Below the pieces are notes generated by a model. It did not search any database and was not told the origin of the DNA. It was given only the letters and a program-made list of their open reading frames with translations. This document shows positions 1-64,000 of a stretch of 64,000 nucleotides of DNA, one piece after another. How positions within the stretch are numbered: the first letter of the stretch is position 1; each line of letters begins with the position of its first letter. The stretch is from Frankia sp. QA3 (GTDB lineage Bacteria; Actinomycetota; Actinomycetes; Frankiales; Frankiaceae): positions 2,538,597 to 2,602,596 of the forward strand of contig NZ_CM001489.1 of NCBI RefSeq assembly GCF_000262465.1, given 5' to 3'. Both the position numbers and the translations under genes were made by a program.

Positions 1-204
1 TTGAGAGACACTTCGAGCCGGGTGACCGCTGCGCCGCGGCGGTCGAACATCCTGATGGCGGTGCGGGCCCTTTCCAGACCGGACAGGGACGGTGACGACT
101 GCCGAGGGTTCGTCGCGCTCCGGGGCCCTCTGGGGCCTCGGACCGTTTCTACCCCTCGGCTATCGCTGGGCGGCCACGGCCGGTCGCGGGTGGGCGCCCG
201 CCCC

Positions 205-1551
205 TCACAGGCTGGGCTGCGGGACGTCACGGTGCCGCGTGATCCACGAGCCCGCCGGGCCGTTGAGCATGCGGGCCCGGTGGAGGCGGCGATGGAACAG
301 CCGGACGAGCTCGGCGTCGTGGCGGCCCTCGTCGGCGAGGACGAAGTTCTCCAGCTCCCGCTCGCCGTCCGCCCACGACCGCGGGCGCCGGCCCACCAGG
401 TCGGCCGTGTCGTCGAGGTCCGCGGCGACGACCGCGGCCCCGATCTCGTCGATCCGCTGAAGGTGTCGGGCGAGCCGCACGGACATGCGGTTGTGGTACC
501 GCTGCGCGCCGGCGCCGAGGTCCTGCCGCTCGAGAGAACGGGTCAGGTGCAGGTGCGCCGGCCCGTAGGCCGACACGACCGGCTCGGGTTCTTCCACCTC
601 CGCCAGCTCGGCCCCGACGACAGTGGCGATTCCTTCGAGCGCCATCAGGTTGGTCTCGATGCACCAGTGCAGGTTGAGCATGTAGTCCGTGCCGGGCACC
701 GGATCGGCGAGCACGGAGTGGAACTCGAGCTGGTTCGACAGGGCCCACAGAATGTAGTGGTAGTGGACGGCCTGGAGATCCACCGGAGTGCCGCTGCGTT
801 CCTCATAGCGGCGCATGAGCGGGGCGAGGTCGCCCAGGGCGACGAACGGGCTGCGTACCCACATTCCCCCGAGATCCTGCATGGGGTCGCCAATGTGCCC
901 GAACTCCAGATCGAGCAGCGCGGTGATGCGTCCGTCGGAGTGCAGGAGTTGGCCGGCATCCCAGACGATGGCCGACTCGCGGCCGCGCGAGTCGGGGCGA
1001 TGACGTGACAGCCAACCCAGCACGAACTCCTGGAAGGGGTCGGGACGCTTCTTCAACTTCCGGTAGGCGGTCTCCTCGAAGTGCCGTAGGCCCACCGAGC
1101 CGGGATCCTCGCCGGCACCGGCGCGCACGATGTCCGCGTCCACGAACGGCGCCACGTCGAGCGCGTGCAGTCGGACGAGAATGTCGATGTAGTCGTCCAT
1201 CGCCCGGCGACGTTCATCGTCCGGCACACCCTCGAAGGAGTCCCGTCCCTCCACGCGCGCCATGACGTACGCCCGCGGCTCCTCCGACCAGCCGTAGACG
1301 GCCGGCACCGGAATGCCGTGCTCCTGCAGGACCGACTGGAAACGCATCTCGTGCCGCAGCGGGAACGCCGACGGCGAGTCGACCCGCTCGCCACGCACGT
1401 ACAAGGGCAGGAGCACGCCGTCGCGTTCGACGTCGACCCACCAGGCCGGGCGCCATCGAGCCTGCCGCTCGATGCGTACGACCTTCCCGCCCACATCACG
1501 TTCCAACCAGTCGATGATCCACCTGGCGTGCCCGTCACTGCGGTCAGGCAA
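205..1551 (-). CDS. Phosphotransferase family protein (APH/kinase-like fold)
   Basis: A 448-residue protein of the aminoglycoside/choline-kinase-like phosphotransferase superfamily. The catalytic loop is an atypical VWDAGQLL at about residues 196-203, where most relatives have HGD..x..N. The magnesium loop DLEFGHIGDP follows at 214-223, and the substrate lobe lies around 240-300 (many Trp, His and Tyr). Actinobacterial members of this class are usually annotated by fold only and often sit near acyl-CoA metabolism genes; the substrate cannot be told here. The TTG start at 1551 is preceded by GGGAGG at a good distance. It stands alone, with an IS5 remnant upstream. The family call is strong, the function open. 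Confidence 0.8.
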   Translation of the reverse strand: MPDRSDGHARWIIDWLERDVGGKVVRIERQARWRPAWWVDVERDGVLLPLYVRGERVDSPSAFPLRHEMRFQSVLQEHGIPVPAVYGWSEEPRAYVMARVEGRDSFEGVPDDERRRAMDDYIDILVRLHALDVAPFVDADIVRAGAGEDPGSVGLRHFEETAYRKLKKRPDPFQEFVLGWLSRHRPDSRGRESAIVWDAGQLLHSDGRITALLDLEFGHIGDPMQDLGGMWVRSPFVALGDLAPLMRRYEERSGTPVDLQAVHYHYILWALSNQLEFHSVLADPVPGTDYMLNLHWCIETNLMALEGIATVVGAELAEVEEPEPVVSAYGPAHLHLTRSLERQDLGAGAQRYHNRMSVRLARHLQRIDEIGAAVVAADLDDTADLVGRRPRSWADGERELENFVLADEGRHDAELVRLFHRRLHRARMLNGPAGSWITRHRDVPQPSL

Positions 1552-1799
1552 CCTGGCCTCCCAGCTTCATCGCGGCCGAGGCCCGCGCACACACGCCGCG
1601 CTCGTCACCGACCTGCCACGGTCTCTCGGTCTTCGGACCTCGCTCGGCTCGCTTGGCGGGGGTACGAAGGTCATCATGAGCGTTGCGGCACCAGGTGTCA
1701 CGGGTATCACCGAAACTGGCACGGCCCAGTGCCAGCACAGCAGCGCCAGCGCCCACGCCCAGAGCGCGGCGAGCGGTCCGCACCAGCCCAGCCACGTCG

Positions 1800-1965
1800 G
1801 CAGCCACGCGGGTGCCGGCAGGCCGAGCAGCCGGTTTCGCCTCGTAGCCCCAGGCCAGCCTCCGGTGCAACATCAGAGTGTCGAACGTCCGCTCGACCCT
1901 CCACCGTTTCGGCAGCGGGGTGAACCCCCGCGCTCCCGGCTGCCGGCCACTGATAGCTGCACGTG
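1800..1965 (-). pseudogene. IS5-family transposase remnant (C-terminal part)
   Basis: On the minus strand one frame reads GFTPLPKRWRVERTF followed by LMLHRRLAWGYE. This is the typical end of an IS5-type DDE transposase: the basic block and the glutamate-containing helix, followed by a Tyr-Glu motif. The N-terminal two thirds with the first catalytic Asp residues are missing, and the reading frame runs on into unrelated sequence. It fills most of the gap between the phosphotransferase and esterase genes (1552-1996). I see no terminal inverted repeats. Confidence 0.6.
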
Positions 1966-1996
1966 AAGTAGCCAGACCGCCCCGCGGCGGCCGTGT

Positions 1997-3304
1997 TCAC
2001 CGTCCGTCGTCGGCGGCGGAGCCTGGCCGGACACTTCGGTCCGGGCCGCCCAGCAGGCTCGCGATGCCCCGGCCGAACTCCTCGGGAAGCCAGACCCAGT
2101 CGTGGCCTCCGGGGAACTCCCGGTACGTGAGGTCGTAGCCGCGCTCGGCCAGCACGTCGCGCAGGCGCCGGTTCGCAGACAGCATCGCGGGCAGCCCGCC
2201 CGGGAAGGTGTCGTCGTCGAGCAGGCCGGCGGCGACGTACAGGCTGACCGGCAGCCGGGGGGACTGCGCGTAGTGCCGGATCAACCAGTCCCGTTCGCCG
2301 TTCCGGTGGGCCCCGACCGCGCCGATCACGGAGATCGCGCCGGTGAAGACGTCCGGGTGCCGCAGCGCCGCGTAGAGCGCGGTCAGACCGCCCAGGCTTG
2401 CCCCGCCGACGACCGTCGCCGAGGGCCGGGCCGCGACACCGAGCTCGGCACGCGCCCAGCCCACGAGCTCGTCGGTGAGGAAGGCAACATACGCGTCGGA
2501 GAGATTGAAATCATCGGCTCGGTATTCACGGGGATCGGGCATTACCGCGACGAACGGGGGGACGGCGCCGCTGGAGACCAGCTCCTCGAACACGGACACG
2601 ATCGACCCGATCGCCACCGCCTCCCAGCCGTCGAAGAGGACGACCAGTGGAGTCGACGCATCGATCGTGGACCGGGGCGGGGCGTACACGTACACCGGCA
2701 CCGCTCGCCGGAGGGCCGCGCTGGCGACCTCACGGACGCTGACCGGGCCGGCCGCGGCCTGACCGTCACGGCGGTCCACCCGGGCGTCCGCACCGCCGTC
2801 CCGGGCGGCCGGGGACAGGTCGAGAAACGACACGGTACGTCCCCAGGGGCTGAGGATGCCCTGCTCCGGATAGCTGATGGTGCGCGGGTTGTACGGGTCG
2901 ACCACCCGGGCGGCGAAGTGGCTCGCGAGGTCGAACGAGCGCCGGCCCGCGCCCAGGCCCACATCGGTCGTGAACGTGTAGGTGACCCTGGTCCCCCGGG
3001 GCAGGCGCAGCGTGACGTACCAGACGTCGGTGCCGGCGACGTTGGTGAGCGTGAAGGCGGACGACGCGCTGGGCGAGACCCCGTCCGCCAGAGTCCAGGG
3101 CCCGGACGCGGGTCCAGCCCGCAGGACGAAGGTCACATCGAGCGCGTCCGGATCGTCGGCGACCTCGTCGACGAACGGGGCGCCCGAGCGTTCCACGTCG
3201 GACCAGAACCGGGCGGGCGAGGCACTCGCGGCCTCGATCGCTCCCGCCCGCGGGCTCCGCGGCGTCGTGCGCCAGGCCCGCTCAGGCGCGGTGCCCATGT
3301 TCAT
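1997..3304 (-). CDS. Enterochelin-esterase-like alpha/beta hydrolase
   Basis: 435 residues. The N-terminal about 150 residues form a beta-rich domain like the enterochelin esterase (Fes) N-terminal domain. The rest is an esterase-D/Fes alpha/beta-hydrolase domain. The nucleophile elbow GGASLGG places Ser at about 303, and the catalytic His is in GGHDWVWL at about 401; a candidate acid is in the LLDDDTF stretch at about 361-367. Fes enzymes cleave ferric catecholate siderophores, but many relatives are generic esterases, and no siderophore gene is visible here. There is no signal peptide, so it is probably cytoplasmic. The ATG at 3304 lacks a strong ribosome-binding site; the second Met two codons later is equally possible. 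Confidence 0.8.
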   Translation of the reverse strand: MNMGTAPERAWRTTPRSPRAGAIEAASASPARFWSDVERSGAPFVDEVADDPDALDVTFVLRAGPASGPWTLADGVSPSASSAFTLTNVAGTDVWYVTLRLPRGTRVTYTFTTDVGLGAGRRSFDLASHFAARVVDPYNPRTISYPEQGILSPWGRTVSFLDLSPAARDGGADARVDRRDGQAAAGPVSVREVASAALRRAVPVYVYAPPRSTIDASTPLVVLFDGWEAVAIGSIVSVFEELVSSGAVPPFVAVMPDPREYRADDFNLSDAYVAFLTDELVGWARAELGVAARPSATVVGGASLGGLTALYAALRHPDVFTGAISVIGAVGAHRNGERDWLIRHYAQSPRLPVSLYVAAGLLDDDTFPGGLPAMLSANRRLRDVLAERGYDLTYREFPGGHDWVWLPEEFGRGIASLLGGPDRSVRPGSAADDGR

Positions 3305-3649
3305 CCGGCGTCCGCCGGCAGGTCATGATGCATTGAAACTCCGGGGAAGGTAGCAGGTGAGTCGGGTCCGGCCGGGTGCTGATGACCGCGACTGGGCCGG
3401 GCGCGGCCGGCACGGCCAGATCGAGCATCAACGGCCGACACCCGGGAACCGGGCGTACACCGCGTCGCGATACACGTTCCTATCGCGACGATGTTCGACA
3501 TCGGGAACAAGGCCCGTGGGCCACGACCACATTTCATATCACCCTCACCGAATCTGCGGTAGTCCGGTAAGGACTCGGCGCCTCGCCCTGCACGACGGGC
3601 CGGCCGAGGCTGCGCTGCGCCCGACGCTGGGCGAGCGCGACCTCGCCTA

Positions 3650-3953
3650 CCTGCTGGCCGGCCACGCGCCACCGGCCCTGTGTGGCTCCAGCATGGGCGG
3701 CTTGGGTGCGTGGTCGTCCCCAGCGTTGCTGGCGTTCGGCGCGGGCGCGGGCGCGTTCGCGGCGTTGGGCTTGTAGGACGGTGGGGTGGCGGGAGTTGGC
3801 GATGCGCCGACGCAGGTAGGCCTGCAGCTTCCGGGCGAGCGTGGGGTGGTTCGGGTGGTCGGAGTTGCCCATGCCGAAGGTGCGTAGCGGGTCGAGCTGG
3901 GCCTCGACCGGGTTCACCCAGGATGCATCCGTCAAGGTGAGGCAGAGCCACAC
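3650..3953 (-). pseudogene. IS630-family transposase remnant (C-terminal part)
   Basis: The minus-strand frame contains DASWVNPVEAQLDPLR, then NSDHPNHPTLARKLQAYL, then a run of Arg/Ala after RHP. This pattern is the end of IS630-type transposases, where the last catalytic Glu sits in the NPVEAQ motif. The upstream catalytic part is absent and the frame ends in unrelated sequence, so it is a dead fragment. It occupies most of the 717-base gap between the esterase and the TetR gene. In the rest of that gap (3305-3650 and 3954-4021) I see nothing coding. Confidence 0.6.
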
Positions 3954-4021
3954 TGCACCACCGGTCCAGAAATCTAGTCGTTCGCGTAGGTTTTTTCAGT
4001 ATCAGTAGTAGTCTCCTTGCC

Positions 4022-4690
4022 ATGGCATTGGAGCGCGCGGCCGATCGCGCCCTGCAGCGAGACGGTTTCCGTGGTCGCATCGACAAACGGCAGGCAATCC
4101 TGCAGGCAGCCTGGACGGTGTTCTCGCGCGACGGTTACAGCCACGCGACCATCGAGGCGATCGCCATGGAGGCCCGCGTCGCCAAGACCACGATCTACAA
4201 CCACTTCGGCGATAAGGAGACGCTGCTGCGGCACGCCGTCGCGGCGGATGCCGAGCGCGTCGCCGCCCGCAACATCGCCGCGATCGAGAGGCTCGTCCCC
4301 GACCGGACGCGCCTGCGTGCCGCCCTGGAGGAGCTGGGTTATCAGCTTCTGCGCTGCCACTGCGACGAACAGTCATGGCAGCTTCGGCGGATCCTCGTCG
4401 CCGAGGTCGGCCGCCTTCCCGACCTGCTCGACATCGCCGACCAGCGAGCGATGAGCCGCATCGTCGGCGTGCTCGCCGACCGGTTCGCCCGCCTGACCAT
4501 CGCCGGCCTGCTGACCACCGGCGATCCGCTGCTCGCCGCCGAACAGTTCAGCGCGCTGCTGAATGGTCCGGCCGACGCCAGGTCACGGCTGGGTACCCGG
4601 CGGATCTCCGACCGCGAACTGCACGCCCTCGCCCGGGACGCCGTCTCGACGTTTCTTCAGGCCTTCGGTCCACCGGCCCGCGAGGCCTGA
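4022..4690 (+). CDS. TetR/AcrR-family transcriptional regulator
   Basis: 222 residues. The N-terminal TetR DNA-binding domain covers about residues 20-70: KRQAILQAAWTVFSRDGY, then a helix-turn-helix with AKTTIYNHFGDKETLL. The C-terminal half is all helical with an AcrR-type ligand pocket. It stands first on the plus strand, 471 bases ahead of the large ABC transporter operon, so control of that operon is a reasonable guess; a 7-bp inverted repeat at 4954-4977 is a candidate site. The ATG at 4022 has no obvious strong ribosome-binding site. Family certain, target inferred. Confidence 0.88.
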   Translation: MALERAADRALQRDGFRGRIDKRQAILQAAWTVFSRDGYSHATIEAIAMEARVAKTTIYNHFGDKETLLRHAVAADAERVAARNIAAIERLVPDRTRLRAALEELGYQLLRCHCDEQSWQLRRILVAEVGRLPDLLDIADQRAMSRIVGVLADRFARLTIAGLLTTGDPLLAAEQFSALLNGPADARSRLGTRRISDRELHALARDAVSTFLQAFGPPAREA

Positions 4691-5161
4691 GGACGGCCCG
4701 CCCGCACACCCGCACGGCCGCGCTGCCCGTCGACGGCGGTCCGGCCGCGCCCAGGCGTGATCAGTAGACGCCAGAGTAGTTTCGCTGCGTATCTATATCG
4801 TTACGCGCGAACGAGCGACGACCAGAAAACGCTACGGTGGCGTCCACCTTTCTGGACGAATGTTGAAGCGCGGGCCTGGTCGGGCTACTGTCGCCGCATG
4901 TCACTGGTGCGGCGTCGCTTCGTCGACCTCATGCGGATCGTCAGCGCAAACTGTTAGTTCCCCGCCGGGCGAACTAAATCCCGGCCGTCCACCATCTCCG
5001 CACGCTCGAATCGTGTGGTGTTTTCCGTCGACTCCGAGGAAACCAGCGGCAAACGGTGCCCGTCGCCCGTCCCCGCAGGGTCTCGACACGGAACCTCTGC
5101 TGCTATCTACCTGCCCTCCCGCGGATTCCCGATGAACGTGACCGTGCAGTCCAGATGAAGG
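4691..5161. promoter_or_regulatory. Upstream region of the ABC operon
   Basis: 471 bases with no gene. A stretch around 4770-4850 is clearly richer in A/T than its surroundings (for example tatctatatcg at 4790-4800), which would suit a promoter, but I cannot fix -35 and -10 boxes with confidence. A hairpin-forming inverted repeat is listed separately. Confidence 0.35.
4954..4977. promoter_or_regulatory. 7-bp inverted repeat, candidate operator or hairpin
   Basis: TTAGTTC at 4954-4960 and GAACTAA at 4971-4977 are perfect inverted copies around a 10-base spacer that itself holds CCC and GGG. It lies between the TetR gene and the first permease gene. There is no T-run, so an operator is more likely than a simple terminator. 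Confidence 0.4.
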
Positions 5162-6127
5162 GTGCCCCTGGCAATGCTGCGCTACGCGCTAGGACGCGTC
5201 GTTCAGGCGGCAATGGTTCTCTGGGCCACGTACACGGTTTCCTTCGTCGTCCTGTACAGAATTCCCGGGGACGCCGTTCTGGAACGTACCCGCTACGAGC
5301 CCACGGACATCACCGCGGAGCAGATGAACACGCTGCGCGCGGAGTACGGGCTGGACCAGTCCCTGGTCAGCCAGTACCTGCACCGCACCGCCGACGTACT
5401 CACCGGCGATCTGGGACGGTCGCTGGTCAACGGGCGGCCGGTCGTCGAGCTTATCGGCGAGGCCCTGCCGTGGACGCTGCAGATCGCCGGCCTGGCGCTG
5501 GTCGTCGGCCTGTTCTTCGGCGCCGGGCTCGCCCTGCTGGCCAACTACGTCCAGGCCGGGTGGCTGCGCCAGGCACTGCTGAGCCTGCCCCCGCTCGGCG
5601 TCGCCGTGCCCTCGTTCTGGTTGGGGTTGGTGCTGCTGCAGATATTCTCTTTTCGAATCACCTGGTTTCCGGCGACGGGTCACGGCGGATGGCGCACGAT
5701 GGCGCTGCCCGCGATCACCCTGGCCATCCCGATCGGCGCCCAGATAGCCCAGGTGTTCGCGAAGAGTCTGGAGCAGGCTCTGGCGGAGACCTACATCCAG
5801 ACAGCCCGGGCCAAGGGCCTCGGTCACGGCCGGATTCTCGTCGGGCATGCCACCCGCAATGCCACACTGCCGGCGCTGACGATTTTCGGACTCGTGGTGG
5901 GCGACCTGTTCGCGGGTTCCGTCATCATAGAGACGGTCTTTTCCCGCAACGGGATCGGCCAGCTCACCGCGGCCTCGATATCAGCTCAGGACATGCCGGT
6001 TGTACAGGGCCTGGTCCTCCTCGCGGCCATCGTCTACGTGCTGGTGAACCTCGCCGTCGACCTGACCTATCCACTACTTGATCCACGGGTCGCGCGTCTT
6101 TCGCGCCCGGTGCCGAGCGGAGCGTGA
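5162..6127 (+). CDS. ABC transporter permease, DppB/OppB type (first pair)
   Basis: 321 residues with the layout of peptide/nickel ABC permease subunit 1: a TM helix at about 10-30, a periplasmic loop with the typical GLDQSLVSQYL, then five more helices. The EAA coupling loop is TYIQTARAKGLGHGRILVGHA, with the conserved ARAKG that docks onto the ATPase. The GTG at 5162 follows a purine-rich GATGAAGG; an ATG four codons later is an alternative start. Its stop overlaps the next gene (GTGA at 6124-6127), so the two permease halves are translationally coupled. No ATPase lies next to this pair. Confidence 0.88.
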   Translation: MPLAMLRYALGRVVQAAMVLWATYTVSFVVLYRIPGDAVLERTRYEPTDITAEQMNTLRAEYGLDQSLVSQYLHRTADVLTGDLGRSLVNGRPVVELIGEALPWTLQIAGLALVVGLFFGAGLALLANYVQAGWLRQALLSLPPLGVAVPSFWLGLVLLQIFSFRITWFPATGHGGWRTMALPAITLAIPIGAQIAQVFAKSLEQALAETYIQTARAKGLGHGRILVGHATRNATLPALTIFGLVVGDLFAGSVIIETVFSRNGIGQLTAASISAQDMPVVQGLVLLAAIVYVLVNLAVDLTYPLLDPRVARLSRPVPSGA

Positions 6128-7104
6128 AGCCATCCGTGACCGAACAAGACCTCGCGCTCACCCCGTCGCCGGCCCTACCTTCCGGCCATGCCGGGACGTT
6201 CCAGGACGACGGCGCCCAGCCGGCCGTCCCCGCGGCCGGGCCACGATCCGGGGCGCCGTCGAGGCGGCGACCGCGTCGAGAGCACCTGGTCTCCGCCATC
6301 CGCCGGCTGCGGCCGGCCCTGCGCCAGCCAGGGCTCGTGCTCTCGGTGGCGTGGATCATCGCGCTGGTTCTGGCGATCGTCCTGCCGGACGTCGTCAGTC
6401 CCTCGGAACCGACCCGGGCCACCGCGAGGCGGCGGCTGGCGCCGCCCGGCCCGGACCACCTGTTCGGCACCGACCAGCTCGGCCGGGATCTGTTCTCCCG
6501 CATGGTGCACGGCGCCTCGTTGTCGCTGCGCACAGCGGTGCTGTCGGTACTGGTCGGGCTGGTGATCGGCGCGTTCCTCGGTCTGCTCGCCGGCTTCCTG
6601 CAGGGCTGGGTGGACGTCGTGATCATGCGGGTGATGGACGTGTTGTTGGCCGTGCCGAGCCTGCTGCTGGCGCTGACCCTCATCGCCGTGCTGGGCGGCG
6701 GCTCCATCAACATCGCCGTGGCCGTCGGCGTGTCCGGTATCGCGGTGTGCGCCAGGACCATGCGCGCGGAGGTCATCCACGTACGCCAGAGCGTCTTCAT
6801 CGAAGCGTCGTTCGTCTGCGGTGCCCGTCGGTCGGCGGTGCTGCGACGCCATGTACTGCCGAACTCCGCCGGCCCGGTGGTGGTCCTGGCGGCGCTGCAG
6901 TTCGGACCGGCCATCCTGGCGGTTTCCGCGCTCAGTTTCCTCGGTTTCGGTGCCCGTCCACCGACGCCGGAATGGGGCTCGATGGTCGCCGGCGGACGCG
7001 ACTTCCTCGCCACGGCCTGGTGGCTCAGCACGATGCCCGGACTGACCATCCTGCTGACCGTGCTGGCGGGAAACCGCGTCGCCCGCGCTTTGAACGGACG
7101 ATGA
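6124..7104 (+). CDS. ABC transporter permease, DppC/OppC type (first pair)
   Basis: 326 residues. An N-terminal cytoplasmic extension of about 60 residues rich in Pro and Arg precedes six TM helices. The DppC landmark FGTDQLGRDLFSRMVHGA is at about 117-134. A degenerate EAA loop (SVFIEASFVCGARRSAVLRR) follows, and the C-terminal segment has SFLGFGARPPTPEWGSM, typical of subunit 2 of peptide-class importers. The GTG start overlaps the stop of the first permease. It would form the membrane channel with that protein and be driven by the ATPases encoded some 8 kb downstream. Confidence 0.88.
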   Translation: MKPSVTEQDLALTPSPALPSGHAGTFQDDGAQPAVPAAGPRSGAPSRRRPRREHLVSAIRRLRPALRQPGLVLSVAWIIALVLAIVLPDVVSPSEPTRATARRRLAPPGPDHLFGTDQLGRDLFSRMVHGASLSLRTAVLSVLVGLVIGAFLGLLAGFLQGWVDVVIMRVMDVLLAVPSLLLALTLIAVLGGGSINIAVAVGVSGIAVCARTMRAEVIHVRQSVFIEASFVCGARRSAVLRRHVLPNSAGPVVVLAALQFGPAILAVSALSFLGFGARPPTPEWGSMVAGGRDFLATAWWLSTMPGLTILLTVLAGNRVARALNGR

Positions 7105-7193
7105 CCGCTCCGGCATGTCCCGCCGCTCGTACCCGTAATCCTTCCGCTGTTTCCTGTCCGCTGTGCCGAAGCACCTGCCATGCCGAAAGGCCC

Positions 7194-8849
7194 ATGATGA
7201 TCGACAGTTCCCCTCCGCGCACCCGACGGCATCGGCCACCGGCCCGGCTTCTCGTCGCCGCGCTCGCCGCGGTGACGCTGGGCTTGTCCGCCTGCGGCAG
7301 CGGTAGCGACGGCGGCTCCACCGACGACGCGAACGCCGGCTCCGACGCCGCTGCGGTGCGCGGCGGCACCCTGACCCTGGCGGTCGGGGCCGATCCCATC
7401 TCGCTCAACCCGCAGGGCGGGGGCTCCGGGACCGACCCCATGGGCGCGAACCTGGTGGACACGCTGACCGCGCAGGATCCCAAGACCGGCAAGCTGCGGC
7501 CCTGGCTCGCCCGCGAGTGGACGGTGAACGACAACGCCACTCAGTTCACCTTCACCCTGCGTGAGGGGGTCACGTTCTCGGACGGGTCGGCGCTGACCGC
7601 CGAGGTGTTCAAGCAGAACTTCGACGACATCGTGAAGAACGGCGCGAAGGCGGACTCGGCCATCGCCCAGTTCCTCGGCTACGACCGCACGACGGTGGTC
7701 GACCGGGACACCTTCCGGGTCGAGTTCAAGCAACCGAACGTGGCGTTCCTGCAGGCCACGTCCACCAAGGCGCTCGGGCCGCTGGCGCCGGCCACCCTTG
7801 CGCTGCCCTTCGAGGACCGGGCCCGCAAGGTCATCGGTACCGGCCCGTTCGTCCTCGACCACTACACCCCGAAGAGCGAGGTGGTGCTCACGAAACGGGC
7901 TGGCTACGCCTGGCCCGCACCGACGAGGACCAACACCGGCGAGGCCTACCTCGACAAGGTCATCTTCAGGATCGTGCCCGAGGCGAGCGTACGCACGGGG
8001 AGTCTCGTCTCGGGCCAGATCGCCGGCATCGTCGACGTCCCCCCACAGGACACCGACACCCTGCGAGGGCGGGGCTTCCAGCTCCTCACCCGGGCGAACC
8101 CCGGTATTCCGCTGAGCCTCTACACCAACGTCTCCCACCGGCCGCTCGACGAGGTGCGGGTCCGGCGGGCCATCGCCAGGGCCCTCGACCCCGAGCAGGT
8201 CCGCGCCGCGGCGCTGAGCTCCGACTTCAAGGTCGCGACCAGCTCCCTGTCGGCCACCACGCCCGGCTGGACCGATCTGTCCGAGCAGATCAAGCGTGAC
8301 CGCGACGAAGCGGGCCGGCTGCTGGACGAGGCCGGCTGGCGCCGCGGCCCCGACGGCATCCGGCAGAAGGACGGCCGGCGGCTCGCGCTCACCCTGGGCT
8401 ATGCGCCCTTCTTCGCGCCCAGCCAGACGGCGGTCGAGGAGATCCAGGTGCAACTGCGCGAGGTCGGCATCGGCGTCGATCTGCAGCTGCTCACCAATCC
8501 GAGCATCCCGGCGGGCCAGACGGCCGGCTACTACGACCTGACCTTCGGCAACCAGTCCCGGGCCGACGCCGATCTGCTGCGTACCACCTTCTCCACCGAA
8601 GGGACCAATGCCTACCGGCTGGCCGACCCCGAGCTGGAACGGCTGCTCCAGGACCAGCGCGCCGCGGCCGACCCGACGAATCGCGACAAGATACTGGCCC
8701 AGCTTCAGCGGCGGCTGGTCGACCAGAGCTACCTCATCCCGCTCATCGAGTTCACCACCGTGATCGCGACGGCGAAGGACGTCCACGGGGTCAGCCAGGG
8801 AGCCGACTCCCGGATCGCGCCGCTGAACGACGTGTTCCTCACGCACTGA
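7194..8849 (+). CDS. Solute-binding lipoprotein, SBP_bac_5 (DppA/OppA) family
   Basis: 551 residues. A twin-Arg-rich leader is followed by a hydrophobic helix ending in a lipobox LSAC at about residues 34-37, so it should be a membrane-anchored lipoprotein. The mature part has the family's signatures: GGTLTLAVGADPISLNPQ at the start, the VTFSDGSALTAEVF motif (usually ..FSDGTPLTAEDV), and GTGPFVLDHY. These proteins bind peptides, nickel chelates, opines or other small polar ligands; the ligand is unknown. Two consecutive ATG codons at 7194 and 7197 follow AAAGG. It sits 89 bases after the permease pair and so is likely its partner. Confidence 0.87.
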   Translation: MMIDSSPPRTRRHRPPARLLVAALAAVTLGLSACGSGSDGGSTDDANAGSDAAAVRGGTLTLAVGADPISLNPQGGGSGTDPMGANLVDTLTAQDPKTGKLRPWLAREWTVNDNATQFTFTLREGVTFSDGSALTAEVFKQNFDDIVKNGAKADSAIAQFLGYDRTTVVDRDTFRVEFKQPNVAFLQATSTKALGPLAPATLALPFEDRARKVIGTGPFVLDHYTPKSEVVLTKRAGYAWPAPTRTNTGEAYLDKVIFRIVPEASVRTGSLVSGQIAGIVDVPPQDTDTLRGRGFQLLTRANPGIPLSLYTNVSHRPLDEVRVRRAIARALDPEQVRAAALSSDFKVATSSLSATTPGWTDLSEQIKRDRDEAGRLLDEAGWRRGPDGIRQKDGRRLALTLGYAPFFAPSQTAVEEIQVQLREVGIGVDLQLLTNPSIPAGQTAGYYDLTFGNQSRADADLLRTTFSTEGTNAYRLADPELERLLQDQRAAADPTNRDKILAQLQRRLVDQSYLIPLIEFTTVIATAKDVHGVSQGADSRIAPLNDVFLTH

Positions 8850-8886
8850 CCACGCCGCACTGACCACGCCGCACTGACCACGCCGC
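8845..8886. repeat. Three perfect copies of a 14-base tandem repeat
   Basis: The unit ACTGACCACGCCGC occurs three times head to tail at 8845-8858, 8859-8872 and 8873-8886. The first copy contains the stop codon of the binding-protein gene, so copies two and three add further TGA codons. It starts the 154-base spacer before the next gene. Confidence 0.9.
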
Positions 8887-9003
8887 ACCGGGCGCCGAGC
8901 ACGCACGGCCCGAGTCGAACCCGCCCCTGACCCTGGCGAGTTCCCCGAGCCCGTGCCGCCGCCCCGGACGGCACACCGACGGAATCGGAAGCGGGATACG
9001 GAG

Positions 9004-10620
9004 ATGACGGACGTCGCCGAGGGCGGGACGGCCGCCCGCCGCGCCGCCCTGCGCGAGCTGGCGGACAAGTGGCAGATCCATCAGACGACGATCCGGCTGT
9101 GTCACGGGCTCGACCAGGTGGACGAGGAGATCGTCGCGGCTACCTTCCATCCCGAGGCCGAGGCGACCGTCACGGCCCGCGACGAGGAGATCGTCCTGCG
9201 CGGTGCGGCGCGGGTGACGTCGGCCCTCCTGGCCCGCGCCCCGGCGGATCCAGGCGCGTTCGTGGCGCACAGGTCCTTCAATCCCCGCATCGAGCTGCAG
9301 GGGGACCGGGCCGTCTGCGAGACGTACCGCACCGCGTTCGTCGGCCTTCTCGACCCGGTCACCGGGCGGGGCCGGGCACAGCACACGTTCGGCCGCTGCA
9401 CGGATCTGTTCGAGCGCCGCGCCGGGATCTGGCGGATCCTGCGCCACCACGTCGAGGAGCTCTGGGTACACCGCCCTGTCGACGGGGGGAGCTGGCCGCG
9501 GCGCGCCGAAAGCCGGCGCGACCGCAGCGACCCCTCGTACCACCTCTTCGACGAGGTGGAGACCGCCGGCGCCGACAGCCCCGGCGCCGACAGCCCCGGC
9601 GCCGACAGCCCCGGCGCCGGCGACCCGGATCGCGATCGCGACGACGGCGCGGAGGAGACCGCACTGCGCGACGCCGTCGACGGCTGGCTCGTCTACGAGA
9701 CGGTCGTCCGCTACTGCCGTGGGGTGGACCGCTTCGACGAGGACCTCCTCGCCGCGGTGTTCCATCCCGACTCCACCACGGCGAAGGTCTGGAGCGCCGC
9801 CGAGCCGGACGTGGTCATCCTCGACGGCGCGGACATCGCCGCGATCACCATCGCGAAGGCGCGGGAGGCCTATACGGACACCTTCACCCTGCACTCGGTC
9901 ACCACCCCGCTCATCGAGATCCGCGGCGACTTCGCCTCCAGCCAGAACTGGTCGGGAGCCTCCCGCGGCCTCACCCGCTGCCTCGACCTCTTCGAACGTC
10001 GGGACGGGCGGTGGCGGGTGCGCCGCCGGCGGGTCCTCGGCGGTTGGAGCCAGCCGGGGCCGGCCGGCGGGCGCCGGATCGACGCCGCCGACAGCCGGCA
10101 GGACCGCTCGGATCCGAGCTACCGGTTCCTCGCGTGGCCGAGCCGGCCGGCCGTGGCCGAGACCGCCGGGGAGAGCGACGCCGACCTCGTGGCGGACAAG
10201 TGGCAGGTCTTCGAGACGGTCGTCCGGACCTGGCACAGCATCGACCGGGGCGAGGAGCGGCTGCTGGCGTCGGCGTTCCATCCCGACGCCAGCCTGACGA
10301 CGAGAACGTGTGCGGACGGCCCCGTCGACGTCCACGGTACGGAGGTCGCCGCCGCCCTGCTGCGCCACCTCGGGCAGGGCGTCACTCTGCACCTGGCGAT
10401 GAATCCCTGGATCGAGGTGCGCGGCGACCGCGCCGCCTGCGAGACCCACCTCACCGTCCTTGTCGTCCCCCGGCAGCTCGACGACACGGCGGTCGTGCAC
10501 CAGAGTCTCGGCCGCTGCCTGGATCTGTTCGAACGCCGCGACGGGAGCTGGCGCATCCTGCGCCGTCAGATCATCCCCGGCTGGTATGAGCCCCATCCGG
10601 TTCTTCACCGACCGAACTAA
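9004..10620 (+). CDS. Three tandem SnoaL-like (NTF2-fold) domains
   Basis: 538 residues built of three copies of a roughly 140-residue SnoaL_4-type domain, at about 15-165, 215-365 and 390-535. Each copy opens with a helix of the form W-Q-x-x-x-T-x-x-R followed by a D-x-x-(D/E) pair and FHP(D/E). It then has an (A/L)H-x-x-x-x-P-x-IE(V/L/I) strand and ends in C-(T/L)DLFERR. Copies 1 and 2 are followed by a DRSDPSY tail. The linker after copy 1 is a three-fold ADSPG repeat (9571-9615). SnoaL-like domains include dehydratases, cyclases, hydrolases and isomerases acting on small hydrophobic substrates. Triple fusions are unusual. The ATG at 9004 follows GGGATACGGAG. Confidence 0.8.
   Translation: MTDVAEGGTAARRAALRELADKWQIHQTTIRLCHGLDQVDEEIVAATFHPEAEATVTARDEEIVLRGAARVTSALLARAPADPGAFVAHRSFNPRIELQGDRAVCETYRTAFVGLLDPVTGRGRAQHTFGRCTDLFERRAGIWRILRHHVEELWVHRPVDGGSWPRRAESRRDRSDPSYHLFDEVETAGADSPGADSPGADSPGAGDPDRDRDDGAEETALRDAVDGWLVYETVVRYCRGVDRFDEDLLAAVFHPDSTTAKVWSAAEPDVVILDGADIAAITIAKAREAYTDTFTLHSVTTPLIEIRGDFASSQNWSGASRGLTRCLDLFERRDGRWRVRRRRVLGGWSQPGPAGGRRIDAADSRQDRSDPSYRFLAWPSRPAVAETAGESDADLVADKWQVFETVVRTWHSIDRGEERLLASAFHPDASLTTRTCADGPVDVHGTEVAAALLRHLGQGVTLHLAMNPWIEVRGDRAACETHLTVLVVPRQLDDTAVVHQSLGRCLDLFERRDGSWRILRRQIIPGWYEPHPVLHRPN
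9571..9615 (+). repeat. 15-base tandem repeat encoding an ADSPG linker
   Basis: Three perfect copies of GCCGACAGCCCCGGC, in frame, in the linker between the first and second SnoaL-like domains. One of several 5-codon repeats in linkers or tails across this window. Confidence 0.9.
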
Positions 10621-10654
10621 CTAACACGAACCTCAGACGGACCGATCTGTTCTG

Positions 10655-10687
10655 CTGTTGCAACAGGGAACGGTTAAAGGTTATGCT
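10655..10687 (+). promoter_or_regulatory. Palindrome and candidate internal promoter before the second binding protein
   Basis: CTGTTGCAACAG at 10655-10666 is a perfect 12-bp palindrome. It overlaps TTGCAA (10658-10663), which is 18 bases ahead of TATGCT (10682-10687); together they make a weak but plausible -35/-10 pair. It lies in the 385-base gap 10621-11005, the only large break in the transporter gene run, so a second promoter with an operator is likely here. I find no gene in the rest of that gap. Confidence 0.4.
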
Positions 10688-11005
10688 CTTCCATATCACC
10701 GGTACGACGCCGGCCATATCCTACGGCGAATTCGCCGACGGCCAGCCGCGTTGAGCACCTTCCCGGCGCCGCGGTTCCGACCGGCCACGCCGCCGTGGAA
10801 CGCCGCGAAAACCGGGACCTCAAACACCGGGAATCCAGGACCCCGAGGAACAAGAATCCGAGGAAATCCGAGTGCCACCCGAGCTCATCACGTTCTCCCA
10901 CCGCGCCGCGAGACGGCGCGGGCCGTTACCCTTTCTCCTGTTCGTGCCGCGGGGCGGCCACCGCCACCACGCGGAGGCGAGCCGCCGCTCCCGACGGGCG
11001 CGGCC

Positions 11006-12586
11006 GTGATCCGGCGGCTGCGGGCCGTCGCGGCGCTGGCGGCCGCCACCGTCGCCGCGGGAGTGATCGGCGCCTGCGGGTCGTCGGATTCATCCTCCGC
11101 CACCCGTTCGATCACGGTGCTGCAGGGGTTCTCACCGACCTCCTTCGATCCCGCCACCATCGCCTCCGTGGGAAGCAGCGACGGATCCGTCGGCTATGCC
11201 GTCTACGACAACCTGTTCCGCATCGAATACTCGACCGGCAGGTTCATCCCCCGGCTCGCAACGTCCCTGACCCCGAACGAGGACGCCACCGTCTGGACGC
11301 TGCAGATCCGTGCGGGCGTGAAGTTCAGCGACGGGACCCCGTTGAACGCGGAGGCCGTCCGGTTCAACTGGGATCGGATCCGGGACGACCCGGCGCTGGC
11401 CTCGCCGTGCTATTCGACGATCAAGGGACTGAAGTCCTACCAGGTCACCGCTGCGCAGACACTCGTGATCAGGCTTCCCGAACGGCGCAGCGCCTTCCCC
11501 CAGCAGCTGTTCAGCAGCGGTCAGGTACGCGGCGGCTTCTGCACCAACGTGGCCTCCCCGACAGCACTGCGCCGGTACGCGGCGCGCTACGGCACGAGTC
11601 CCGAGACGACCGTCGGCGCCGGTCCCTTCGTGCTGAAGGAATGGGTGCGGGGAGACCACCTGACGCTGTCCAGGAACGCGGGTTACTGGGATGCTCCGCG
11701 CCCGTATCTCGACGGGATCACGGTGAAGCCGTCCCCGGACATCACGACCTCCGTCAACGCCGTGCTGACCGGAGCGGCGGCGCTCGCCGGAGTCGGCGCC
11801 TGGACCCCGGATGTGGCGCGTTACGTGCAGGCCGGCTACAAGTACCACGTCGAACTGACCAGTGGCGCGGCGATGGTCACCTTCAACCCCGCCCGGGCGC
11901 CGCTCGATGACGTCCGGGTCCGCACGGCCCTCACCCTGGCCACCGATCTCGAGGAGATAAACCGGAAGAACTTCGCCGGCCTGGTCACCCCGGCCAGGAC
12001 GTGGTTCTCGGAGAAGTCGGTGTTCTACGACGCCGAAGCGGCCAAGGCCAGCACGCAGCGGACGAACGACCTCGCGGCGGCGCAGCGGCTGATTGACGAG
12101 TACGTGGCCGAGAAAGGCGGCCCGGTGAAGGTCACCCTGCTGGCGTCACCGACCAACCTTCCGTTGTTCACGACCCTGCAACAGCAGTGGCACCGCCTCC
12201 ACGACGTCAAGGCCGAGATCGAGCAGGTGACCGGCCAGGTATGGAACCAGCGCAATATCCAGGGCCAGGCCCAGATAGCACTGAACTCGCTGGGCGCGAA
12301 CGACGTGGAGGGTATGATCGCGTCATTCGGCGCGGGCGGTGCGCAGAACTACTTCAAGTGGTCCGACCCGCAGCTGGAGAAAATCCTTATGCAGGCGCGA
12401 CCGGAGAACAATCAGAGCGAGCAGCGGAAGCTGATGACCTCGGCCGCGCAGCGCCTTTCCGAACTGCACTGGTTCGTCATGCTCTACCGGCCCGGCCAGG
12501 AGACTCTCGTCGGCAAGGACCTGACGAACATCGTGCTGCACGACCCGTCCCAGGTCGATCTCGCTCAACTCCAGCTCAAGAACTGA
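11006..12586 (+). CDS. Solute-binding lipoprotein, SBP_bac_5 family (second)
   Basis: 526 residues. Starts GTG at 11006 with basic residues (VIRRLR), a hydrophobic helix and a lipobox VIGAC at about residues 18-22, which fixes this start over longer upstream options. The mature protein shows SFDPATIASVGSSDGSV, VKFSDGTPLNAEAVRFNWDR and GAGPFVLKEWVRGDHLTL, all typical of OppA/DppA-type binding proteins. Its sequence is clearly different from the first binding protein, so the two probably bind different or differently modified ligands. A triple SnoaL-like gene follows it, as with the first binding protein. Confidence 0.87.
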   Translation: MIRRLRAVAALAAATVAAGVIGACGSSDSSSATRSITVLQGFSPTSFDPATIASVGSSDGSVGYAVYDNLFRIEYSTGRFIPRLATSLTPNEDATVWTLQIRAGVKFSDGTPLNAEAVRFNWDRIRDDPALASPCYSTIKGLKSYQVTAAQTLVIRLPERRSAFPQQLFSSGQVRGGFCTNVASPTALRRYAARYGTSPETTVGAGPFVLKEWVRGDHLTLSRNAGYWDAPRPYLDGITVKPSPDITTSVNAVLTGAAALAGVGAWTPDVARYVQAGYKYHVELTSGAAMVTFNPARAPLDDVRVRTALTLATDLEEINRKNFAGLVTPARTWFSEKSVFYDAEAAKASTQRTNDLAAAQRLIDEYVAEKGGPVKVTLLASPTNLPLFTTLQQQWHRLHDVKAEIEQVTGQVWNQRNIQGQAQIALNSLGANDVEGMIASFGAGGAQNYFKWSDPQLEKILMQARPENNQSEQRKLMTSAAQRLSELHWFVMLYRPGQETLVGKDLTNIVLHDPSQVDLAQLQLKN

Positions 12587-12647
12587 CGGGACCAGCTCAG
12601 GAGATGACGGGACCAGGAATGGCGGACGAGACAACGAGGGAGCGGAG

Positions 12648-14360
12648 TTGACGGACCTGCGAGCGGCCGCGGACCGGTGGCGGATCTACGAGACCATCGT
12701 GCGGGTCTGCCGCGGCGTCGACCGGACCGACCATGCACTCGTCGCCTCCGGCTTCCATCCGGACGCGGTGGCCACCAAGGCCCGAGGAACGGAGGTGGCC
12801 ACGCTCACGGGCGCCGAGATCCCCGCCGTGCTGACCCGCGACACCCCGCAGCGGGCGGGCTCGCTCAGCCTGCACCTGGCCTTCAATCCCGTCATCGACG
12901 TGCGCGGCGACCGGGCCACGTGCGACACCGCCTACCTGGAGCTGGCCGTGCCACGTCAGCCCGGCCCCGACGGGGTCGAGCTTGCCTTCGGCCGCACCCT
13001 GGACCTGTTCGAACGTCGCGGCGGGGGGTGGCGGATCCTGCGTCGTCAGGTCATCGACGGTTGGCACCAGCCGCTGGCCGCCGGTGGTCACTGGCGGCGT
13101 CCCGACGACGGATCGCGCGATCGTGACGACCCGTCCTACCAGGTCCTCGACACGGGGGACGCCGACACGGGGGACGCCGACACGGGGGACGCCGTCACCG
13201 CGGGCACCGACGACGGCGCCGTCGAGGAGTTCGCCGAGAAGTGGCGGATCTACGAGACCGTGCTGCGCTATTCCCGTGGCGTCGACCGCGGGGACCAGGA
13301 TCTGATCGCCTCGGTGTTCCACCCCGACTCCACGACCGTGAAGAGCTGGGGCGGCGAGGAGCTGGTGACTCTCGACGGCCGCACCATCGCCGCCGTCACT
13401 GCGGAGAAGGCCAGGGCCGCCTTCGGCGACAGCTTCGTCCTGCACGGGCTGTCGAACCCCTACATCCAGGTGCGCGGCGACCGGGCCGCCGTCGAGACCT
13501 ACGCGCTCGGCGTCATCGCCCCCTGGAAGGAGCCGGACGGCACGGTCACCGACCATCAGGGCTTCAGCCGCTGCCTCGACGTGCTGGAACGTCGGGACGG
13601 CCAGTGGCGGATCCTGCGCCGGCGCGCCATCGGCGGCTGGAGCCAGCCGCAGCTTCCCGGTGGGACCCGCTGGGACGCCGAGGTCAGCACCCGCGACCGA
13701 CGCGACCCGTCCTACCACGTGTTCGAGTGGGCCGGCACCACCGACAGCACCCCCGAAGCCGACGGCGCGCCCACCACCGACAGCACCCCCGAAGCCGACA
13801 GCACACCCACCGCCGGCAGGGCACCCGCCACCGCCACGGCGACCAGCCTCGAGGACGTCACCGCCCGCTGGGAGATCTACGAGGCCGTCGTGCGGTACTG
13901 CCGCGGGGTGGACCGTGGCGACGTCGACGCCATCGCCGCGGCCTTCCACCCCGACGCCACGGTCACGACCAAGGTCTGGGGCAGCGAGGAGGTGACGCTG
14001 ACGGGCCCGCAGATCGTCCCGTTCCTCGCCGAACGCGCGCGCGGGGACGATCACGGCTTCAGTCAGCACCTGATCTTCAATCCCCTGGTCGAGGTGCGCG
14101 GCGACCTGGCGTCCTGCGAGACGTACTACGCCGTGCTCGTCATCCCCGCGACGGTCGGCCCCGACACCTCGCTCGTCCAGAGCTTCGGTCGCTGCCTGGA
14201 CCTGTTCGAGCGCCGGGACGGCGTCTGGCGCATCCGGTACCGCCGCAGCATCCCCGGCTGGTGGCAGCCGCTGCCGCCCGGCGGTTACGACCTCGACCGC
14301 ACGAGCCGGCGAGACCGGACCGATCCCTCCTACCACCTCTTCGAAACGGTGAACCGTTGA
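12648..14360 (+). CDS. Three tandem SnoaL-like (NTF2-fold) domains (second copy)
   Basis: 570 residues, a paralogue of the 9004-10620 product with the same plan: domains at about 1-165, 185-350 and 400-565. All three carry a (V/L/I)xR-x-(C/S)RGVDR helix, FHPD, an H-x-x-x-NP-x-(I/V)(D/Q/E)V strand and DRxDPSY tails. The first linker is a DTGDA repeat, the second is rich in Thr, Pro and Glu. The TTG at 12648 follows GGGAGCGGAG. It is coupled to the next gene by TTGA. The pairing of a binding-protein gene with such a triple-domain gene occurs twice in this operon, suggesting the domains act on the imported ligand; this is inference. Confidence 0.8.
   Translation: MTDLRAAADRWRIYETIVRVCRGVDRTDHALVASGFHPDAVATKARGTEVATLTGAEIPAVLTRDTPQRAGSLSLHLAFNPVIDVRGDRATCDTAYLELAVPRQPGPDGVELAFGRTLDLFERRGGGWRILRRQVIDGWHQPLAAGGHWRRPDDGSRDRDDPSYQVLDTGDADTGDADTGDAVTAGTDDGAVEEFAEKWRIYETVLRYSRGVDRGDQDLIASVFHPDSTTVKSWGGEELVTLDGRTIAAVTAEKARAAFGDSFVLHGLSNPYIQVRGDRAAVETYALGVIAPWKEPDGTVTDHQGFSRCLDVLERRDGQWRILRRRAIGGWSQPQLPGGTRWDAEVSTRDRRDPSYHVFEWAGTTDSTPEADGAPTTDSTPEADSTPTAGRAPATATATSLEDVTARWEIYEAVVRYCRGVDRGDVDAIAAAFHPDATVTTKVWGSEEVTLTGPQIVPFLAERARGDDHGFSQHLIFNPLVEVRGDLASCETYYAVLVIPATVGPDTSLVQSFGRCLDLFERRDGVWRIRYRRSIPGWWQPLPPGGYDLDRTSRRDRTDPSYHLFETVNR
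13149..13193 (+). repeat. 15-base tandem repeat encoding a DTGDA linker
   Basis: Three perfect in-frame copies of GACACGGGGGACGCC in the linker between the first and second SnoaL-like domains, at the same place as the unrelated ADSPG repeat in the paralogue. Confidence 0.9.
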
Positions 14361-15622
14361 CTACTCAGCCCGCCACGGCCGCGCCCGCCGCGCCCGCGCC
14401 GGCCACCGGCCGACCCGAAACCCTCCGGCAGCCGACCGCCCCCGCACCGGCCCGGCCGGCGCTGGTCGACCCGGGCGGCACCATGCTCGCCGCGGTCTCC
14501 TACGAGGGCGAGCAGCGCTTCCGCCTCGAGGAGGTTCCGCTGCCCGAAATCGGTGACGGCGACGTGCTGGTCCGCGTCGAGGGCGCCGCGATCAACTACG
14601 CCACCCTCCTGCGCTGGCGGCGTTTCACCCACTTCTTCCGGCTGCCCGGCGTGCTGGGCATTCACGCGGCCGGCACGGTCGCCGCCGTCGGCCGGCACGC
14701 CTTCGGGGTCGAGGTCGGCGAGCGGGTGCACGTCGATCCCACCCTGTCGTGCGGACGATGCGCCGAGTGCATCGCCGACCGGCGGGTGTCCTGCCGGGAG
14801 GGCGTCGTGGTGATCGCCTCCCATCCGGGGCCCACCGCCAGCGAAGGAGCCCTGCGCCGCTACGCCCAGTACTCCTGGGGCAGCCTGGCGCAGTACTGGC
14901 GGGTACCGGCGGACGCCCTCAACCGGGTCCCCGACCACATCCCGTTCACCGTGGCCGCCGGGCTCGGCCTGCTCGGCGTCTCCTACCATTCGCTGAGCAG
15001 CGCGCGGCTGCCGCTCGACGCGACCGTGGTGCTGACCGGGGCCACCGGCGGCAGCGGGGCGGCCGCCGTCCTGGCGGCGACGACGTTCGGCGTGCGGCGG
15101 TTGATCGCCGTGGGCCGTTCGGCCCGCCGCCTGGAGGCCCTGCGCACGCTGGCGCCCGACATCGTCGAGCCGCTCGCGTTGGAGGAGCTGCCAGCCGACT
15201 GGGCGGACGGCGGCGGCCTGACCCGGGCCATCCGGGACACCACCGGCGGCCAGGGTGCCGACGCGCTGCTGGACTTCCTGCCCGCCGGGCACACCATCAC
15301 CACGCAGGCGCTGTTCGGCCTGGCGAGCGGGTCCGCCGCGGTGATGTACGGCGGCGACGGCAGCGAGAACCTGTCATTCGACTACGCCCACGCCATGCCC
15401 GTCTCCCAGTACCGGCTGCTGGGCGAACGCGGGCACAGCCGCCGCGACATGCTGGAGATCCTGGCGCACCTGCAGGCCCGCCGCCTCGATCCGACCCCGC
15501 TGCTGACCCACCGCTACCCGCTGACGGCCATCAACGACGCCGTCGACCTGCTCGAACGCCACCAGGCAGGCGCCGACATCACCAAATGGCTCGTCACGAT
15601 CGAGCCGCACCAGACCCTATGA
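14357..15622 (+). CDS. Zinc-containing MDR alcohol dehydrogenase/reductase
   Basis: Up to 421 residues. The medium-chain dehydrogenase/reductase core begins near the ATG at 14483 (MLAAVSYEG). The structural-zinc lobe CGRCAEC plus RVSC is at about residues 131-145 of the long form, and the nucleotide-binding loop GATGGSGAA at about 227-235. It should oxidise an alcohol or reduce a carbonyl or enone with NAD(P)H. The TTG at 14357 overlaps the previous stop (TTGA) and would add about 42 residues rich in Pro and Ala; the ATG at 14483 is the alternative and lacks a clear ribosome-binding site. It ends in an ATGA overlap with the ATPase gene, so it belongs to the transporter operon. Confidence 0.82.
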   Translation: MTTQPATAAPAAPAPATGRPETLRQPTAPAPARPALVDPGGTMLAAVSYEGEQRFRLEEVPLPEIGDGDVLVRVEGAAINYATLLRWRRFTHFFRLPGVLGIHAAGTVAAVGRHAFGVEVGERVHVDPTLSCGRCAECIADRRVSCREGVVVIASHPGPTASEGALRRYAQYSWGSLAQYWRVPADALNRVPDHIPFTVAAGLGLLGVSYHSLSSARLPLDATVVLTGATGGSGAAAVLAATTFGVRRLIAVGRSARRLEALRTLAPDIVEPLALEELPADWADGGGLTRAIRDTTGGQGADALLDFLPAGHTITTQALFGLASGSAAVMYGGDGSENLSFDYAHAMPVSQYRLLGERGHSRRDMLEILAHLQARRLDPTPLLTHRYPLTAINDAVDLLERHQAGADITKWLVTIEPHQTL

Positions 15623-16704
15623 GCGATCCGATTCTCGATGTCCGTGACCTGCGGTTGTGGTACCTCACCGGGCGCGGAGCCGTGCGTGCGGTCGACGGCG
15701 TCAGCCTCGCCGTCGACCAGGGACAGACCCTCGGGATCGTCGGCGAGTCGGGAAGCGGTAAGACGACGCTGACCCGCGCGATCGCGGGGCTGCCGCTGGC
15801 GACCCGGACGGTGCGTACCGGCGAGGTTCACCTCGACGGCCGCGATCTCGTGACCCTGTCCGCGGCGCAGCTGCGGTCGGTCCTCGGGGCCGAGCTGGCG
15901 ATGGTGTTCCAGGACCCGATGACCTCACTCAACCCGGTGATGCGCGTCGGCGCACAGCTCACCGAGGGGCTGCGGCTGCACCGGTCGCTGTCGCGCCGCC
16001 AGGCCCGGCTGGCCGCCCGGGAGCTGCTCGCCGCGATGCGGCTGCCCGATCCGGACACCATCCTGCGCCGCTACCCCGCCGAGCTGTCCGGCGGGATGCG
16101 CCAGCGGGTGACGATCGCGATCGCGCTGGCCTGCGGACCGACGGTGCTGTTGGCCGACGAACCCACGACAGCGCTCGACGTGACGGTGCAGGCCCAGATC
16201 CTCGACCTGCTGGCCGAGATGCAGCGCGAGCGGTCGATGGCGGTGGTGCTGGTGACCCACGACCTGGGCGTGGTGGCGACCCGCACGACCCGGATAGCGG
16301 TGATGTACGGGGGGAAGATCGTCGAAGAGGGTCCCACCGCAGTGGTCCTGCGACGCCCGCACATGCCCTACACCGAGGCCCTGCTGCGGTCGGTCCCGCG
16401 CTTCGACGCCGGCCCGCGCCGGCCGTTGCGGACGATCCCCGGCCAGCCCCCGGGACTGCTGGATCCCCCGCCGGGCTGTCGTTTCGCGTCCCGCTGCGAC
16501 CGGGCGAGCAGCCGCTGTGTCGTCGACGAGCCGCCGCTGCGCGAGGCGTCCACGCCGGGACACCGCTTCGCCTGCTGGCATCCGGTCCACGAGGCACCGG
16601 TCCACGAGGCACCGGCCCACGAGGCACCGGCCCACGAGGCACCGGCCCATGAGGCGCATGTCCACGAGGCGCCGATCCCGACGACGACCCGGAGGCGGGA
16701 CTAG
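15619..16704 (+). CDS. ABC transporter ATPase, OppD/DppD type
   Basis: 361 residues. Walker [10 protein letters not shown] at about 42-50, Q-loop [10 protein letters not shown], signature LSGGMRQRV at about 156-164, Walker [13 protein letters not shown] at about 175-186, and the switch His in VTHDLG. The C-terminal oligopeptide-transporter domain has the cysteine pattern [17 protein letters not shown], which in this family can hold an iron-sulfur cluster. The tail is a six-fold HEAP repeat (16582-16671) with no counterpart in relatives that I know of. ATG 15619 overlaps the previous stop. The next gene starts directly after its stop. Confidence 0.92.
16582..16671 (+). repeat. 15-base tandem repeat encoding a His-Glu-Ala-Pro tail
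   Basis: Six near-perfect copies of a 15-base unit (CCGGTCCACGAGGCA and close variants) encode alternating PVHEA and PAHEA at the C-terminus of the OppD-like ATPase. Confidence 0.9.
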
Positions 16705-17745
16705 ATGGCTGGTACCGGGACCGCCCATCTGCGGACGGATGCGCTCCTGCGAGCCGAACACCTCGTGGTGGAGTTTCCGGCCGCCGGCGGGCGGAAGGTG
16801 CACGCCGTCTCCGACGTGAGCGTCGACCTTCGTCCCGGCGAGACCGTGGGGCTGGTCGGCGAGTCCGGCTGTGGAAAGTCGACGACGGCGCGCGTGATCG
16901 CCCAACATCTGCGCCCCACCTCGGGCACGGTGCACCTGGCCGGGCGCGACCTGGCCGGCCTCGACCGTGACGAGCTGCGGCGGGCCAGGCCGCGGCTGCA
17001 GATGGTGTTCCAGGACCCGATCTCCTCCCTCAACCCCGGTCACCGGGTGGAGGACATCGTCGGAGCCGGGCTGCGGATCTGGCGTCAGGGCGACGCCAGA
17101 CAACGCGCGGCCAGGGTGGCAGAGGCCATGGAAGCCGTGGGCCTGCGCTACGACCCCCGCGCGCGCAGGCGGCGGACGCACCTGTCGGGCGGCCAGTGCC
17201 AGCGGCTGAGCATTGCGCGCGCCCTCGTGCTGCGCCCGCAGGTCCTCGTCTGCGACGAGCCGGTGTCCTCGCTGGACGTCTCGGTCCAGGCCCAGATCCT
17301 CAACCTGCTCGTCGAGCTGCGGACGCAGTACCACCTGTCGATGATCTTCATCTCGCACGATCTGGCGGTGGTCGGGCACATCAGCGACCGGGTGGTCGTG
17401 ATGTATCTGGGCAGGTTGTGCGAGGTCGCCCCGCCGGACGTGTTGTACCGGCGGGCCCGCCATCCCTACACCAGGGCGTTGGTGGCGGCGGTGCCCGGCC
17501 TCGACGCGCGAGACGGTGTACCTCCCGACCGGGCGGACCCGCGGCCGTGGCAGCAGCCCTCCCCACTCGCCCCGCCCTCGGGCTGCCGGTTTCGCACCCG
17601 CTGCCCCCGGGCGAGTCGGCGGTGCGCCGAGCAGCTCCCGCAACTGCGGGAGATCGAACCCGCCCACTTCGTCGCCTGCCACCACCCGGTCGAACCGGAG
17701 GGGGTCACGCAGCCGGTGGCCGTCGCCGTGGACACACCGAGGTGA
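16705..17745 (+). CDS. ABC transporter ATPase, OppF/DppF type
   Basis: 346 residues. Walker A GESGCGKST at about 52-60, Q-loop FQDPISSLNP, signature LSGGQCQRL at about 160-168, Walker B VLVCDEPVSSLD, switch ISHDL. The C-terminal oligopeptide domain has the cysteine pattern GCRFRTRCPRASRRC. It would pair with the OppD-like protein to power the importer. ATG at 16705 lies immediately after the preceding stop, and the stop overlaps the next GTG (GTGA). These are the only two ATPases of this class in the window although there are two permease pairs. Confidence 0.92.
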   Translation: MAGTGTAHLRTDALLRAEHLVVEFPAAGGRKVHAVSDVSVDLRPGETVGLVGESGCGKSTTARVIAQHLRPTSGTVHLAGRDLAGLDRDELRRARPRLQMVFQDPISSLNPGHRVEDIVGAGLRIWRQGDARQRAARVAEAMEAVGLRYDPRARRRRTHLSGGQCQRLSIARALVLRPQVLVCDEPVSSLDVSVQAQILNLLVELRTQYHLSMIFISHDLAVVGHISDRVVVMYLGRLCEVAPPDVLYRRARHPYTRALVAAVPGLDARDGVPPDRADPRPWQQPSPLAPPSGCRFRTRCPRASRRCAEQLPQLREIEPAHFVACHHPVEPEGVTQPVAVAVDTPR

Positions 17746-18692
17746 GCGGGCGGCGTATCGCCCTGCGGCTCACCCGCTTCGGCGCCACCTTCCTGCTCGT
17801 GACCTTCACGACCACGCTGATGCTGGAACTGACCCCGGGCTCGCCGGCCGTGTTCATGGCGGGCGACAACACCGCGCCAGAGGTCATCCAGGCGATCAAC
17901 ACGAAGTACCACTTCGACGATCCGATCCCGGTGCGTTACGGCCGCTGGCTCGCGGGTGTCCTCCACGGTGACCTCGGCGCGTCGTACCTTACCGGCCAGC
18001 CGGTCCTCGCCGCGATCCGCCAGCGTCTTCCGGTGACCGTGGAGCTGGCCGTCCTGGCCACGGTGGTCGCGCTCGCGATCGCCGTCCCGCTCGCCGTCGC
18101 CACGGCGCAACGCGCCGGATCACGATTCGACCGCGTCGTCGCCGCGCTCGCCTCCTCGGCGATCTCCCTGCCCTCGTTCGTCATCGCGATGCTGTTCGTC
18201 TATCTGTTCGCCTACCGTCTGCGGATGTTCCCGATCCTGGGTTGGACGCCGCTGGACGATGATCCGTTCCGCAACCTGCGCGGCGTCGTGCTCCCGGTGT
18301 TCTCGGTCGCCCTGGCCGAAGGCATCATCCTGCTTCGGGTCCTGCGCAGTGAACTCATCGAAACCCTGCGTCAGGACTTCATCGCCCTCGCCCGATCCAA
18401 GGGACTTCCCCACCGCACCGTCCTGTGGAAGCACGCGCTGCGGCCGTCGTCGTTGTCGTTGCTGACGCTCTCGGCGCTGACGCTGGCCCGGCTGCTCGGC
18501 GGAACGGTCATCGTGGAGAGCATCTTCGTCCTGCCCGGCCTCGGGACGCTGCTGCTGGACGCCATCACCAACAAGGATCTGGTGGTCGTGCAGGGCGTCG
18601 TCGCCTTCATCGCCGTCGTCGTGCTGACCGTCAACTTCTGCGCCGACCTGCTCCACGGCGTCCTCGACCCACGCACCAGGACCGGGCGGTGA
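17742..18692 (+). CDS. ABC transporter permease, DppB/OppB type (second pair)
   Basis: 316 residues, six predicted TM helices. Landmarks: ELTPGSPA after the first helix, the periplasmic loop with NTKYHFDDPIPVRY, and the EAA loop DFIALARSKGLPHRTVLWKH with the conserved ARSKG. The GTG at 17742 overlaps the OppF stop and its own stop overlaps the next GTG, so translation is coupled on both sides. It differs clearly from the first permease pair at 5162-7104. Confidence 0.9.
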   Translation: MSGRRIALRLTRFGATFLLVTFTTTLMLELTPGSPAVFMAGDNTAPEVIQAINTKYHFDDPIPVRYGRWLAGVLHGDLGASYLTGQPVLAAIRQRLPVTVELAVLATVVALAIAVPLAVATAQRAGSRFDRVVAALASSAISLPSFVIAMLFVYLFAYRLRMFPILGWTPLDDDPFRNLRGVVLPVFSVALAEGIILLRVLRSELIETLRQDFIALARSKGLPHRTVLWKHALRPSSLSLLTLSALTLARLLGGTVIVESIFVLPGLGTLLLDAITNKDLVVVQGVVAFIAVVVLTVNFCADLLHGVLDPRTRTGR

Positions 18693-19543
18693 CCACCGCC
18701 GGATCCGGAGGACCTCCGGCCAGATCCGACCGCCACGTGCCGGTCGGCCTCGTCGTGGCCGTGGTGTGGCTCGTCGCCGTCACGCTCGCCGCCCTGGTCG
18801 CACCGCTGCTGCCCCTCACCGATCCCGACGTCGACGCCGGAGCCGGCCTTCGGGTACCGCCGTTCGAACTGTGGTCCCATCCCCTGGGCACCGACGCGTT
18901 CGGCCGCGACCTGCTGTCCCGGGTGGTGTACGGCGCCCGCGTCTCACTCGCCGCGGCCGGCGCCTCCGTCGGCATCGCGTTGGTGATCGGGCTCGCCCTC
19001 GGCATTCTCGCCGGCTACTTCCGGGGAACGATCGACCACCTGCTCGGGCTGTTCTTCGACACCGTGCTGGCCTTTCCCGGGCTCATCCTGCTGCTCGCCC
19101 TCGGCGCCGTGCTGCGCCCCGGGCTGCGCACGATCGTGCTCGGGCTGTCGATCATCGCCTTTCCACCGTTCGCCCGCCTTGCCCGCGCCGGCACGCTGCG
19201 GGTGGCCGAGGCGGAGTTCGTCCTCGCCGCGCGCGGTCTCGGCGCCAGGAACCGGACCCTGCTCAGCCGCGAGATCCTGCCCGCCGTCGCGCCGCCGGTC
19301 CTGGCGTACGCGGCAGCGATCATGGCGGTGCTCGTGATCGTGGAGGCATCCCTGAGCTTCCTCGGGCTGGGGGTGCCGGTGCCCCGCCCAAGCTGGGGCA
19401 ACATGATCGCGGAAGGACGCGGCTACCTGCAGGCGAGCCCCCACCTGGTCTTCGTTCCGGCAGGCGCGCTCGTTCTGACCATCCTGGCGCTGAGCACGAT
19501 CGGTGAATGGCTGCGATCCCGCGCCGACGCCGGACGGCCCTGA
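18689..19543 (+). CDS. ABC transporter permease, DppC/OppC type (second pair)
   Basis: 284 residues. It starts at a GTG coupled to the previous stop. An N-terminal helix is followed by the subunit-2 landmark GTDAFGRDLLSRVVYGA, the coupling loop EFVLAARGLGARNRTLLSRE, and the C-terminal SFLGLGVPVPRPSWGNMI. It completes a transporter of two permeases, two ATPases and a binding protein. It is the last gene of the plus-strand run; I see no clear hairpin terminator behind it. Confidence 0.9.
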   Translation: MTTAGSGGPPARSDRHVPVGLVVAVVWLVAVTLAALVAPLLPLTDPDVDAGAGLRVPPFELWSHPLGTDAFGRDLLSRVVYGARVSLAAAGASVGIALVIGLALGILAGYFRGTIDHLLGLFFDTVLAFPGLILLLALGAVLRPGLRTIVLGLSIIAFPPFARLARAGTLRVAEAEFVLAARGLGARNRTLLSREILPAVAPPVLAYAAAIMAVLVIVEASLSFLGLGVPVPRPSWGNMIAEGRGYLQASPHLVFVPAGALVLTILALSTIGEWLRSRADAGRP

Positions 19544-19570
19544 CGACCCGGCACTTCGATGCCCGGCGGA

Positions 19571-19785
19571 TCAGGACCTGACGTGGCTGACGGGTTTCTC
19601 GGGGACGACCGTGCTCGCGACCAGAGCCCAGTCGTACAACCGGGCGTCTTTCGTACCGTCCGCCGCGGAGAAGGTCTCCCACGTGCCCACGGGAACCATA
19701 CCCGCCGGCGTGTCCACCCGGAATCGGCCGCACTCGGTCGGACACCGTCCGGTCGCGGGCAACCGCGAGGACGTAGCCCACTCCC
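19571..19785 (-). pseudogene. IS701-family transposase remnant, frameshifted
   Basis: One minus-strand frame reads GYVLAVARDR, and the neighbouring frame continues with CGRFRVDTPAGMV and SAADGTKDARLYDWALV. Together they match the middle of IS701-type DDE transposases, where a G-x-K-x-x-R-(L/F)-(Y/F)-DWA motif is typical. A frameshift separates the two halves and the ends are missing. Confidence 0.5.
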
Positions 19786-20194
19786 CTGGGTCCCGGCCCA
19801 CCCGGCGAGGAGAGCCATCCACGACCACGACGGGTAAGGAACTCTTGTTTATTTTCTTATCAAAGTGACAAAACTGCCGGACATACCGAATCCACGCGCG
19901 ACGGCGACTATTGATCCGACCTTTATTGGCACGTCCGACCTGAAGATCATACAACATGCGGATGAACCTGTAGAAAACCGGGATCTGATCGAAGGATTCG
20001 ACTACATCGTCGGGGCGAACACTCCTTTTTCAGTTCGAGGGAGGACTCTGGGAGTGTTCCTTCCGGGCTGGTCGGGTGCGGCTGAAGGCCACGCTCGACG
20101 AGCCGTGACGGAACCTTCGTGTTCCACACCCACACCGGGGCTGTTGCGTCTGGGGAGCCGGGGCCTGCGGCGTGGACGAGGCTGGTGATGCGGG
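19786..20194. other. Low-GC stretch without a recognisable gene
   Basis: About 410 bases. The part near 19840-20010 is distinctly A/T-richer than the flanks. It contains an open frame from a GTG at 19865 (VTKLPDIPNPRATATIDP and onward, about 107 codons to 20188) that I do not recognise and that lacks a ribosome-binding site. It may be a fragment of imported DNA between two transposase remnants. Confidence 0.25.
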
Positions 20195-20300
20195 TGGTGG
20201 AGCTTGCCCGCAGCGCAGATGCGCGAGCACCAGCAGGGCCTGGCGGTCCGCGGGCGGACGTCGCCAGCGGGCGCCGCGCTCACGGCGGCAGGCGCGCGAC
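20195..20300 (-). pseudogene. Possible IS5-type transposase N-terminal remnant
   Basis: The minus strand reads WRRPPADRQALLVLAHLRCGQ in two adjoining pieces, close to the helix-turn-helix start of IS5-type transposases (DRQALLVLAHLR..). After this the frame degenerates. Very short, so weak evidence. Confidence 0.35.
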
Positions 20301-20337
20301 AGATCGCTCGCGTCCCTCTCGTCAGGCCCTGGTCCCT

Positions 20338-23028
20338 TCAGATCGTGTCCCGCAGTCCTTCGACCCGGCGCAGTCCTACGGCGTAGTCAGCCTGCTCGCA
20401 TAGTCGCGCTGCCCGGGTGAGCAGCCGCCGGGCCTGGGCGGTCTCCCGGCGTCGCAGACGGGCCTCGACAAGATCACATAGTGTGTCCGCGCTCTCCACG
20501 GGCAGGCCGGCCGCGGTGTGCCGGGCGAGGGCAGTCCGGAGGATCTGCTCGGCTTCCTGTGGATGGCCGCTCGCGGTCCGTGCCGCAGCGAGCCAGCGCA
20601 GCACGAGGGATCCGTCCAGCGTCGCGCCCAGGGCGTCGAGTTTCTCGCCCGCAGTCTGGAACACCGTCCCTGCCTCCGCGGGCTCGCCGGAGGCCAGGGC
20701 GACGCGTCCCCGCACCGCCTCGGCGCGCGCCGCACCGAGCGGGCAGCCCGCCTGCGTGTAGATCAGGAATGCCTCGTCCAACTCGGCGGCAGCGTCTGCC
20801 AGCCTCCCTTCCTCTACTGCGATGCAGGCCCGCAGCCGCAGTGTGTCGGCCACGCCGAGCGGCAGGTCCTTACGCCGGAAGTCGTCGAGAACCGGTCCGG
20901 ACAGCTCATGCGCCGACCGCCGTTCCTGGTAGCGGAGGTGCAGCTCGGCACGGGCGCGGCTGGTGGCGGCCCGCCCCAGGACATCCGTCTGCGGATACAT
21001 CGCCAAGGCGGTCCCGAAGCGACGTTCCGCGGCGCGGCGCTCGCCACGCAGCGACGCCAGCTCACCGTGCGTGCGTTCCCCGAGAGCGCGGGCATAGATG
21101 TTACCGCTCGCCTCGAAGATATCCCGAGCCTGGCCGAGCCGACGGCCCGCCTCCGCGAGATCACCCGCGATCAGCTCGACGGCGCCGAGGCCATGCACGG
21201 CGTACCCCAGCCCGAGACCCTCGTCGACCAGGGTGAGGCAGCGGTCGAAGGCGGCTTTCGCCGCGGCGAGGTCACCGCGCGCCGTCGCCAGTTCACCGAG
21301 CCGGCGATACCACGGAATCTCCTCGGCGGGATCGCCGGAACGTTCGAGTGACTCTCGCGCCTCGTTAAGGAGGTCCTCCGCGTCACGGAGGCTTCCGTGG
21401 CGCATCGTGCGGGTCGCGGTTTCGAGCAGGGAACGGCCGAGAGCCCGATGGTCGGCCCGAAGTCTGGCCATCGACTGGGCGCTGCTGGCGAACCGATGGG
21501 CATCGTCGATTCTGCCCTGGATGCGGGCCAGGTCGGCGCCGTACTGGTAACCGGCCTGTAGCAGGGCCGGGCGGTGACGACGCAGCCCGCCGCGCTGTTC
21601 CGGGGCCAGTACGGCATCCACCAACAGCAGGGCCTCCTGGATGTCACCGCCCCGGTAGGCCGCGTCCAGGCGTGCGAGCCATTCGTCGCTGCGCTGGAAG
21701 TCGTTGCAGGCGAACCGGTGGTACAGCTCCGCGTCGAAGGATCCCGTACGGGCGAAGTACTCCGCGGCCGCACGGTGCAGCGCGTCCCATGCGGGCTGGC
21801 CGCGCAGGTGGTTGAGCACACTGCCGCGAATCATGGAATGCACGTACCACGCCGGCTCGCCCGTCGCGTCGCCAGAGGGCGACCGCTGCACGAACGACAG
21901 CGAGCGCAGCGCGTCCCTCGTGCGCTGGAGTTCGGCATCGGACATGCTGCGTCCGACCCGGCCGGCCGTTGGCGCACCAGATTCCTCCGCAAGCACCTCC
22001 AGCAACGTCCTCAGCAGCTCATCGTGCACGATCCGGCGAGGGACCGCCGCCGCGTAGATGGCCTGTCGGAGCCGGACCGGGATGTGCTCGCTCAACAGGC
22101 CCGTCCATATCCCCTCAGGCGTGCGTTCTTCGAGGTCCTCGATGCGCAGCGGCCGGCCGGAACCCTGCACAAGGTCCGCCAGCGCGGCCGCCCAGCCCGG
22201 GATTCCCTGCGAGGTCGCCGCCACCTGACGAATGTCCACCGGCCCGAGACGGCGGGACGAGAGGAACGCGGCGGTGTCCCCGGAGCGCCACGGCTCCACC
22301 GCGGCATGCAGGGCCCGAACCTCCCTGGGGAGCGCGACGTCCCCCTGCCCGGCGAAGACGACCTTCACGTCGGCGAGGAGGAGACAGCGGAGGAGGTCCG
22401 TGGACAGCCAGTGACCGCTCAGCCGGAACCCGCCCCAGTCCCCGGCGTCGGGTTCCCGGGTCTCCCGCGGCACCGGGCCGTCGAACCGGGACATGCGTTC
22501 CGCGACGTCAAAGAAGACGCAGGTCTCCGGCAGGCGGAGCTCTGCAAGGTCGGCGGAGAACGCCTGGGTCATGCGCTCGCGCCGTAGCCGCCGTACGTGG
22601 AACAGGAACTCGTTGCTTCCCACGACGATGCTCAGTGGGCTTCGCTCGATGCGGCCGCCGAACAGCGCGATGACGCGGCTGCGTACGCTGATCCGCGGTA
22701 GTCGCTCCGCCTTCGGGCGCACCGACCTCTGATGCCGGTATCGGGACAGCGGCCTCCCGGCCTGACGCTCGATCTGGTCAGCCAGAACCTCCAGCAGGCG
22801 CAGCGCCGGGTCGTCGTCGCTCCTGTTGTAGGTCGGATCGGTCAGGTCGACCATCAGCCGGCGCTGCACCAGATCGGACAGGTGCACCAGCAGCGCGCTC
22901 TTGCCGATGAGCGGACCGCCGAAGAACACCAGCACCTGCAGGTCGTCCGCCGGGTCCAGCAGCCGCCGGAAATACCCGATCTCGACTGTCCGATCGGTGA
23001 ACGCCCCGGCCGGGCCAGACACGCTCAT
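20338..23028 (-). CDS. STAND-like P-loop NTPase with TPR repeats
   Basis: 896 residues from the ATG at 23028. A P-loop NTPase domain comes first: Walker A FFGGPLIGKSAL near residues 34-45 and a probable Walker B KVVFAGQ/CVFFD region. Winged-helix-like segments follow, then from about residue 480 a long array of TPR-type helical hairpins to the C-terminus. Such STAND proteins are signal sensors or switches, often in regulation or phage defence. A frame extension of 32 residues upstream is possible, but it would overlap the upstream gene's stop; GTGATG at 23031/23028 is the better start. It sits 22 bases after a small membrane protein gene on the same strand, so the two probably form one operon. 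No effector domain is fused to it. Confidence 0.72.
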   Translation of the reverse strand: MSVSGPAGAFTDRTVEIGYFRRLLDPADDLQVLVFFGGPLIGKSALLVHLSDLVQRRLMVDLTDPTYNRSDDDPALRLLEVLADQIERQAGRPLSRYRHQRSVRPKAERLPRISVRSRVIALFGGRIERSPLSIVVGSNEFLFHVRRLRRERMTQAFSADLAELRLPETCVFFDVAERMSRFDGPVPRETREPDAGDWGGFRLSGHWLSTDLLRCLLLADVKVVFAGQGDVALPREVRALHAAVEPWRSGDTAAFLSSRRLGPVDIRQVAATSQGIPGWAAALADLVQGSGRPLRIEDLEERTPEGIWTGLLSEHIPVRLRQAIYAAAVPRRIVHDELLRTLLEVLAEESGAPTAGRVGRSMSDAELQRTRDALRSLSFVQRSPSGDATGEPAWYVHSMIRGSVLNHLRGQPAWDALHRAAAEYFARTGSFDAELYHRFACNDFQRSDEWLARLDAAYRGGDIQEALLLVDAVLAPEQRGGLRRHRPALLQAGYQYGADLARIQGRIDDAHRFASSAQSMARLRADHRALGRSLLETATRTMRHGSLRDAEDLLNEARESLERSGDPAEEIPWYRRLGELATARGDLAAAKAAFDRCLTLVDEGLGLGYAVHGLGAVELIAGDLAEAGRRLGQARDIFEASGNIYARALGERTHGELASLRGERRAAERRFGTALAMYPQTDVLGRAATSRARAELHLRYQERRSAHELSGPVLDDFRRKDLPLGVADTLRLRACIAVEEGRLADAAAELDEAFLIYTQAGCPLGAARAEAVRGRVALASGEPAEAGTVFQTAGEKLDALGATLDGSLVLRWLAAARTASGHPQEAEQILRTALARHTAAGLPVESADTLCDLVEARLRRRETAQARRLLTRAARLCEQADYAVGLRRVEGLRDTI

Positions 23029-23050
23029 CACGCGGACGACCGGATGACGG

Positions 23051-23467
23051 TCATTCGATGGTGGTCGGCGAGTCCTCCACCGTGCCACCCCGACCCGCAA
23101 GCACCTGGGAGCGGATGCGGCCACGCCCGAGGATCCTCATCCCGGAGCGCGTGACACGTCCCCGTCCGCCGGCCCGCACCGTCGCGGTCACGTCCTGCGC
23201 TCGTGAACCCACCGTGATGGGCGAGCCCTGGACCGCCCCTCCCCCGGTCCCCCGCACCGACGTCGACACCCTGCGGGACCGGCGGTCCCGCGCGCCACCG
23301 CCGGCCCGCCAAGCCTCCAGCAGCGCCCAGATGACGGCGGTCCCCACCAGGCACACGAACGCCGCCCAGTGGAACCCACCGGAGACGAAACCCGCGATCA
23401 CCCCGACCAGCACACCGACCAGCGTCGACACACCCGCGATCACACTCTGCCGACCGATTCTCGCCAT
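23051..23467 (-). CDS. Small membrane protein with a repeated C-terminal motif
   Basis: 138 residues. Two closely spaced hydrophobic helices (about residues 8-30 and 35-53) are followed by a basic stretch and a Gly-rich tail. The tail holds two copies of one motif: GGAVQGSPITVG, and at the very end GGTVEDSPTTIE. The ATG at 23467 has an ideal AGGAGG five bases ahead; a longer frame upstream is not needed. I do not recognise a family. It is encoded just before the STAND-like NTPase, which suggests it is its membrane-bound partner or effector, but this is inference. Confidence 0.6.
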   Translation of the reverse strand: MARIGRQSVIAGVSTLVGVLVGVIAGFVSGGFHWAAFVCLVGTAVIWALLEAWRAGGGARDRRSRRVSTSVRGTGGGAVQGSPITVGSRAQDVTATVRAGGRGRVTRSGMRILGRGRIRSQVLAGRGGTVEDSPTTIE

Positions 23468-23835
23468 GACGGCCTCCTTCCCTTTCTCGGCGGACGAGAC
23501 GAGCATCGTGAATCATCTGATCCGGGCAATGGCCAAGCACACACCCATATTCTTCCTTCCAGGGTCAGGCCAACCGGCATTCCGGCGCCCCAGCAGGCGA
23601 ATGGGGGCGAAGTGGTGTCCCCGATGTGCACACGCAACAGGTCGTCCGGAGGTGCGCAGCCTCAGCACAGTCGGGTCTGTTGCGTTGTCCGGAGCTGCGG
23701 CGCGCCTGACCTCGCCGGTGTCGTGATCGGACGGCGGTGGCAAGCTCGACGAACGCCCTCGCCAGCCGTAGCCGAGGTTCGACGCTCGGCGAGCAGCTCC
23801 TCGACGTCCCTGACTGTGACGGCCTTCGGGGTCGG
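23468..23835. other. Gap between the small membrane protein and the DUF2637 gene
   Basis: 368 bases. Open frames here are short and do not resemble known proteins. It must hold the promoter of the small membrane protein / STAND pair, but I cannot point to its boxes. Confidence 0.3.
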
Positions 23836-24810
23836 CTACTGGCTGTGGTTGGGGACGAGGGTCCGCTCGGAAGCCATGCCGCGGCGCCGTCCGCGGACGG
23901 CGGGCCGGTGCGCGGGCCGGGCGGACGGGCCGGTGTTGACGTCGGCGTACGGGGTGTTCCTACGGACCTGGTAGACCCAGCTCTTGCTGACCGTGATGCC
24001 CTGGGCGGCGAGCACCGCGACCGTCTCGGTGACCGACCCGCCGGTCTGGTCCAGGGTGCGCACGATCGCCTCACGTTTCGCGGCCGGGTCCGCCGCGCCG
24101 TCCAGCCCGGCGGGCGGCGCGGCATCCGGCCGGTCGGTACCCGCCTGATCGGTGTCCCCCCCATCGGTGTCCCCCCGATCGGTGTCCCCCCGATCGGTGT
24201 CGTCGTCCGCCCGGGACGAAGGTCCACGGCTGTCGGTCCGGCTCGGGTAGTCAGCCGCGTCTGGCGCCGGGGCGGGCGGGGGCGCCGCCGTGGTGGTCAT
24301 AGCGGCGGTGGCGGTAGCGGCGGGCGTCGGGCCGCGTTGCAGCGGGATCGGTAGGACGGTGGTGACCGGATCGTCGGCGGTCCGGCGTGCGGCCGGGTGG
24401 ATCTGACGCATGAGCAGCTCATAGGAACCGAGCAGGGCCAGCGGCGGCCAACCGGCGATGATCCGGGCGGTGAACGTGGGTTCGGCGTGCAGCACGTTCG
24501 CGACCAGCGACGCGCAGGCCCCCAGCGCCAGCAGGACGTAGGGCAGCCAGGCCCGGTTCCGCCCGGCGCGGCGGTCCGCCAGCATCGCCATCGACGCGGC
24601 CACGATCAGCCCGTCCACGCTGAACGGCAGCACCGCCGCGGTCATCGGGTCCTCCCCGTGCGCAATCGCGACCCCGCGCATGTGCCGATAGGACACGAAG
24701 GCCGCCACCACCGCCACCGTCGCCACCGCGACCACCGTGGTGACCCGGATCGCCCGCTCCGCCTGGACACCGGAGGATCGACCCTCGCTCACCGGCTGAT
24801 CACCGTCCAC
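23836..24810 (-). CDS. DUF2637-type membrane protein with C-terminal HTH
   Basis: 324 residues from the GTG at 24810, chosen because GAGGAG lies six bases before it; the open frame reaches 25110 but that part overlaps a tRNA-like sequence. Four TM helices at about 18-130 match the DUF2637 family, common on actinobacterial integrative elements and plasmids. A long linker rich in Ala, Pro, Thr and Asp holds a GDTDR repeat. The C-terminal segment AKREAIVRTLDQ to SKSWVYQVRR looks like a helix-turn-helix. Function unknown; a role in element transfer or regulation is possible. Confidence 0.65.
   Translation of the reverse strand: MDGDQPVSEGRSSGVQAERAIRVTTVVAVATVAVVAAFVSYRHMRGVAIAHGEDPMTAAVLPFSVDGLIVAASMAMLADRRAGRNRAWLPYVLLALGACASLVANVLHAEPTFTARIIAGWPPLALLGSYELLMRQIHPAARRTADDPVTTVLPIPLQRGPTPAATATAAMTTTAAPPPAPAPDAADYPSRTDSRGPSSRADDDTDRGDTDRGDTDGGDTDQAGTDRPDAAPPAGLDGAADPAAKREAIVRTLDQTGGSVTETVAVLAAQGITVSKSWVYQVRRNTPYADVNTGPSARPAHRPAVRGRRRGMASERTLVPNHSQ
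24147..24206 (-). repeat. 15-base tandem repeat encoding GDTDR
   Basis: Four near-identical 15-base units (plus strand GATCGGTGTCCCCCC with variants) inside the DUF2637 gene linker. Read on the minus strand they encode GDTDR and GDTDG. Confidence 0.85.
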
Positions 24811-25049
24811 ACCGATCTCCTCGCCTGCTCCGGAAAAGCCACGTCCGGACACATCCTGCTCCGAAGCCGGCCGCACGGTCCGGACACCCCAACCGGTGCG
24901 GAATGTTCGTATTCGCCCTGGTGCCGACCGTGAAAGACCGGTCCACCCACGCATTTCCCAGGTCACAGCGCGCGACCGCCAGCCCTGACCGTCCGGACCT
25001 GGCCTGTTACACCCAGTCGGCTCCTCGACCGGACCGGCCGGGCGGAAAG

Positions 25050-25075
25050 GTGCGGCCCGGGGGACTCGAACCATT
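25050..25075 (-). other. tRNA-3'-end-like sequence, candidate attachment site remnant
   Basis: The minus strand reads GGTTCGAGTCCCCCGGGCCG followed by CA. It has a perfect T-loop (TTCGAGT), the 3' T-stem strand and an acceptor-like end. The 5' partner of the T-stem is missing and no D- or anticodon arm can be folded upstream. Such 3' pieces are what remain at the far end of an element that integrated into a tRNA gene. It lies in the 387-base gap 24811-25197, otherwise empty, next to the DUF2637 gene. Confidence 0.35.
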
Positions 25076-25197
25076 ACTCCACCACCGGCCGCCCTGTCCG
25101 GTGAGCTCATGAACGCAGGTAGGGAATTCCTCGTTAATCTCTACCGCGATCGGCTCCGGTGCATCGCGGCCGGCAGGGCGACGGAGCCGGCCGCGAA

Positions 25198-26067
25198 TCA
25201 TGATCTTCTCTGCGCCGCAATTCTGGTGACGCCGGCCGTCGCAGGGGCGTGGTGTTCGGCCGCTGATTCCGGGACCGGCTGTGCCCCTCGCATCATGGCG
25301 ACCACGGCGGCCCGGCTCTGCAGGCCCAGCTTGCGATAGATCTGCTCAAGGTGTTTGTTCACGGTGCGCGGGCTGATTCCCAGGGCGCGGGCGATCTCGC
25401 GGTCACCGATCCCGTCGACGAGGCGAGCCACCACCTCACGTTCCCGGGGGGTCAGCCCCGACAGGCGGCCGGCAGCCCGCTCCGACGCCGAGGCGTGGCG
25501 CTGGGCATCCCGCAGCGCGCAGGTCAGCCGGGTGAGCCGCTCCCGGTGCACGATCGCCTGGCAGACCAGAGGCGAGACGAGATCGAGCAGCTCCCGGGCC
25601 CGCCCGGAGAACCCTCGTCGTGACCGGTTGAAGACGAGCAGCGTGCCCTGGTGGCGGCCGACCGTCACGATGTTCAGCAGCTGGTCATGGGTCTGGCGTG
25701 GCCGGTAGAAGTCGGCGTAGATCGGCAGGCTGCGCAGGGTGCGGAGGTCCACGAGGTCCGTCAGAGCCACGGAGCTGCCGGTGGGCAGCCGTCGTTCCCG
25801 GTGGGCGACGAACGCCGGATGCTGCCCGAGCACCGCGGCGAAGGCGGCCGACTCGCTGAGGTCGGTGCTCGCCGGCTCGACGACGGTCGCCAGCAGCCGC
25901 CGGCTGGCGTGGTCAACCCGGCAGTAGGACGCCGAGTCGCAGCCGACCATGGCCGCCAGCCGCGCCAGCACCGGAGTCGGCATCTCGCCGCCCACAGTGT
26001 CTGCGTGTAGGACGCCCACCAGCTCCAGAATATCTCGCAAGTCCTTCTTGGTGGCTTCCGCCGGCAT
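25198..26067 (-). CDS. LuxR-family transcriptional regulator
   Basis: 289 residues. The C-terminal LuxR/FixJ HTH is at about 204-259: GLTPREREVVARLVDGIGDR, then REIARALGISPRTVNKHLEQ. The N-terminal 200 residues form an unassigned sensor-like domain (GAF/PAS-like in length), without a phospho-acceptor pattern. The ATG at 26067 follows GGAGG seven bases ahead. Residues about 140-183 are duplicated, nearly identical, at 33018-33148. Target unknown; it is divergent from a secreted-protein gene. Confidence 0.85.
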   Translation of the reverse strand: MPAEATKKDLRDILELVGVLHADTVGGEMPTPVLARLAAMVGCDSASYCRVDHASRRLLATVVEPASTDLSESAAFAAVLGQHPAFVAHRERRLPTGSSVALTDLVDLRTLRSLPIYADFYRPRQTHDQLLNIVTVGRHQGTLLVFNRSRRGFSGRARELLDLVSPLVCQAIVHRERLTRLTCALRDAQRHASASERAAGRLSGLTPREREVVARLVDGIGDREIARALGISPRTVNKHLEQIYRKLGLQSRAAVVAMMRGAQPVPESAAEHHAPATAGVTRIAAQRRS

Positions 26068-26318
26068 ATCCACACCTCCTCCTGCGCCCGCGAGCGCACG
26101 CGGTTCCTTGCGCGAGGATTCCATACACGGCTAGCCTGGGGACGCGGTTGTCCGCCAGAAGACACAATGATTCCTGGTCGCCGTGGGACTCGGGCCCCGG
26201 CTACGCAGAAGTGCGTATTCCTCGGTGGCCCACCGAACTGGTTCGGTGAGGTCGACACATTCAGGCGGCCACGCTTCGACGAGTGCGGCGTGGCCCATTT
26301 CGAAAGAGGTCGACCGAG

Positions 26319-26774
26319 ATGTCTCGTTCCATCGTCACCCGCTCCCGTCTGTTCGTCGCCGCGACCGCGCTGGCCGTGACCGGAGCCCTCGGGGGGACGG
26401 CGCTCGCCGCCGACTCCCAGGCGGACAACACCGGGGAGTCGTCGCCGCGCACGTCGAACGCGCCGGCGGCCAGCGCGCTGCCCGTCGACGCCCCCCGCTT
26501 CGCCGTGATCGACCAGTTCGGCCAGGTGGTCCGCGGCAGCCTGGGCGTCACCGCCGGTCTCACCAGCGCGCAGAACGTCGAGGTGCTGTTCGACCGGGAC
26601 ATCCGAGGTTGCGCCTACACGGCGACCATCGGCGGCAAGGCGAACGACGTGCCGCCGCCCGGGTTCATCACCGCGTCGCAGCGCGCCGGGAAGGCCAACG
26701 GCGTCTTCGTGGCGATGCGCAACAGCGACCTCACCAAGGCGGTTCTGCCGTTCCACCTGACCGTCACCTGCTGA
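26319..26774 (+). CDS. Secreted protein of unknown function
   Basis: 151 residues from the ATG at 26319. A classical Sec signal peptide: basic start (SRSIVTRSR), hydrophobic core, and a likely cut after GTALA at about residue 30. The mature part has two Cys (in RGCAY and at the very C-terminus, VTC) that could form a disulfide, and a beta-rich pattern (FAVIDQFGQVVRGS, VFVAMRNSD). Members of this kind are common exported proteins in actinomycetes; I do not recognise a named family. Confidence 0.6.
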   Translation: MSRSIVTRSRLFVAATALAVTGALGGTALAADSQADNTGESSPRTSNAPAASALPVDAPRFAVIDQFGQVVRGSLGVTAGLTSAQNVEVLFDRDIRGCAYTATIGGKANDVPPPGFITASQRAGKANGVFVAMRNSDLTKAVLPFHLTVTC

Positions 26775-26878
26775 CGGTCGTCGCCGGCACGGCGGCGGCC
26801 GGTCCCCTGGCGGCCGTCGCCGTGCCCAGCTCGCGGGTGAACCTCGCTTCTCGGTGGCGCTGGTGTAGCACTGGATTC

Positions 26879-27733
26879 GTGCAGCCTCTCTCGGTCGTCA
26901 TCGTTCACCGTGATCAGCCGAAGCGACTCGTCGACACGATCGACGCGTTCCGCGCGCAGGACGTTCCTGTCGCGATCACGATCGTCGACAACGGATCAGC
27001 GGTCGTGCCGCCGGTCGAGGCCGCCGACGTCGCGGTCGTGCTGGCCGGCGCCAACCTGGGGTTCGGACCGGCGGCCAACGTCGGCTACCGGGCGTTCCTC
27101 GCCGATGAGGACGCGGGCGAGTGGGTGGTGCTCGCGCCGCACGACGCGCTGCCCGAGGTCACATGCCTGAGCCACATGCTGAGCGTGCTGGCGGAGCAGC
27201 CACGCGCGGGGTTGGCGTGCGCCGACGTCGGCGACGCGGCGACGCCGGTCATCGACCCCTACTTCGGCGGGATCCTCGTGCCGGCGAGCGTCGACGAAGG
27301 CTGGGAGCCGGCCGGCCACCCACACGGCACGCTGATGTTCGCTCGGCGCGCGTGCCTCGACGAGGTCGGGATCTTCGACGAGCGCTACTTCGCGTACTGC
27401 GAGGAGGCGGACCTTGCGCTGCGGGCGAGGTCCGCCGGTTGGGAATCCGGACTCGTGCGGGGCGCGATGGTCACCAACCCGCACATCAGCTCGACCTCCG
27501 CAGCGATCGACTACCTGCAACTTCGCAACACCCTGCTGCTCGTGCGGGAGCACTCCGGCCGCTACCACGCGTTCATCCGTCTCTGCATCGCGCTGTGGCA
27601 CCTCGCCTCAGGCGCAGTCGTACCGGCCCGGCGCGGCCCCTACTGGAACCTCGAAGGGCGCCTGCGCGCGCTGTTCGACTTCCTCCGCGGACGCTTCGGC
27701 CCTCCCCCTGCGCACCTGCTCGCCAAGCGCTGA
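26879..27733 (+). CDS. Family 2 glycosyltransferase (rhamnosyltransferase-like)
   Basis: 284 residues. GT-A fold start PLSVVIVHRDQPKRL, nucleotide-binding IVDNGS, a NLGFGPAANVGYR motif, and FDERYFAYCEEADLALRARS, where the E-x-D pattern is typical of WbbL-type rhamnosyl and galactofuranosyl transferases. The GTG at 26879 immediately precedes the first strand. It transfers a sugar from a nucleotide donor to a cell-envelope acceptor; donor and acceptor are unknown. It stands alone. Its last 153 bases are duplicated at 33150-33303. Confidence 0.8.
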   Translation: MQPLSVVIVHRDQPKRLVDTIDAFRAQDVPVAITIVDNGSAVVPPVEAADVAVVLAGANLGFGPAANVGYRAFLADEDAGEWVVLAPHDALPEVTCLSHMLSVLAEQPRAGLACADVGDAATPVIDPYFGGILVPASVDEGWEPAGHPHGTLMFARRACLDEVGIFDERYFAYCEEADLALRARSAGWESGLVRGAMVTNPHISSTSAAIDYLQLRNTLLLVREHSGRYHAFIRLCIALWHLASGAVVPARRGPYWNLEGRLRALFDFLRGRFGPPPAHLLAKR

Positions 27734-28022
27734 CGTCGCAGCCAGGCAGGAACGATCATCCACGTGGTGCTGACGCCCGTTCTGCCATCACCCGTAGGCA
27801 TCGGGCGTAGACCCGATACCCGCTGATCGCCGAGACCGGCGGCCTGCCGGTGGCGTGCTGGTTCGGGTCCTCGCAGCACTCGCCGGCGCGGACACCGACA
27901 CGGTCATCCCGCCGCTCGAACAAGCCCTCGACCAACGCTGAGACAACGCGAGCGACCCGACCGAGCTGGTTCCACGCGACCCGCCGAGGCGCCCCTTCCC
28001 ACCGTCATGCCATGATCAGATC

Positions 28023-28502
28023 ATGATTGCGCTCAGCATTACGGCACTCATACTGTCCTTCCTTGCCGTTGTCGTCTCAGTACGGCAGGCGCGGTATGCT
28101 CGCCAGGCAAACCATCTACCGCTGGCCGTCGACATCATTCAGTGGTATCGGACGCCAGATTTTCAGGATTCCTATGCGTGCGTGCGAGACGAACTCGGTT
28201 CGCACAGCCCGTCCCAAGGACTGGCAGGGCTTCCCGAGCCGGTGCGCAAGAAGTCACTTGACGTAGCGTACTTCTTCAACTCGATCGCCTGCCTGGTCAA
28301 GTACGGAGTGGTGGACGAGAAATTCGTGATGGCAATCCAGCATTTCGCCATACTAAACAGCTGGGAGGCGCTCCGGCCGTACATCATGGCGGAACGGGAC
28401 AGAGAAAGACCGATCGGTTATTTTAGATTCTTCGAGCACCTCGCCAAACGTTCCGAAGGACTGCCGAGAGAAAAGATCTGGAAAGGACTGGAACACTACT
28501 GA
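28023..28502 (+). CDS. DUF4760-like small membrane-anchored protein
   Basis: 159 residues. An N-terminal TM helix (IALSITALILSFLAVVVSV) is followed by a soluble helical domain with QWYRTPDFQDSY, and AYFFNSIACLVKYGVVDEKF. This matches the DUF4760 type of hypothetical proteins found in many bacteria. Base composition is visibly lower in GC than the neighbours, with A/T in third positions, so recent transfer is likely. The ATG at 28023 lacks a strong ribosome-binding site. The 289-base gap before it holds only an apparent gene tail (VLAALAGADTDTVIPPLEQA, ending at about 27942). Confidence 0.5.
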   Translation: MIALSITALILSFLAVVVSVRQARYARQANHLPLAVDIIQWYRTPDFQDSYACVRDELGSHSPSQGLAGLPEPVRKKSLDVAYFFNSIACLVKYGVVDEKFVMAIQHFAILNSWEALRPYIMAERDRERPIGYFRFFEHLAKRSEGLPREKIWKGLEHY

Positions 28503-28829
28503 AGGTTTCCTGCGGGCCTAGTTGACATCAACTTTGGCCATCTCATCGTCCCGATCGCGAACGCCGAGCCATCATCCACTCCGAGGCCGGACAGCAGCGG
28601 GACCGGCACCTCGCCGCACGTGCTTGCGCCGGTGGTCGTCCCGACCAGCTCCCGCATCAGCGGACTCGCGGGAAGAATATCAATGTCCTTCCAGGCTGAG
28701 GCAGATCGACCTCGACCTGCGGGCTGAGTCTCGGTCATGCCGGTTGCCTTCCAACGGCCACTGATCCCACCGCACCCCCAGGCGCCGACAGCCGCTCTGG
28801 GAAGCGATCGCTCGCCCAGTAGGCGTCGG

Positions 28830-29030
28830 CTATAGTGCACGATGTCGAGGGCGTGGGCACGGTAGACGACGACGTCCGGACACCGACTGGTCAGCGGCAC
28901 ATCCTTAAGCCGGACGTCGACGTCGAAGTCCGCGTTCCAGGCCGGCCCGACAGCAGCCTCCAAACGCGACCGCGAGGATCTTGACCAACTGGTTGTGACG
29001 CTTGGACGCGCTACTCGGCCTCATGGCCGC
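28830..29030 (-). pseudogene. Uma2-family endonuclease-like remnant, frameshifted
   Basis: The minus strand reads [12 protein letters not shown], then after a one-base shift LEAAVGPAWNADFDVDVRL and SRCPDVVVYRA. This is the first half of the Uma2 (DUF820) family, PD-(D/E)XK-like proteins with a PDVVV motif. The rest is lost and runs into unrelated sequence down to 28496. A dead gene. Confidence 0.5.
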
Positions 29031-29406
29031 GAACGTATTCGTGGCCCTCAGTAACGGCTCCCGATTTGTCGGCACCTCGGTCACATGGCACGACTACTTC
29101 GCCGTCGGCAACGAGGTCCCGTTGGGCGCGTCGTTCTGGTGATCCGGTGACCTTCGGGTAGCGGGTCGAGAGCTGCCCGAAACTGCTCGCCGGATTCGCG
29201 GGGGCGGGCGTCACGACCTCGCGGCGTCCGCCCCCGGTCTCATACTGGTTGGCGGGAATATCCCGATCCGCACTCCCCGCTGTGGGTGGCCGAGTAGGCG
29301 GCGCCGTGTCGTCACGTGGTTACGGCAGCCGGTGGGCTTGTGTCGCAGCCCTGGACGCGCTGGCCGGGGTGGAACTGGTCGACCCGGGCCAGACCTTCGG
29401 TGTAGG
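29031..29406. other. Gap between the Uma2 remnant and the MFS gene
   Basis: 376 bases. A plus-strand frame reads [20 protein letters not shown] before stopping at about 29142 and could be the tail of a lost gene. Nothing else is recognisable. Confidence 0.25.
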
Positions 29407-30858
29407 TCATGGATGGATGCTTTTCGTCGACGGCTGCTCGTCCACCGCCCGCGGCTGGCGCTCGAGGCACCCTGGTCTCGCTGGCGCGCGTCCGGGCAGC
29501 AGCGCACTCGCGGCAAGGGCGGCAGCGGTGAACACGAGCATCCAAGTAAGTGCCGAGGCGAAGCCACTCGCCTGGAGAATGACGGCGGTCAGCGCCGTGC
29601 CGCAGGCGGCACCGACACGCTGGACGACGGTGCTGGCGCTGGTGGCCCCGGGGACCGCTGTCGGTCGCAACGTTGTGTAGAGGGCAACGCTGACGGGCAG
29701 GCTGGCGACGCCGAGTCCGAGGCCGCGCACGAACAGGGCCAAGCCGAGCATCCGCAGATCACTGTGATCGGTTGCGAAGACGAAAGGCACGGTGGCGGCG
29801 GTGGCGACGGTCAGACCGGCGGCCGCGACGGGACGCGGAGCCACCCGATCGGTATAGCGCCCGACCACCAGGAACGCCAGCCCCAGCCCGATGCTCTGGG
29901 GTGCGAGCGCGAAACCCGCATCCAGCGCGGACAACCCCCGAAGCTGCTGAAAGTAGAGCGGGAACAGGAGCATGGGGCCCCAGGTCGTGACTCCGAGGAC
30001 GAACATCATCATCGTGGCGCCCCGCAACGACCGGTCCCTGAAAAGTCCCGGATCGATCAGGCTGGCCGCGCCGCGGCGCCTCGATCGCACGACGAACGCC
30101 GTCAGGAGGGCCGCGCCGACGACGAGGGCGGCCACCGAACCGGCCGGCCGGCCGGACAGAGCGGCCTCGAGGCTGGACAACGCGTAGATCAACGCGACCA
30201 CCGCGGCCGGGAGCAGGAGTAGACCGACGACGTCGAGCGGCTGGCCGGAGCGATGCTCGTCGCGTGGGAACCAGCGCCAGGTCATGGTCAGCGAGATCAG
30301 CACGATCGGGATGTTGACCAGGAATACCCATCGCCACCCCCAGGTGTCGATGAGTAGGCCGCCCAGCACCGGCCCGGACACGGGGGCGAGCTGCCCGGCG
30401 AGGCCCACGACGCCCATCACACGCCCAAAACGCTCCGGCCCGGCCTCCCGCGCCACTATGAGCTGAGTCAGGGGAAGGATCATGCCGCCGCCCAGCCCCT
30501 GCAGCACCCGGAAGGCAATCAGGGCGGTCGCCGACCAGGCCAGCCCGGACAGCACCGAACCGGCCAGGAACAGTCCGAGGGCCGACACCCACATCCTTCG
30601 AGCCCCGAACCGACCCACGGACCAGCCCACCACGGGAATGACCGCGGTCATCGCCAGCACGTACGACGTGGTGACCCATTGGATCGCCGTCACCGTCGCA
30701 TCAAGATCGTGACGGAGCTGGTCGAGCGCCACGGCGACGATCGTGGTGTCGAGCAGTGCCGCGATCGCACCGACGAGCAGCGTCGTGGCCAGCGGCACGA
30801 TACTCGCGGCTTCCGCACCGGTGCGGGTGCCGATCACCGGCCCGGCCGGCCCGGTCAT
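29407..30858 (-). CDS. MFS drug-efflux transporter, DHA2/EmrB type (14 TM)
   Basis: 483 residues with about 14 TM helices. Landmarks of the drug:H+ antiporter-2 family: LDTTIVAVALDQLRHDL in helix 1, the QWVTTSYVLAMTAVIPVVGW helix, GRFGARRMW between helices 2 and 3, RVLQGLGGGMILPL, and GPVLGGLLIDTWGWRWVFLVN (motif C region). It should export toxic organic compounds in exchange for protons. ATG 30858 overlaps the stop of the oxidoreductase gene (ATGA), so the two are co-translated and probably controlled by the divergent TetR protein. Confidence 0.87.
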   Translation of the reverse strand: MTGPAGPVIGTRTGAEAASIVPLATTLLVGAIAALLDTTIVAVALDQLRHDLDATVTAIQWVTTSYVLAMTAVIPVVGWSVGRFGARRMWVSALGLFLAGSVLSGLAWSATALIAFRVLQGLGGGMILPLTQLIVAREAGPERFGRVMGVVGLAGQLAPVSGPVLGGLLIDTWGWRWVFLVNIPIVLISLTMTWRWFPRDEHRSGQPLDVVGLLLLPAAVVALIYALSSLEAALSGRPAGSVAALVVGAALLTAFVVRSRRRGAASLIDPGLFRDRSLRGATMMMFVLGVTTWGPMLLFPLYFQQLRGLSALDAGFALAPQSIGLGLAFLVVGRYTDRVAPRPVAAAGLTVATAATVPFVFATDHSDLRMLGLALFVRGLGLGVASLPVSVALYTTLRPTAVPGATSASTVVQRVGAACGTALTAVILQASGFASALTWMLVFTAAALAASALLPGRAPARPGCLERQPRAVDEQPSTKSIHP

Positions 30859-31808
30859 GGGATCAGGAGGGTCTTGCCGATGGTCGTGCGTCCCTCGATG
30901 GCGCGGTGAGCCTGCGCCGCCTCGGCTAACGGATAGGTCTGACCGATCACCGGGTGGAGGTGGCCGGCAGCCGCGAGGCTCAGTGCCTCCTGCGCGAAGC
31001 CGCGGATCTCCACCGGGCTCGGCACGCCGGCGTCGGGGACGACGCGCACCTGCTGCGGCCCGGGATCGGTCCAGCTCCCGGCCGCCATGCCGTAGAGGCT
31101 CACCCGTCCACCCGGGCGCAAGGTCGTCACGGCCCGCGCACCGAGCTCGCCGCCGACACCATCGAAGATCAGGTCGACACCCGAGCCGGTCGCCGCGAGG
31201 ACCTCCCGCTCCCATCCCTGCATTCCGTAATCGACATAGCCGACCGCACCGAGTCTGGTCACCAGTGCACCCTTGGCCTCGCCGCCGGCGGCGCCGATTA
31301 CCTTCGCCCCCGTTCTCACCGCCAGCTGGACGAGCAGGCTGCCGAGCCCACCGCCGGCGGCGAGGACGAGCACCCGCTCCCCCGGCGTCACCGCCGCGCG
31401 CCGGTGCAGCATCACGGCGGTGCGACCGTCCGCGAGCAGGGCCGCGGCGTCGCGCATCGACAGCCCGGCCGGGAGGGGGATGATGTCGGCCACGTTGGCG
31501 ACGGCGAGCTCGGCGTAGCCACCGGTTCCGCCCGTCGTGGTCACGACCGGAGTTTCGACGAGATCTCCCGCAACGTCGGGGCCGACGGCCGTAACCAGAC
31601 CGGCGACCCCGTTGCCGGGGATCCGCGGCAACGGCGGGCGCTGCCGGGCTGCCGGGCCTCGCCCGCCCCGCACCTGCGTCTCGACAAACGTGATGCCGGC
31701 GTACTCGACCGTCACCAGCACCTGCCCCGGCCCCGGCGAGGGGTCCGCCACCTCGCGGTACTGGAGCACCTGCGGGCCACCGAACCGCTCCATGACGACA
31801 GCGTGCAC
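30855..31808 (-). CDS. Zinc-free MDR quinone oxidoreductase
   Basis: 317 residues. Medium-chain dehydrogenase/reductase of the quinone oxidoreductase class: HAVVMERFGGPQVLQYREV at the start, IPGNGVAGLVTAVGPDV, the NADPH-binding AAGGGLGSLLVQLA at about 162-175, and no structural-zinc cysteines. It reduces quinones or enones with NADPH. The GTG at 31808 has GGGAGGTG about nine bases ahead; the longer frame to 31850 would enter the operator region. It forms an operon with the efflux gene. Confidence 0.85.
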   Translation of the reverse strand: MHAVVMERFGGPQVLQYREVADPSPGPGQVLVTVEYAGITFVETQVRGGRGPAARQRPPLPRIPGNGVAGLVTAVGPDVAGDLVETPVVTTTGGTGGYAELAVANVADIIPLPAGLSMRDAAALLADGRTAVMLHRRAAVTPGERVLVLAAGGGLGSLLVQLAVRTGAKVIGAAGGEAKGALVTRLGAVGYVDYGMQGWEREVLAATGSGVDLIFDGVGGELGARAVTTLRPGGRVSLYGMAAGSWTDPGPQQVRVVPDAGVPSPVEIRGFAQEALSLAAAGHLHPVIGQTYPLAEAAQAHRAIEGRTTIGKTLLIP

Positions 31809-31838
31809 GCCTTGAGCACCTCCCCTCTCCTGCCACCT

Positions 31839-31894
31839 CAATCGGAGCAATGCACTCCGATTGCCCGCACACTATAACGGAGCGATTTGCTCCG
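31839..31894. promoter_or_regulatory. Paired 17-bp palindromic operators between TetR and the efflux operon
   Basis: Two sites share the pattern CGGAG-N7-CTCCG: 31843-31859 (within a longer 9-bp-arm inverted repeat at 31839-31863) and 31878-31894. Their centres are 35 bp apart, and an A/T-rich stretch (ACTATAAC, 31871-31878) lies between them. The position between divergent genes fits auto-repression by the TetR protein and repression of the oxidoreductase-MFS operon. Confidence 0.65.
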
Positions 31895-31913
31895 CAACGA
31901 TAGGATTGCGCCC

Positions 31914-32585
31914 GTGACCGGGAGCAGACGCCGCGCGCCTCGCCAGGCCGAGGCCGAACGCAATGACCGGGCTCTGCTGCAGGCGGCCCGGGACGTGCTG
32001 GCTCTCGAGGGCTCCCATGCCTCCGTCGCCGCGATCGCCGCCCGCGCCGGAGTCGGGATCGGCAGCCTCTACCGCCGCTACCGCAGCAAGGAGGAGCTCT
32101 TCCAGCGGCTGTCCCTGCTCTCCCTGGAACACTGGAACGAGGCCGCTGAACGCGGCCTCGCCGCGGCCGACCCCTGGGACGGACTGGTCGGCTTCATCAC
32201 GTCATGCGTCGAGTTCGGACAGGGCACGCTGGCACCGATCGCCGGGACGATCGAGATCACGGAGGAGATGGCGGCCAGGAGCGCACAAGGCGACGCCCTG
32301 CTGGCCACGCTCGTCGCCCGCGCCCGCGCAGCCGGCGTGCTGCGCCCCGACGTGACGGCCGTCGACGTCTCCCTGCTCATCGAACAGCTCGGGGGGTCGC
32401 CGGTCCTCGACCAGCTCCGCCGACAGGGCCGTGACGACCTCATCGACGCAGCCACCCGGGCCCGCAACCGACTCATTGCCATCTGCCTGGACGGTCTGCG
32501 CACAGGCGGCGCCGTCCGCCCGCTGCCCGGCCCCGCGCCCACCGACGAGCTCTTCGACGAACGCTGGGTCCGCGGCCCGAGCTGA
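31914..32585 (+). CDS. TetR-family regulator of the divergent efflux operon
   Basis: 223 residues. The DNA-binding domain spans about 20-65: NDRALLQAARDVLALEG, then the HTH with IAARAGVGIGSLYRRYRSKE. The C-terminal domain is like those of TetR repressors of antimicrobial efflux (LIEQLGGSP...). The GTG at 31914 is preferred because the alternative TTG at 31887 lies inside the second operator. It most likely binds the two palindromes upstream and represses both directions until a ligand is present. Confidence 0.85.
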   Translation: MTGSRRRAPRQAEAERNDRALLQAARDVLALEGSHASVAAIAARAGVGIGSLYRRYRSKEELFQRLSLLSLEHWNEAAERGLAAADPWDGLVGFITSCVEFGQGTLAPIAGTIEITEEMAARSAQGDALLATLVARARAAGVLRPDVTAVDVSLLIEQLGGSPVLDQLRRQGRDDLIDAATRARNRLIAICLDGLRTGGAVRPLPGPAPTDELFDERWVRGPS

Positions 32586-32609
32586 GAAGGGTACGGTCGA
32601 CGGATCGGA

Positions 32610-32781
32610 GGGCGGGAACACCTCCCACCATGTCACGCCGGTGGCGGCCGCCGTCTTCTCGAGCAGAGCTCGACGGGCCCGCGGGCTACGGGCTGCCGTA
32701 GCCACGGTGACCGACGCCGTACCGTGGATCGTCGTGAACACCCACTTCCACGGTGATCAGTCGATCGAGGCCCGCGGCTGA
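32610..32781 (+). pseudogene. Metallo-beta-lactamase-fold hydrolase fragment
   Basis: A plus-strand frame contains HHVTPVAAAVFSSR, then TDAVPWIVVNTHFHGDQ, the first metal-binding motif (HxHxDx-like, with the last residue changed) of MBL-fold proteins. The protein start and the whole part after the motif are missing. First of a row of four gene fragments. Confidence 0.45.
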
Positions 32782-32859
32782 CCTCAGGGAAGCGGGCGGT
32801 GCCCTGCCAGGCCAGGGGCGGACGCTCAGCGCGGAAACACAACGGCTCCGCGAGGAGCT

Positions 32860-33010
32860 CTGTTGCACTCCGTGGGGTCGAGGTGTCCCGTTCTTCACCT
32901 CCGGCACGCCGAGGATCGAGCCGACCGTGAAAGGGTCGATCGAGCTGGAGTAGATCGTGAACCCGTCCAGATCGTCGGTGGTCAGCCCGGCGTCCGTCAG
33001 CGCTGCCAGG
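32860..33010 (-). pseudogene. Thiolase/lipid-transfer-protein N-terminal fragment
   Basis: The minus strand reads PILAALTDAGLTTDDLDGFT and then SSIDPFTVGSILGVPEVK, typical of the first 60 residues of thiolase-like (SCP-x type) proteins. The start codon region and the catalytic core are missing; the frame is fused to the LuxR fragment. Confidence 0.5.
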
Positions 33011-33017
33011 ATGGGCT

Positions 33018-33148
33018 TGCAGGCCAGCCGGGTGAGCCGCTCCCGGTGCACGATCGCCTGGCAGACCAGAGGCGAGACGAGATCGAGCAGCTCCCGGGCC
33101 CGCCCGGAGAACCCTCGTCGTGACCGGTTGAAGACGAGCAGCGTGCCC
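33018..33148 (-). pseudogene. Duplicated internal piece of the LuxR regulator gene
   Basis: About 131 bases here match 25518-25648 almost perfectly; I find one difference by eye in the part I aligned (T at 25524, C at 33024). It encodes the same TLLVFNRSRRGFSGRARELL segment. It has neither start nor HTH, so it is a dead copy. Confidence 0.85.
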
Positions 33149-33149
33149 G

Positions 33150-33303
33150 CTCTGCATCGCGCTGTGGCACCTCGCCTCGGGCGCAGTCGTACCGGCCCGG
33201 CGCGGCCCCTACTGGAACCTCGAAGGGCGCCTGCGGGCGCTGTTCGACTTCCTCCGCGGACGCTTCGGCCCTCCCCCCTCCGCACCTGCTCACCAAGCGC
33301 TGA
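33150..33303 (+). pseudogene. Duplicated 3' end of the glycosyltransferase gene
   Basis: Matches 27581-27733 with a few changes (for example A27610 to G, a G-for-C change and an inserted base near CCTCCCCC). It ends exactly at the duplicated TGA stop. It is joined directly to the LuxR fragment, which lies 1.9 kb away from it in the original. Confidence 0.85.
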
Positions 33304-33398
33304 GGGTCTCGCGAGAGCCGGTTGGAACGTACTGTCGGTCGAGGGGTTCTCGGCGGGGTCCTTCCCTGAACGCCCAATCGATTGGAGACTTCCGTTCT

Positions 33399-35354
33399 GT
33401 GAGCATCCTCGACGACGCCCGCGAGGGCATGGACCTCGACGTACGACCGCAGGACGACCTGTTCGGCCACGTGAACGGCCGGTGGCTCGCCGAGACGGAG
33501 ATCCCGTCCGACCGCTCAAGCTGGGGCCCGTTCGTGCAGCTGGCCGATGCCGCCGAGCAGCAGGTCCGCGACATCATCACCGACCTCGCCGCGCAGGACC
33601 CGGCCACCCAGGGCGAGGACGCCCGGAAGATCGCCGACCTCTACAACTCCTTCCTGGACACCGAGGCGATCCAGGCGCTCGGCCTGGGCCCGGTGCGGTC
33701 GCTGCTGGACGGCGCGCGTGGCCTGCGCGACGTCCGCGACCTCGCCGCGTTCCTCGGCGAGCTGGAGCGGACCGGCGGCCCCGGGTTGTTCGGCTCCTAC
33801 GTCGACACCGACGACCGCAACTCCGACCGCTACCTGTTCCACCTGGGCCAGGGGGGCCTCGGCCTGCCGGACGAGTCGTACTACCGCGACGACAGGTTCG
33901 CCCCGACGCGCGAGAAGTACGTCGCCTACCTGACCCGCATGCTCGGGCTGGGAGAGCACCCCGACCCCGAGGGCGCCGCGCAGCGGATCCTCGCCCTGGA
34001 GACCCTGCTCGCGAAGGGCCACTGGGAGCGGGCCGAGACCCGCGACGTCCAGAAGACCTACAACCTGACCACGGCCGAGGAGCTGACGGCGCTGTGCCCG
34101 GCCTTCGCCTGGGACGCCTACGTCACCGGTCTCGGTGGGCAGCTGACCGGCCCGCACGCGACGCTGGCGGAGGCGTGCGTGCGCCAGCCGTCGTACTTCG
34201 CCCACCTCTCGACCGTGCTGACCGACACGCCGATCGAGGTGTGGCGCGACTGGGTGCTCAGCCGCGTGCTGCGAACGGCGGCGTCGTACCTGCCCGACGC
34301 GTTCGTCGAGACTCATTTCGACTTCTACGGCCGCACGCTCAGCGGCACGCCCGAGCTGCGGGCCCGCTGGAAGCGCGCGGTGGCGTTCGTCCAGGGCGCG
34401 ATCGGTGAGGCCGTCGGCAAGGAGTACGTCGCCCGCCATTTCCCGCCGCGCGCCAAGGCGCAGATGGACGACCTCGTCGCGAACCTGCTCGCGGCCTACC
34501 GCGAGTCGATCTCCCGGCTGGACTGGATGACGGAGGAGACCAAGCTCCGGGCGTACGACAAGCTCGAGACGTTCCGGCCGAAGATTGGCTACCCCGACCA
34601 GTTCCGGGACTACTCGGGGCTGCGGGTCCGCCGCGGCGACCTGATGGGCAACGCCCTGGCCGCCGCCGCGTTCGAGACCGACCGGCAGCTGGCCAAGATC
34701 GGTGCACCGGTCGACCGCGACGAGTGGTTCATGCTCCCGCAGACCGTCAACGCCTACTACAACCCCGGCACCAACGAGATCTGCTTCCCGGCCGGCATCC
34801 TGCAGAGGCCGTTCTTCAGCCCTGACGCCCACCCGGCCGAGAACTACGGGGGCATCGGCGCGGTCATCGGCCACGAGGTCGGCCACGGCTTCGACGACCA
34901 GGGAGCGCAGTACGACGGCGCCGGCAACCTCAACGACTGGTGGACCCCCGCCGACAAGGCTGCCTTCGAGGTGAAGTCGAAAACGCTGGTGGAGCAGTAC
35001 AACGCGTTCGAGTCGCGCAACCTGCCGGGCGAAAAGGTGAACGGCGCACTCACCGTCGGCGAGAACATCGGTGATCTCGGCGGCCTGACCATCGCGCACC
35101 GGGCCTACGTCATCTCCCAGGACGGTGAGGCGTCGCGCGACGACCGGCGGCGGCTGTTCATGAACTGGGCCTACGTGTGGCGCACCAAGCGGCGGCTCGA
35201 GCTCGAGCGGCAGTACCTCACCACCGACCCCCACAGCCCGCCGGAGCTGCGCGCCAACATCGTGCGCAACCTCGACGAGTTCCACGAGGTCTTCGACACC
35301 GCGCCCGGCGACGGGCTGTGGCTGGACCCGGCCGACCGGGTCCGCATCTGGTAG
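33399..35354 (+). CDS. M13-family zinc metallopeptidase (neprilysin/PepO-like)
   Basis: 651 residues, the usual length of bacterial M13 peptidases. Zinc site GHEVGHGFDDQG at about 489-500 (HExxH), third ligand Glu in ENIGDLGG at about 555, substrate-binding NAYYNPGTNEICFPAGIL, and the C-terminal W of the family (VRIW). There is no signal peptide, so it is a cytoplasmic endo-oligopeptidase that degrades peptides. The N-terminal MDLDVRPQDDLFGHVNGRW is typical. GTG at 33399, with GGAGA 11 bases ahead. Single gene; its promoter region is the edge of the fragment graveyard. Confidence 0.93.
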   Translation: MSILDDAREGMDLDVRPQDDLFGHVNGRWLAETEIPSDRSSWGPFVQLADAAEQQVRDIITDLAAQDPATQGEDARKIADLYNSFLDTEAIQALGLGPVRSLLDGARGLRDVRDLAAFLGELERTGGPGLFGSYVDTDDRNSDRYLFHLGQGGLGLPDESYYRDDRFAPTREKYVAYLTRMLGLGEHPDPEGAAQRILALETLLAKGHWERAETRDVQKTYNLTTAEELTALCPAFAWDAYVTGLGGQLTGPHATLAEACVRQPSYFAHLSTVLTDTPIEVWRDWVLSRVLRTAASYLPDAFVETHFDFYGRTLSGTPELRARWKRAVAFVQGAIGEAVGKEYVARHFPPRAKAQMDDLVANLLAAYRESISRLDWMTEETKLRAYDKLETFRPKIGYPDQFRDYSGLRVRRGDLMGNALAAAAFETDRQLAKIGAPVDRDEWFMLPQTVNAYYNPGTNEICFPAGILQRPFFSPDAHPAENYGGIGAVIGHEVGHGFDDQGAQYDGAGNLNDWWTPADKAAFEVKSKTLVEQYNAFESRNLPGEKVNGALTVGENIGDLGGLTIAHRAYVISQDGEASRDDRRRLFMNWAYVWRTKRRLELERQYLTTDPHSPPELRANIVRNLDEFHEVFDTAPGDGLWLDPADRVRIW

Positions 35355-35445
35355 GGGGTGCCGCCTTCCGACGGGCCGGAGCGCGAGCCCCGGTCAACGC
35401 CCTGTCAGACGGCGCGGACGAGTTCGGTGAATGCAAGGGATGCCG

Positions 35446-37467
35446 CTACGGCGTCGATGGGCAGCTACTTCTTTTCCTTGCCGAGCCGATGCTGCGTCTC
35501 AACGATGCGCTCCCGTACCGGCTTGGGCGGCGGCTCGCCGGAGTCCTGGCCTGCCGGGTTGGCCCGCTCCGGGCTGACCGCCTCGAGTTCTGTCGTCGCG
35601 GCTGCCAGGGCGGCACTGTCCGTACCGCCGGCCGCTGCCCACAGCTCCTCCACGGCCTCGGCGATGTCGCGCCACAGCACGGGATGCGCCCGCCACCCAA
35701 GGGCCTCCGCGAGAATCTGCAGTGCGTGCCGCCGCGTTCCGTCGCTGAAACCACCAGTCGCCGTTTCGTCCCCACCAGGCATTGGCCGACATTATCGTCG
35801 GGTACCGTCACCGTTTCTCGCGGTGACCTTCGGGTTCGGGGGGTCGGGTGCCGGGCATCGAGGCGGACGCGTCGCTGGTGGCTCCCGAGTTGGCGGTGCA
35901 CCTGTACGTGCCAACCGGCGGGCCGCACGCGTCGGAGCTGCTCGAAGTCGGACAACAGGATGAGCGCCAGGTTGGACAGCCAGCCCGCGCGCTCGACCTC
36001 GTCGAGCGAAAACGACGCGGTTGCTTCGCGTGCGGTCCGCACGGCGTCGGCCAGCAGGTCCGGATCCCGGGTTTCCCGGTAGCGGGCATGCAACACACTG
36101 GCCAGCACGTCCAGGCACGGACCCCGATGGGCATGGCCGAGCGGGACCAGCGCCACGGCCTCGCCGCCATATTCGACCGCCCGGCGCAGCAGTTCGGCGT
36201 CTCCCAACCGTTCGTAACGAAGGAGCAGCACCGTCGCAAGGTTGAACAGGGCCGGCACGCGGGTTGGCGAGCGGTCGGGCAACAGGTTCAGCGCCGTCTG
36301 CCCGGCCTGTTCGGCCTCGGCGGCATACGTCTCCTCGCCCAGCCAGCGGTAGGCGGTGACGAGCGCTGCGGTGAGGTTGACAAGTCGTGCAGCCCGGGCG
36401 CTTTCCCGCCCACCGGTTGCCCCCAATGCCTGCCGACCGCGGCGCACGGCCTCCGCGAGGAGGTCCAGATCGCCGGCATGCTCACCGAGCTGTCGGGCGA
36501 GCATGCCGATCTCGGCGGCAGCGTCCGCCCATCCCGCGGAACCCGGCGAATGGTCCCGCAGCGCCGCCCGGGCAAGTTCCAGCGCCACCGTGGCGTCGGC
36601 GGAACGACCGGGCCGGCGCGACAACATCCGCAGCGCCTCGATCAGGAGGCCGCGGGCCAAGTCCACCGCGGGGTCGACAGCAGCGGCCGCTGCCGCACCA
36701 GACCCGGGGACCGCATCCGCTCCACCGAGCCCATCATGGGGGCCCTGCACCTCAGCCGGGCGCGAGAATTCAGACGGGGCGGCCGCGCCGGGCGGAACGG
36801 CCGCGACGCCGACCAGAACGCACGCGTGCCGGGCCGCGGCGAGCGCCTCGTCCAGCACCGGCTCGTCCGGGGCCCGCCGCTGCCACAGCAGCAGCGCCGC
36901 GGCGAGATTGCTCAGGCGTATCACCAGGCCCGGGTCGGCGGCGGCGGATGTCATCACCGCCCGGCGCAGTACGGCGACCGCCTCCCGTTCGGCGACGGGA
37001 TCGTCGACGGCCTCGCAACGCCGCAACAACACCGTGCCCAAAGCCGTCAACCGCCTGGGATGGGCCGGGTGTTCGGGTGGGGTGACCGCCAAGGCCCGCC
37101 GGGCCGTCGTGACCGCCTCGGCCAGCGCCCGGGTATCGCCATCCCACTCGAACAACCGGGACAGCGCGAGGGCGAGGTTAGCCCACACCGCGCCGCGCAG
37201 GTCGGTGAGCTCGCCCTCCCGAGCCCGTGGGGTGCCCGCGATCAGCGGCTCAGTCCCGATCTCTGGCCCGTTGCCGACCGACGATTCCCCGGCACCAAGG
37301 CGGGACGGTCCAGGCGGCGCGGTGTCGAGCAGGGCCGCCGCCGCGCGGAACAGTTTGATCGCTGCGGCAAGGAGTCCGAGGTCGCACGTCCGCCCAGCCT
37401 CGGTGAGCAGCACGGCGGCCCTGTCGTTCAGCCGAGCGGCGTAGGCGAAATCCCCCGATTCAACCAT
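35446..37467 (-). pseudogene. Truncated TPR-repeat protein (CATRA/CHAT-type sensor)
   Basis: From an ATG at 37467 about 510 codons encode TPR-type repeats of the kind found in actinobacterial TPR-CHAT/CATRA conflict proteins (for example LTALGTVLLRRCEAVDD, LFNLATVLLLRYERLGDAEL, LSNLALILLSDFEQ). After about position 35930 the repeat pattern stops. The frame stays open to 35446 only because it shadows the small gene at 35465-35782; that part is very rich in Arg and is unlikely to be real. Relatives normally end in a caspase-like CHAT domain, absent here. I therefore call it truncated. The start has no good ribosome-binding site, and a 249-base gap (37468-37716) lies upstream. Confidence 0.55.
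35465..35782 (-). CDS. CATRA-associated small protein
   Basis: 105 residues. The pattern R-x-ALQILAEALGWR, then LWRDIAEAVEELWAAA, ATTELEAVSPER and PPPKPVRERI fits the small all-helical protein found with caspase/TPR-repeat-associated (CATRA) conflict systems of actinobacteria. The function of that partner is not established. It follows the truncated TPR gene on the same strand; in intact systems the TPR partner is a full caspase-like protein. The ATG at 35782 lacks a clear ribosome-binding site. Family call from memory of the pattern, so moderate confidence. Confidence 0.5.
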   Translation of the reverse strand: MPGGDETATGGFSDGTRRHALQILAEALGWRAHPVLWRDIAEAVEELWAAAGGTDSAALAAATTELEAVSPERANPAGQDSGEPPPKPVRERIVETQHRLGKEKK

Positions 37468-37716
37468 GTCTACAGATGATTCCAAGCGATGGATGGCGCG
37501 TACCCACTGCGTCCCGCAGGATCTGCAACGCCACGGTGTGTGACCCGTTGCGTTCCTCCGCGAGCTCGCCCGCGCCGGCTGGGCCCCAGGCCGAGCACGC
37601 CCTCCGCAGGCCCCGGTGCCCCGGACGCAACAGCCCCCGGGGCGGTGTAGGTGCTGGCGGACAGGGCCTACAGCTCGCAGCGGACTCCGGTTCACCGAGG
37701 CCGACGTCAGCCGACG

Positions 37717-39648
37717 TCATCGGAACGAGGTGGTGCCGGCGCCGCGAGGCGAACGAGTGGCGGGCAGCGCGGTGGCCAGGCCCGGGACGTCGGTGGCGAT
37801 GTTCGCCCGTCCCGTCAGTGCCGCGTCGCGTGCGGCGGCGGCCAGCGCCGGCGGCGGCGCGCACAGCGCCAACCAGAACGTGTCGAAGTCGTCGGCCACC
37901 CGACGCAGCAGCCGGGCGCTGATCTGCTCCGCGCTCTGGTGGTCGTCGTCTCGTGCGTCGTCGGCGTCGTGGAACCACACCGATCCGGCGTCGTCGCCAC
38001 GGACGCGGACGGCGAGCGAACCCCCTTGGACGTATCCGATCGCGAGGTGGTCGGCGGTCAGCCGGTCGTCGAAGAAGGCGTTCGCGTAGTAGAGATCCTG
38101 GTGCCGGTCGGTCCTGGCCAGCCCGAAGAACGGCTGGTCGACGACGAATCCGTGGTCGGGGTGCACCGCGGGCCTGGCCGGGGCGGCGCCGTTGGTCCGG
38201 ACCAGGAACAGGCGGTAGGCCTCCGGTAGGCGGTAGCCGAGTCGGCTTTCCATCGTCCGCACCAGCGCGTCGGCCACCCGTTGCGACCCGATCAGCCCGA
38301 CGGGTGCCGACCCCGCCGGTTGCCCTCCTGGGTCAGGGCCGCCAGCCAGCCCAGACAGCCCAGACAGCCCAGCCAGCCCAGCCAGCCCGGCCAGCCCGGC
38401 GAGGCCGCCGCGGTGCCGAAACGCGCCATGGGCCTCGGCCGGAACGAGCGCGATCCGGCGACCGCTGCCGGCGGCGGTGTGGCGGGCGGGCAGGTGTGTC
38501 CACACCCATCCCGACGCCGTGGGGTACGGACCCGTGCCGGAGGCGCGGTCATCGGCGCCCACATGGTTCTCCTCGCGAGTGTGGTTCTCCTCGCGGGTGT
38601 GGTTCTCCTCGCGGGTGTGGTTCTCCTCGCGGGTGCTGTCGCCGGGCGTCGGCATCCACGTCGGTCCGGTCGCGGCCACCACGGCGTTCGCCGTGAGCAC
38701 GTCCAGGACGTGGATCTCGTCGACGGTCAGGGCAGCCGGCGGGTCGGGCAGCGTCACCACGGTCCGGGCGAACGGCTCCCAGCGGGGAAACCCCGCCCCG
38801 TCGATCTCGATGCCGGCACGGTAGCGGACCCTCAGCACGGGAGAGTCGAACGGCCGTCGGTGCCCCGCCCATCGGGCCCCGGGCACCGCCGGCCCGGCGG
38901 TGGACGCCGCCGGTTCGGCGCTGGACGCCGCCGGTTCGCGCGGTTCGGCCGGTCGGACCTCGTCGTCGTCCTCGGTAGCCAGCGCTCGGCGCCAGGCCTC
39001 GCGCAGGGCGACCAGAAGCTCTCGGCGAAACCGGTGCGGCTCCCGGTTTCGCAGCGCCCGGCCGGCGTCGGTCCAGCAGGCCGAGACAGGCACCGTGTCC
39101 GCGTCCGGGGGCACGAACCGCAGCACCTCCTCGACGGCGGCGAGCGCGAGAGCCGGGCTCGGCTGGATCCGTCCCGGCGACGGCGGCCGGCGGGAGAGCC
39201 GGGCGAGTGCCGGCGTCGGCTCGGCCGCGCGGGCGCGGGCGCACGCGTCCGCGACCAGCAGCCACTGGCCGGCGTCGATGAGCTCGGATGGCCCCTGCCC
39301 GCCGAACATCGGCGCCGGCCCGGTGCCGCCCGAAAGCGGCCGTTCCGGCAGCCGGAACCGGAACTCACGGTCGCGTCGGCAGCCGGGGCAGGTCCCGGTG
39401 TAGCGACGGACGGCCACACCGTCGAGCTCGTGGAGCGCGCCGAGCCATCGCGGTGGCGGCGGACCTCCACACGCCTCGCAGGAACGCAGTTCCAGGTACA
39501 GGAATGCCTCGGCCCGACTGCGGGCCAGCGGCGGGGCCGAAGGTTCGCCGGGCGCTCGGTCTGGTGGTGGCGGCGGTGGCGTCACCTCGATCTTCGCGCC
39601 ACCGCGTGCGGCCTGCCGCCGCGGATCCCGGCCGCCGATGTCGATCAC
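37717..39648 (-). CDS. SUKH (SMI1/KNR4)-domain immunity candidate with Cys-rich N-terminal region
   Basis: 643 residues, GTG at 39648 overlapping the toxin stop. The N-terminal 100 residues hold two zinc-ribbon-like cysteine pairs (CEACGG and CPGC). The middle has an unassigned domain and low-complexity linkers: a four-fold TREENH repeat and a LAG/LSG repeat. The C-terminal about 160 residues, beginning LGYRLPEAYRLFLVRTNGAA, are a SUKH-type domain with the typical proline, Asn-Gly turn and the GF..D..FFGL strand. SUKH proteins are immunity proteins of polymorphic toxins. Its position directly behind the toxin gene, coupled to it, supports that role. It is much longer than usual SUKH proteins. 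Confidence 0.68.
   Translation of the reverse strand: MIDIGGRDPRRQAARGGAKIEVTPPPPPPDRAPGEPSAPPLARSRAEAFLYLELRSCEACGGPPPPRWLGALHELDGVAVRRYTGTCPGCRRDREFRFRLPERPLSGGTGPAPMFGGQGPSELIDAGQWLLVADACARARAAEPTPALARLSRRPPSPGRIQPSPALALAAVEEVLRFVPPDADTVPVSACWTDAGRALRNREPHRFRRELLVALREAWRRALATEDDDEVRPAEPREPAASSAEPAASTAGPAVPGARWAGHRRPFDSPVLRVRYRAGIEIDGAGFPRWEPFARTVVTLPDPPAALTVDEIHVLDVLTANAVVAATGPTWMPTPGDSTREENHTREENHTREENHTREENHVGADDRASGTGPYPTASGWVWTHLPARHTAAGSGRRIALVPAEAHGAFRHRGGLAGLAGLAGLAGLSGLSGLAGGPDPGGQPAGSAPVGLIGSQRVADALVRTMESRLGYRLPEAYRLFLVRTNGAAPARPAVHPDHGFVVDQPFFGLARTDRHQDLYYANAFFDDRLTADHLAIGYVQGGSLAVRVRGDDAGSVWFHDADDARDDDHQSAEQISARLLRRVADDFDTFWLALCAPPPALAAAARDAALTGRANIATDVPGLATALPATRSPRGAGTTSFR
38563..38634 (-). 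repeat. 18-base tandem repeat encoding TREENH
   Basis: Four copies of an 18-base unit (plus strand GTGGTTCTCCTCGCGGGT, one copy slightly changed) inside the SUKH-protein gene, encoding a charged linker. Confidence 0.9.
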
Positions 39649-42600
39649 TCGTCGTCAACGATGATCGCGGACACGTTGTCCGGACCGAGATAGCTGGTCA
39701 GCGTCGCACTGATGAGGCTGATTCCGTGCTCGTCGCGAGGTGTGCGATACCGCCGTTCGGTCGTGACCCATCGGGGTAACCGCAGGTCATCCGCTTCCCG
39801 CGCCGTCACATACCTCCGGATGTTCCTACCCGCCGATGGCCGGAGCGGCCATTCGGTCACCTCCGGGGCGATCGCGGGCCCTTCCGCCGGCGGGTCGCCG
39901 CCCGTCGCGTTGCGCGCCATCAGATCTCGAAGACCGACCAGCTCCCAGGCGACCGTTTCGGTTCCCACGACCTCGGCGCGGCGCAGGCGGCCCACCTTCG
40001 CCAGGTGGCCGATCATGTTGCGGGCATGCCGCTCCGCCTCCGCCATGGCGGACCGGTTGTACTGCGCGGAGGTCGAAAAGACGTTTCCGGACTCCGCGTG
40101 ACCGGGGAACCCCGCGTAGGCCGGGCCGCCGTGCCCCTTGTCGAGGCCCGCGCCCGGGAGGTGTCCGTCGGGCGCGTCGGTCGCGCCGCGGTCACGACCG
40201 GTGATCCACCGGGTGTCCCTGCCGGACGACGATGTGGTGCCCCGCGCCTCGTCGGCCTCCACCGTGAACCGGCTGCCCAGCTTGTTGGTGAAGATCCCGC
40301 GGTCGTCCGAGGAGTCGGGATGGATCGTCGCCGCCTCCCTCTGTTCCTCGCGCGTGAGCCGCGCGGCAGGGGCGGCGGAGGCTGCGGCCGGGGTGCTCAG
40401 ATGAACGATGTACCTGTACTCCACCAGGCCCTTCTCCCGCTCCTCGCGGTCGGCGCGGGTGACGGACCCGTCCTGGTACTCGGTCCTACGGACGTAGTCG
40501 TGCACGGAGATCAAGACGTCGATCCCCAGCGCCGCCGCTGCCGCGCGCTCCTGCGCGGGGAGGACCCTGACCAGGTCCGCGTGCGCCGCGCTCCTCTCGG
40601 TGTTGGTCCGGAAGTATCCGATGACCTTCTGGCCGGTGGGCAGGGCGGGCAGCGCGTCGCGTGGCGTCGGCATCGCCTCGACGAGCCGCTCGATCTCACC
40701 TCCGGTGAACCTGATCGTGGAGATGCTCGTCGTGGTGTCGTCATAGATCAGCCAGACGCCCGCGGCGGCGCCGACGGGTGTGCCGTCGGGGTAGCGTGAA
40801 CCGAGGACGCAGGTCTCGATCTCGTAGCGCACCGTCGGGTTGTCGAGCAACCGAGACGGGTCGGCCAGCTCGTCCGCGGAGATCGGCACCGGATCCGCGG
40901 CGGTACGTTCACGCCAGCTCCGCCAGTCCGCATACTCGTGATGGGTCTCGCTGATCTCCCGCGCCAGCGTCGTGACCAGATGGTCGTCGGCCAGCCGTTC
41001 GTGGACCGTCAGCAGATGCGGATCCTCTCTGCTGCCCTGGCGGGTCCGGGTCCGCGCCAGGACGTCGCCGTCCGGCCCGGCGGGCTCGGCCGGATGGGTC
41101 GTGACCTCGAAATGATGCGTCCCGTCGGTGGTGGTCACCACGATCAGCTCACGACCGGCGGGGCGATCGCGAGGCCCGGGCGTCGTCGTCTGGTCGGTCT
41201 CGTGGCGGGCGGATCGGAACCAGTCGCCGCCGACGTCGGCCGGATCGATCCGATCGCCGCCTGCCGCCGCAGCCGAGGCGGTCAGGCCCGCCTGATGCGC
41301 CGGTCTGCCGAGGGGCGGGCCCGCCGGCCGTCGGGTGTCCGGGTGTCCGGGGCCCGGGTGCCGAGGGTCCGGGCTGCCGGGGTCCTGATGGCCGCCGTCC
41401 TGATGGCCGCCGGTCGGAGGGCCGCCGGTCGGAGGCGGTCGCTCCGGGCCGCTTCCTCTTCCGTACTCCGGGCGCGTACCCCACTCACCCACGACGGTCG
41501 CCGGCAACGCGTTGCGCCATCCCCGAGACCCGTCGCCCACCAACGGTGCGCCGTCGGTCGACCTGGGCCCCAGCAGGACGATCTGTTCGCCCCCACCGGC
41601 CAGGTCGGCGTGCACGTCGGGGCGCCCCGCCACCGGCTGGTCGGGCTTCCAGAGGCGTTGCGGCGCGGTAGGGCCGCGCAGGTACTCATGACCGGCGGGA
41701 ACCTCGATCGCGATGATCGCCGTGTAGCCGTCGTCGCCGTACGTCACACCGCCGTCGCGCCACTGTGGCGCGACGGCGAGCTGATCCGTCAACGCCCGCG
41801 GGCCGGCCGGGCGCTCGGCGGTGAAGTAGTTCCCGTGCAGAGCCCTGCCCAGGAGTGCGGCGTCGATCTCCTCGGAGAACCGCCGGCTGGCCTCCTCCCA
41901 CCGGGTGGGGTCGTCGCCCACCGCGTCCTGGACCCGGCGACGCAGTTCGCCTACCTCACCGTCACCAAGCTGGACAGACCGGTAGAAGGTTCTCGGCTCG
42001 CCGGTCTCCCACACCTCGTAGGTGCCGGAGCGGAACGTGTTGGTCAGCTCCGCCGCCCTGGACGTGACGTCGACCGTCTCGCCGATCGCGCCGTGCTGAC
42101 GCAGCTCGCGTAGCCGCGGACCGATGAGGTCCTCGTCGACCGGCGTGTGCCGGGCGACGAAACGGTCGCCTGCCCGGCCATCCGACGGCCCTGCCCCGGG
42201 AGGATGCGCGGACCCACCGCCGGTAGGCGCGGCGAGGACGGGAGGCGCCGGCGGCCCGTACGGCGTCGCGCTGCCCTCGGCACCGACAGGCGCGGGTGCG
42301 GCGGGGGGCTCGGCCCGGACCACCACGGGTCGATTCGGCAGCGTCGCGTTCTCGCCGACGTTCTCACCGACGGACGTCTGGCCGCCGGGCAACGCGCCGA
42401 CGGGAGTGTGACCGGTGTGCGCCTGACCGTCGGGTGCCCGAGGAAGCGGTGTCTGCGCGCCGAACGTGTCGCCGCCGGGGTGCGGGCTGCCGTCGTGCCC
42501 GCCCATGGCCCCCGAGCCGGCGGGCATGCGGGCAGTGCCCGCCGCGTCGACGCCCGCCGATCCGGTCTGAAGCTCCTCCGAGGCCCAGGGTGGCAAGGGC

Positions 42601-44054
42601 CGAGCCGATTGCCGGTCGCCGGCCTGCGGCAGGTCTGCTGTCGACTGGTTGCCCTCCGGCGGATGTGCCGCCAGCGTGCTCTGCGTCGTCGGTGGATCGG
42701 CGGTGACCTGATGATGGTCGGGGTTGGCGACCGTCGGGTCGTGAGCCTGAGCCGAGGTTCCCCCGGTAGCCGTGACGGTCTCGACGGCGGTGTTCTCGGC
42801 TGCGCCGGTGGGGGCGGCCGTGCTCGGCGTTCCCACCGGTTCCTGGAGCGCCGGCGGTGTCCTCGGCTCCTGACCGGATGCAGTGTCCTGGCCTACGGGT
42901 TCCTCGCCCGCGGAGTGCCGGGGCACCGGCTCCTGCCGTCCGGAGGTCCGCGGTGCGGAGTCCTCGCGCGGTGCGGAGTCCTCGCGCGAGGTGGAGTCCT
43001 GCGGCGAGGTGGAATCCTCGGGCGCGACGAGGGCCGCCTGCTGCTGCCCGGCCTGGTGCTCCCTACGGACGTGGTTGACGTCGTTCAGTGAGCCGGAAAC
43101 CGCCGCCTTCGCGACCCGGTCCTTCTCCCCCTTCAGCCAGTCGGTGAAGCTGACCTGGTCCCGGTCGCGGGCGGCGTAGACGCCGAGGTCGTAGGTGAAC
43201 GTGCCGGCGGCCTGCGAGAAGATCCCGCTGCCCGGTCCGTGGTACGCGTGGCGGAACGGGGTGCTGAGGGCGCCGATACCGAACGCCTCGAACGAGTCAC
43301 CGGCGAGTTCGTCGATATCAAAGTTCTCCCGGTGACCGGACTCGATCTGGTAGAGCTGCACGGCGCCCTCACCGAAGCCGGTCTGGAGGGCCTCCGTGCC
43401 GCCCTGCCACAGCGCCTGCCTACCGAGCTTTCCACCGAGCTGGCGGCCCAGCCCGGTGGCGGAACGCTCCGCCGCATCGGCCACGGCCTCGGCGGTCACC
43501 CGCTCGATGGCTTTCGGCGCCGTCCGCAGCGCGAGTCGGGCGAGCGTCTTCGCGGCGAGCGCGGCGATCGCCCGCTCGCAGGCCGCGATGGCGGCCGGGA
43601 CGGCGCCGAGGCTGGTACCGGCGGTGGGCAGCACGGCCATGACCGCCGCGAACAGCGTGCCGGCGAGCACCAGCAGGCTGACGACCGCCTCGAACTTCAT
43701 CATTTCGATCTCGTTGCCGAACTCCTGCACGCCGCGTTGCAGCTCGGCGTAGGCGTTTGCCGTCGCGGTGACGTTCTGCAGGTAGGCGGTCCAGCCCTGG
43801 GCGTAGGCCTGGGCGCCGATGTCGCCGACCCAGCTCATCGCGATGGCGTTTCCCGCGTCCGCGACAGCGTCGAGATGCTCGGCCAGCGCCTGGGCCGCCG
43901 CCCCGTACGCATCCGCGAGATCGTAGAGCTCCAGCTCCCGGCCCTCGGGAATCTCGGCCAGCATCCGCAGCAGTGCGCCGGCCACGGGTACGTGGCTCTC
44001 GAACTGGCGGATGTATTCCAGGACGTCGTCCAGCGCCTGCTGGGCGGAGCTCAC
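39645..44054 (-). CDS. Type VII-secreted polymorphic toxin with nuclease C-terminus
   Basis: 1469 residues. The N-terminal about 120 residues are a WXG100-like/CpnT-type domain (SWVGDIGAQAYAQGW), then hydrophobic helices at about 125-175 and a domain to about 330. A Pro/Ser/Ala-rich linker covers about 340-650. A domain at about 660-830 has an ADP-ribosyltransferase-like layout (FYRSVQ, YFTAERPAG, YGDDGY, GGGEQIVLLG), low confidence. The last about 170 residues hold DKGHGGPAYAGF and SAQYNRSAMAEAERHA at about 1304-1340, the DxGH plus N..N pattern of DNA/RNA non-specific endonucleases (Endonuclea_NS_2 type). It should be exported by the neighbouring ESX machine and kill rivals by nucleic-acid cleavage. 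The SUKH gene follows with a GTGA overlap. Confidence 0.75.
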   Translation of the reverse strand: MSSAQQALDDVLEYIRQFESHVPVAGALLRMLAEIPEGRELELYDLADAYGAAAQALAEHLDAVADAGNAIAMSWVGDIGAQAYAQGWTAYLQNVTATANAYAELQRGVQEFGNEIEMMKFEAVVSLLVLAGTLFAAVMAVLPTAGTSLGAVPAAIAACERAIAALAAKTLARLALRTAPKAIERVTAEAVADAAERSATGLGRQLGGKLGRQALWQGGTEALQTGFGEGAVQLYQIESGHRENFDIDELAGDSFEAFGIGALSTPFRHAYHGPGSGIFSQAAGTFTYDLGVYAARDRDQVSFTDWLKGEKDRVAKAAVSGSLNDVNHVRREHQAGQQQAALVAPEDSTSPQDSTSREDSAPREDSAPRTSGRQEPVPRHSAGEEPVGQDTASGQEPRTPPALQEPVGTPSTAAPTGAAENTAVETVTATGGTSAQAHDPTVANPDHHQVTADPPTTQSTLAAHPPEGNQSTADLPQAGDRQSARPLPPWASEELQTGSAGVDAAGTARMPAGSGAMGGHDGSPHPGGDTFGAQTPLPRAPDGQAHTGHTPVGALPGGQTSVGENVGENATLPNRPVVVRAEPPAAPAPVGAEGSATPYGPPAPPVLAAPTGGGSAHPPGAGPSDGRAGDRFVARHTPVDEDLIGPRLRELRQHGAIGETVDVTSRAAELTNTFRSGTYEVWETGEPRTFYRSVQLGDGEVGELRRRVQDAVGDDPTRWEEASRRFSEEIDAALLGRALHGNYFTAERPAGPRALTDQLAVAPQWRDGGVTYGDDGYTAIIAIEVPAGHEYLRGPTAPQRLWKPDQPVAGRPDVHADLAGGGEQIVLLGPRSTDGAPLVGDGSRGWRNALPATVVGEWGTRPEYGRGSGPERPPPTGGPPTGGHQDGGHQDPGSPDPRHPGPGHPDTRRPAGPPLGRPAHQAGLTASAAAAGGDRIDPADVGGDWFRSARHETDQTTTPGPRDRPAGRELIVVTTTDGTHHFEVTTHPAEPAGPDGDVLARTRTRQGSREDPHLLTVHERLADDHLVTTLAREISETHHEYADWRSWRERTAADPVPISADELADPSRLLDNPTVRYEIETCVLGSRYPDGTPVGAAAGVWLIYDDTTTSISTIRFTGGEIERLVEAMPTPRDALPALPTGQKVIGYFRTNTERSAAHADLVRVLPAQERAAAAALGIDVLISVHDYVRRTEYQDGSVTRADREEREKGLVEYRYIVHLSTPAAASAAPAARLTREEQREAATIHPDSSDDRGIFTNKLGSRFTVEADEARGTTSSSGRDTRWITGRDRGATDAPDGHLPGAGLDKGHGGPAYAGFPGHAESGNVFSTSAQYNRSAMAEAERHARNMIGHLAKVGRLRRAEVVGTETVAWELVGLRDLMARNATGGDPPAEGPAIAPEVTEWPLRPSAGRNIRRYVTAREADDLRLPRWVTTERRYRTPRDEHGISLISATLTSYLGPDNVSAIIVDDE

Positions 44055-44082
44055 GGGGCGGCCCTCGCGGCCCTCGCGGCCC

Positions 44083-44433
44083 TCACGGCGCCAGCGACCG
44101 GATCACGGCCTCGCTGCGGCCGTCCGCCGCTTCGATGTCGACCATCGCCAGGCTGGCGCCGTCCGCGATCCGCGCGAGCAGGCCCGGAAGGTCACCGAGC
44201 AGGTCACGGGCGGCGTCCGCGGGCGGCGGTCCCGAGCCGGCCCCGGCCCGGTAGTAGGTCCCGGCGAACTGCTCGCCGTACTCGTCGTGTCCCCATGGGG
44301 CGGCGCGCTCGGCGCTGTCGATCGTTCCCGCGACCGCGTCCAGCGCCGCTTGCAGTGACACGCTGGCCTCGGTCAGGCTCGCCGCGTGGGCCCGGACGTC
44401 GGCCGCACCGCCGCGGAGCTCAAGAAAGCCCAT
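44083..44433 (-). CDS. WXG100-like ESX-associated protein
   Basis: 116 residues from the ATG at 44433 (an in-frame ATG at 44445 is the alternative). All-helical, with PWGHDEYGEQFAGTYYRAG in the middle, the W-x-x-D-x-x-G-x-x-F variant seen in EspE/EspC-like and large WXG100 families. It overlaps the YbaB gene upstream and lies 28 bases before the toxin, so it may be a helper that pairs with the toxin for export. Confidence 0.65.
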   Translation of the reverse strand: MGFLELRGGAADVRAHAASLTEASVSLQAALDAVAGTIDSAERAAPWGHDEYGEQFAGTYYRAGAGSGPPPADAARDLLGDLPGLLARIADGASLAMVDIEAADGRSEAVIRSLAP

Positions 44434-44833
44434 CGAGGCCACCATCCTTGATCAGGTCGGAGTCGCGGGTTCGCAGGACGACGTCCAGGTTCAGCGCGCC
44501 GAGACCGGTTGCCCGCAGCTCGGCCGGCGTGTGCGCGGCCAGCAGCTCCTGGCCGCGGGCCATCGCCTGGTCGGCGGCCTCCCGCGCGGTCGCCAGGATC
44601 GTGGCCGCGAGCGCGGCGGCGTTCAGCCGCTGGTACGCGAGCGGGTCGATGTCGAGCTCGACGAGCTGGCCACGCGGCCCGACCACGACCTTCACCAGCC
44701 GGTCGGGGGACCGGGCGGTGCCGGTGACCTGGAGCATCTCCCGCTGGACGTCCTGCATCTGGCGTAGCTGCGCACGCAGCCCCGTGGTCAGGTTGACGAG
44801 ACTGTCCCAGTCCGGCCGACCGGAATGATCCAT
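44420..44833 (-). CDS. YbaB/EbfC-family protein
   Basis: 137 residues. The core LRAQLRQMQDVQREMLQVTG, VKVVVGPRGQLVELDIDPLA and ALAATILATAREAADQAMAR is the YbaB/EbfC DNA-binding fold. Members next to ESX genes are frequent in actinobacteria (EspL-like) and may be chaperones or regulators of ESX substrates rather than nucleoid proteins. ATG at 44833; GTG just before is possible. First gene of the minus-strand toxin operon (YbaB, WXG-like, toxin, SUKH). Confidence 0.75.
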   Translation of the reverse strand: MDHSGRPDWDSLVNLTTGLRAQLRQMQDVQREMLQVTGTARSPDRLVKVVVGPRGQLVELDIDPLAYQRLNAAALAATILATAREAADQAMARGQELLAAHTPAELRATGLGALNLDVVLRTRDSDLIKDGGLDGLS

Positions 44834-45060
44834 CACCTGCCCGCTCTTTCTCCGAACCCGCGGCCGGTTCGCCGCATTGGTGGCCCGATCCCCCCGCCGG
44901 GGCCCGGCTCTTCACCGGACCGCCCGGCACGAACCGCGTCCTGCGGTACGGTTCCCGCCCGTCTCCCATTGGACCGGAAATGGGGACCGACGACAACGGC
45001 ATCGGCCGCATTCCCCCGGCGGCGACTCCCCCGGCGGGGACTCCCCCGGCGGGGATTCCC

Positions 45061-45717
45061 TCACGGGGGTGACGGCGACGGCGGCGTGGGTCGCGACGGC
45101 GGTATCGCCGCCGCGCTCGGCGTCATCGTCGCGGTTTGGCCGGCGCTGCGCTGTCCGCCGGGCAACGCGACCTCGAGGTCACCGCGGGCGGCGCGGGCGA
45201 CCGTGTCGATCCGGACGAAGGCGTCGATCGGCGTGCCGAGGTTGAGGGCGAGCCGAAGGTGCGGATCCGGCCAGGTCTCCACCAGCTCGTCGAACGACAG
45301 GGAAAGGAATCCGTCGGCGACGTCAGCCATGTTCGCCATCAGAAGCCGCGGCGAGGTGAATGCGATCAGGAAACGACGGTCACCCACCTGCCAGGTACAG
45401 AAAGTCGTGGCAGCCGGACCGGGTGGCGCTCCGGTCGACCGGGTCGGTATCCGCAGCCGGCTGGACATGACCATCGTGAAGAAGGCGGCGCAGTCCGCAC
45501 GCGACACAGCGTCCAGCAGCGCCCGCTCGGCCGCGTCGGCAGGCTGCCATTGCGGCGGGCCGGCATCGGTCCCACCGACCCGCGCGTCCTCGCTCCGCCC
45601 CGGGCCGGACTCCGCCTCGCCGTGGTGCGCTCCGCCGCTTCGCGCTCCGCCGCGCACCTCGCCGTCTGCGGGTGTTCCGCCGGGCGATGCCTGGTCGCGG
45701 TATGCCTGGTCGCGCAT
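45061..45717 (-). CDS. SseB-domain protein
   Basis: 218 residues from the ATG at 45717. After a Gly-rich acidic N-terminus (about 60 residues), the SseB-type domain covers about 70-190: LLDAVSRADCAAFFTMVMSS, TFCTWQVGDRRFLIAFTSP, WPDPHLRLALNLGTPIDAFV. SseB N-terminal domain proteins in actinobacteria are common near ESX loci, and their role is not clear. Pro/Ser tail. A 15-base tandem repeat lies directly after the stop (about 45020-45060). It stands alone between the toxin operon and the AAA gene. Confidence 0.7.
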   Translation of the reverse strand: MRDQAYRDQASPGGTPADGEVRGGARSGGAHHGEAESGPGRSEDARVGGTDAGPPQWQPADAAERALLDAVSRADCAAFFTMVMSSRLRIPTRSTGAPPGPAATTFCTWQVGDRRFLIAFTSPRLLMANMADVADGFLSLSFDELVETWPDPHLRLALNLGTPIDAFVRIDTVARAARGDLEVALPGGQRSAGQTATMTPSAAAIPPSRPTPPSPSPP

Positions 45718-45833
45718 GATGTAAGCGTTTCCCCGTCGCCGGCGGCCGGTGATCCCGGGCAATCGTCCGGTGAAGCTTACAGCCGGGTCCGGCTGCGTTA
45801 GGGTTCGCTGGGAAACTCGTCCCGGACGGAGCC

Positions 45834-47543
45834 ATGACGCGCGTTCTTCTGGTCTCGCCGCGCCAGCACGGCGCCTTCGGCACGATCGAGGACGCGGTCT
45901 GCGCCGCGCCGGCGGGTGCGACGATAAGGATCGCGCCCGGTGAATACGCCGAATCCCTCGTCCTGACCGCCGACAACCGCGATCTGCTGCTGACGGTCCT
46001 GGGTGACCCGGGCTCGGTGGTGGTCGAACCAGGTGATCACGATCGGTCGGCCCTCGCCGGTGAACTGGCGGCGGGCCAGACGGTCACCGTCACCGGTCTC
46101 GTGCTGCGCGCGGTCGACGCCCCGGCGGTGGCGGTCAGCGGTGGGCGGCTCGCGCTGCGGGACTGCACCGTGGCCTCGGCCGGCGGCCACGGGATCGTCG
46201 CGGGCGACCAGGCCGAGCTGGCCCTCGCCGGCGTGCGGGTGACCGGTGGGCGCGGCGGGCTGGTCATCGAGGACGCCGGCGGCCTCGTCGAGGGCTGCGA
46301 GATCACCGACGTCGACGAGGACGGGATCATCGTACGGCTCGGTGCCGACCCGACGATCCGGGACTGCACCATCGAACGCTGCGGGAACCGCGGCGTCTAC
46401 GTCTACCAGGGCGCGCGCCCCGTCATCGAACGCTGCGACATCTCCCGCAGCGGAGGGTTCGGCCTGGAAATCGCGCACAGCAGCTCGCCGCGGATCATCG
46501 ACTGCTGGATTCACGACACGCGCGACGCCGGGGTTCGGTTCGGTCCGGGCTGCGGCGGCCTGCTGTCGGACACCCGGGTGGAGAACACGGCGCCGCCCGG
46601 CGTCGACATCGCCTCCGGCGCGAACCCGACGGTGCGTGCGCACGAGTCCGCGGGCCCGGGGCGTGGCAACGGCCAGATCGGGGCCGGGGCGGCCGGCCCC
46701 GCGATCGAGCGCACCTCGCGTGGGGATCCGGAGCTCGTCGCGAAGCTGCTCGCCGAGCTGGAGTCGATGATCGGTCTTGCCGCCGTCAAGGCCGAGGTGC
46801 GCGCGATCATCGATGAGCTTCGGGTGAACGAGTGGCGGCGCGCGGCCGGGCTCGGGGTGAGCGCGGTGAGTCATCACCTGATCTTCGCCGGGTCCCCGGG
46901 CACGGGTAAGACGACGGTCGCCCGGATCTACGGTGAGTTGCTGCGGGCGCTCGGCGTACTGCCCGGCGGGACCTTCCGTGAGGTCTCCCGGCGGGACCTG
47001 GTCGGCCAGTATGTCGGAGCGACCGCGCCGCAGACGGCCGCGGTGGTCGAGTCGGCGATGGGCGGGGTCCTGTTCATCGACGAGGCGTACACGCTGTCCG
47101 GCGGGCTCCCCGGCGACTTCGGCCAGGAGGCGATCGGCGAGCTGGTGAAGATGATGGAGGATCACCGCGACGAGCTCGCGGTGATCGTGGCCGGCTACAC
47201 CCGGGAGATCGAGGAGTTCCTCGCGGCGAACTCCGGGTTGGCCTCGCGGTTCGCGAAGAGCATCGAGTTCGAGGACTACTCCGCGGACGAACTGGTGATG
47301 ATCTGCGAGCGCATCGCCGGCCATGACGACTACATGCTCGCGGCGGGCCTGGACGGAGCGTTGTTCGAATGGTTCACCCAGCTACCGCGCGGCCGTGGCT
47401 TCGGTAACGCGCGGGAGGCACGCAGGCTGCTGGAGGGCATGCGTAAGGCACAGGCCGGCCGGCTGAGCCGGCTTGGCCGCAGGCCGAGCCGCGACGACCT
47501 GCGCACGCTGCTCGTCGAGGACCTGCTGGCCGCCACCGCCTGA
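45834..47543 (+). CDS. EccA/CbxX-like AAA ATPase with N-terminal beta-helix
   Basis: 569 residues. The first about 270 form right-handed parallel beta-helix repeats (NosD/pectate-lyase-like, for example GCEITDVDEDGIIVRLGADP, DCTIERCGNRGVYVYQGARP, CDISRSGGFGLEI). Residues about 310-569 are a CbxX/CfqX-type AAA domain: Walker A GSPGTGKTT at about 353-361, Walker B VLFIDEAYTL at about 412-421, and an Arg finger in LASRF. In mycobacteria EccA has TPR repeats before the same AAA domain; here a beta-helix takes that place. It likely remodels ESX substrates or chaperone complexes. ATG at 45834 after ACGGAGCC. Confidence 0.8.
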   Translation: MTRVLLVSPRQHGAFGTIEDAVCAAPAGATIRIAPGEYAESLVLTADNRDLLLTVLGDPGSVVVEPGDHDRSALAGELAAGQTVTVTGLVLRAVDAPAVAVSGGRLALRDCTVASAGGHGIVAGDQAELALAGVRVTGGRGGLVIEDAGGLVEGCEITDVDEDGIIVRLGADPTIRDCTIERCGNRGVYVYQGARPVIERCDISRSGGFGLEIAHSSSPRIIDCWIHDTRDAGVRFGPGCGGLLSDTRVENTAPPGVDIASGANPTVRAHESAGPGRGNGQIGAGAAGPAIERTSRGDPELVAKLLAELESMIGLAAVKAEVRAIIDELRVNEWRRAAGLGVSAVSHHLIFAGSPGTGKTTVARIYGELLRALGVLPGGTFREVSRRDLVGQYVGATAPQTAAVVESAMGGVLFIDEAYTLSGGLPGDFGQEAIGELVKMMEDHRDELAVIVAGYTREIEEFLAANSGLASRFAKSIEFEDYSADELVMICERIAGHDDYMLAAGLDGALFEWFTQLPRGRGFGNAREARRLLEGMRKAQAGRLSRLGRRPSRDDLRTLLVEDLLAATA

Positions 47544-47569
47544 CGCCGGGCCTCGCCCGCCGCGCGCGA

Positions 47570-47884
47570 TCAGCCGCCCGAAGGGAAGAACCGCCCGGCG
47601 GCGCGACCGTCCGCCGCGCGCATGTCGAGCCCGGCGTTGCCGACCGCCGTGCCGAGCAGCCCGAGCGTCGTCGCGATCTCATCGGCGGCGGCGTGCCATT
47701 GCGTGCTCTCCTGATGGAACGCATCGGCGCCCGCGCCCGTCCAGCCGTTGGCGAGCAGATCCTTGAACGCCCCGTCCACTTCGCGCAGGTTCTCGTCCAT
47801 CTGCCGCACGAAGGCCGCGATCGCGGCGGCGACCGTGTCGATGCCGTCGTAGTTGTAGATGAGGTCATCCGCGTCGTTGACCAT
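47570..47884 (-). CDS. WXG100 protein, ESAT-6-like
   Basis: 104 residues, helix-turn-helix hairpin with the signature NGWTGAGADAF at about residues 46-56 and a helix after it. This is a standard ESX substrate/co-secreted partner. It is encoded 42 bases behind the next WXG100-like gene on the same strand, so they probably form the EsxA/EsxB-type heterodimer. The secretion motif Y-x-x-x-(D/E) is not visible in its C-terminus. Confidence 0.85.
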   Translation of the reverse strand: MVNDADDLIYNYDGIDTVAAAIAAFVRQMDENLREVDGAFKDLLANGWTGAGADAFHQESTQWHAAADEIATTLGLLGTAVGNAGLDMRAADGRAAGRFFPSGG

Positions 47885-47926
47885 GCCAGGTCACGCTCCC
47901 TTCCGAGGAACTCCGTGCCGTCCGGG

Positions 47927-48268
47927 TCAACCGAGTGATCGGATGACGGCGGCGGTGAGGGGTGAGGTCTGGCCGAGGACCTGGTTGATGGCGCGGGCGG
48001 ATTCCGCGTCGGTCGCGCCGAGATCCCGTCGGGTGGCGTCGACGTTGTCGGCCATCGTGTTCAGCGCGCTGAGCAGCCGCCGCAGCTGTTCGTCGAGCTG
48101 CACGGACACGGCCGTCAACGACGTGCCCGCACCGCCCCGCAGCGAGACGCCGACCTGCGTCTCGATGGTGGTGCGCAGATTCGCGAGCTGACCGCCGATA
48201 CCCGCGCCGACATCCCGTGCCTTGTGCGCGGCACCGGCGAGCATCAGCGGCGTCAGCGAGGTCGCCAC
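47927..48268 (-). CDS. WXG100-superfamily protein, CFP-10-like partner
   Basis: 113 residues, two long helices. The turn reads LRGGAGTSL where a W-x-G would be expected, so Trp is missing, but length, helix pattern and gene position fit an EsxB-type partner. GTG at 48268 with GGGAGG at a good distance. Upstream of the ESAT-6-like gene and downstream of eccB in the minus-strand operon eccD-eccB-esx-esx. Confidence 0.72.
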   Translation of the reverse strand: MATSLTPLMLAGAAHKARDVGAGIGGQLANLRTTIETQVGVSLRGGAGTSLTAVSVQLDEQLRRLLSALNTMADNVDATRRDLGATDAESARAINQVLGQTSPLTAAVIRSLG

Positions 48269-48391
48269 GCTTCCTCCCTCAGTTCTGTGACGGGACGTAC
48301 AGTTTCCGGTGACTCATGATCTCACCACGGGTCGGTGGGTGTGGGGAAGACGGCTGTTTCCAGGGCGCTTTCCCGCCCCGTCCGGGCGCGG

Positions 48392-49846
48392 TCAGGAACC
48401 TCTGCTCGGCGGGAGACCCGCACGCGCGCGGTCCGTGCCCGCCGTGTCGTGAGCGCGGGCGGCGTCGTCCGCGCTGAGTACCGGCCCTTCCGGGAGCAGT
48501 GCGAGCAGGCTGCCCGGTACTCGCACGGAGCGTTTCGGGGGGTAGCCGAGTCTTTCCAGATCCTGGACCGACGGCACCCGGAAGCGGGTCCCGGCCTCCG
48601 TCACCAGCGTGAACTCCGAGGCGTTCGACGGCTCGGGCGTACTCGGCGTCGGCATGCCGGAGGCGGGCGCGGCCCCGTCCGACGCGACGACGGCGATCCC
48701 GCCGGCCGTGAACGCGACGCGGTCCACCCCGCTCGTGCCCCCGGTGCCGGTCGCGACGCCGAGATCCGCGGGCAGATCCGCCGCGACCCGGATCGTCGGC
48801 GGGTCGTCCGGCCCGCCGTATTCGGCGCAGACGCCCTTGCCCGCCGGGACGACCGACGGAATGCCGTCCGGAGCTCGCGCCAGCCCCGCGGCGTATGACG
48901 ACCTGCCGAAACGCCCGGATATGTTCGGAACGTCATTCTCCTCGCCGATATGGTGACCGCCTTTCGCGAGGTATTCCCGATAGGCGGCGAGCTGTAGACG
49001 GCCGAGCGGGTAGGCGCCGTTCTCCAACAGGATCTGATATTGACCCTGAGTGCTCAGCAGATCACCGACACTGCGGTCGGTTCCGGGAAACCGCACACCG
49101 AAGTAGTCGACCACAGGAGGTATGCGCTCTCCCTCGGTCAGGCCCTCGATCCAGGCATGATCCACCGTGACCGGAGAGGCCCGGGGGAAGAGGTCGCGGA
49201 CGACACTGTTGACGATCGGGAACCGGTGGCCGCCGGCGACCAGGTACACAGTGCCCTGCGTCCTGTCCCGTACCAGGAGCGCCGCGTCGGCGGACAGCGC
49301 CGGTTCCGATCGCGCCTGGCCGATCTGGAGAATCGACACGCTGGGTCGTTCCGTGGTCGGGGTCGTCGCGCAGATCGTCCAGGGCCCGCCCGCGACCTCC
49401 CGCGCTGGTGGCAGCGAGCCCGGCGCACCGGCAATCCCCAGCGAGGGTCCCCGCCGGGGCGGTTGCCGGGTGTCCGCCGAGACCACCACGGCGAGCGTCT
49501 CGCGGGACAGCGCGCGCAGCGGTGCTCCGGCCCCGAGGAGCAGGCGCGCGGAGGCGTAGTTCGGCACCGGTGACAGCACCCCGTCGCGGTACACGAACAG
49601 TGCGCCGGTCTCGCGTTCCAGCAGGATCTCGTTCCCCCGCAGGGCCGCGTTCTCGCTGCCCTTCCAGATCCCGTAGCCGAAGGAGCCGACCGCGATCAGA
49701 ATGGCCACCATCACCGCGGCGAGCACGGCGCCGCGCCCGCGGCGCAGCGGTGGGTCGGCCGGGTCGCGCTCCCGCATCACCAGCGCCGAGACGACCCGCT
49801 GGACCTGGAACTGGTGCGAGTGGAGCTGATCGCGTCGCGTCGCCAT
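48392..49846 (-). CDS. eccB: Type VII secretion protein EccB
   Basis: 484 residues. The typical EccB N-terminus MATRRDQLHSHQFQVQRVVS is followed by one TM helix at about 43-60 (VLAAVMVAILIAVGSFGYGI) and a large periplasmic domain of the R1-core-R4 type, with paired Cys (WTICA, GVCAEYGG). It forms the periplasmic/inner-membrane part of the ESX complex with EccC, EccD and EccE. Gene order eccD-eccB on the minus strand with a 60-base gap. Confidence 0.93.
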   Translation of the reverse strand: MATRRDQLHSHQFQVQRVVSALVMRERDPADPPLRRGRGAVLAAVMVAILIAVGSFGYGIWKGSENAALRGNEILLERETGALFVYRDGVLSPVPNYASARLLLGAGAPLRALSRETLAVVVSADTRQPPRRGPSLGIAGAPGSLPPAREVAGGPWTICATTPTTERPSVSILQIGQARSEPALSADAALLVRDRTQGTVYLVAGGHRFPIVNSVVRDLFPRASPVTVDHAWIEGLTEGERIPPVVDYFGVRFPGTDRSVGDLLSTQGQYQILLENGAYPLGRLQLAAYREYLAKGGHHIGEENDVPNISGRFGRSSYAAGLARAPDGIPSVVPAGKGVCAEYGGPDDPPTIRVAADLPADLGVATGTGGTSGVDRVAFTAGGIAVVASDGAAPASGMPTPSTPEPSNASEFTLVTEAGTRFRVPSVQDLERLGYPPKRSVRVPGSLLALLPEGPVLSADDAARAHDTAGTDRARAGLPPSRGS

Positions 49847-49906
49847 GGTCGCTGTCCCCGTCCCGCCTCGTCCTCGCCGGCTTCCCCGTCCCCGCCGCGC
49901 TCCTGG

Positions 49907-51343
49907 TCAGGGCTGGACGTGCTGGACGTAGTCGAAAAGGCCCGCGACGCCGCAGGCCAGCGGCAGGAGGACCACGATCACGGCGATGTCCGCGAGGTCG
50001 CCGATCCGGCCCAGATGGGGTGAGGGTTCCCGCCGGGTGAAGAGCAGCCCCGCGGTGAACGCCGCCACGCAGACCGCGGCGGCCAGCAGCGGGACGACGG
50101 CCGGAAGCGGCCGCGAATCCGGTTCGCCGACGCGGGCGAACACCGGAGCGACCGCAAGCAGGACCAGCCCGACACCGCCGCCGGCGAGCAGGCTCAGCCG
50201 TTCCCGCACGGTCGGGAACTGCCGCGCGTGCAGCAGCAGCGCGAGCGAGCCGACCAGCGTCAGCAGGATCGTCGACGTGCGTGGCGGCGACGCCAGCACC
50301 AGCGCCCACGCGCAGACCACGCAGACCACGGAGATCGCGATCAGCAGTCCGGTGCGGATCTCGGCGGTCCGGATCACCGCGTCGAACATGACCCGCTGGT
50401 CGAGGCTCGGGTGGGGTGCCCGCGCGTCCTGCTCGCGCCGCGGCGGCGACGGCACCGGCACCCGGCCGAGCCGCATCGCGACGAACGGGCAGCCCGGGAT
50501 CAGCGCGACCGCGACCGTCCAGACGATCCCGGCGATCTGCGGCAGGCCGAGCTCGGGGAGGTCCTCCGCAAGCGGCAGGAGGCCGACGACGCCGGCGACG
50601 ACGCCGAGCAGGCCGGCGCCGGCGCCGGCGGCGAACACCCTGGTCCGGGCGCCCACTCCCAGCTGGCCGGCCAGCGCGGACACCACCAGCGCCGCGGAGC
50701 CGAGGAGCACCTGGCGGGACTCGAGGTCGATCAGGCCGCTCTGGTAACGCGGCGCGGTGAGCAGGGCGCCGCCGACGAACGCGAACGGCAACCCGCTGCC
50801 GGCCACCGCCGCGGCCGCGTCGAGATCGCCGTTGGCGCGCACGAGTGCCGTCGCGGCGGCGATCCCGGCGAACGCGAAGGCGAGACCGACCAGGCCGAGC
50901 AGCCATCGTGGTCCACCCGCGAAGGTCAGACCCAGTGCGCCCAGCGCCGCCGCGACGGTCGCCGCCGCGAACGCGCACCGACGGGTCGCCGACGCGTCCC
51001 AGGCGGCGCCCGCCTGCCGGGCGCCCGCCACGACGACGTCGACGATGTCGTCGTACTCGGGCTCCGGCCAGTCCGTCCGGCCCGGTACCAGGTAGAGCAC
51101 CTCGCCGTCGCGCACCTCCTGGGCGCCGAGGCTCTCCTGCGTGCGCACCCGCTGGCCGGTCGCCCGGTGCAGCACCCAACCGCCGTGCCGCTCCCCGTCG
51201 TCGGCGAGATGGGCTCCAGCCCGGCGCAACAGGTCGGGAAGAAGGAAGGCGACGGCGACCGCATCGGGCAGCGCCACATCGATCCGGCTTCCGGGTGCCT
51301 CGACGGTGACCCGCGTCAATCCTATTCCGACCGGCGCTCTCAA
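49907..51343 (-). CDS. eccD: Type VII secretion integral membrane protein EccD
   Basis: About 478 residues. The cytoplasmic N-terminal ubiquitin-like (YukD) domain, TRVTVEAPGSRIDVALPDAV to DGEVLYLVPG, is followed by eleven or so TM helices, the usual EccD plan. It forms the membrane pore region of the ESX complex. No ATG fits the N-terminus; a TTG at 51343 after a GGGGGG run is my best choice, with a second TTG at 51319. Longer open frame upstream is probably not coding. It is divergent from eccC, with a 214-base control region between them. Confidence 0.9.
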   Translation of the reverse strand: MRAPVGIGLTRVTVEAPGSRIDVALPDAVAVAFLLPDLLRRAGAHLADDGERHGGWVLHRATGQRVRTQESLGAQEVRDGEVLYLVPGRTDWPEPEYDDIVDVVVAGARQAGAAWDASATRRCAFAAATVAAALGALGLTFAGGPRWLLGLVGLAFAFAGIAAATALVRANGDLDAAAAVAGSGLPFAFVGGALLTAPRYQSGLIDLESRQVLLGSAALVVSALAGQLGVGARTRVFAAGAGAGLLGVVAGVVGLLPLAEDLPELGLPQIAGIVWTVAVALIPGCPFVAMRLGRVPVPSPPRREQDARAPHPSLDQRVMFDAVIRTAEIRTGLLIAISVVCVVCAWALVLASPPRTSTILLTLVGSLALLLHARQFPTVRERLSLLAGGGVGLVLLAVAPVFARVGEPDSRPLPAVVPLLAAAVCVAAFTAGLLFTRREPSPHLGRIGDLADIAVIVVLLPLACGVAGLFDYVQHVQP

Positions 51344-51557
51344 AGCCCCCCCGTAGCAGCCGAGGCAAACGGGGAAGTACGGTCTTCGTGCGGCTCTCCC
51401 CCGCCCAGACGGTAGCACCCGACGCGACGCGGCCAGTTCGATTCCGACATCCGGCCAGCGCGGCCGGCGGTAGAATCCGGCCCACGGTTTACTCGCGGTC
51501 GCACCGGAATCCGGCGGACCGGAGGGGCTCGGGGGTTCTCGCCAACGTGGTTTCACT

Positions 51558-54500
51558 GTGACTACGACCGTGATCAGGCGGTATACGCGCCAGCCGGCTC
51601 CCGCCCTGCCGGTGGACGGCCCGGTGGAGCTGGAAGAACCGCCCACGGTGCCGGCGGTCGGCACGACGAGCTGGACCCGCGTGCTCATGTTCCTGCCGAT
51701 GATGGCCGGCGGCGGCGCCATGGCGATGATGTGGAGCAACGGGCGCGGTGGCGCGCTCGGCTGGCTCGCAGGTGGGCTGTTCGGTCTGTCGATGCTCGGG
51801 ATGATCGCCGTCCAGTTCGCCCATGGCACCGGCGGGCGCGGCAAGCGCGAGCTGATGGAGGTCCGCCGCGGGTACATGCGCCGGCTGAGCCGGACCCGCG
51901 AGCAGGTCAGGGCCATCGTCCGCGAGCAGCGCGCCGCCTACCACCACGCCCATCCACCGCCTGACTCGCTGTGGTCGACAGCCGCGAGCGCCCGGTTGTG
52001 GGAGCGCCGGCCGACGGATGCCGACTTCGCCGTGGTCCGGTTCGGGATCGGTTCGTACCCGCTGCACACCGAGCTGAGGATGCCGCCGCTGCGGCACTGG
52101 GACGAGCTGGAGACCGTGTGTGCGCAGGCTCTGGTCGGTTTCGAACGCGCGTATCGGTCGGTTGACGAGCTGCCGAAGTTGTTGCCGCTGCTGACGCAGG
52201 CGCACCTGTTCGTGGACGGTCCGCCCGACCGGGTCCGCGCGCTGGTCAGGGCGATGCTGGCCCAGCTCGCGGTGTTCCACGCGCCGGATGACCTGCTGAT
52301 CGCGGTGTGCGCCGCCGACGAGCACCGCGAGTGGTGGCAGTGGGCGAAGTGGCTGCCGCACGCGTTCCACCCGCGCAAGCGGGACCGCGCCGGACCGGTC
52401 CGGCTGATCACACCGTCCCTGCACCTGCTGGAGGCGCTGCTGGACGACCTGCTGCCGACGCGCCCGCGGTTCGACCCGAACACGGTGCGCCCCGGTGGAC
52501 CGCACCTGGTGGTGGTGGTCGACGGCGCGGACGATCTGGGCGCCGACCACCTCACCACGGCGGGCGGGCTCGCCGGCGTCACCGTCGTCCACCTGCTGGT
52601 CACGCCGCCCCGGGTGCTGGACGAGGGCGGTTTCGCGCTGACCGTGGACGACGGCGGTCGCATCGCCGGACGCGAACTCGACAACGCCGGCGAGCTGGGC
52701 GTCGCGGACAGCCTCAGCCTGGTGGAGATGGAGGCGCTGGCCCGCCAGCTCGCGCCGCTGCGGCTGTCGGCCGATGCCCAGGAGGGCGAGCCGATGGCCC
52801 GCGACATGGGCCTGACCGAGCTGCTCGAACTCGGCGACCCGCGGGCCTTCGACCCGGCGCACACCTGGCGCCGACGGTCGAGCCGGGACCGGCTGCGGGT
52901 ACCACTCGGGGTCGGCGGGCAGGGCCGGCGGATCGAACTCGACCTCAAGGAATCGGCGCTGAAGGGAATGGGGCCGCACGGCCTGCTGATCGGGGACCAC
53001 GGGTCCGGCAAGAGCGAGATGCTGCGCACTCTCGTGCTCTCGCTGGCCGTGACGCACGACCCGGAGACCCTCAATTTCGTGCTGGTGGACTTCAAGGGTG
53101 GCCTGACGTTCGCGAAGCTTGACCGACTGCCGCACACCAGCGCCGTGATCACCAACCTGCGGGATGCGCGGCCGCTGGTGGATCGCATGAAGGACGTGCT
53201 CGAAGGGGAGTTGCTGCGCCGCCAGGAGCTGCTCAAGCAGTTCGCCTTCGACTCGCAGCACGAGTACGAGCGGGCCCGGTTGCTCGGCGCGCGGCTCGAG
53301 CCGCTGCCGAGCCTGCTCGTCATCTGCGACGAGTTCAAGGAACTGCTGCAGGCCCGCCCGGACTTCCTCGACATGTTCCTCCAGATCGCCCGGATCGGCC
53401 GGGCGCTGGGGGTGCACCTGCTGCTCGCCTCGCAGCGGCTGGACGAGGGGCGGCTGCGCGGCCTCGACACGTTTCTGGACTACCGGATCGCGCTGCGGAC
53501 GAACTCGTCCATGGAAAGCCGCGCGGTGCTCGGCGTCGACGACGCCTACCGACTGCCGCGTGGGGTGCCCGGCCTGGGCTACCTGAAGGTCGGCACCGAC
53601 GAGCTGGTCCGCTTCCGGTCCGCCTACGTCTCCGCTCTGACGGGCGCGGGCGCGACGGGTCTGGCCGGTGGCGCGACCGCGCCGGGCGACCTGGTGGTCG
53701 GTTACGGCACGGACTACCAGGCGCCATCGGTCGCGGACGACTCCGCCGACGACGACGGCGACGACCCGTGGGGCACCCGGCACCTCCAGCCGGTCGGGGA
53801 CCGTGGGGCGGTGCGGGACCGCGCGCTGTCCGACGGCAGCGTGGCGGCCGGGGACGACCTCCCCGCAGAGGCGGCCGGTGACGGCGCGGAGACGCTGCTG
53901 GACATCCTGGTCGGCCGGCTCGCCGACCAGGGGACGCCGGCCCAGCGGATCTGGCTGCCCCCGCTGGGCGTACCACCCACCCTCGACCAGCTGCTTCCCC
54001 GGCTGATCGTCGATCCGGATCGCGGTCTGACCACCTCGGCCGGCTCCACCTGGGGGGCGCTCACCGCCGTCGTCGGGCACGTCGACCGGCCACGCGAACG
54101 CACGCAGGACCCGCTGCGGATCGACCTGTCCGGGGACGCCGGCAATGGCAACCTGGCGATCGTCGGCGGCCAGCGCAGCGGCCGGTCCACCCTCGTCCGC
54201 TCCGTCATCGCCAGCCTGGCGCTGTGCCACACGCCGGCCGAGGCCCAGTTCTACTGCCTGGACTTCAGCGACGGCACGCTGACGACGCTGGCCGACCTGC
54301 CGCACGTCGGCGGGGTGGCGTCGCGCGGCGACCCGGACCGGGTGCGGCGCACCGTCGCCGAGGTGCGTGCCGTGCTGCTCGACCGGGAGCGGCGCTTCGT
54401 GGGCCGGCGGGTCGGGTTCGGCGCCTACCGGCAGATGCGCCGCGACGGCGAGATCACCGATGACCCGTTCGGCGACGTGTTCCTGGTCGTCGACGGGTGG

Positions 54501-55685
54501 GCCACCCTGCGCACGGAGTTCGCGGACCTGGAACCGGTCGTCGCCGAGTTCGCCGGCCGCGGGCTCGGCTACGGCATCCACCTGATCGTCACGGCCAGTC
54601 GGTGGATGGACCTCCGCCAGCAGGACATGTTCGGAGAGAAGCTCGAGCTGCGTCTCGACGGTGCCGCCGACACCCTCAACCGCCGCGCTTCGTTCAACAT
54701 CCCCGAGCGGTCGCCCGGACGCGGCATCACCCCGGCCGGTCTGCACTTCCACGGGGCACTGCCGCGTATCGACGGAGATCGCGACCCGGCGACCCTGGAT
54801 GCCGGCGTGGCGATGCTGGTCGAGGCCATCGGCCACTACAGCACCCGGCCGCCGGCGCCGCGCGTGCGGATGCTGCCGCAGGTCCTGCCCTACGTCGACC
54901 CGCCCGCGGTCGCGGTGCCGGCGCACCGCTCCCGGCTGCCCGTCGGGATGGCCGAGAGCGACCTGCGCGAGGTCACCCTCGACATCGACGCCGACCCGCA
55001 CTGCCTGCTGTTCGGCGACGTGGAAAGCGGCAAGACGGCGTTCCTGCGCGCGCTCGCCCGGTCGATCATGTGCCGTTACCCGCCGGACGAAGCACAGATC
55101 ATCACGGTCGGCCGGGGCCTGCGCGGGGTCGTGCCGGACGAGTACCTGTGCGAGGGCGAGGGCCACGCGGCCACCGCGCAGGACCTCACGGACCTGATGG
55201 TCGGCGTCGTCGAGGTCATGTCCAGGCGCAGCAAGGCCATCCAGCGCGCGCCGGTGGGCGGGGCCGGCGGGGCCGGGCAGCGGCGACCGCCGCGGATGTT
55301 CGTGCTCGTCGACGACTACGAGCGGATCTCGATGGCGATGGCCAACCCGCTCGCCGCGCTGATCCCGTACCTGCCGGACGGCCAGGAGATCGGCCTGCAC
55401 GTCGTCGTGGCCCGCGCGGCGCGGGGCGCGGGGCGTGCGCTCCTCGACCACGTCATCTCCGCCCTGCGCAACTGCGGGTCGCCGGCGATCCTGCTGTCCT
55501 GCCCGGCCGAGGAGGGTCCGCTGTTCGAGGTCAGGCCACGGCGTCTGCCCAGGGGCCGGGGCCTGCTGGTGGATCGGCGCGGGACCAGTGAACTCGTCCA
55601 ACTCAGCTGGCTGCCCGAGCCGGGGTCCCCGGTCGGGCGGCAGCCGTCCGGCCAGCCGCCCACGACGCCTCCGGAGGACACATGA
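51558..55685 (+). CDS. eccC: Type VII secretion ATPase EccC (three FtsK-type domains)
   Basis: 1375 residues, GTG start. Two TM helices at about 35-80, then three FtsK/SpoIIIE ATPase domains: Walker A GDHGSGKSE at about 480, GGQRSGRST at about 870, GDVESGKTA at about 1153. Walker B sequences are LLVICDEF, VFLVVDGW and MFVLVDDY. Only domain 1 keeps a full consensus; domain 2 has Arg instead of Lys in the P-loop. The motor binds and drives WXG100 substrates. EccCa and EccCb are fused. The stop overlaps the next ATG (ATGA). Confidence 0.95.
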   Translation: MTTTVIRRYTRQPAPALPVDGPVELEEPPTVPAVGTTSWTRVLMFLPMMAGGGAMAMMWSNGRGGALGWLAGGLFGLSMLGMIAVQFAHGTGGRGKRELMEVRRGYMRRLSRTREQVRAIVREQRAAYHHAHPPPDSLWSTAASARLWERRPTDADFAVVRFGIGSYPLHTELRMPPLRHWDELETVCAQALVGFERAYRSVDELPKLLPLLTQAHLFVDGPPDRVRALVRAMLAQLAVFHAPDDLLIAVCAADEHREWWQWAKWLPHAFHPRKRDRAGPVRLITPSLHLLEALLDDLLPTRPRFDPNTVRPGGPHLVVVVDGADDLGADHLTTAGGLAGVTVVHLLVTPPRVLDEGGFALTVDDGGRIAGRELDNAGELGVADSLSLVEMEALARQLAPLRLSADAQEGEPMARDMGLTELLELGDPRAFDPAHTWRRRSSRDRLRVPLGVGGQGRRIELDLKESALKGMGPHGLLIGDHGSGKSEMLRTLVLSLAVTHDPETLNFVLVDFKGGLTFAKLDRLPHTSAVITNLRDARPLVDRMKDVLEGELLRRQELLKQFAFDSQHEYERARLLGARLEPLPSLLVICDEFKELLQARPDFLDMFLQIARIGRALGVHLLLASQRLDEGRLRGLDTFLDYRIALRTNSSMESRAVLGVDDAYRLPRGVPGLGYLKVGTDELVRFRSAYVSALTGAGATGLAGGATAPGDLVVGYGTDYQAPSVADDSADDDGDDPWGTRHLQPVGDRGAVRDRALSDGSVAAGDDLPAEAAGDGAETLLDILVGRLADQGTPAQRIWLPPLGVPPTLDQLLPRLIVDPDRGLTTSAGSTWGALTAVVGHVDRPRERTQDPLRIDLSGDAGNGNLAIVGGQRSGRSTLVRSVIASLALCHTPAEAQFYCLDFSDGTLTTLADLPHVGGVASRGDPDRVRRTVAEVRAVLLDRERRFVGRRVGFGAYRQMRRDGEITDDPFGDVFLVVDGWATLRTEFADLEPVVAEFAGRGLGYGIHLIVTASRWMDLRQQDMFGEKLELRLDGAADTLNRRASFNIPERSPGRGITPAGLHFHGALPRIDGDRDPATLDAGVAMLVEAIGHYSTRPPAPRVRMLPQVLPYVDPPAVAVPAHRSRLPVGMAESDLREVTLDIDADPHCLLFGDVESGKTAFLRALARSIMCRYPPDEAQIITVGRGLRGVVPDEYLCEGEGHAATAQDLTDLMVGVVEVMSRRSKAIQRAPVGGAGGAGQRRPPRMFVLVDDYERISMAMANPLAALIPYLPDGQEIGLHVVVARAARGAGRALLDHVISALRNCGSPAILLSCPAEEGPLFEVRPRRLPRGRGLLVDRRGTSELVQLSWLPEPGSPVGRQPSGQPPTTPPEDT

Positions 55686-56551
55686 GCGACGAGCTGCGTG
55701 CCGACCCGGCGGAGATCTCCCACTACGCGGCGGAACTGCCGCTGCTCATGACGAACCCGGTGCTGGATGTCCAGGCGGCCCTGGCGCGGATCATGCCGGC
55801 GACGTTCGACGCGTTCCGGGGCAGGGACAGCGACGCGGGCGCCTTTCCCGAGGGAGCGATGATCGCGGATGCGGTGACCGGCAACGTCGACCGGTTCCAG
55901 CAGTTCCTCCGCGACGTCGGACTGGGCGTCCAGGTGATAGCGAACGCCGCCCAGCTGTGCGCGGATGCCTACCGGGCGACCGACACGCGGTCCGCCGAGA
56001 GCATGAACCTCGTCGGCTTCGCGTTCGCCCGGCCGGACGCCACCACCCGCCCGCCCGGCCTGGATCCGTCCATCGCAACCCAGACGCTGCGCCAGCAACG
56101 CGAGGAGTCCATGGTGGACGCGCAGCGAGATCCCACCCATCCGACCAACCAGTACGGCAGCGACGGCTACCACGAAGCCGTCTACGCGGACGGCTCGGTC
56201 ATCACCCGGGTCGATACCTCCGCGCCGTCGCAGGACGGCCGCGACACCGTGTACACCACCGTCACCACGGTGCGCGGACCAGACGGCCAGCCGGTCGCGG
56301 AGAAGACCGAGAGGGTGCTGACCCGCGCGGACCGCAGCAGGGTCGAGACAGTGATCGAGGGCGGGGTGATCACGACGACCAGCACGGCGGCCGATGGCTC
56401 CGTGCGGATCGAGATCACCTCCGGCGGTCAGACGACGACCCGCGAGCTGCCGGCTCCGGCCGCGCAGCCGGCCACCCCGCCGCCCGATCCGGCCGGGCCG
56501 GTGCAGGACGCGGTCCAGCAACTGGGCCTCGACAACGCCCGCAGGCCCTGA
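55682..56551 (+). CDS. ESX-associated WXG100-like protein with beta-rich C-terminus
   Basis: 289 residues, ATG overlapping the eccC stop. An N-terminal helical domain (about 1-105, ADPAEISHYAAELPLL onward) is like the WXG100/ESX-target N-terminus. A region of about 155-245 rich in Thr, Val and Asp (TVYTTVTTVRGPDGQPV, RVETVIEGGVITTT) with beta-hairpin periodicity follows, then a Pro-rich tail. It may be a secreted effector or a helper. No enzyme motif recognised. Confidence 0.6.
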   Translation: MSDELRADPAEISHYAAELPLLMTNPVLDVQAALARIMPATFDAFRGRDSDAGAFPEGAMIADAVTGNVDRFQQFLRDVGLGVQVIANAAQLCADAYRATDTRSAESMNLVGFAFARPDATTRPPGLDPSIATQTLRQQREESMVDAQRDPTHPTNQYGSDGYHEAVYADGSVITRVDTSAPSQDGRDTVYTTVTTVRGPDGQPVAEKTERVLTRADRSRVETVIEGGVITTTSTAADGSVRIEITSGGQTTTRELPAPAAQPATPPPDPAGPVQDAVQQLGLDNARRP

Positions 56552-56553
56552 CC

Positions 56554-58547
56554 ATGTCCGTTGACGAGCCGTACTACGGCTACACGTCGGCGAGAGGCTC
56601 CGTACCGGCGAACGCCTGCCCGGTGGACCCGGAGTCGTACCCGCTCACCAACGAGCCGTCGACCGGCTCCTACGTCCCCACGTACGAGCCGGATCCGGAC
56701 CCGAAAAAATGGAAGAAGGCCAAGGGAGCAAAGCACGACGACATCGAGCTGATCTACCCGAGGGTGATGAGTCAGAACGCGTCCGCGGTCCGTGGCATCG
56801 CCGACTACTGGCGGACGGCGTACACGGCGCTGGAATCCGCCGCCGGGCAGCTCAAGGACCACACGGACAAGGTGCGCGCACACTGGCGCTCACCGGGGGC
56901 CACCGAGTTTCTGCCCACCGGGCCGGGAGCGGCGCTGAAGTCCCTGGACGACTGGATCGAGGCGGCCCAGCGCAATATCAGGAGCCTGGAACTGGTAGCC
57001 GGCGTGATCGAGAAAAAGCAGAACGAGATGCGTGTGCTGTGGGAGGAGTACCTGGCCGCGGCGCGCCTCTACAAGAGCGATTTCCTCAAGGAGCACGGCG
57101 CGGCCGACATCGACGGTCTGAAGGGCGGGAAGGAGTACATCCCGACGCCGACCATCGCCGTGTGGACGGAAGATCTCGGCGAGACCTATCTGAACGGCCT
57201 TCGAGATGTGGCGGGCAGGTTCCAGCACCGGGCGCAGCTCATCGAGTGGGGGCTGGCCACGGGCTACCAGGACGCCGAGCTCGAGCTGCGGCTGGGCGTC
57301 GCCGGGGTGTATGAGGCACCGCTGGACGGAATCGCCGACCAGCCGCGCCCGCCGATGCCGGCACTGCCCTCGACGCGACCGCCTGAGCCCGCCGCTCCGC
57401 CTGGCCTCGCCGCTCCGCCTGACCTCATGGCTCCGCTTGGGCTCGCGGCACCGCCTGGGCTCGCGGCACCGCCTGGGCTCGCGGCTCCGCTTGGCTTCAT
57501 GGCTCCGCCTGGCCTCATGGCTCCGCTTGGGCTCGCGGCACCGCCTGGGCTCGCGGCACCCCCGCATCCGGGGGGCTGTCGGCCGCCGCGCCGCGGCCCC
57601 TGGCAGCGCCGCCTGCCGCGCTTGGGCCGCCGCCTGCGCGGACCGGTCCACTCGCTGACGCGACACCGCCCGGGCTGCCGCGTGCGGCACCCGACGCGCG
57701 AGGTGTCCCGGCGCCGCCGCTCGGCCGGGTCGGGCCTGGCCTCGCCCCGCCGCCTTCCCCTGAGGTCCCGCTGGCGTCGTCCTCGGGCGCTCTACCCCCG
57801 GGTGGACTACCGCGCGGTGCAATGCCGTCGATGCCACCGGCGCCACCACTGCGGCCTGTGAGTAACGGCGTCACCAGAAGCCCGGACGGCCGACCTGCGG
57901 CACCGTCCATCCCTCCCGGCCCACCCCTGCCACCCCCCGGACTGCTTCCCCGAGGCGTGGCATCGGCCGGGCCGAACCCGAACCCGAACCCGCGGACTGC
58001 CGGCTTGCCCTTCGAGCCGACCGGTGCCGCCTGGCCACCCGGCTCTGGACCGTCCCGCCCGGTCGATCGCTCCGGTTTCCTGCCGCCGCCGTTGCTGGGC
58101 CGGCCCTCGGTGTCTGGACCAGTGGTGCCGCGGGACACCGCCGGACCGCCTGGCCTCGCCCGACCGGGTGGCCTCGCCCGACCGGGTGGGTCGCGGACGC
58201 GGGTGGGATCGGCGACGCCACCCCGACCGGCCGAACCGGTGAGACCGGCCGCACCGGTGAGACCGGCCGGACCGGTGGGACCGGGTTGGACGCCGCCCCG
58301 GCCGGCCGACACGGTGCCGCCCCGGTCGACGCCCGGGAGCGCCGCACCGCGCTGGGGAGGCGCGGACAGGCCAGCGGGCCGCCCGGTCTCCGAGGTTCAG
58401 TCCGGGATCGGTTCTCCGTATGGTCGAGGGATGGTCGAGGCCGACGGTCCGCGCGATCGGCGCGGATTCGCGCCGCCGGGCCCGGTCGAGCGCACCCGGG
58501 CCGGCAGACGCGCCGACGGCTCGTCGGACGACCCTGCGGATCGTTAG
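56554..58547 (+). CDS. WXG-like, Pro-rich ESX protein, split by a one-base frameshift
   Basis: ATG at 56554, two bases after the previous stop. About 240 residues form a helical WXG-like domain (AVRGIADYWRTAYTAL, VRAHWRSPGATEFLP, RSLELVAGVIEKKQN). Then a repeat of AAPPGL units leads to Pro/Ala-rich sequence. Near 57559-57575 the frame shifts. The annotated frame turns into an Arg-rich run to 57861, while the neighbouring frame carries on smoothly as ASGGLSAAAPRPLAAPPA and runs to 58547, just before the convergent gene. One extra base in the C5 or G6 run would restore a single 664-residue protein. It may be a true mutation, ribosomal slippage, or a sequencing error. Confidence 0.6.
57403..57560 (+). 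repeat. 18-base repeat encoding GLAAPP units
   Basis: About eight imperfect copies of an 18-base unit (such as GGGCTCGCGGCACCGCCT) encode GLAAPP and GLMAPL units in the linker of the Pro-rich ESX protein. The frameshift lies at their end. Confidence 0.8.
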
Positions 58548-58572
58548 GAGATCGCCGCCGGACCGTGGGCGG

Positions 58573-59925
58573 TCACCGGCGATCCGGTGGACTCCCGTCC
58601 CACGACCGGCTCGACGGGCCGAAATGGCGCTGCTCGACGCTCGTGGGGGCGCTCCACAGCCACCTGCCGGCACTGGCCGTATGCAGCAGCAACATCTCGT
58701 CGTTGAGTTCCGGGAGGGCAGCTTCGGTGTGTTCCGGCAGGTGGAGCGCGGCGCACGCGACGGCCGCCTCGGCCCGACTGATCCGCTGTAGCACGACGAG
58801 GTCTGCCGCTGAGAGCGCCGACGCGGACCTCGGTCCGAGGTCCGGCAACACCCGTAGCCGGGTCTGCCACGCCCCTGGCGCCGTCGGATCCCCACGGTCG
58901 CGGCCGCTACCGGGCGCTCCGGGCATTCCGGCGCCGGGCGGTGCGGCGCCGGGCGGCTGGCCTCCGTCATACAGAACCAGGACCGGCGCCGCGGCGGATG
59001 CCGATGTGGTGACCGCGGCGGTGGCGGCCACGGCGGACGGCGTGCCCACCGACGGGACGACGGTGAACCGGTCCTGCCGGCCGGTGGACCAGGGCCCGAA
59101 GCCGAGCCAGATCTCCGGCCGATCGGTGTGGATGACGATCCGGGCGCCCAGCGCCAGCACCCGCAGCGCGAGCAGGCGGGTGATCCACAGGCCGCCGACG
59201 AGCAGCATCTCGGTGCCGGTCGGCCGGAACAGCCGGGTGCTGACCGGCCGGCTGTCCTCGTCGTAGCCGAGCAGCAGCCCGGCGCCGAGCGACGGCAGCG
59301 TGATGGCACGCACCGTCTCCGGCGCGGTGACATGGTGCCCGATCCGCAGCGCCGGAAGGGGCCGCACCCGTGCGGTCCGACGGCGCGGCGCGGGCCGCGT
59401 GGTGGTCGACGGGTCGCGCGGTGCGACCTGTCCCGGGCGCTCACGAGCCCCGTCCGTTGTCGGGGGGTGGGGGCCTGGCGGCCGGGGGGTGGGCGGGCTG
59501 GGCCAGACCAGGCGGGCGGACGGCGTGGTGGGGTCGAACCGGCGCGCGCGTTCCGTCGGGGAGCGCTCCGCCGTGTGCTCACCCACGCCGTGGGCGCTGT
59601 CCGAGGGCGGGACCGTCGGCGCGGCCTGGTCGGTGGCTGGCGGGATCCGCCTGACGGAAAAGGCGGTACCGGAAGCTACAGCTCGGCCTGGGGGCGGGCT
59701 CGCGGTATCCGGACGGCGCGGATGCCGCTGGTCGGGCGGATCGGTGGAGCGGGCGCCGGCGGCGGGCCGGGCGGGCGAGGGGGGAGCGGATGCGTCCGGC
59801 CCCGGCAGGGGCTGGTTGACCGTGGGCAGCCAGCCGCCGGTGGCATCGGGCTGGCCGGCGTTGCCCGAATCGCCACCGGTGGGGGTAGGCCCGTCGGCGT
59901 CGGACGTCTCCGCGGAGTCGGTCAC
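58573..59925 (-). CDS. EccE-linked ESX protein, degenerate ATPase-like
   Basis: 450 residues. GTG at 59925 overlaps the eccE stop. The first 200 residues are Pro-rich and disordered. From about 200 a domain follows: RAITLPSLGAGLLLGYDEDS, LLVGGLWITRLLALRVLALG, VIHTDRPEIWLGFG, VVLQRISRAEA. It resembles a nucleotide-binding fold of the FtsK/EccC kind but without the Walker A lysine (the loop reads GGLWITRLL). I do not know a name; proteins like this are common next to eccE in actinobacteria with this ESX type. Convergent with the Pro-rich gene (25-base gap). Confidence 0.62.
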   Translation of the reverse strand: MTDSAETSDADGPTPTGGDSGNAGQPDATGGWLPTVNQPLPGPDASAPPSPARPAAGARSTDPPDQRHPRRPDTASPPPGRAVASGTAFSVRRIPPATDQAAPTVPPSDSAHGVGEHTAERSPTERARRFDPTTPSARLVWPSPPTPRPPGPHPPTTDGARERPGQVAPRDPSTTTRPAPRRRTARVRPLPALRIGHHVTAPETVRAITLPSLGAGLLLGYDEDSRPVSTRLFRPTGTEMLLVGGLWITRLLALRVLALGARIVIHTDRPEIWLGFGPWSTGRQDRFTVVPSVGTPSAVAATAAVTTSASAAAPVLVLYDGGQPPGAAPPGAGMPGAPGSGRDRGDPTAPGAWQTRLRVLPDLGPRSASALSAADLVVLQRISRAEAAVACAALHLPEHTEAALPELNDEMLLLHTASAGRWLWSAPTSVEQRHFGPSSRSWDGSPPDRR

Positions 59926-61427
59926 GCTGGACCGCCCGTCGGCGCGGTCGCGTAAGCGGCGACCGCCTGTTCCCCGTCGAGCCGGCGCAGCCGGCAGCCG
60001 AACGACTCGGCACCGCGCAGCAGCTCGTCATGGGCGGGGCCGAGCAGGCGCGGGATGGCGGAGATCCGGACGAGGCAGCGCAGGTCCGTACCGTCGGGCC
60101 GGGGGCGGATGGTCAGCGCGAGATGCACCACCGCGGCCGCTGTCCGCAGCAGCAGATCGAGCAGCGGACCGACATCCTCCGGTTCCGGCCAGTCCTCCAG
60201 CCAGAAGGACGCGTGCGTGAGCTTCGCGGACGACCAAGCCCACCACCGCTCGCCTGGCCCGTCTTCCCGGCCCGGTCCGTCGGTCGGCCTCGGCAGCCGA
60301 CCGGGCGCCGCCTCGGCGCCGCCGGCCTCGTGGGGTGCGCCGGCCTCGTCGGGTGCGCCGGCCGCGTCGGGTGCGTCGGCCGCGTCGGCCGGGAGATCCA
60401 GGCACCGTCCGAGCGTTTCGAGCACGCCCTGCTCGTCGAGCGGGACGCAGGGCGAGCCCGCCCGGTTCAGGATTCGGCACGCGCGACGCATCGTGGTGGC
60501 AAGCGCCCGGGGGAGGTCACTCTCCGCGTTGCCGGGATCCACTCCGGTCAGGGTCATGGCGGCTGCTTCCACCCGCACTGCCAACCACATGTCGGTGGAA
60601 GCCGGGACGACGTCGCCGATCCGTTCCATGAGCTCCTGGTAGGACGCGCCCGCGAGGTGACCTGGTCCGACCGCGCCGGGCAGGGACTGCTCGGCGCGGA
60701 TCACGAGCTGCATCCCGAGCCCTGGCAGTCCTGCCTCGGTCAGGAGCGTGGTGAGCTCGGCGAGGGGCAGCCCGACGCCGCCGCTGCCGGTCCCACCCGG
60801 GTCGGGAGTGATCGCGGCAACAGCGAACCAGCCGCCGCCGTCGCGGCAGACTCCGATCGACGCGCCGTCGGGCATCGTCACCGGCTCGATCGCCAGGTCC
60901 GGAACAATCTGGTGCAGGGCTCGCAGCCTCGGATCGTTCGTGGCCAGCCGGCCGCTCGTCGCCCGGCGACGCAGGTCGTGGCCACGGACCAGAGCGTCTG
61001 TCCACCACTGGCCATGGCGTCGCCAGCAGGCCGCGGTGGCCCCACCGATGCCGAGCGAGGCTCCGGCCAGCCGGATCAACGACGGGTGGAGGAAAAAGAA
61101 AACGAGCAGGAGGACCGCACCCTCCACGACGAGCACTCGGGTCACGGTCAGGTGCCCCACCCGGCCGGGCTGCCGGCGGGGCCGTATCCGGCTCGTGTCC
61201 TGGGGCCGTCGCCGCGGCCATGTCCGGAAGCTCGGCACCGTCGGTGAGCGGCGATGGGGCGCCGCCGATGAACCCTGCGACGCATGCCGTGAACGGGCGT
61301 CGGTCCGCTCTTGCCGGTCGGTCCGCTCTTGCCGGTTCGGAAAGTCCCCCGTCGCACGCTCGCTCAGGGACCTTCCGCGAGACCGGTTCGTAGAGCGCGG
61401 TGGTCCGCCCATAGTGCCGTGCGACAT
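59922..61427 (-). CDS. eccE: Type VII secretion protein EccE
   Basis: 501 residues from the ATG at 61427. An Arg-rich N-terminus of about 95 residues is followed by one or two TM helices (VLVVEGAVLLLVFFFLHPSL) and a soluble domain with TDMWLAVRVEAAAMTLTGVD and SSAKLTHASFWLEDWPE, the EccE pattern. Low-complexity segments (PDEAGAPHEAGG and RTDRQERTD) are insertions of short repeats. EccE borders the ESX membrane complex. ATG at 61427 is chosen over the longer open frame because the upstream part has no support. Confidence 0.82.
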   Translation of the reverse strand: MSHGTMGGPPRSTNRSRGRSLSERATGDFPNRQERTDRQERTDARSRHASQGSSAAPHRRSPTVPSFRTWPRRRPQDTSRIRPRRQPGRVGHLTVTRVLVVEGAVLLLVFFFLHPSLIRLAGASLGIGGATAACWRRHGQWWTDALVRGHDLRRRATSGRLATNDPRLRALHQIVPDLAIEPVTMPDGASIGVCRDGGGWFAVAAITPDPGGTGSGGVGLPLAELTTLLTEAGLPGLGMQLVIRAEQSLPGAVGPGHLAGASYQELMERIGDVVPASTDMWLAVRVEAAAMTLTGVDPGNAESDLPRALATTMRRACRILNRAGSPCVPLDEQGVLETLGRCLDLPADAADAPDAAGAPDEAGAPHEAGGAEAAPGRLPRPTDGPGREDGPGERWWAWSSAKLTHASFWLEDWPEPEDVGPLLDLLLRTAAAVVHLALTIRPRPDGTDLRCLVRISAIPRLLGPAHDELLRGAESFGCRLRRLDGEQAVAAYATAPTGGPA

Positions 61428-61664
61428 GATGGTTGTTTCCCCCGTGGCGTCCGCCGCTCGCGGCGCGAACTTCAAACATCGTAGTCCGCCGGGTGGTGCC
61501 CTGATGCGCGCTGCCGGCTTTTCCGTGGGTGACGGGGCTGTCGCGTTGCGCGCAGTCACGGCATGGCATGCCCACCGAGCGGCTGATCAGACCGCCCAGG
61601 CGAATTCGGCGAAGGCAGCCGACACCCGCAGCCGCGCGCGCCCTCCACGCCGAGCTCCTAGTGG

Positions 61665-61785
61665 CCGCGACGGATGTTTCTGGGCAAGTCCACCACCGCC
61701 CGCCTGGCCGTCGACGCGCTGAGCGCGGCCGGACTGCCTGCCCGTCCACGCCACCTGCCAGCCCTTCCGCTCCGCGCTAGTACTG
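61665..61785 (+). pseudogene. P-loop kinase fragment
   Basis: A plus-strand frame reads FLGKSTTARLAVDALSAAGL and PARPRHLPALP, the beginning of a P-loop kinase (thymidylate-kinase-like GKST then helix), with the first glycines of the P-loop altered. No start and no rest of the protein. The gap 61428-61804 otherwise holds nothing I recognise. Confidence 0.4.
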
Positions 61786-61808
61786 AGTCGAAAATGACTC
61801 AGTACTAG
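61777..61808. terminator. Perfect 13-bp inverted repeat (hairpin)
   Basis: CTAGTACTGAGTC (61777-61789) and its exact inverse (61796-61808) flank a 6-base loop (GAAAAT). It lies over the stop codon of the SDR gene. It can fold into a stable hairpin but has no T-run. It could be a factor-dependent terminator or a protein-binding/recombination site; its low GC is unusual here. Confidence 0.45.
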
Positions 61809-62607
61809 GCGGTGTAGCCGCCGTCGACGGCAAACTGCGCCCCGGTGATCCATCGCCCGCCCTCGCCCGCGAGGTGGGCGACGGTGGCGGCGACATCCGC
61901 GCCGGTGCCGTACCTGCCCAACGCGGTCGCCGCCCGGTTGCCCGCCGCCGGGGGACTGTCTGCGGGGTTCGTGACGGTGTCGACCGGACCCGGGTGGACG
62001 AGGTTGACGGTGATCCCTCGACCGCCCAGGTCACGCGCGAGTCCCTTGGTGAGGCCGACCAGGGCCGACTTGCTCATGGCGAAGAGGGTCATGCCGGCGG
62101 CTGGTACCCGCTCCACCAGGCACGTCCCGATGCTGATGATGCGTCCGCCGTCCCGCATGTGCGGCACGGCGGCCTGCGCGGAGAAGAACGCCGCTCGCGC
62201 GTGGACGGCCAAGGTCCGATCGAACTCGGTTACCGTCACCTCCTCGATCGGGCCGTGGGGAAGACCCCCGCGTTGTTCACCAGGATGTCGAGCCGACCGA
62301 ACTCGGCCACGGTCTGCTCGACGGCGGCCACCACGGCCGCCGGGTCAGCACTGTCGGCCTGGATGATCAGGCCGCGCGCGGCTGCCTTGATCCCGTTCGC
62401 GACGTCCCGCGCCTGGTCATAGGCCCTGAGATAGGTCAGGGCCACGTCGGCGCCTTCCGCCGCCAGCCGGGTGACGACGGCGGCGCCGATGTCGCGGTTT
62501 CCGCCGGTCACCAGCGCGACCTTGCCCACCAGTCCCCCGCTAACGCCGCCTGCACGCCGACCCTCGTAGGTTCCCGGCTCGATCTGGTCCTTGCCGCTAT
62601 GCGTCAT
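61805..62607 (-). pseudogene. SDR oxidoreductase with one-base frameshift
   Basis: Two frames together make a short-chain dehydrogenase. Frame 1 from the ATG at 62607 has KVALVTGGNRDIGAAV, the NAD(P) motif TGGxxxxG(A) with Asp instead of Gly, and LDILVNNAGVFP. Then a base is missing from the C-run, and frame 2 carries on with EEVTVTEFDRTLAVHARAAF, SIGTC, AMSKSALVGLTKGL (the YxxxK motif is changed: FxxxK) and HPGPVDTVTNP. The full reading would be 267 residues, normal for the family. The loss of the catalytic Tyr suggests a real pseudogene or a changed enzyme. Divergent from the LysR gene. Confidence 0.65.
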
Positions 62608-62730
62608 GGCGTCAACGTAGGAGCAGCGGACCGATATCGTCCAAGACTAGGATCTGCCCATGTCATAAGCAGGAGGAATGAACGGCGCTCCACGGTCGTC
62701 GCCTGTGAACACTCGATGTTGGAGGTGCAC

Positions 62731-63450
62731 GTGAACATCGAGCTTCGCCATCTACGGGCCTTTGTCGCGGTGGCCGAGGAACTGCATTTCACCCGCGCGG
62801 CAGAGCGGCTGCACGTGGCCCAGCCTGCGCTGTCCCAGCAGATCAAGCAGTTGGAGTCGGCCGTCGGCGCCACCTTGCTGGTCCGGGGGCCCGGCGGCAC
62901 GGCGCTCAACGACGCCGGGCGGGCCTTCCTCCCCGAGGCACGACGGACCCTGGCTCAGGCTGAGGCGGCAGTGGCGGCGGCGCGACGAGCCCACCGGGGC
63001 GAGATCGGCCGGCTCCGGGTCGGCGACGCGCCCACCGCCTCGTCGCAGGCGTTCCTACCGGTGCTGGCCGCCTACCAGCGAGGCCATCCGCAGGTCGAGC
63101 TCAGCCTGCGGGAGCTGCCGCCCGGCGACCCGTCTGACCTGCTGCGCTCCGGCATCATCGATCTTGCCTTCGCCGCCCGGATCGGTCCGTTCGGCGACCG
63201 GGACGACGTCGCCGTAGCCGAGATCGCCGACGAGCCGTTCGTCGTAGCGGTGCCGGCGGACCATCGACTTGGTCGCCGCCGGCCTGGCTGTCGCGCTGGT
63301 GCCTGCCTCCACCCGGGTGCTGCGCGCCGCGGACGTCCGCTACCTTGCGATGGCCGACGGCGGGCCACACATCATCTCGCTCGCCGCCTGGCGCTCACGC
63401 GACGAGACGCCGGTACTGTGCCGACTCCTCGACACACTGAGGACCTGGCC
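62731..63450 (+). pseudogene. LysR-family regulator with internal deletion
   Basis: The GTG at 62731 with GGAGG ahead starts a classical LysR HTH: IELRHLRAFVAVAEELHFTR and AAERLHVAQPALSQQIKQLE. The co-inducer domain begins (RLRVGDAPTASSQAF, LPPGDPSDLLRSG) but after FVVAVPADH it jumps into a different frame at LVAAGLAVALVPASTRVL, missing about 110 residues. The real C-terminus (LCRLLDTLRT) is present in that second frame and then runs on into an IS5 fragment. Divergent from the SDR gene, a common LysR-target arrangement. Confidence 0.7.
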
Positions 63451-63489
63451 CACAGGCCGGGTACCCAGGTTCGTCAGGGGCGGGCGCCC

Positions 63490-63694
63490 TGTCAGCCACG
63501 ACGCCGACCTCTACGCCGACCTCTACAAGGAACGGAACACCGCGGAACGTCTGATCAACAAGCTGAAGGCCTGGCGAGGCATCGCCACCCGTTATGACAA
63601 GACCCCAGGCAGCTACCTCGCAGGCCTCCACCTCCGCACCTCAATGATCCAGATCGATGATCTGGATCAAGGAGCTCACGCGCACCACCCTTGA
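63490..63694 (+). pseudogene. IS5-family transposase C-terminal fragment
   Basis: The frame reads YKERNTAERLINKLKAWRGI and ATRYDKTPGSYLAGLHL, the typical C-terminus of IS5-type transposases (E-x-R-N-T-x-E-R-x-I-N-K-L-K). No N-terminal part. The reading frame is fused to the LysR remnant. Its end lies near 63694, where an IS630-type gene on the other strand begins. Confidence 0.75.
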
Positions 63695-63714
63695 TCACAA
63701 CCAAATACGCGCCC

Positions 63715-64000
63715 TGGCGTCCTGAGTCGTTAATTCGCCGGCAGTAGGCGGCGAGGGTGGTCAGGATCTCGTCGGCGGTCTTCGTCCAGATGAACGGTTT
63801 CGGGTCCTTGTTCCCCACGCTGATCCACCGGCGGATGTCGGCTTCGAGCTCGACGACGAAGCGGTGCGTGGAGCGGCGGAGTTTGCGGTCGGTCAGTTCG
63901 GCGAACCAGCGTTCGACCAGGTTCATCCGGGACGCAGAGGTCGGGGTGCGGTGCAGGTGGAACCGCGAGTGGCGCAGCAGCCAGTTCTTCACCGCCGGGG
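63715..64000 (-). mobile_element. IS630-family transposase, C-terminal part, runs off the window
   Basis: The minus strand reads HSRFHLHRTPTSASRMNLVE and then RWFAELTDRKLRRSTHRFVV, PKPFIWTKTADEILTTLAAY and CRRINDSG. This is the end of an IS630-type transposase with the last catalytic Glu in NLVERWF. The 5' part lies beyond the window, so whether it is intact cannot be told. The original stop would be expected just after INDSG, at about 63720-63730; the frame now stays open to 63555. Confidence 0.75.

Follow-up and report, generated by a model that had tools for sequence, protein, structure and literature searches.

How did pieces of a LuxR-family regulator gene and a glycosyltransferase gene come to lie joined in the spacer before the M13 peptidase gene of Frankia sp. 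QA3? The window, meaning the whole stretch of 64,000 nucleotides that was analysed, covers positions 2,538,597-2,602,596 of a one-contig genome of 7,590,853 bp. The joined scrap is real, and it is ordinary debris of a rapidly rearranging genome, a fresh example of a kind already known. It is probably a dead gene relic, left by a nearby direct duplication of the LuxR and glycosyltransferase genes that was then eroded by deletions.

Composition of the joined scrap

The scrap measures 285 bp, and the window holds both parent genes:

25198-26124, minus strand: LuxR-family regulator, intact parent (Pfam GerE, E 2.6e-16); the copied part is 25519-25648
26879-27733, plus strand: family-2-like glycosyltransferase, intact parent, 91-93% identical to five sister genomes; the copied part is 27581-27733
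33019-33148, plus strand: repeat of 25519-25648 from the LuxR gene, in antisense to it
33150-33303, plus strand: copy of glycosyltransferase tail 27581-27733, reaching the stop codon and carrying a +1 frameshift

BLAST of the window against itself recovers both repeats. The LuxR copy is 99.2% identical to its parent, with one mismatch in 130 bp (E 5e-62). The original prediction had this repeat as 33018-33148 against 25518-25648; the repeat stands, and its left edge moves by one base to 33019. The glycosyltransferase match runs from 33147 to 33303 against 27577-27733, at 96.2% including gaps (E 1e-68), and a search of the own genome returns the predicted pairing of 33150-33303 with 27581-27733 at 97%. 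The order and strand of the parents are kept, as had been claimed, and the missing 1.9 kb of parental DNA between the pieces measures 1,932 bp. As the original prediction stated, the last codon of the glycosyltransferase copy is the stop codon of its parent (TGA, 33301-33303), and divergence is immediate beyond it. The copy has an insertion in a C run, which gives the frameshift, and has lost a T near its start.

The glycosyltransferase has weak Pfam Glycos_transf_2 matches (E 1e-4), which lie under the curated cut-offs, and its start at 26879 is inferred from the sister open reading frame L112:8630-9484. The LuxR region 25251-26797 has 92% DNA identity to sister genome G002.

The scrap joins DNA and not reading frames. 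Its pieces comprise only 130 and 154 bp with no intact frame, and since the LuxR parent is on the minus strand, the glycosyltransferase parent is on the plus strand, and the copy is frameshifted, there is no fused gene. The earlier description as fused copies of two genes thus holds for the DNA join and fails for a gene fusion. A minus-strand open reading frame of 277 residues (32686-33519) spans the mosaic and has LuxR and thiolase residues in one frame, although this shared frame is likely due to chance. It matches no Pfam family, and automatic annotation may list it as a gene.

Nothing indicates a function for the scrap, and no product or function is expected. It is very improbable that the relic is kept for use, for instance by changing the region before the M13 gene or by yielding antisense RNA against luxR when transcription reads through from the TetR gene. 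A plus-strand transcript of 33019-33148 would pair with luxR mRNA, the TetR gene on its upstream side is also on the plus strand, and no plus-strand terminator-like site is found between the two. Against such a use, there is no promoter-like site, the Rfam scan of the whole window has no match, the scrap occurs in one genome only, and it is decaying by indels. The one terminator-like site near the scrap is weak and on the minus strand.

Age and authenticity of the copies

Identity to the own parents is 99% for the LuxR copy and 97% for the glycosyltransferase copy, compared with at most 92% to any other genome searched. Because they are nearer to their own parents than to any sister, the copies arose in this lineage. 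The joined pair has a single occurrence in the 7.59-Mb genome, and it is absent from the 58 genomes searched, none of which is of the same species. The differences number 1 in 130 bp for LuxR versus about 5 in 154 bp for the glycosyltransferase (Fisher p 0.22); as these divergences are not significantly different, a single event is compatible with both pieces.

An assembly artefact that joins two reads of repeated sequence is scarcely credible. Substitutions, a frameshift, and a 1-bp deletion set the copies apart from the parents, the genome is a single contig, and like scraps occur all around and in the sister assemblies. The original preference for a real duplication over misassembly is thus borne out by the single contig, the point changes and small indels, and the affinity of the copies to their own parents.

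Surroundings of the scrap

The scrap lies between an intact TetR gene and an intact M13 peptidase gene, together with pieces of other genes:

31887-32585, plus strand: TetR regulator (Pfam TetR_N, E 1.4e-12), the nearest intact gene to the left of the scraps
32674-32763, plus strand: probable metallo-beta-lactamase-fold gene fragment of 30 residues with an NTHFHGDQ motif
32897-33026, minus strand: thiolase-like gene fragment, 89% DNA identity to G005:C1:3049224-3049353 and G012:C625
33305-33398, plus strand: upstream region of the M13 gene; the start of conservation varies with the genome, from 33313 to 33353
33399-35354, plus strand: M13-family metallopeptidase, intact and conserved in all relatives (84-95%; Pfam Peptidase_M13_N, E 1.6e-122)

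The thiolase fragment abuts the LuxR piece on its left and was not noticed in the original prediction. Its parent gene is gone from this genome, where the best paralogue has 63% identity at the protein level. The parents of 32586-32896 were not found by DNA search, and the metallo-beta-lactamase assignment within it depends on weak protein matches: genes of G001, G004, and the own genome score E 4e-5 to 7e-4 at 53-57% identity. A transposable element or gene-capturing transposon was rejected as the source of the mosaic: no inverted repeats bracket 32897-33303, and no transposase domain was found among the annotated neighbours tested.

Eight bases are covered by both the thiolase and the LuxR piece at their joint, seven of them common to both parents (GCAGG[C/T]CA), and the LuxR and glycosyltransferase pieces share 2-3 bp, CC(G). 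These joints bring in a second account, in which one-step repair of a DNA break or a stalled fork before the M13 gene copied or captured pieces of the thiolase, LuxR, and glycosyltransferase genes at microhomologies. Possible routes are template switching, short-patch illegitimate recombination, or Ku-dependent end joining, and the genome has one Ku gene. The three pieces come from different genes, abut one another, and are alike in length (about 122, 130, and 154 bp), which fits such a repair, and template switching suits the extra thiolase piece somewhat better. Deletions, too, show microhomology of this kind. Independent capture from 7.6 Mb would rarely give two collinear pieces within 2.2 kb, and the thiolase piece could not have been copied from the present genome because its parent is gone. 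A one-step repair is the main alternative origin of the scrap but a distinctly less probable one than duplication and deletion.

The second fused scrap and the unique stretch

The same spacer contains another scrap, about 5 kb away, next to a stretch that is unique to this genome:

27821-27941, plus strand: second fused scrap, 47 bp of MFS interior plus the last 75 bp of TetR to the stop codon; collinear matches of 89-92% to G009, G002, and G012
27942-33304, no strand: stretch unique to this genome; in G009 the TetR stop and the M13 upstream region are separated at this place by an 81-bp spacer (L112 has 81 bp between the counterparts of 27941 and 33328)
28841-29012, plus strand: Uma2-family gene scrap within the unique stretch; own 2749582-2749752 matches it at 87%

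The 121-bp scrap at 27821-27941 has the same build as the LuxR/glycosyltransferase scrap, namely the interior of one gene followed by the tail of the next gene to its stop codon. The MFS and TetR genes are whole in G009, G002, and G012 (MFS_1, E 9e-41, and TetR_N, E 2e-13, in G009), and about 1.5 kb between the two pieces is missing in the window. Since the sister genomes have these ancestral whole genes, they show that the scrap is the deletion product of two collinear genes. This identical build also speaks against a one-step repair for the LuxR/glycosyltransferase scrap.

The unique stretch of 5.4 kb contains DUF4760, MFS, alcohol dehydrogenase, and TetR genes and scraps. Another partial copy of the Uma2-family scrap is present at own 2447291-2447401. 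The absence of 27942-33304 from the sisters, the low GC at its start (55% at 28000-28500), and the other scraps inside it would suit an island of these four genes that came from another Frankia with the scraps ready-joined. Such a transfer is improbable, as the identities of the copies to their own genes compared with those elsewhere would require a donor of nearly the same strain.

Gene order in sister genomes

G009 and G002 have the order glycosyltransferase, MFS transporter, TetR, and M13 peptidase, with 81 bp before the peptidase in G009. The glycosyltransferase is upstream of the peptidase in these two genomes and in the window, whereas it is downstream in G005, G011, and G012. An M13 peptidase relic of 72-76 bp is present upstream of the glycosyltransferase in G009 and G002 (L112:7591-7666, L113:358-428), and it adjoins the same small gene that separates the peptidase from the glycosyltransferase in G005. 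The relic is the remainder of a second peptidase copy, and with the MFS/TetR scrap it documents duplication and erosion by deletion at this site. A duplication of the neighbourhood followed by uneven loss would account for all these gene orders, and the full duplicate is not observed in the Frankia genomes studied here.

Tandem duplication and random loss is known chiefly from animal mitochondria, and the literature on it is nearly all about mitochondrial genomes. The Frankia locus resembles it in that the order of peptidase and glycosyltransferase differs between sisters and relics occur at the expected places, but differs in the lack of an observed full duplicate. A less decayed intermediate with a full second copy of LuxR and glycosyltransferase was found in none of the 58 genomes searched, all of other species. 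The comparison with relatives, which the original prediction proposed, thus yields the ancestral MFS-TetR state for the second scrap but no intermediate for the LuxR/glycosyltransferase scrap.

Proposed origin by duplication and deletion

In the preferred sequence of events, the LuxR block and the glycosyltransferase would first have come together in this lineage. Both genes would then have been copied nearby as one segment of at least 2.2 kb, in direct orientation, beside the M13 peptidase gene, and deletions would have removed nearly all of the redundant copy. One deletion of about 1.93 kb may have brought the interior of LuxR up against the glycosyltransferase tail, at a joint that shares only 2-3 bp. 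The thiolase piece would have a different source locus and would have been added by its own join, at a near-8-bp microhomology.

The pieces share order, orientation, and donor region, which supports this origin. Both would have entered in one duplication, the gap being a later deletion and not a jump during copying. The original prediction offered segmental duplication followed by deletion, or a template switch. The first is favoured because the MFS/TetR scrap, in the same spacer and of the same build, proves the deletion route at this site, and the second is possible. Against duplication and deletion, the thiolase fragment is non-local and abuts directly, and one duplication plus one deletion leaves it unexplained. 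Several other intergenic scraps in the survey below join unrelated loci, so patchwork joining also occurs, and these count in favour of a one-step repair. A mixed history of both processes is quite possible.

Frequency of short scraps

A limited sample of 1.26 Mb around the window (2.10-3.36 Mb) was surveyed for low-copy, non-tandem pairs of 60-600 bp with at least 85% identity. It contains 39 such pairs, the LuxR and glycosyltransferase pairs included. The partner lies within 20 kb in 12 of the 39 versus 3% expected (p 2e-9), and nine of these 12 nearby pairs are in direct orientation. Most 0.4-Mb stretches below 2.8 Mb have 7-12 pairs, and those beyond have 2-5. The controls, each a single 0.4-Mb stretch, have two pairs in G005 and one in G051, a distant member of the same class.

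Many pairs have one member in a gene and the partner in a spacer, according to simple GC-frame gene calling. Most parents are ordinary genes (LuxR, glycosyltransferase, thiolase, TauD, and ABC transporter), with transposases in two of the ten tested. Chains of abutting scraps are both collinear with a gap and joined from unrelated loci. It is conceivable, though unlikely, that single repair events in this part of the chromosome, by microhomology template switching or end-joining capture, build spacer patchworks from gene pieces of 60-150 bp, with donors preferentially within 20 kb. If so, the spacers would be a running record of local DNA-break repair.

A spacer copy of 115 bp at 1719-1833 is 98.3% identical to an ABC-transporter gene region 367 kb away (own 2173547-2173661). 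Two spacers outside the window (own 2255455-2255795 and 2237729-2237915) have pieces in common with one another and with a TauD-family gene (2627344-2628397). In one of them, a gap of 244 bp separates collinear pieces, much as in the LuxR/glycosyltransferase scrap.

Relation to known systems

Pseudogenes: Deletion bias is established as the main force eroding bacterial pseudogenes (PMC2916853). The Frankia scrap resembles their remnants as a short, non-coding remainder of redundant genes, with kb deletions and small indels. Unlike them, it joins two genes from opposite strands, and it comes from a recent duplicate and not from a sole copy.

Small variable segments: Illegitimate recombination is a major source of short variable segments in bacterial genomes (PMC2884548). 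These segments, described among strains within E. coli and other species, are likewise short and intergenic, have little or no flanking homology, and are ascribed to short-homology illegitimate recombination. The Frankia scraps differ in that their donors are identifiable genes of the same genome.

Frankia plasticity: Frankia genomes show IS-driven plasticity, with intergenic transposase remnants and deletion-prone regions (PMC2770080). The present scraps share the genus, the intergenic gene remnants, and the deletion-prone regions, but the IS remnants are transposases, whereas the parents here are mostly ordinary genes. A literature search returned no paper on gene-fragment mosaics in Frankia.

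The LuxR/glycosyltransferase scrap alone is of little weight and illustrates the loss of redundant gene copies in a large actinobacterial genome. Open reading frame callers may report chimeric frames in such spacers. Given the many two-copy scraps with mostly nearby donors in the 1.26 Mb, a comparison of strains would measure how often, and in what mode, illegitimate recombination occurs in Frankia. Comparison of the window with itself also detects diverged repeat arrays in direct orientation at 57336-57560 and 9280-14344.
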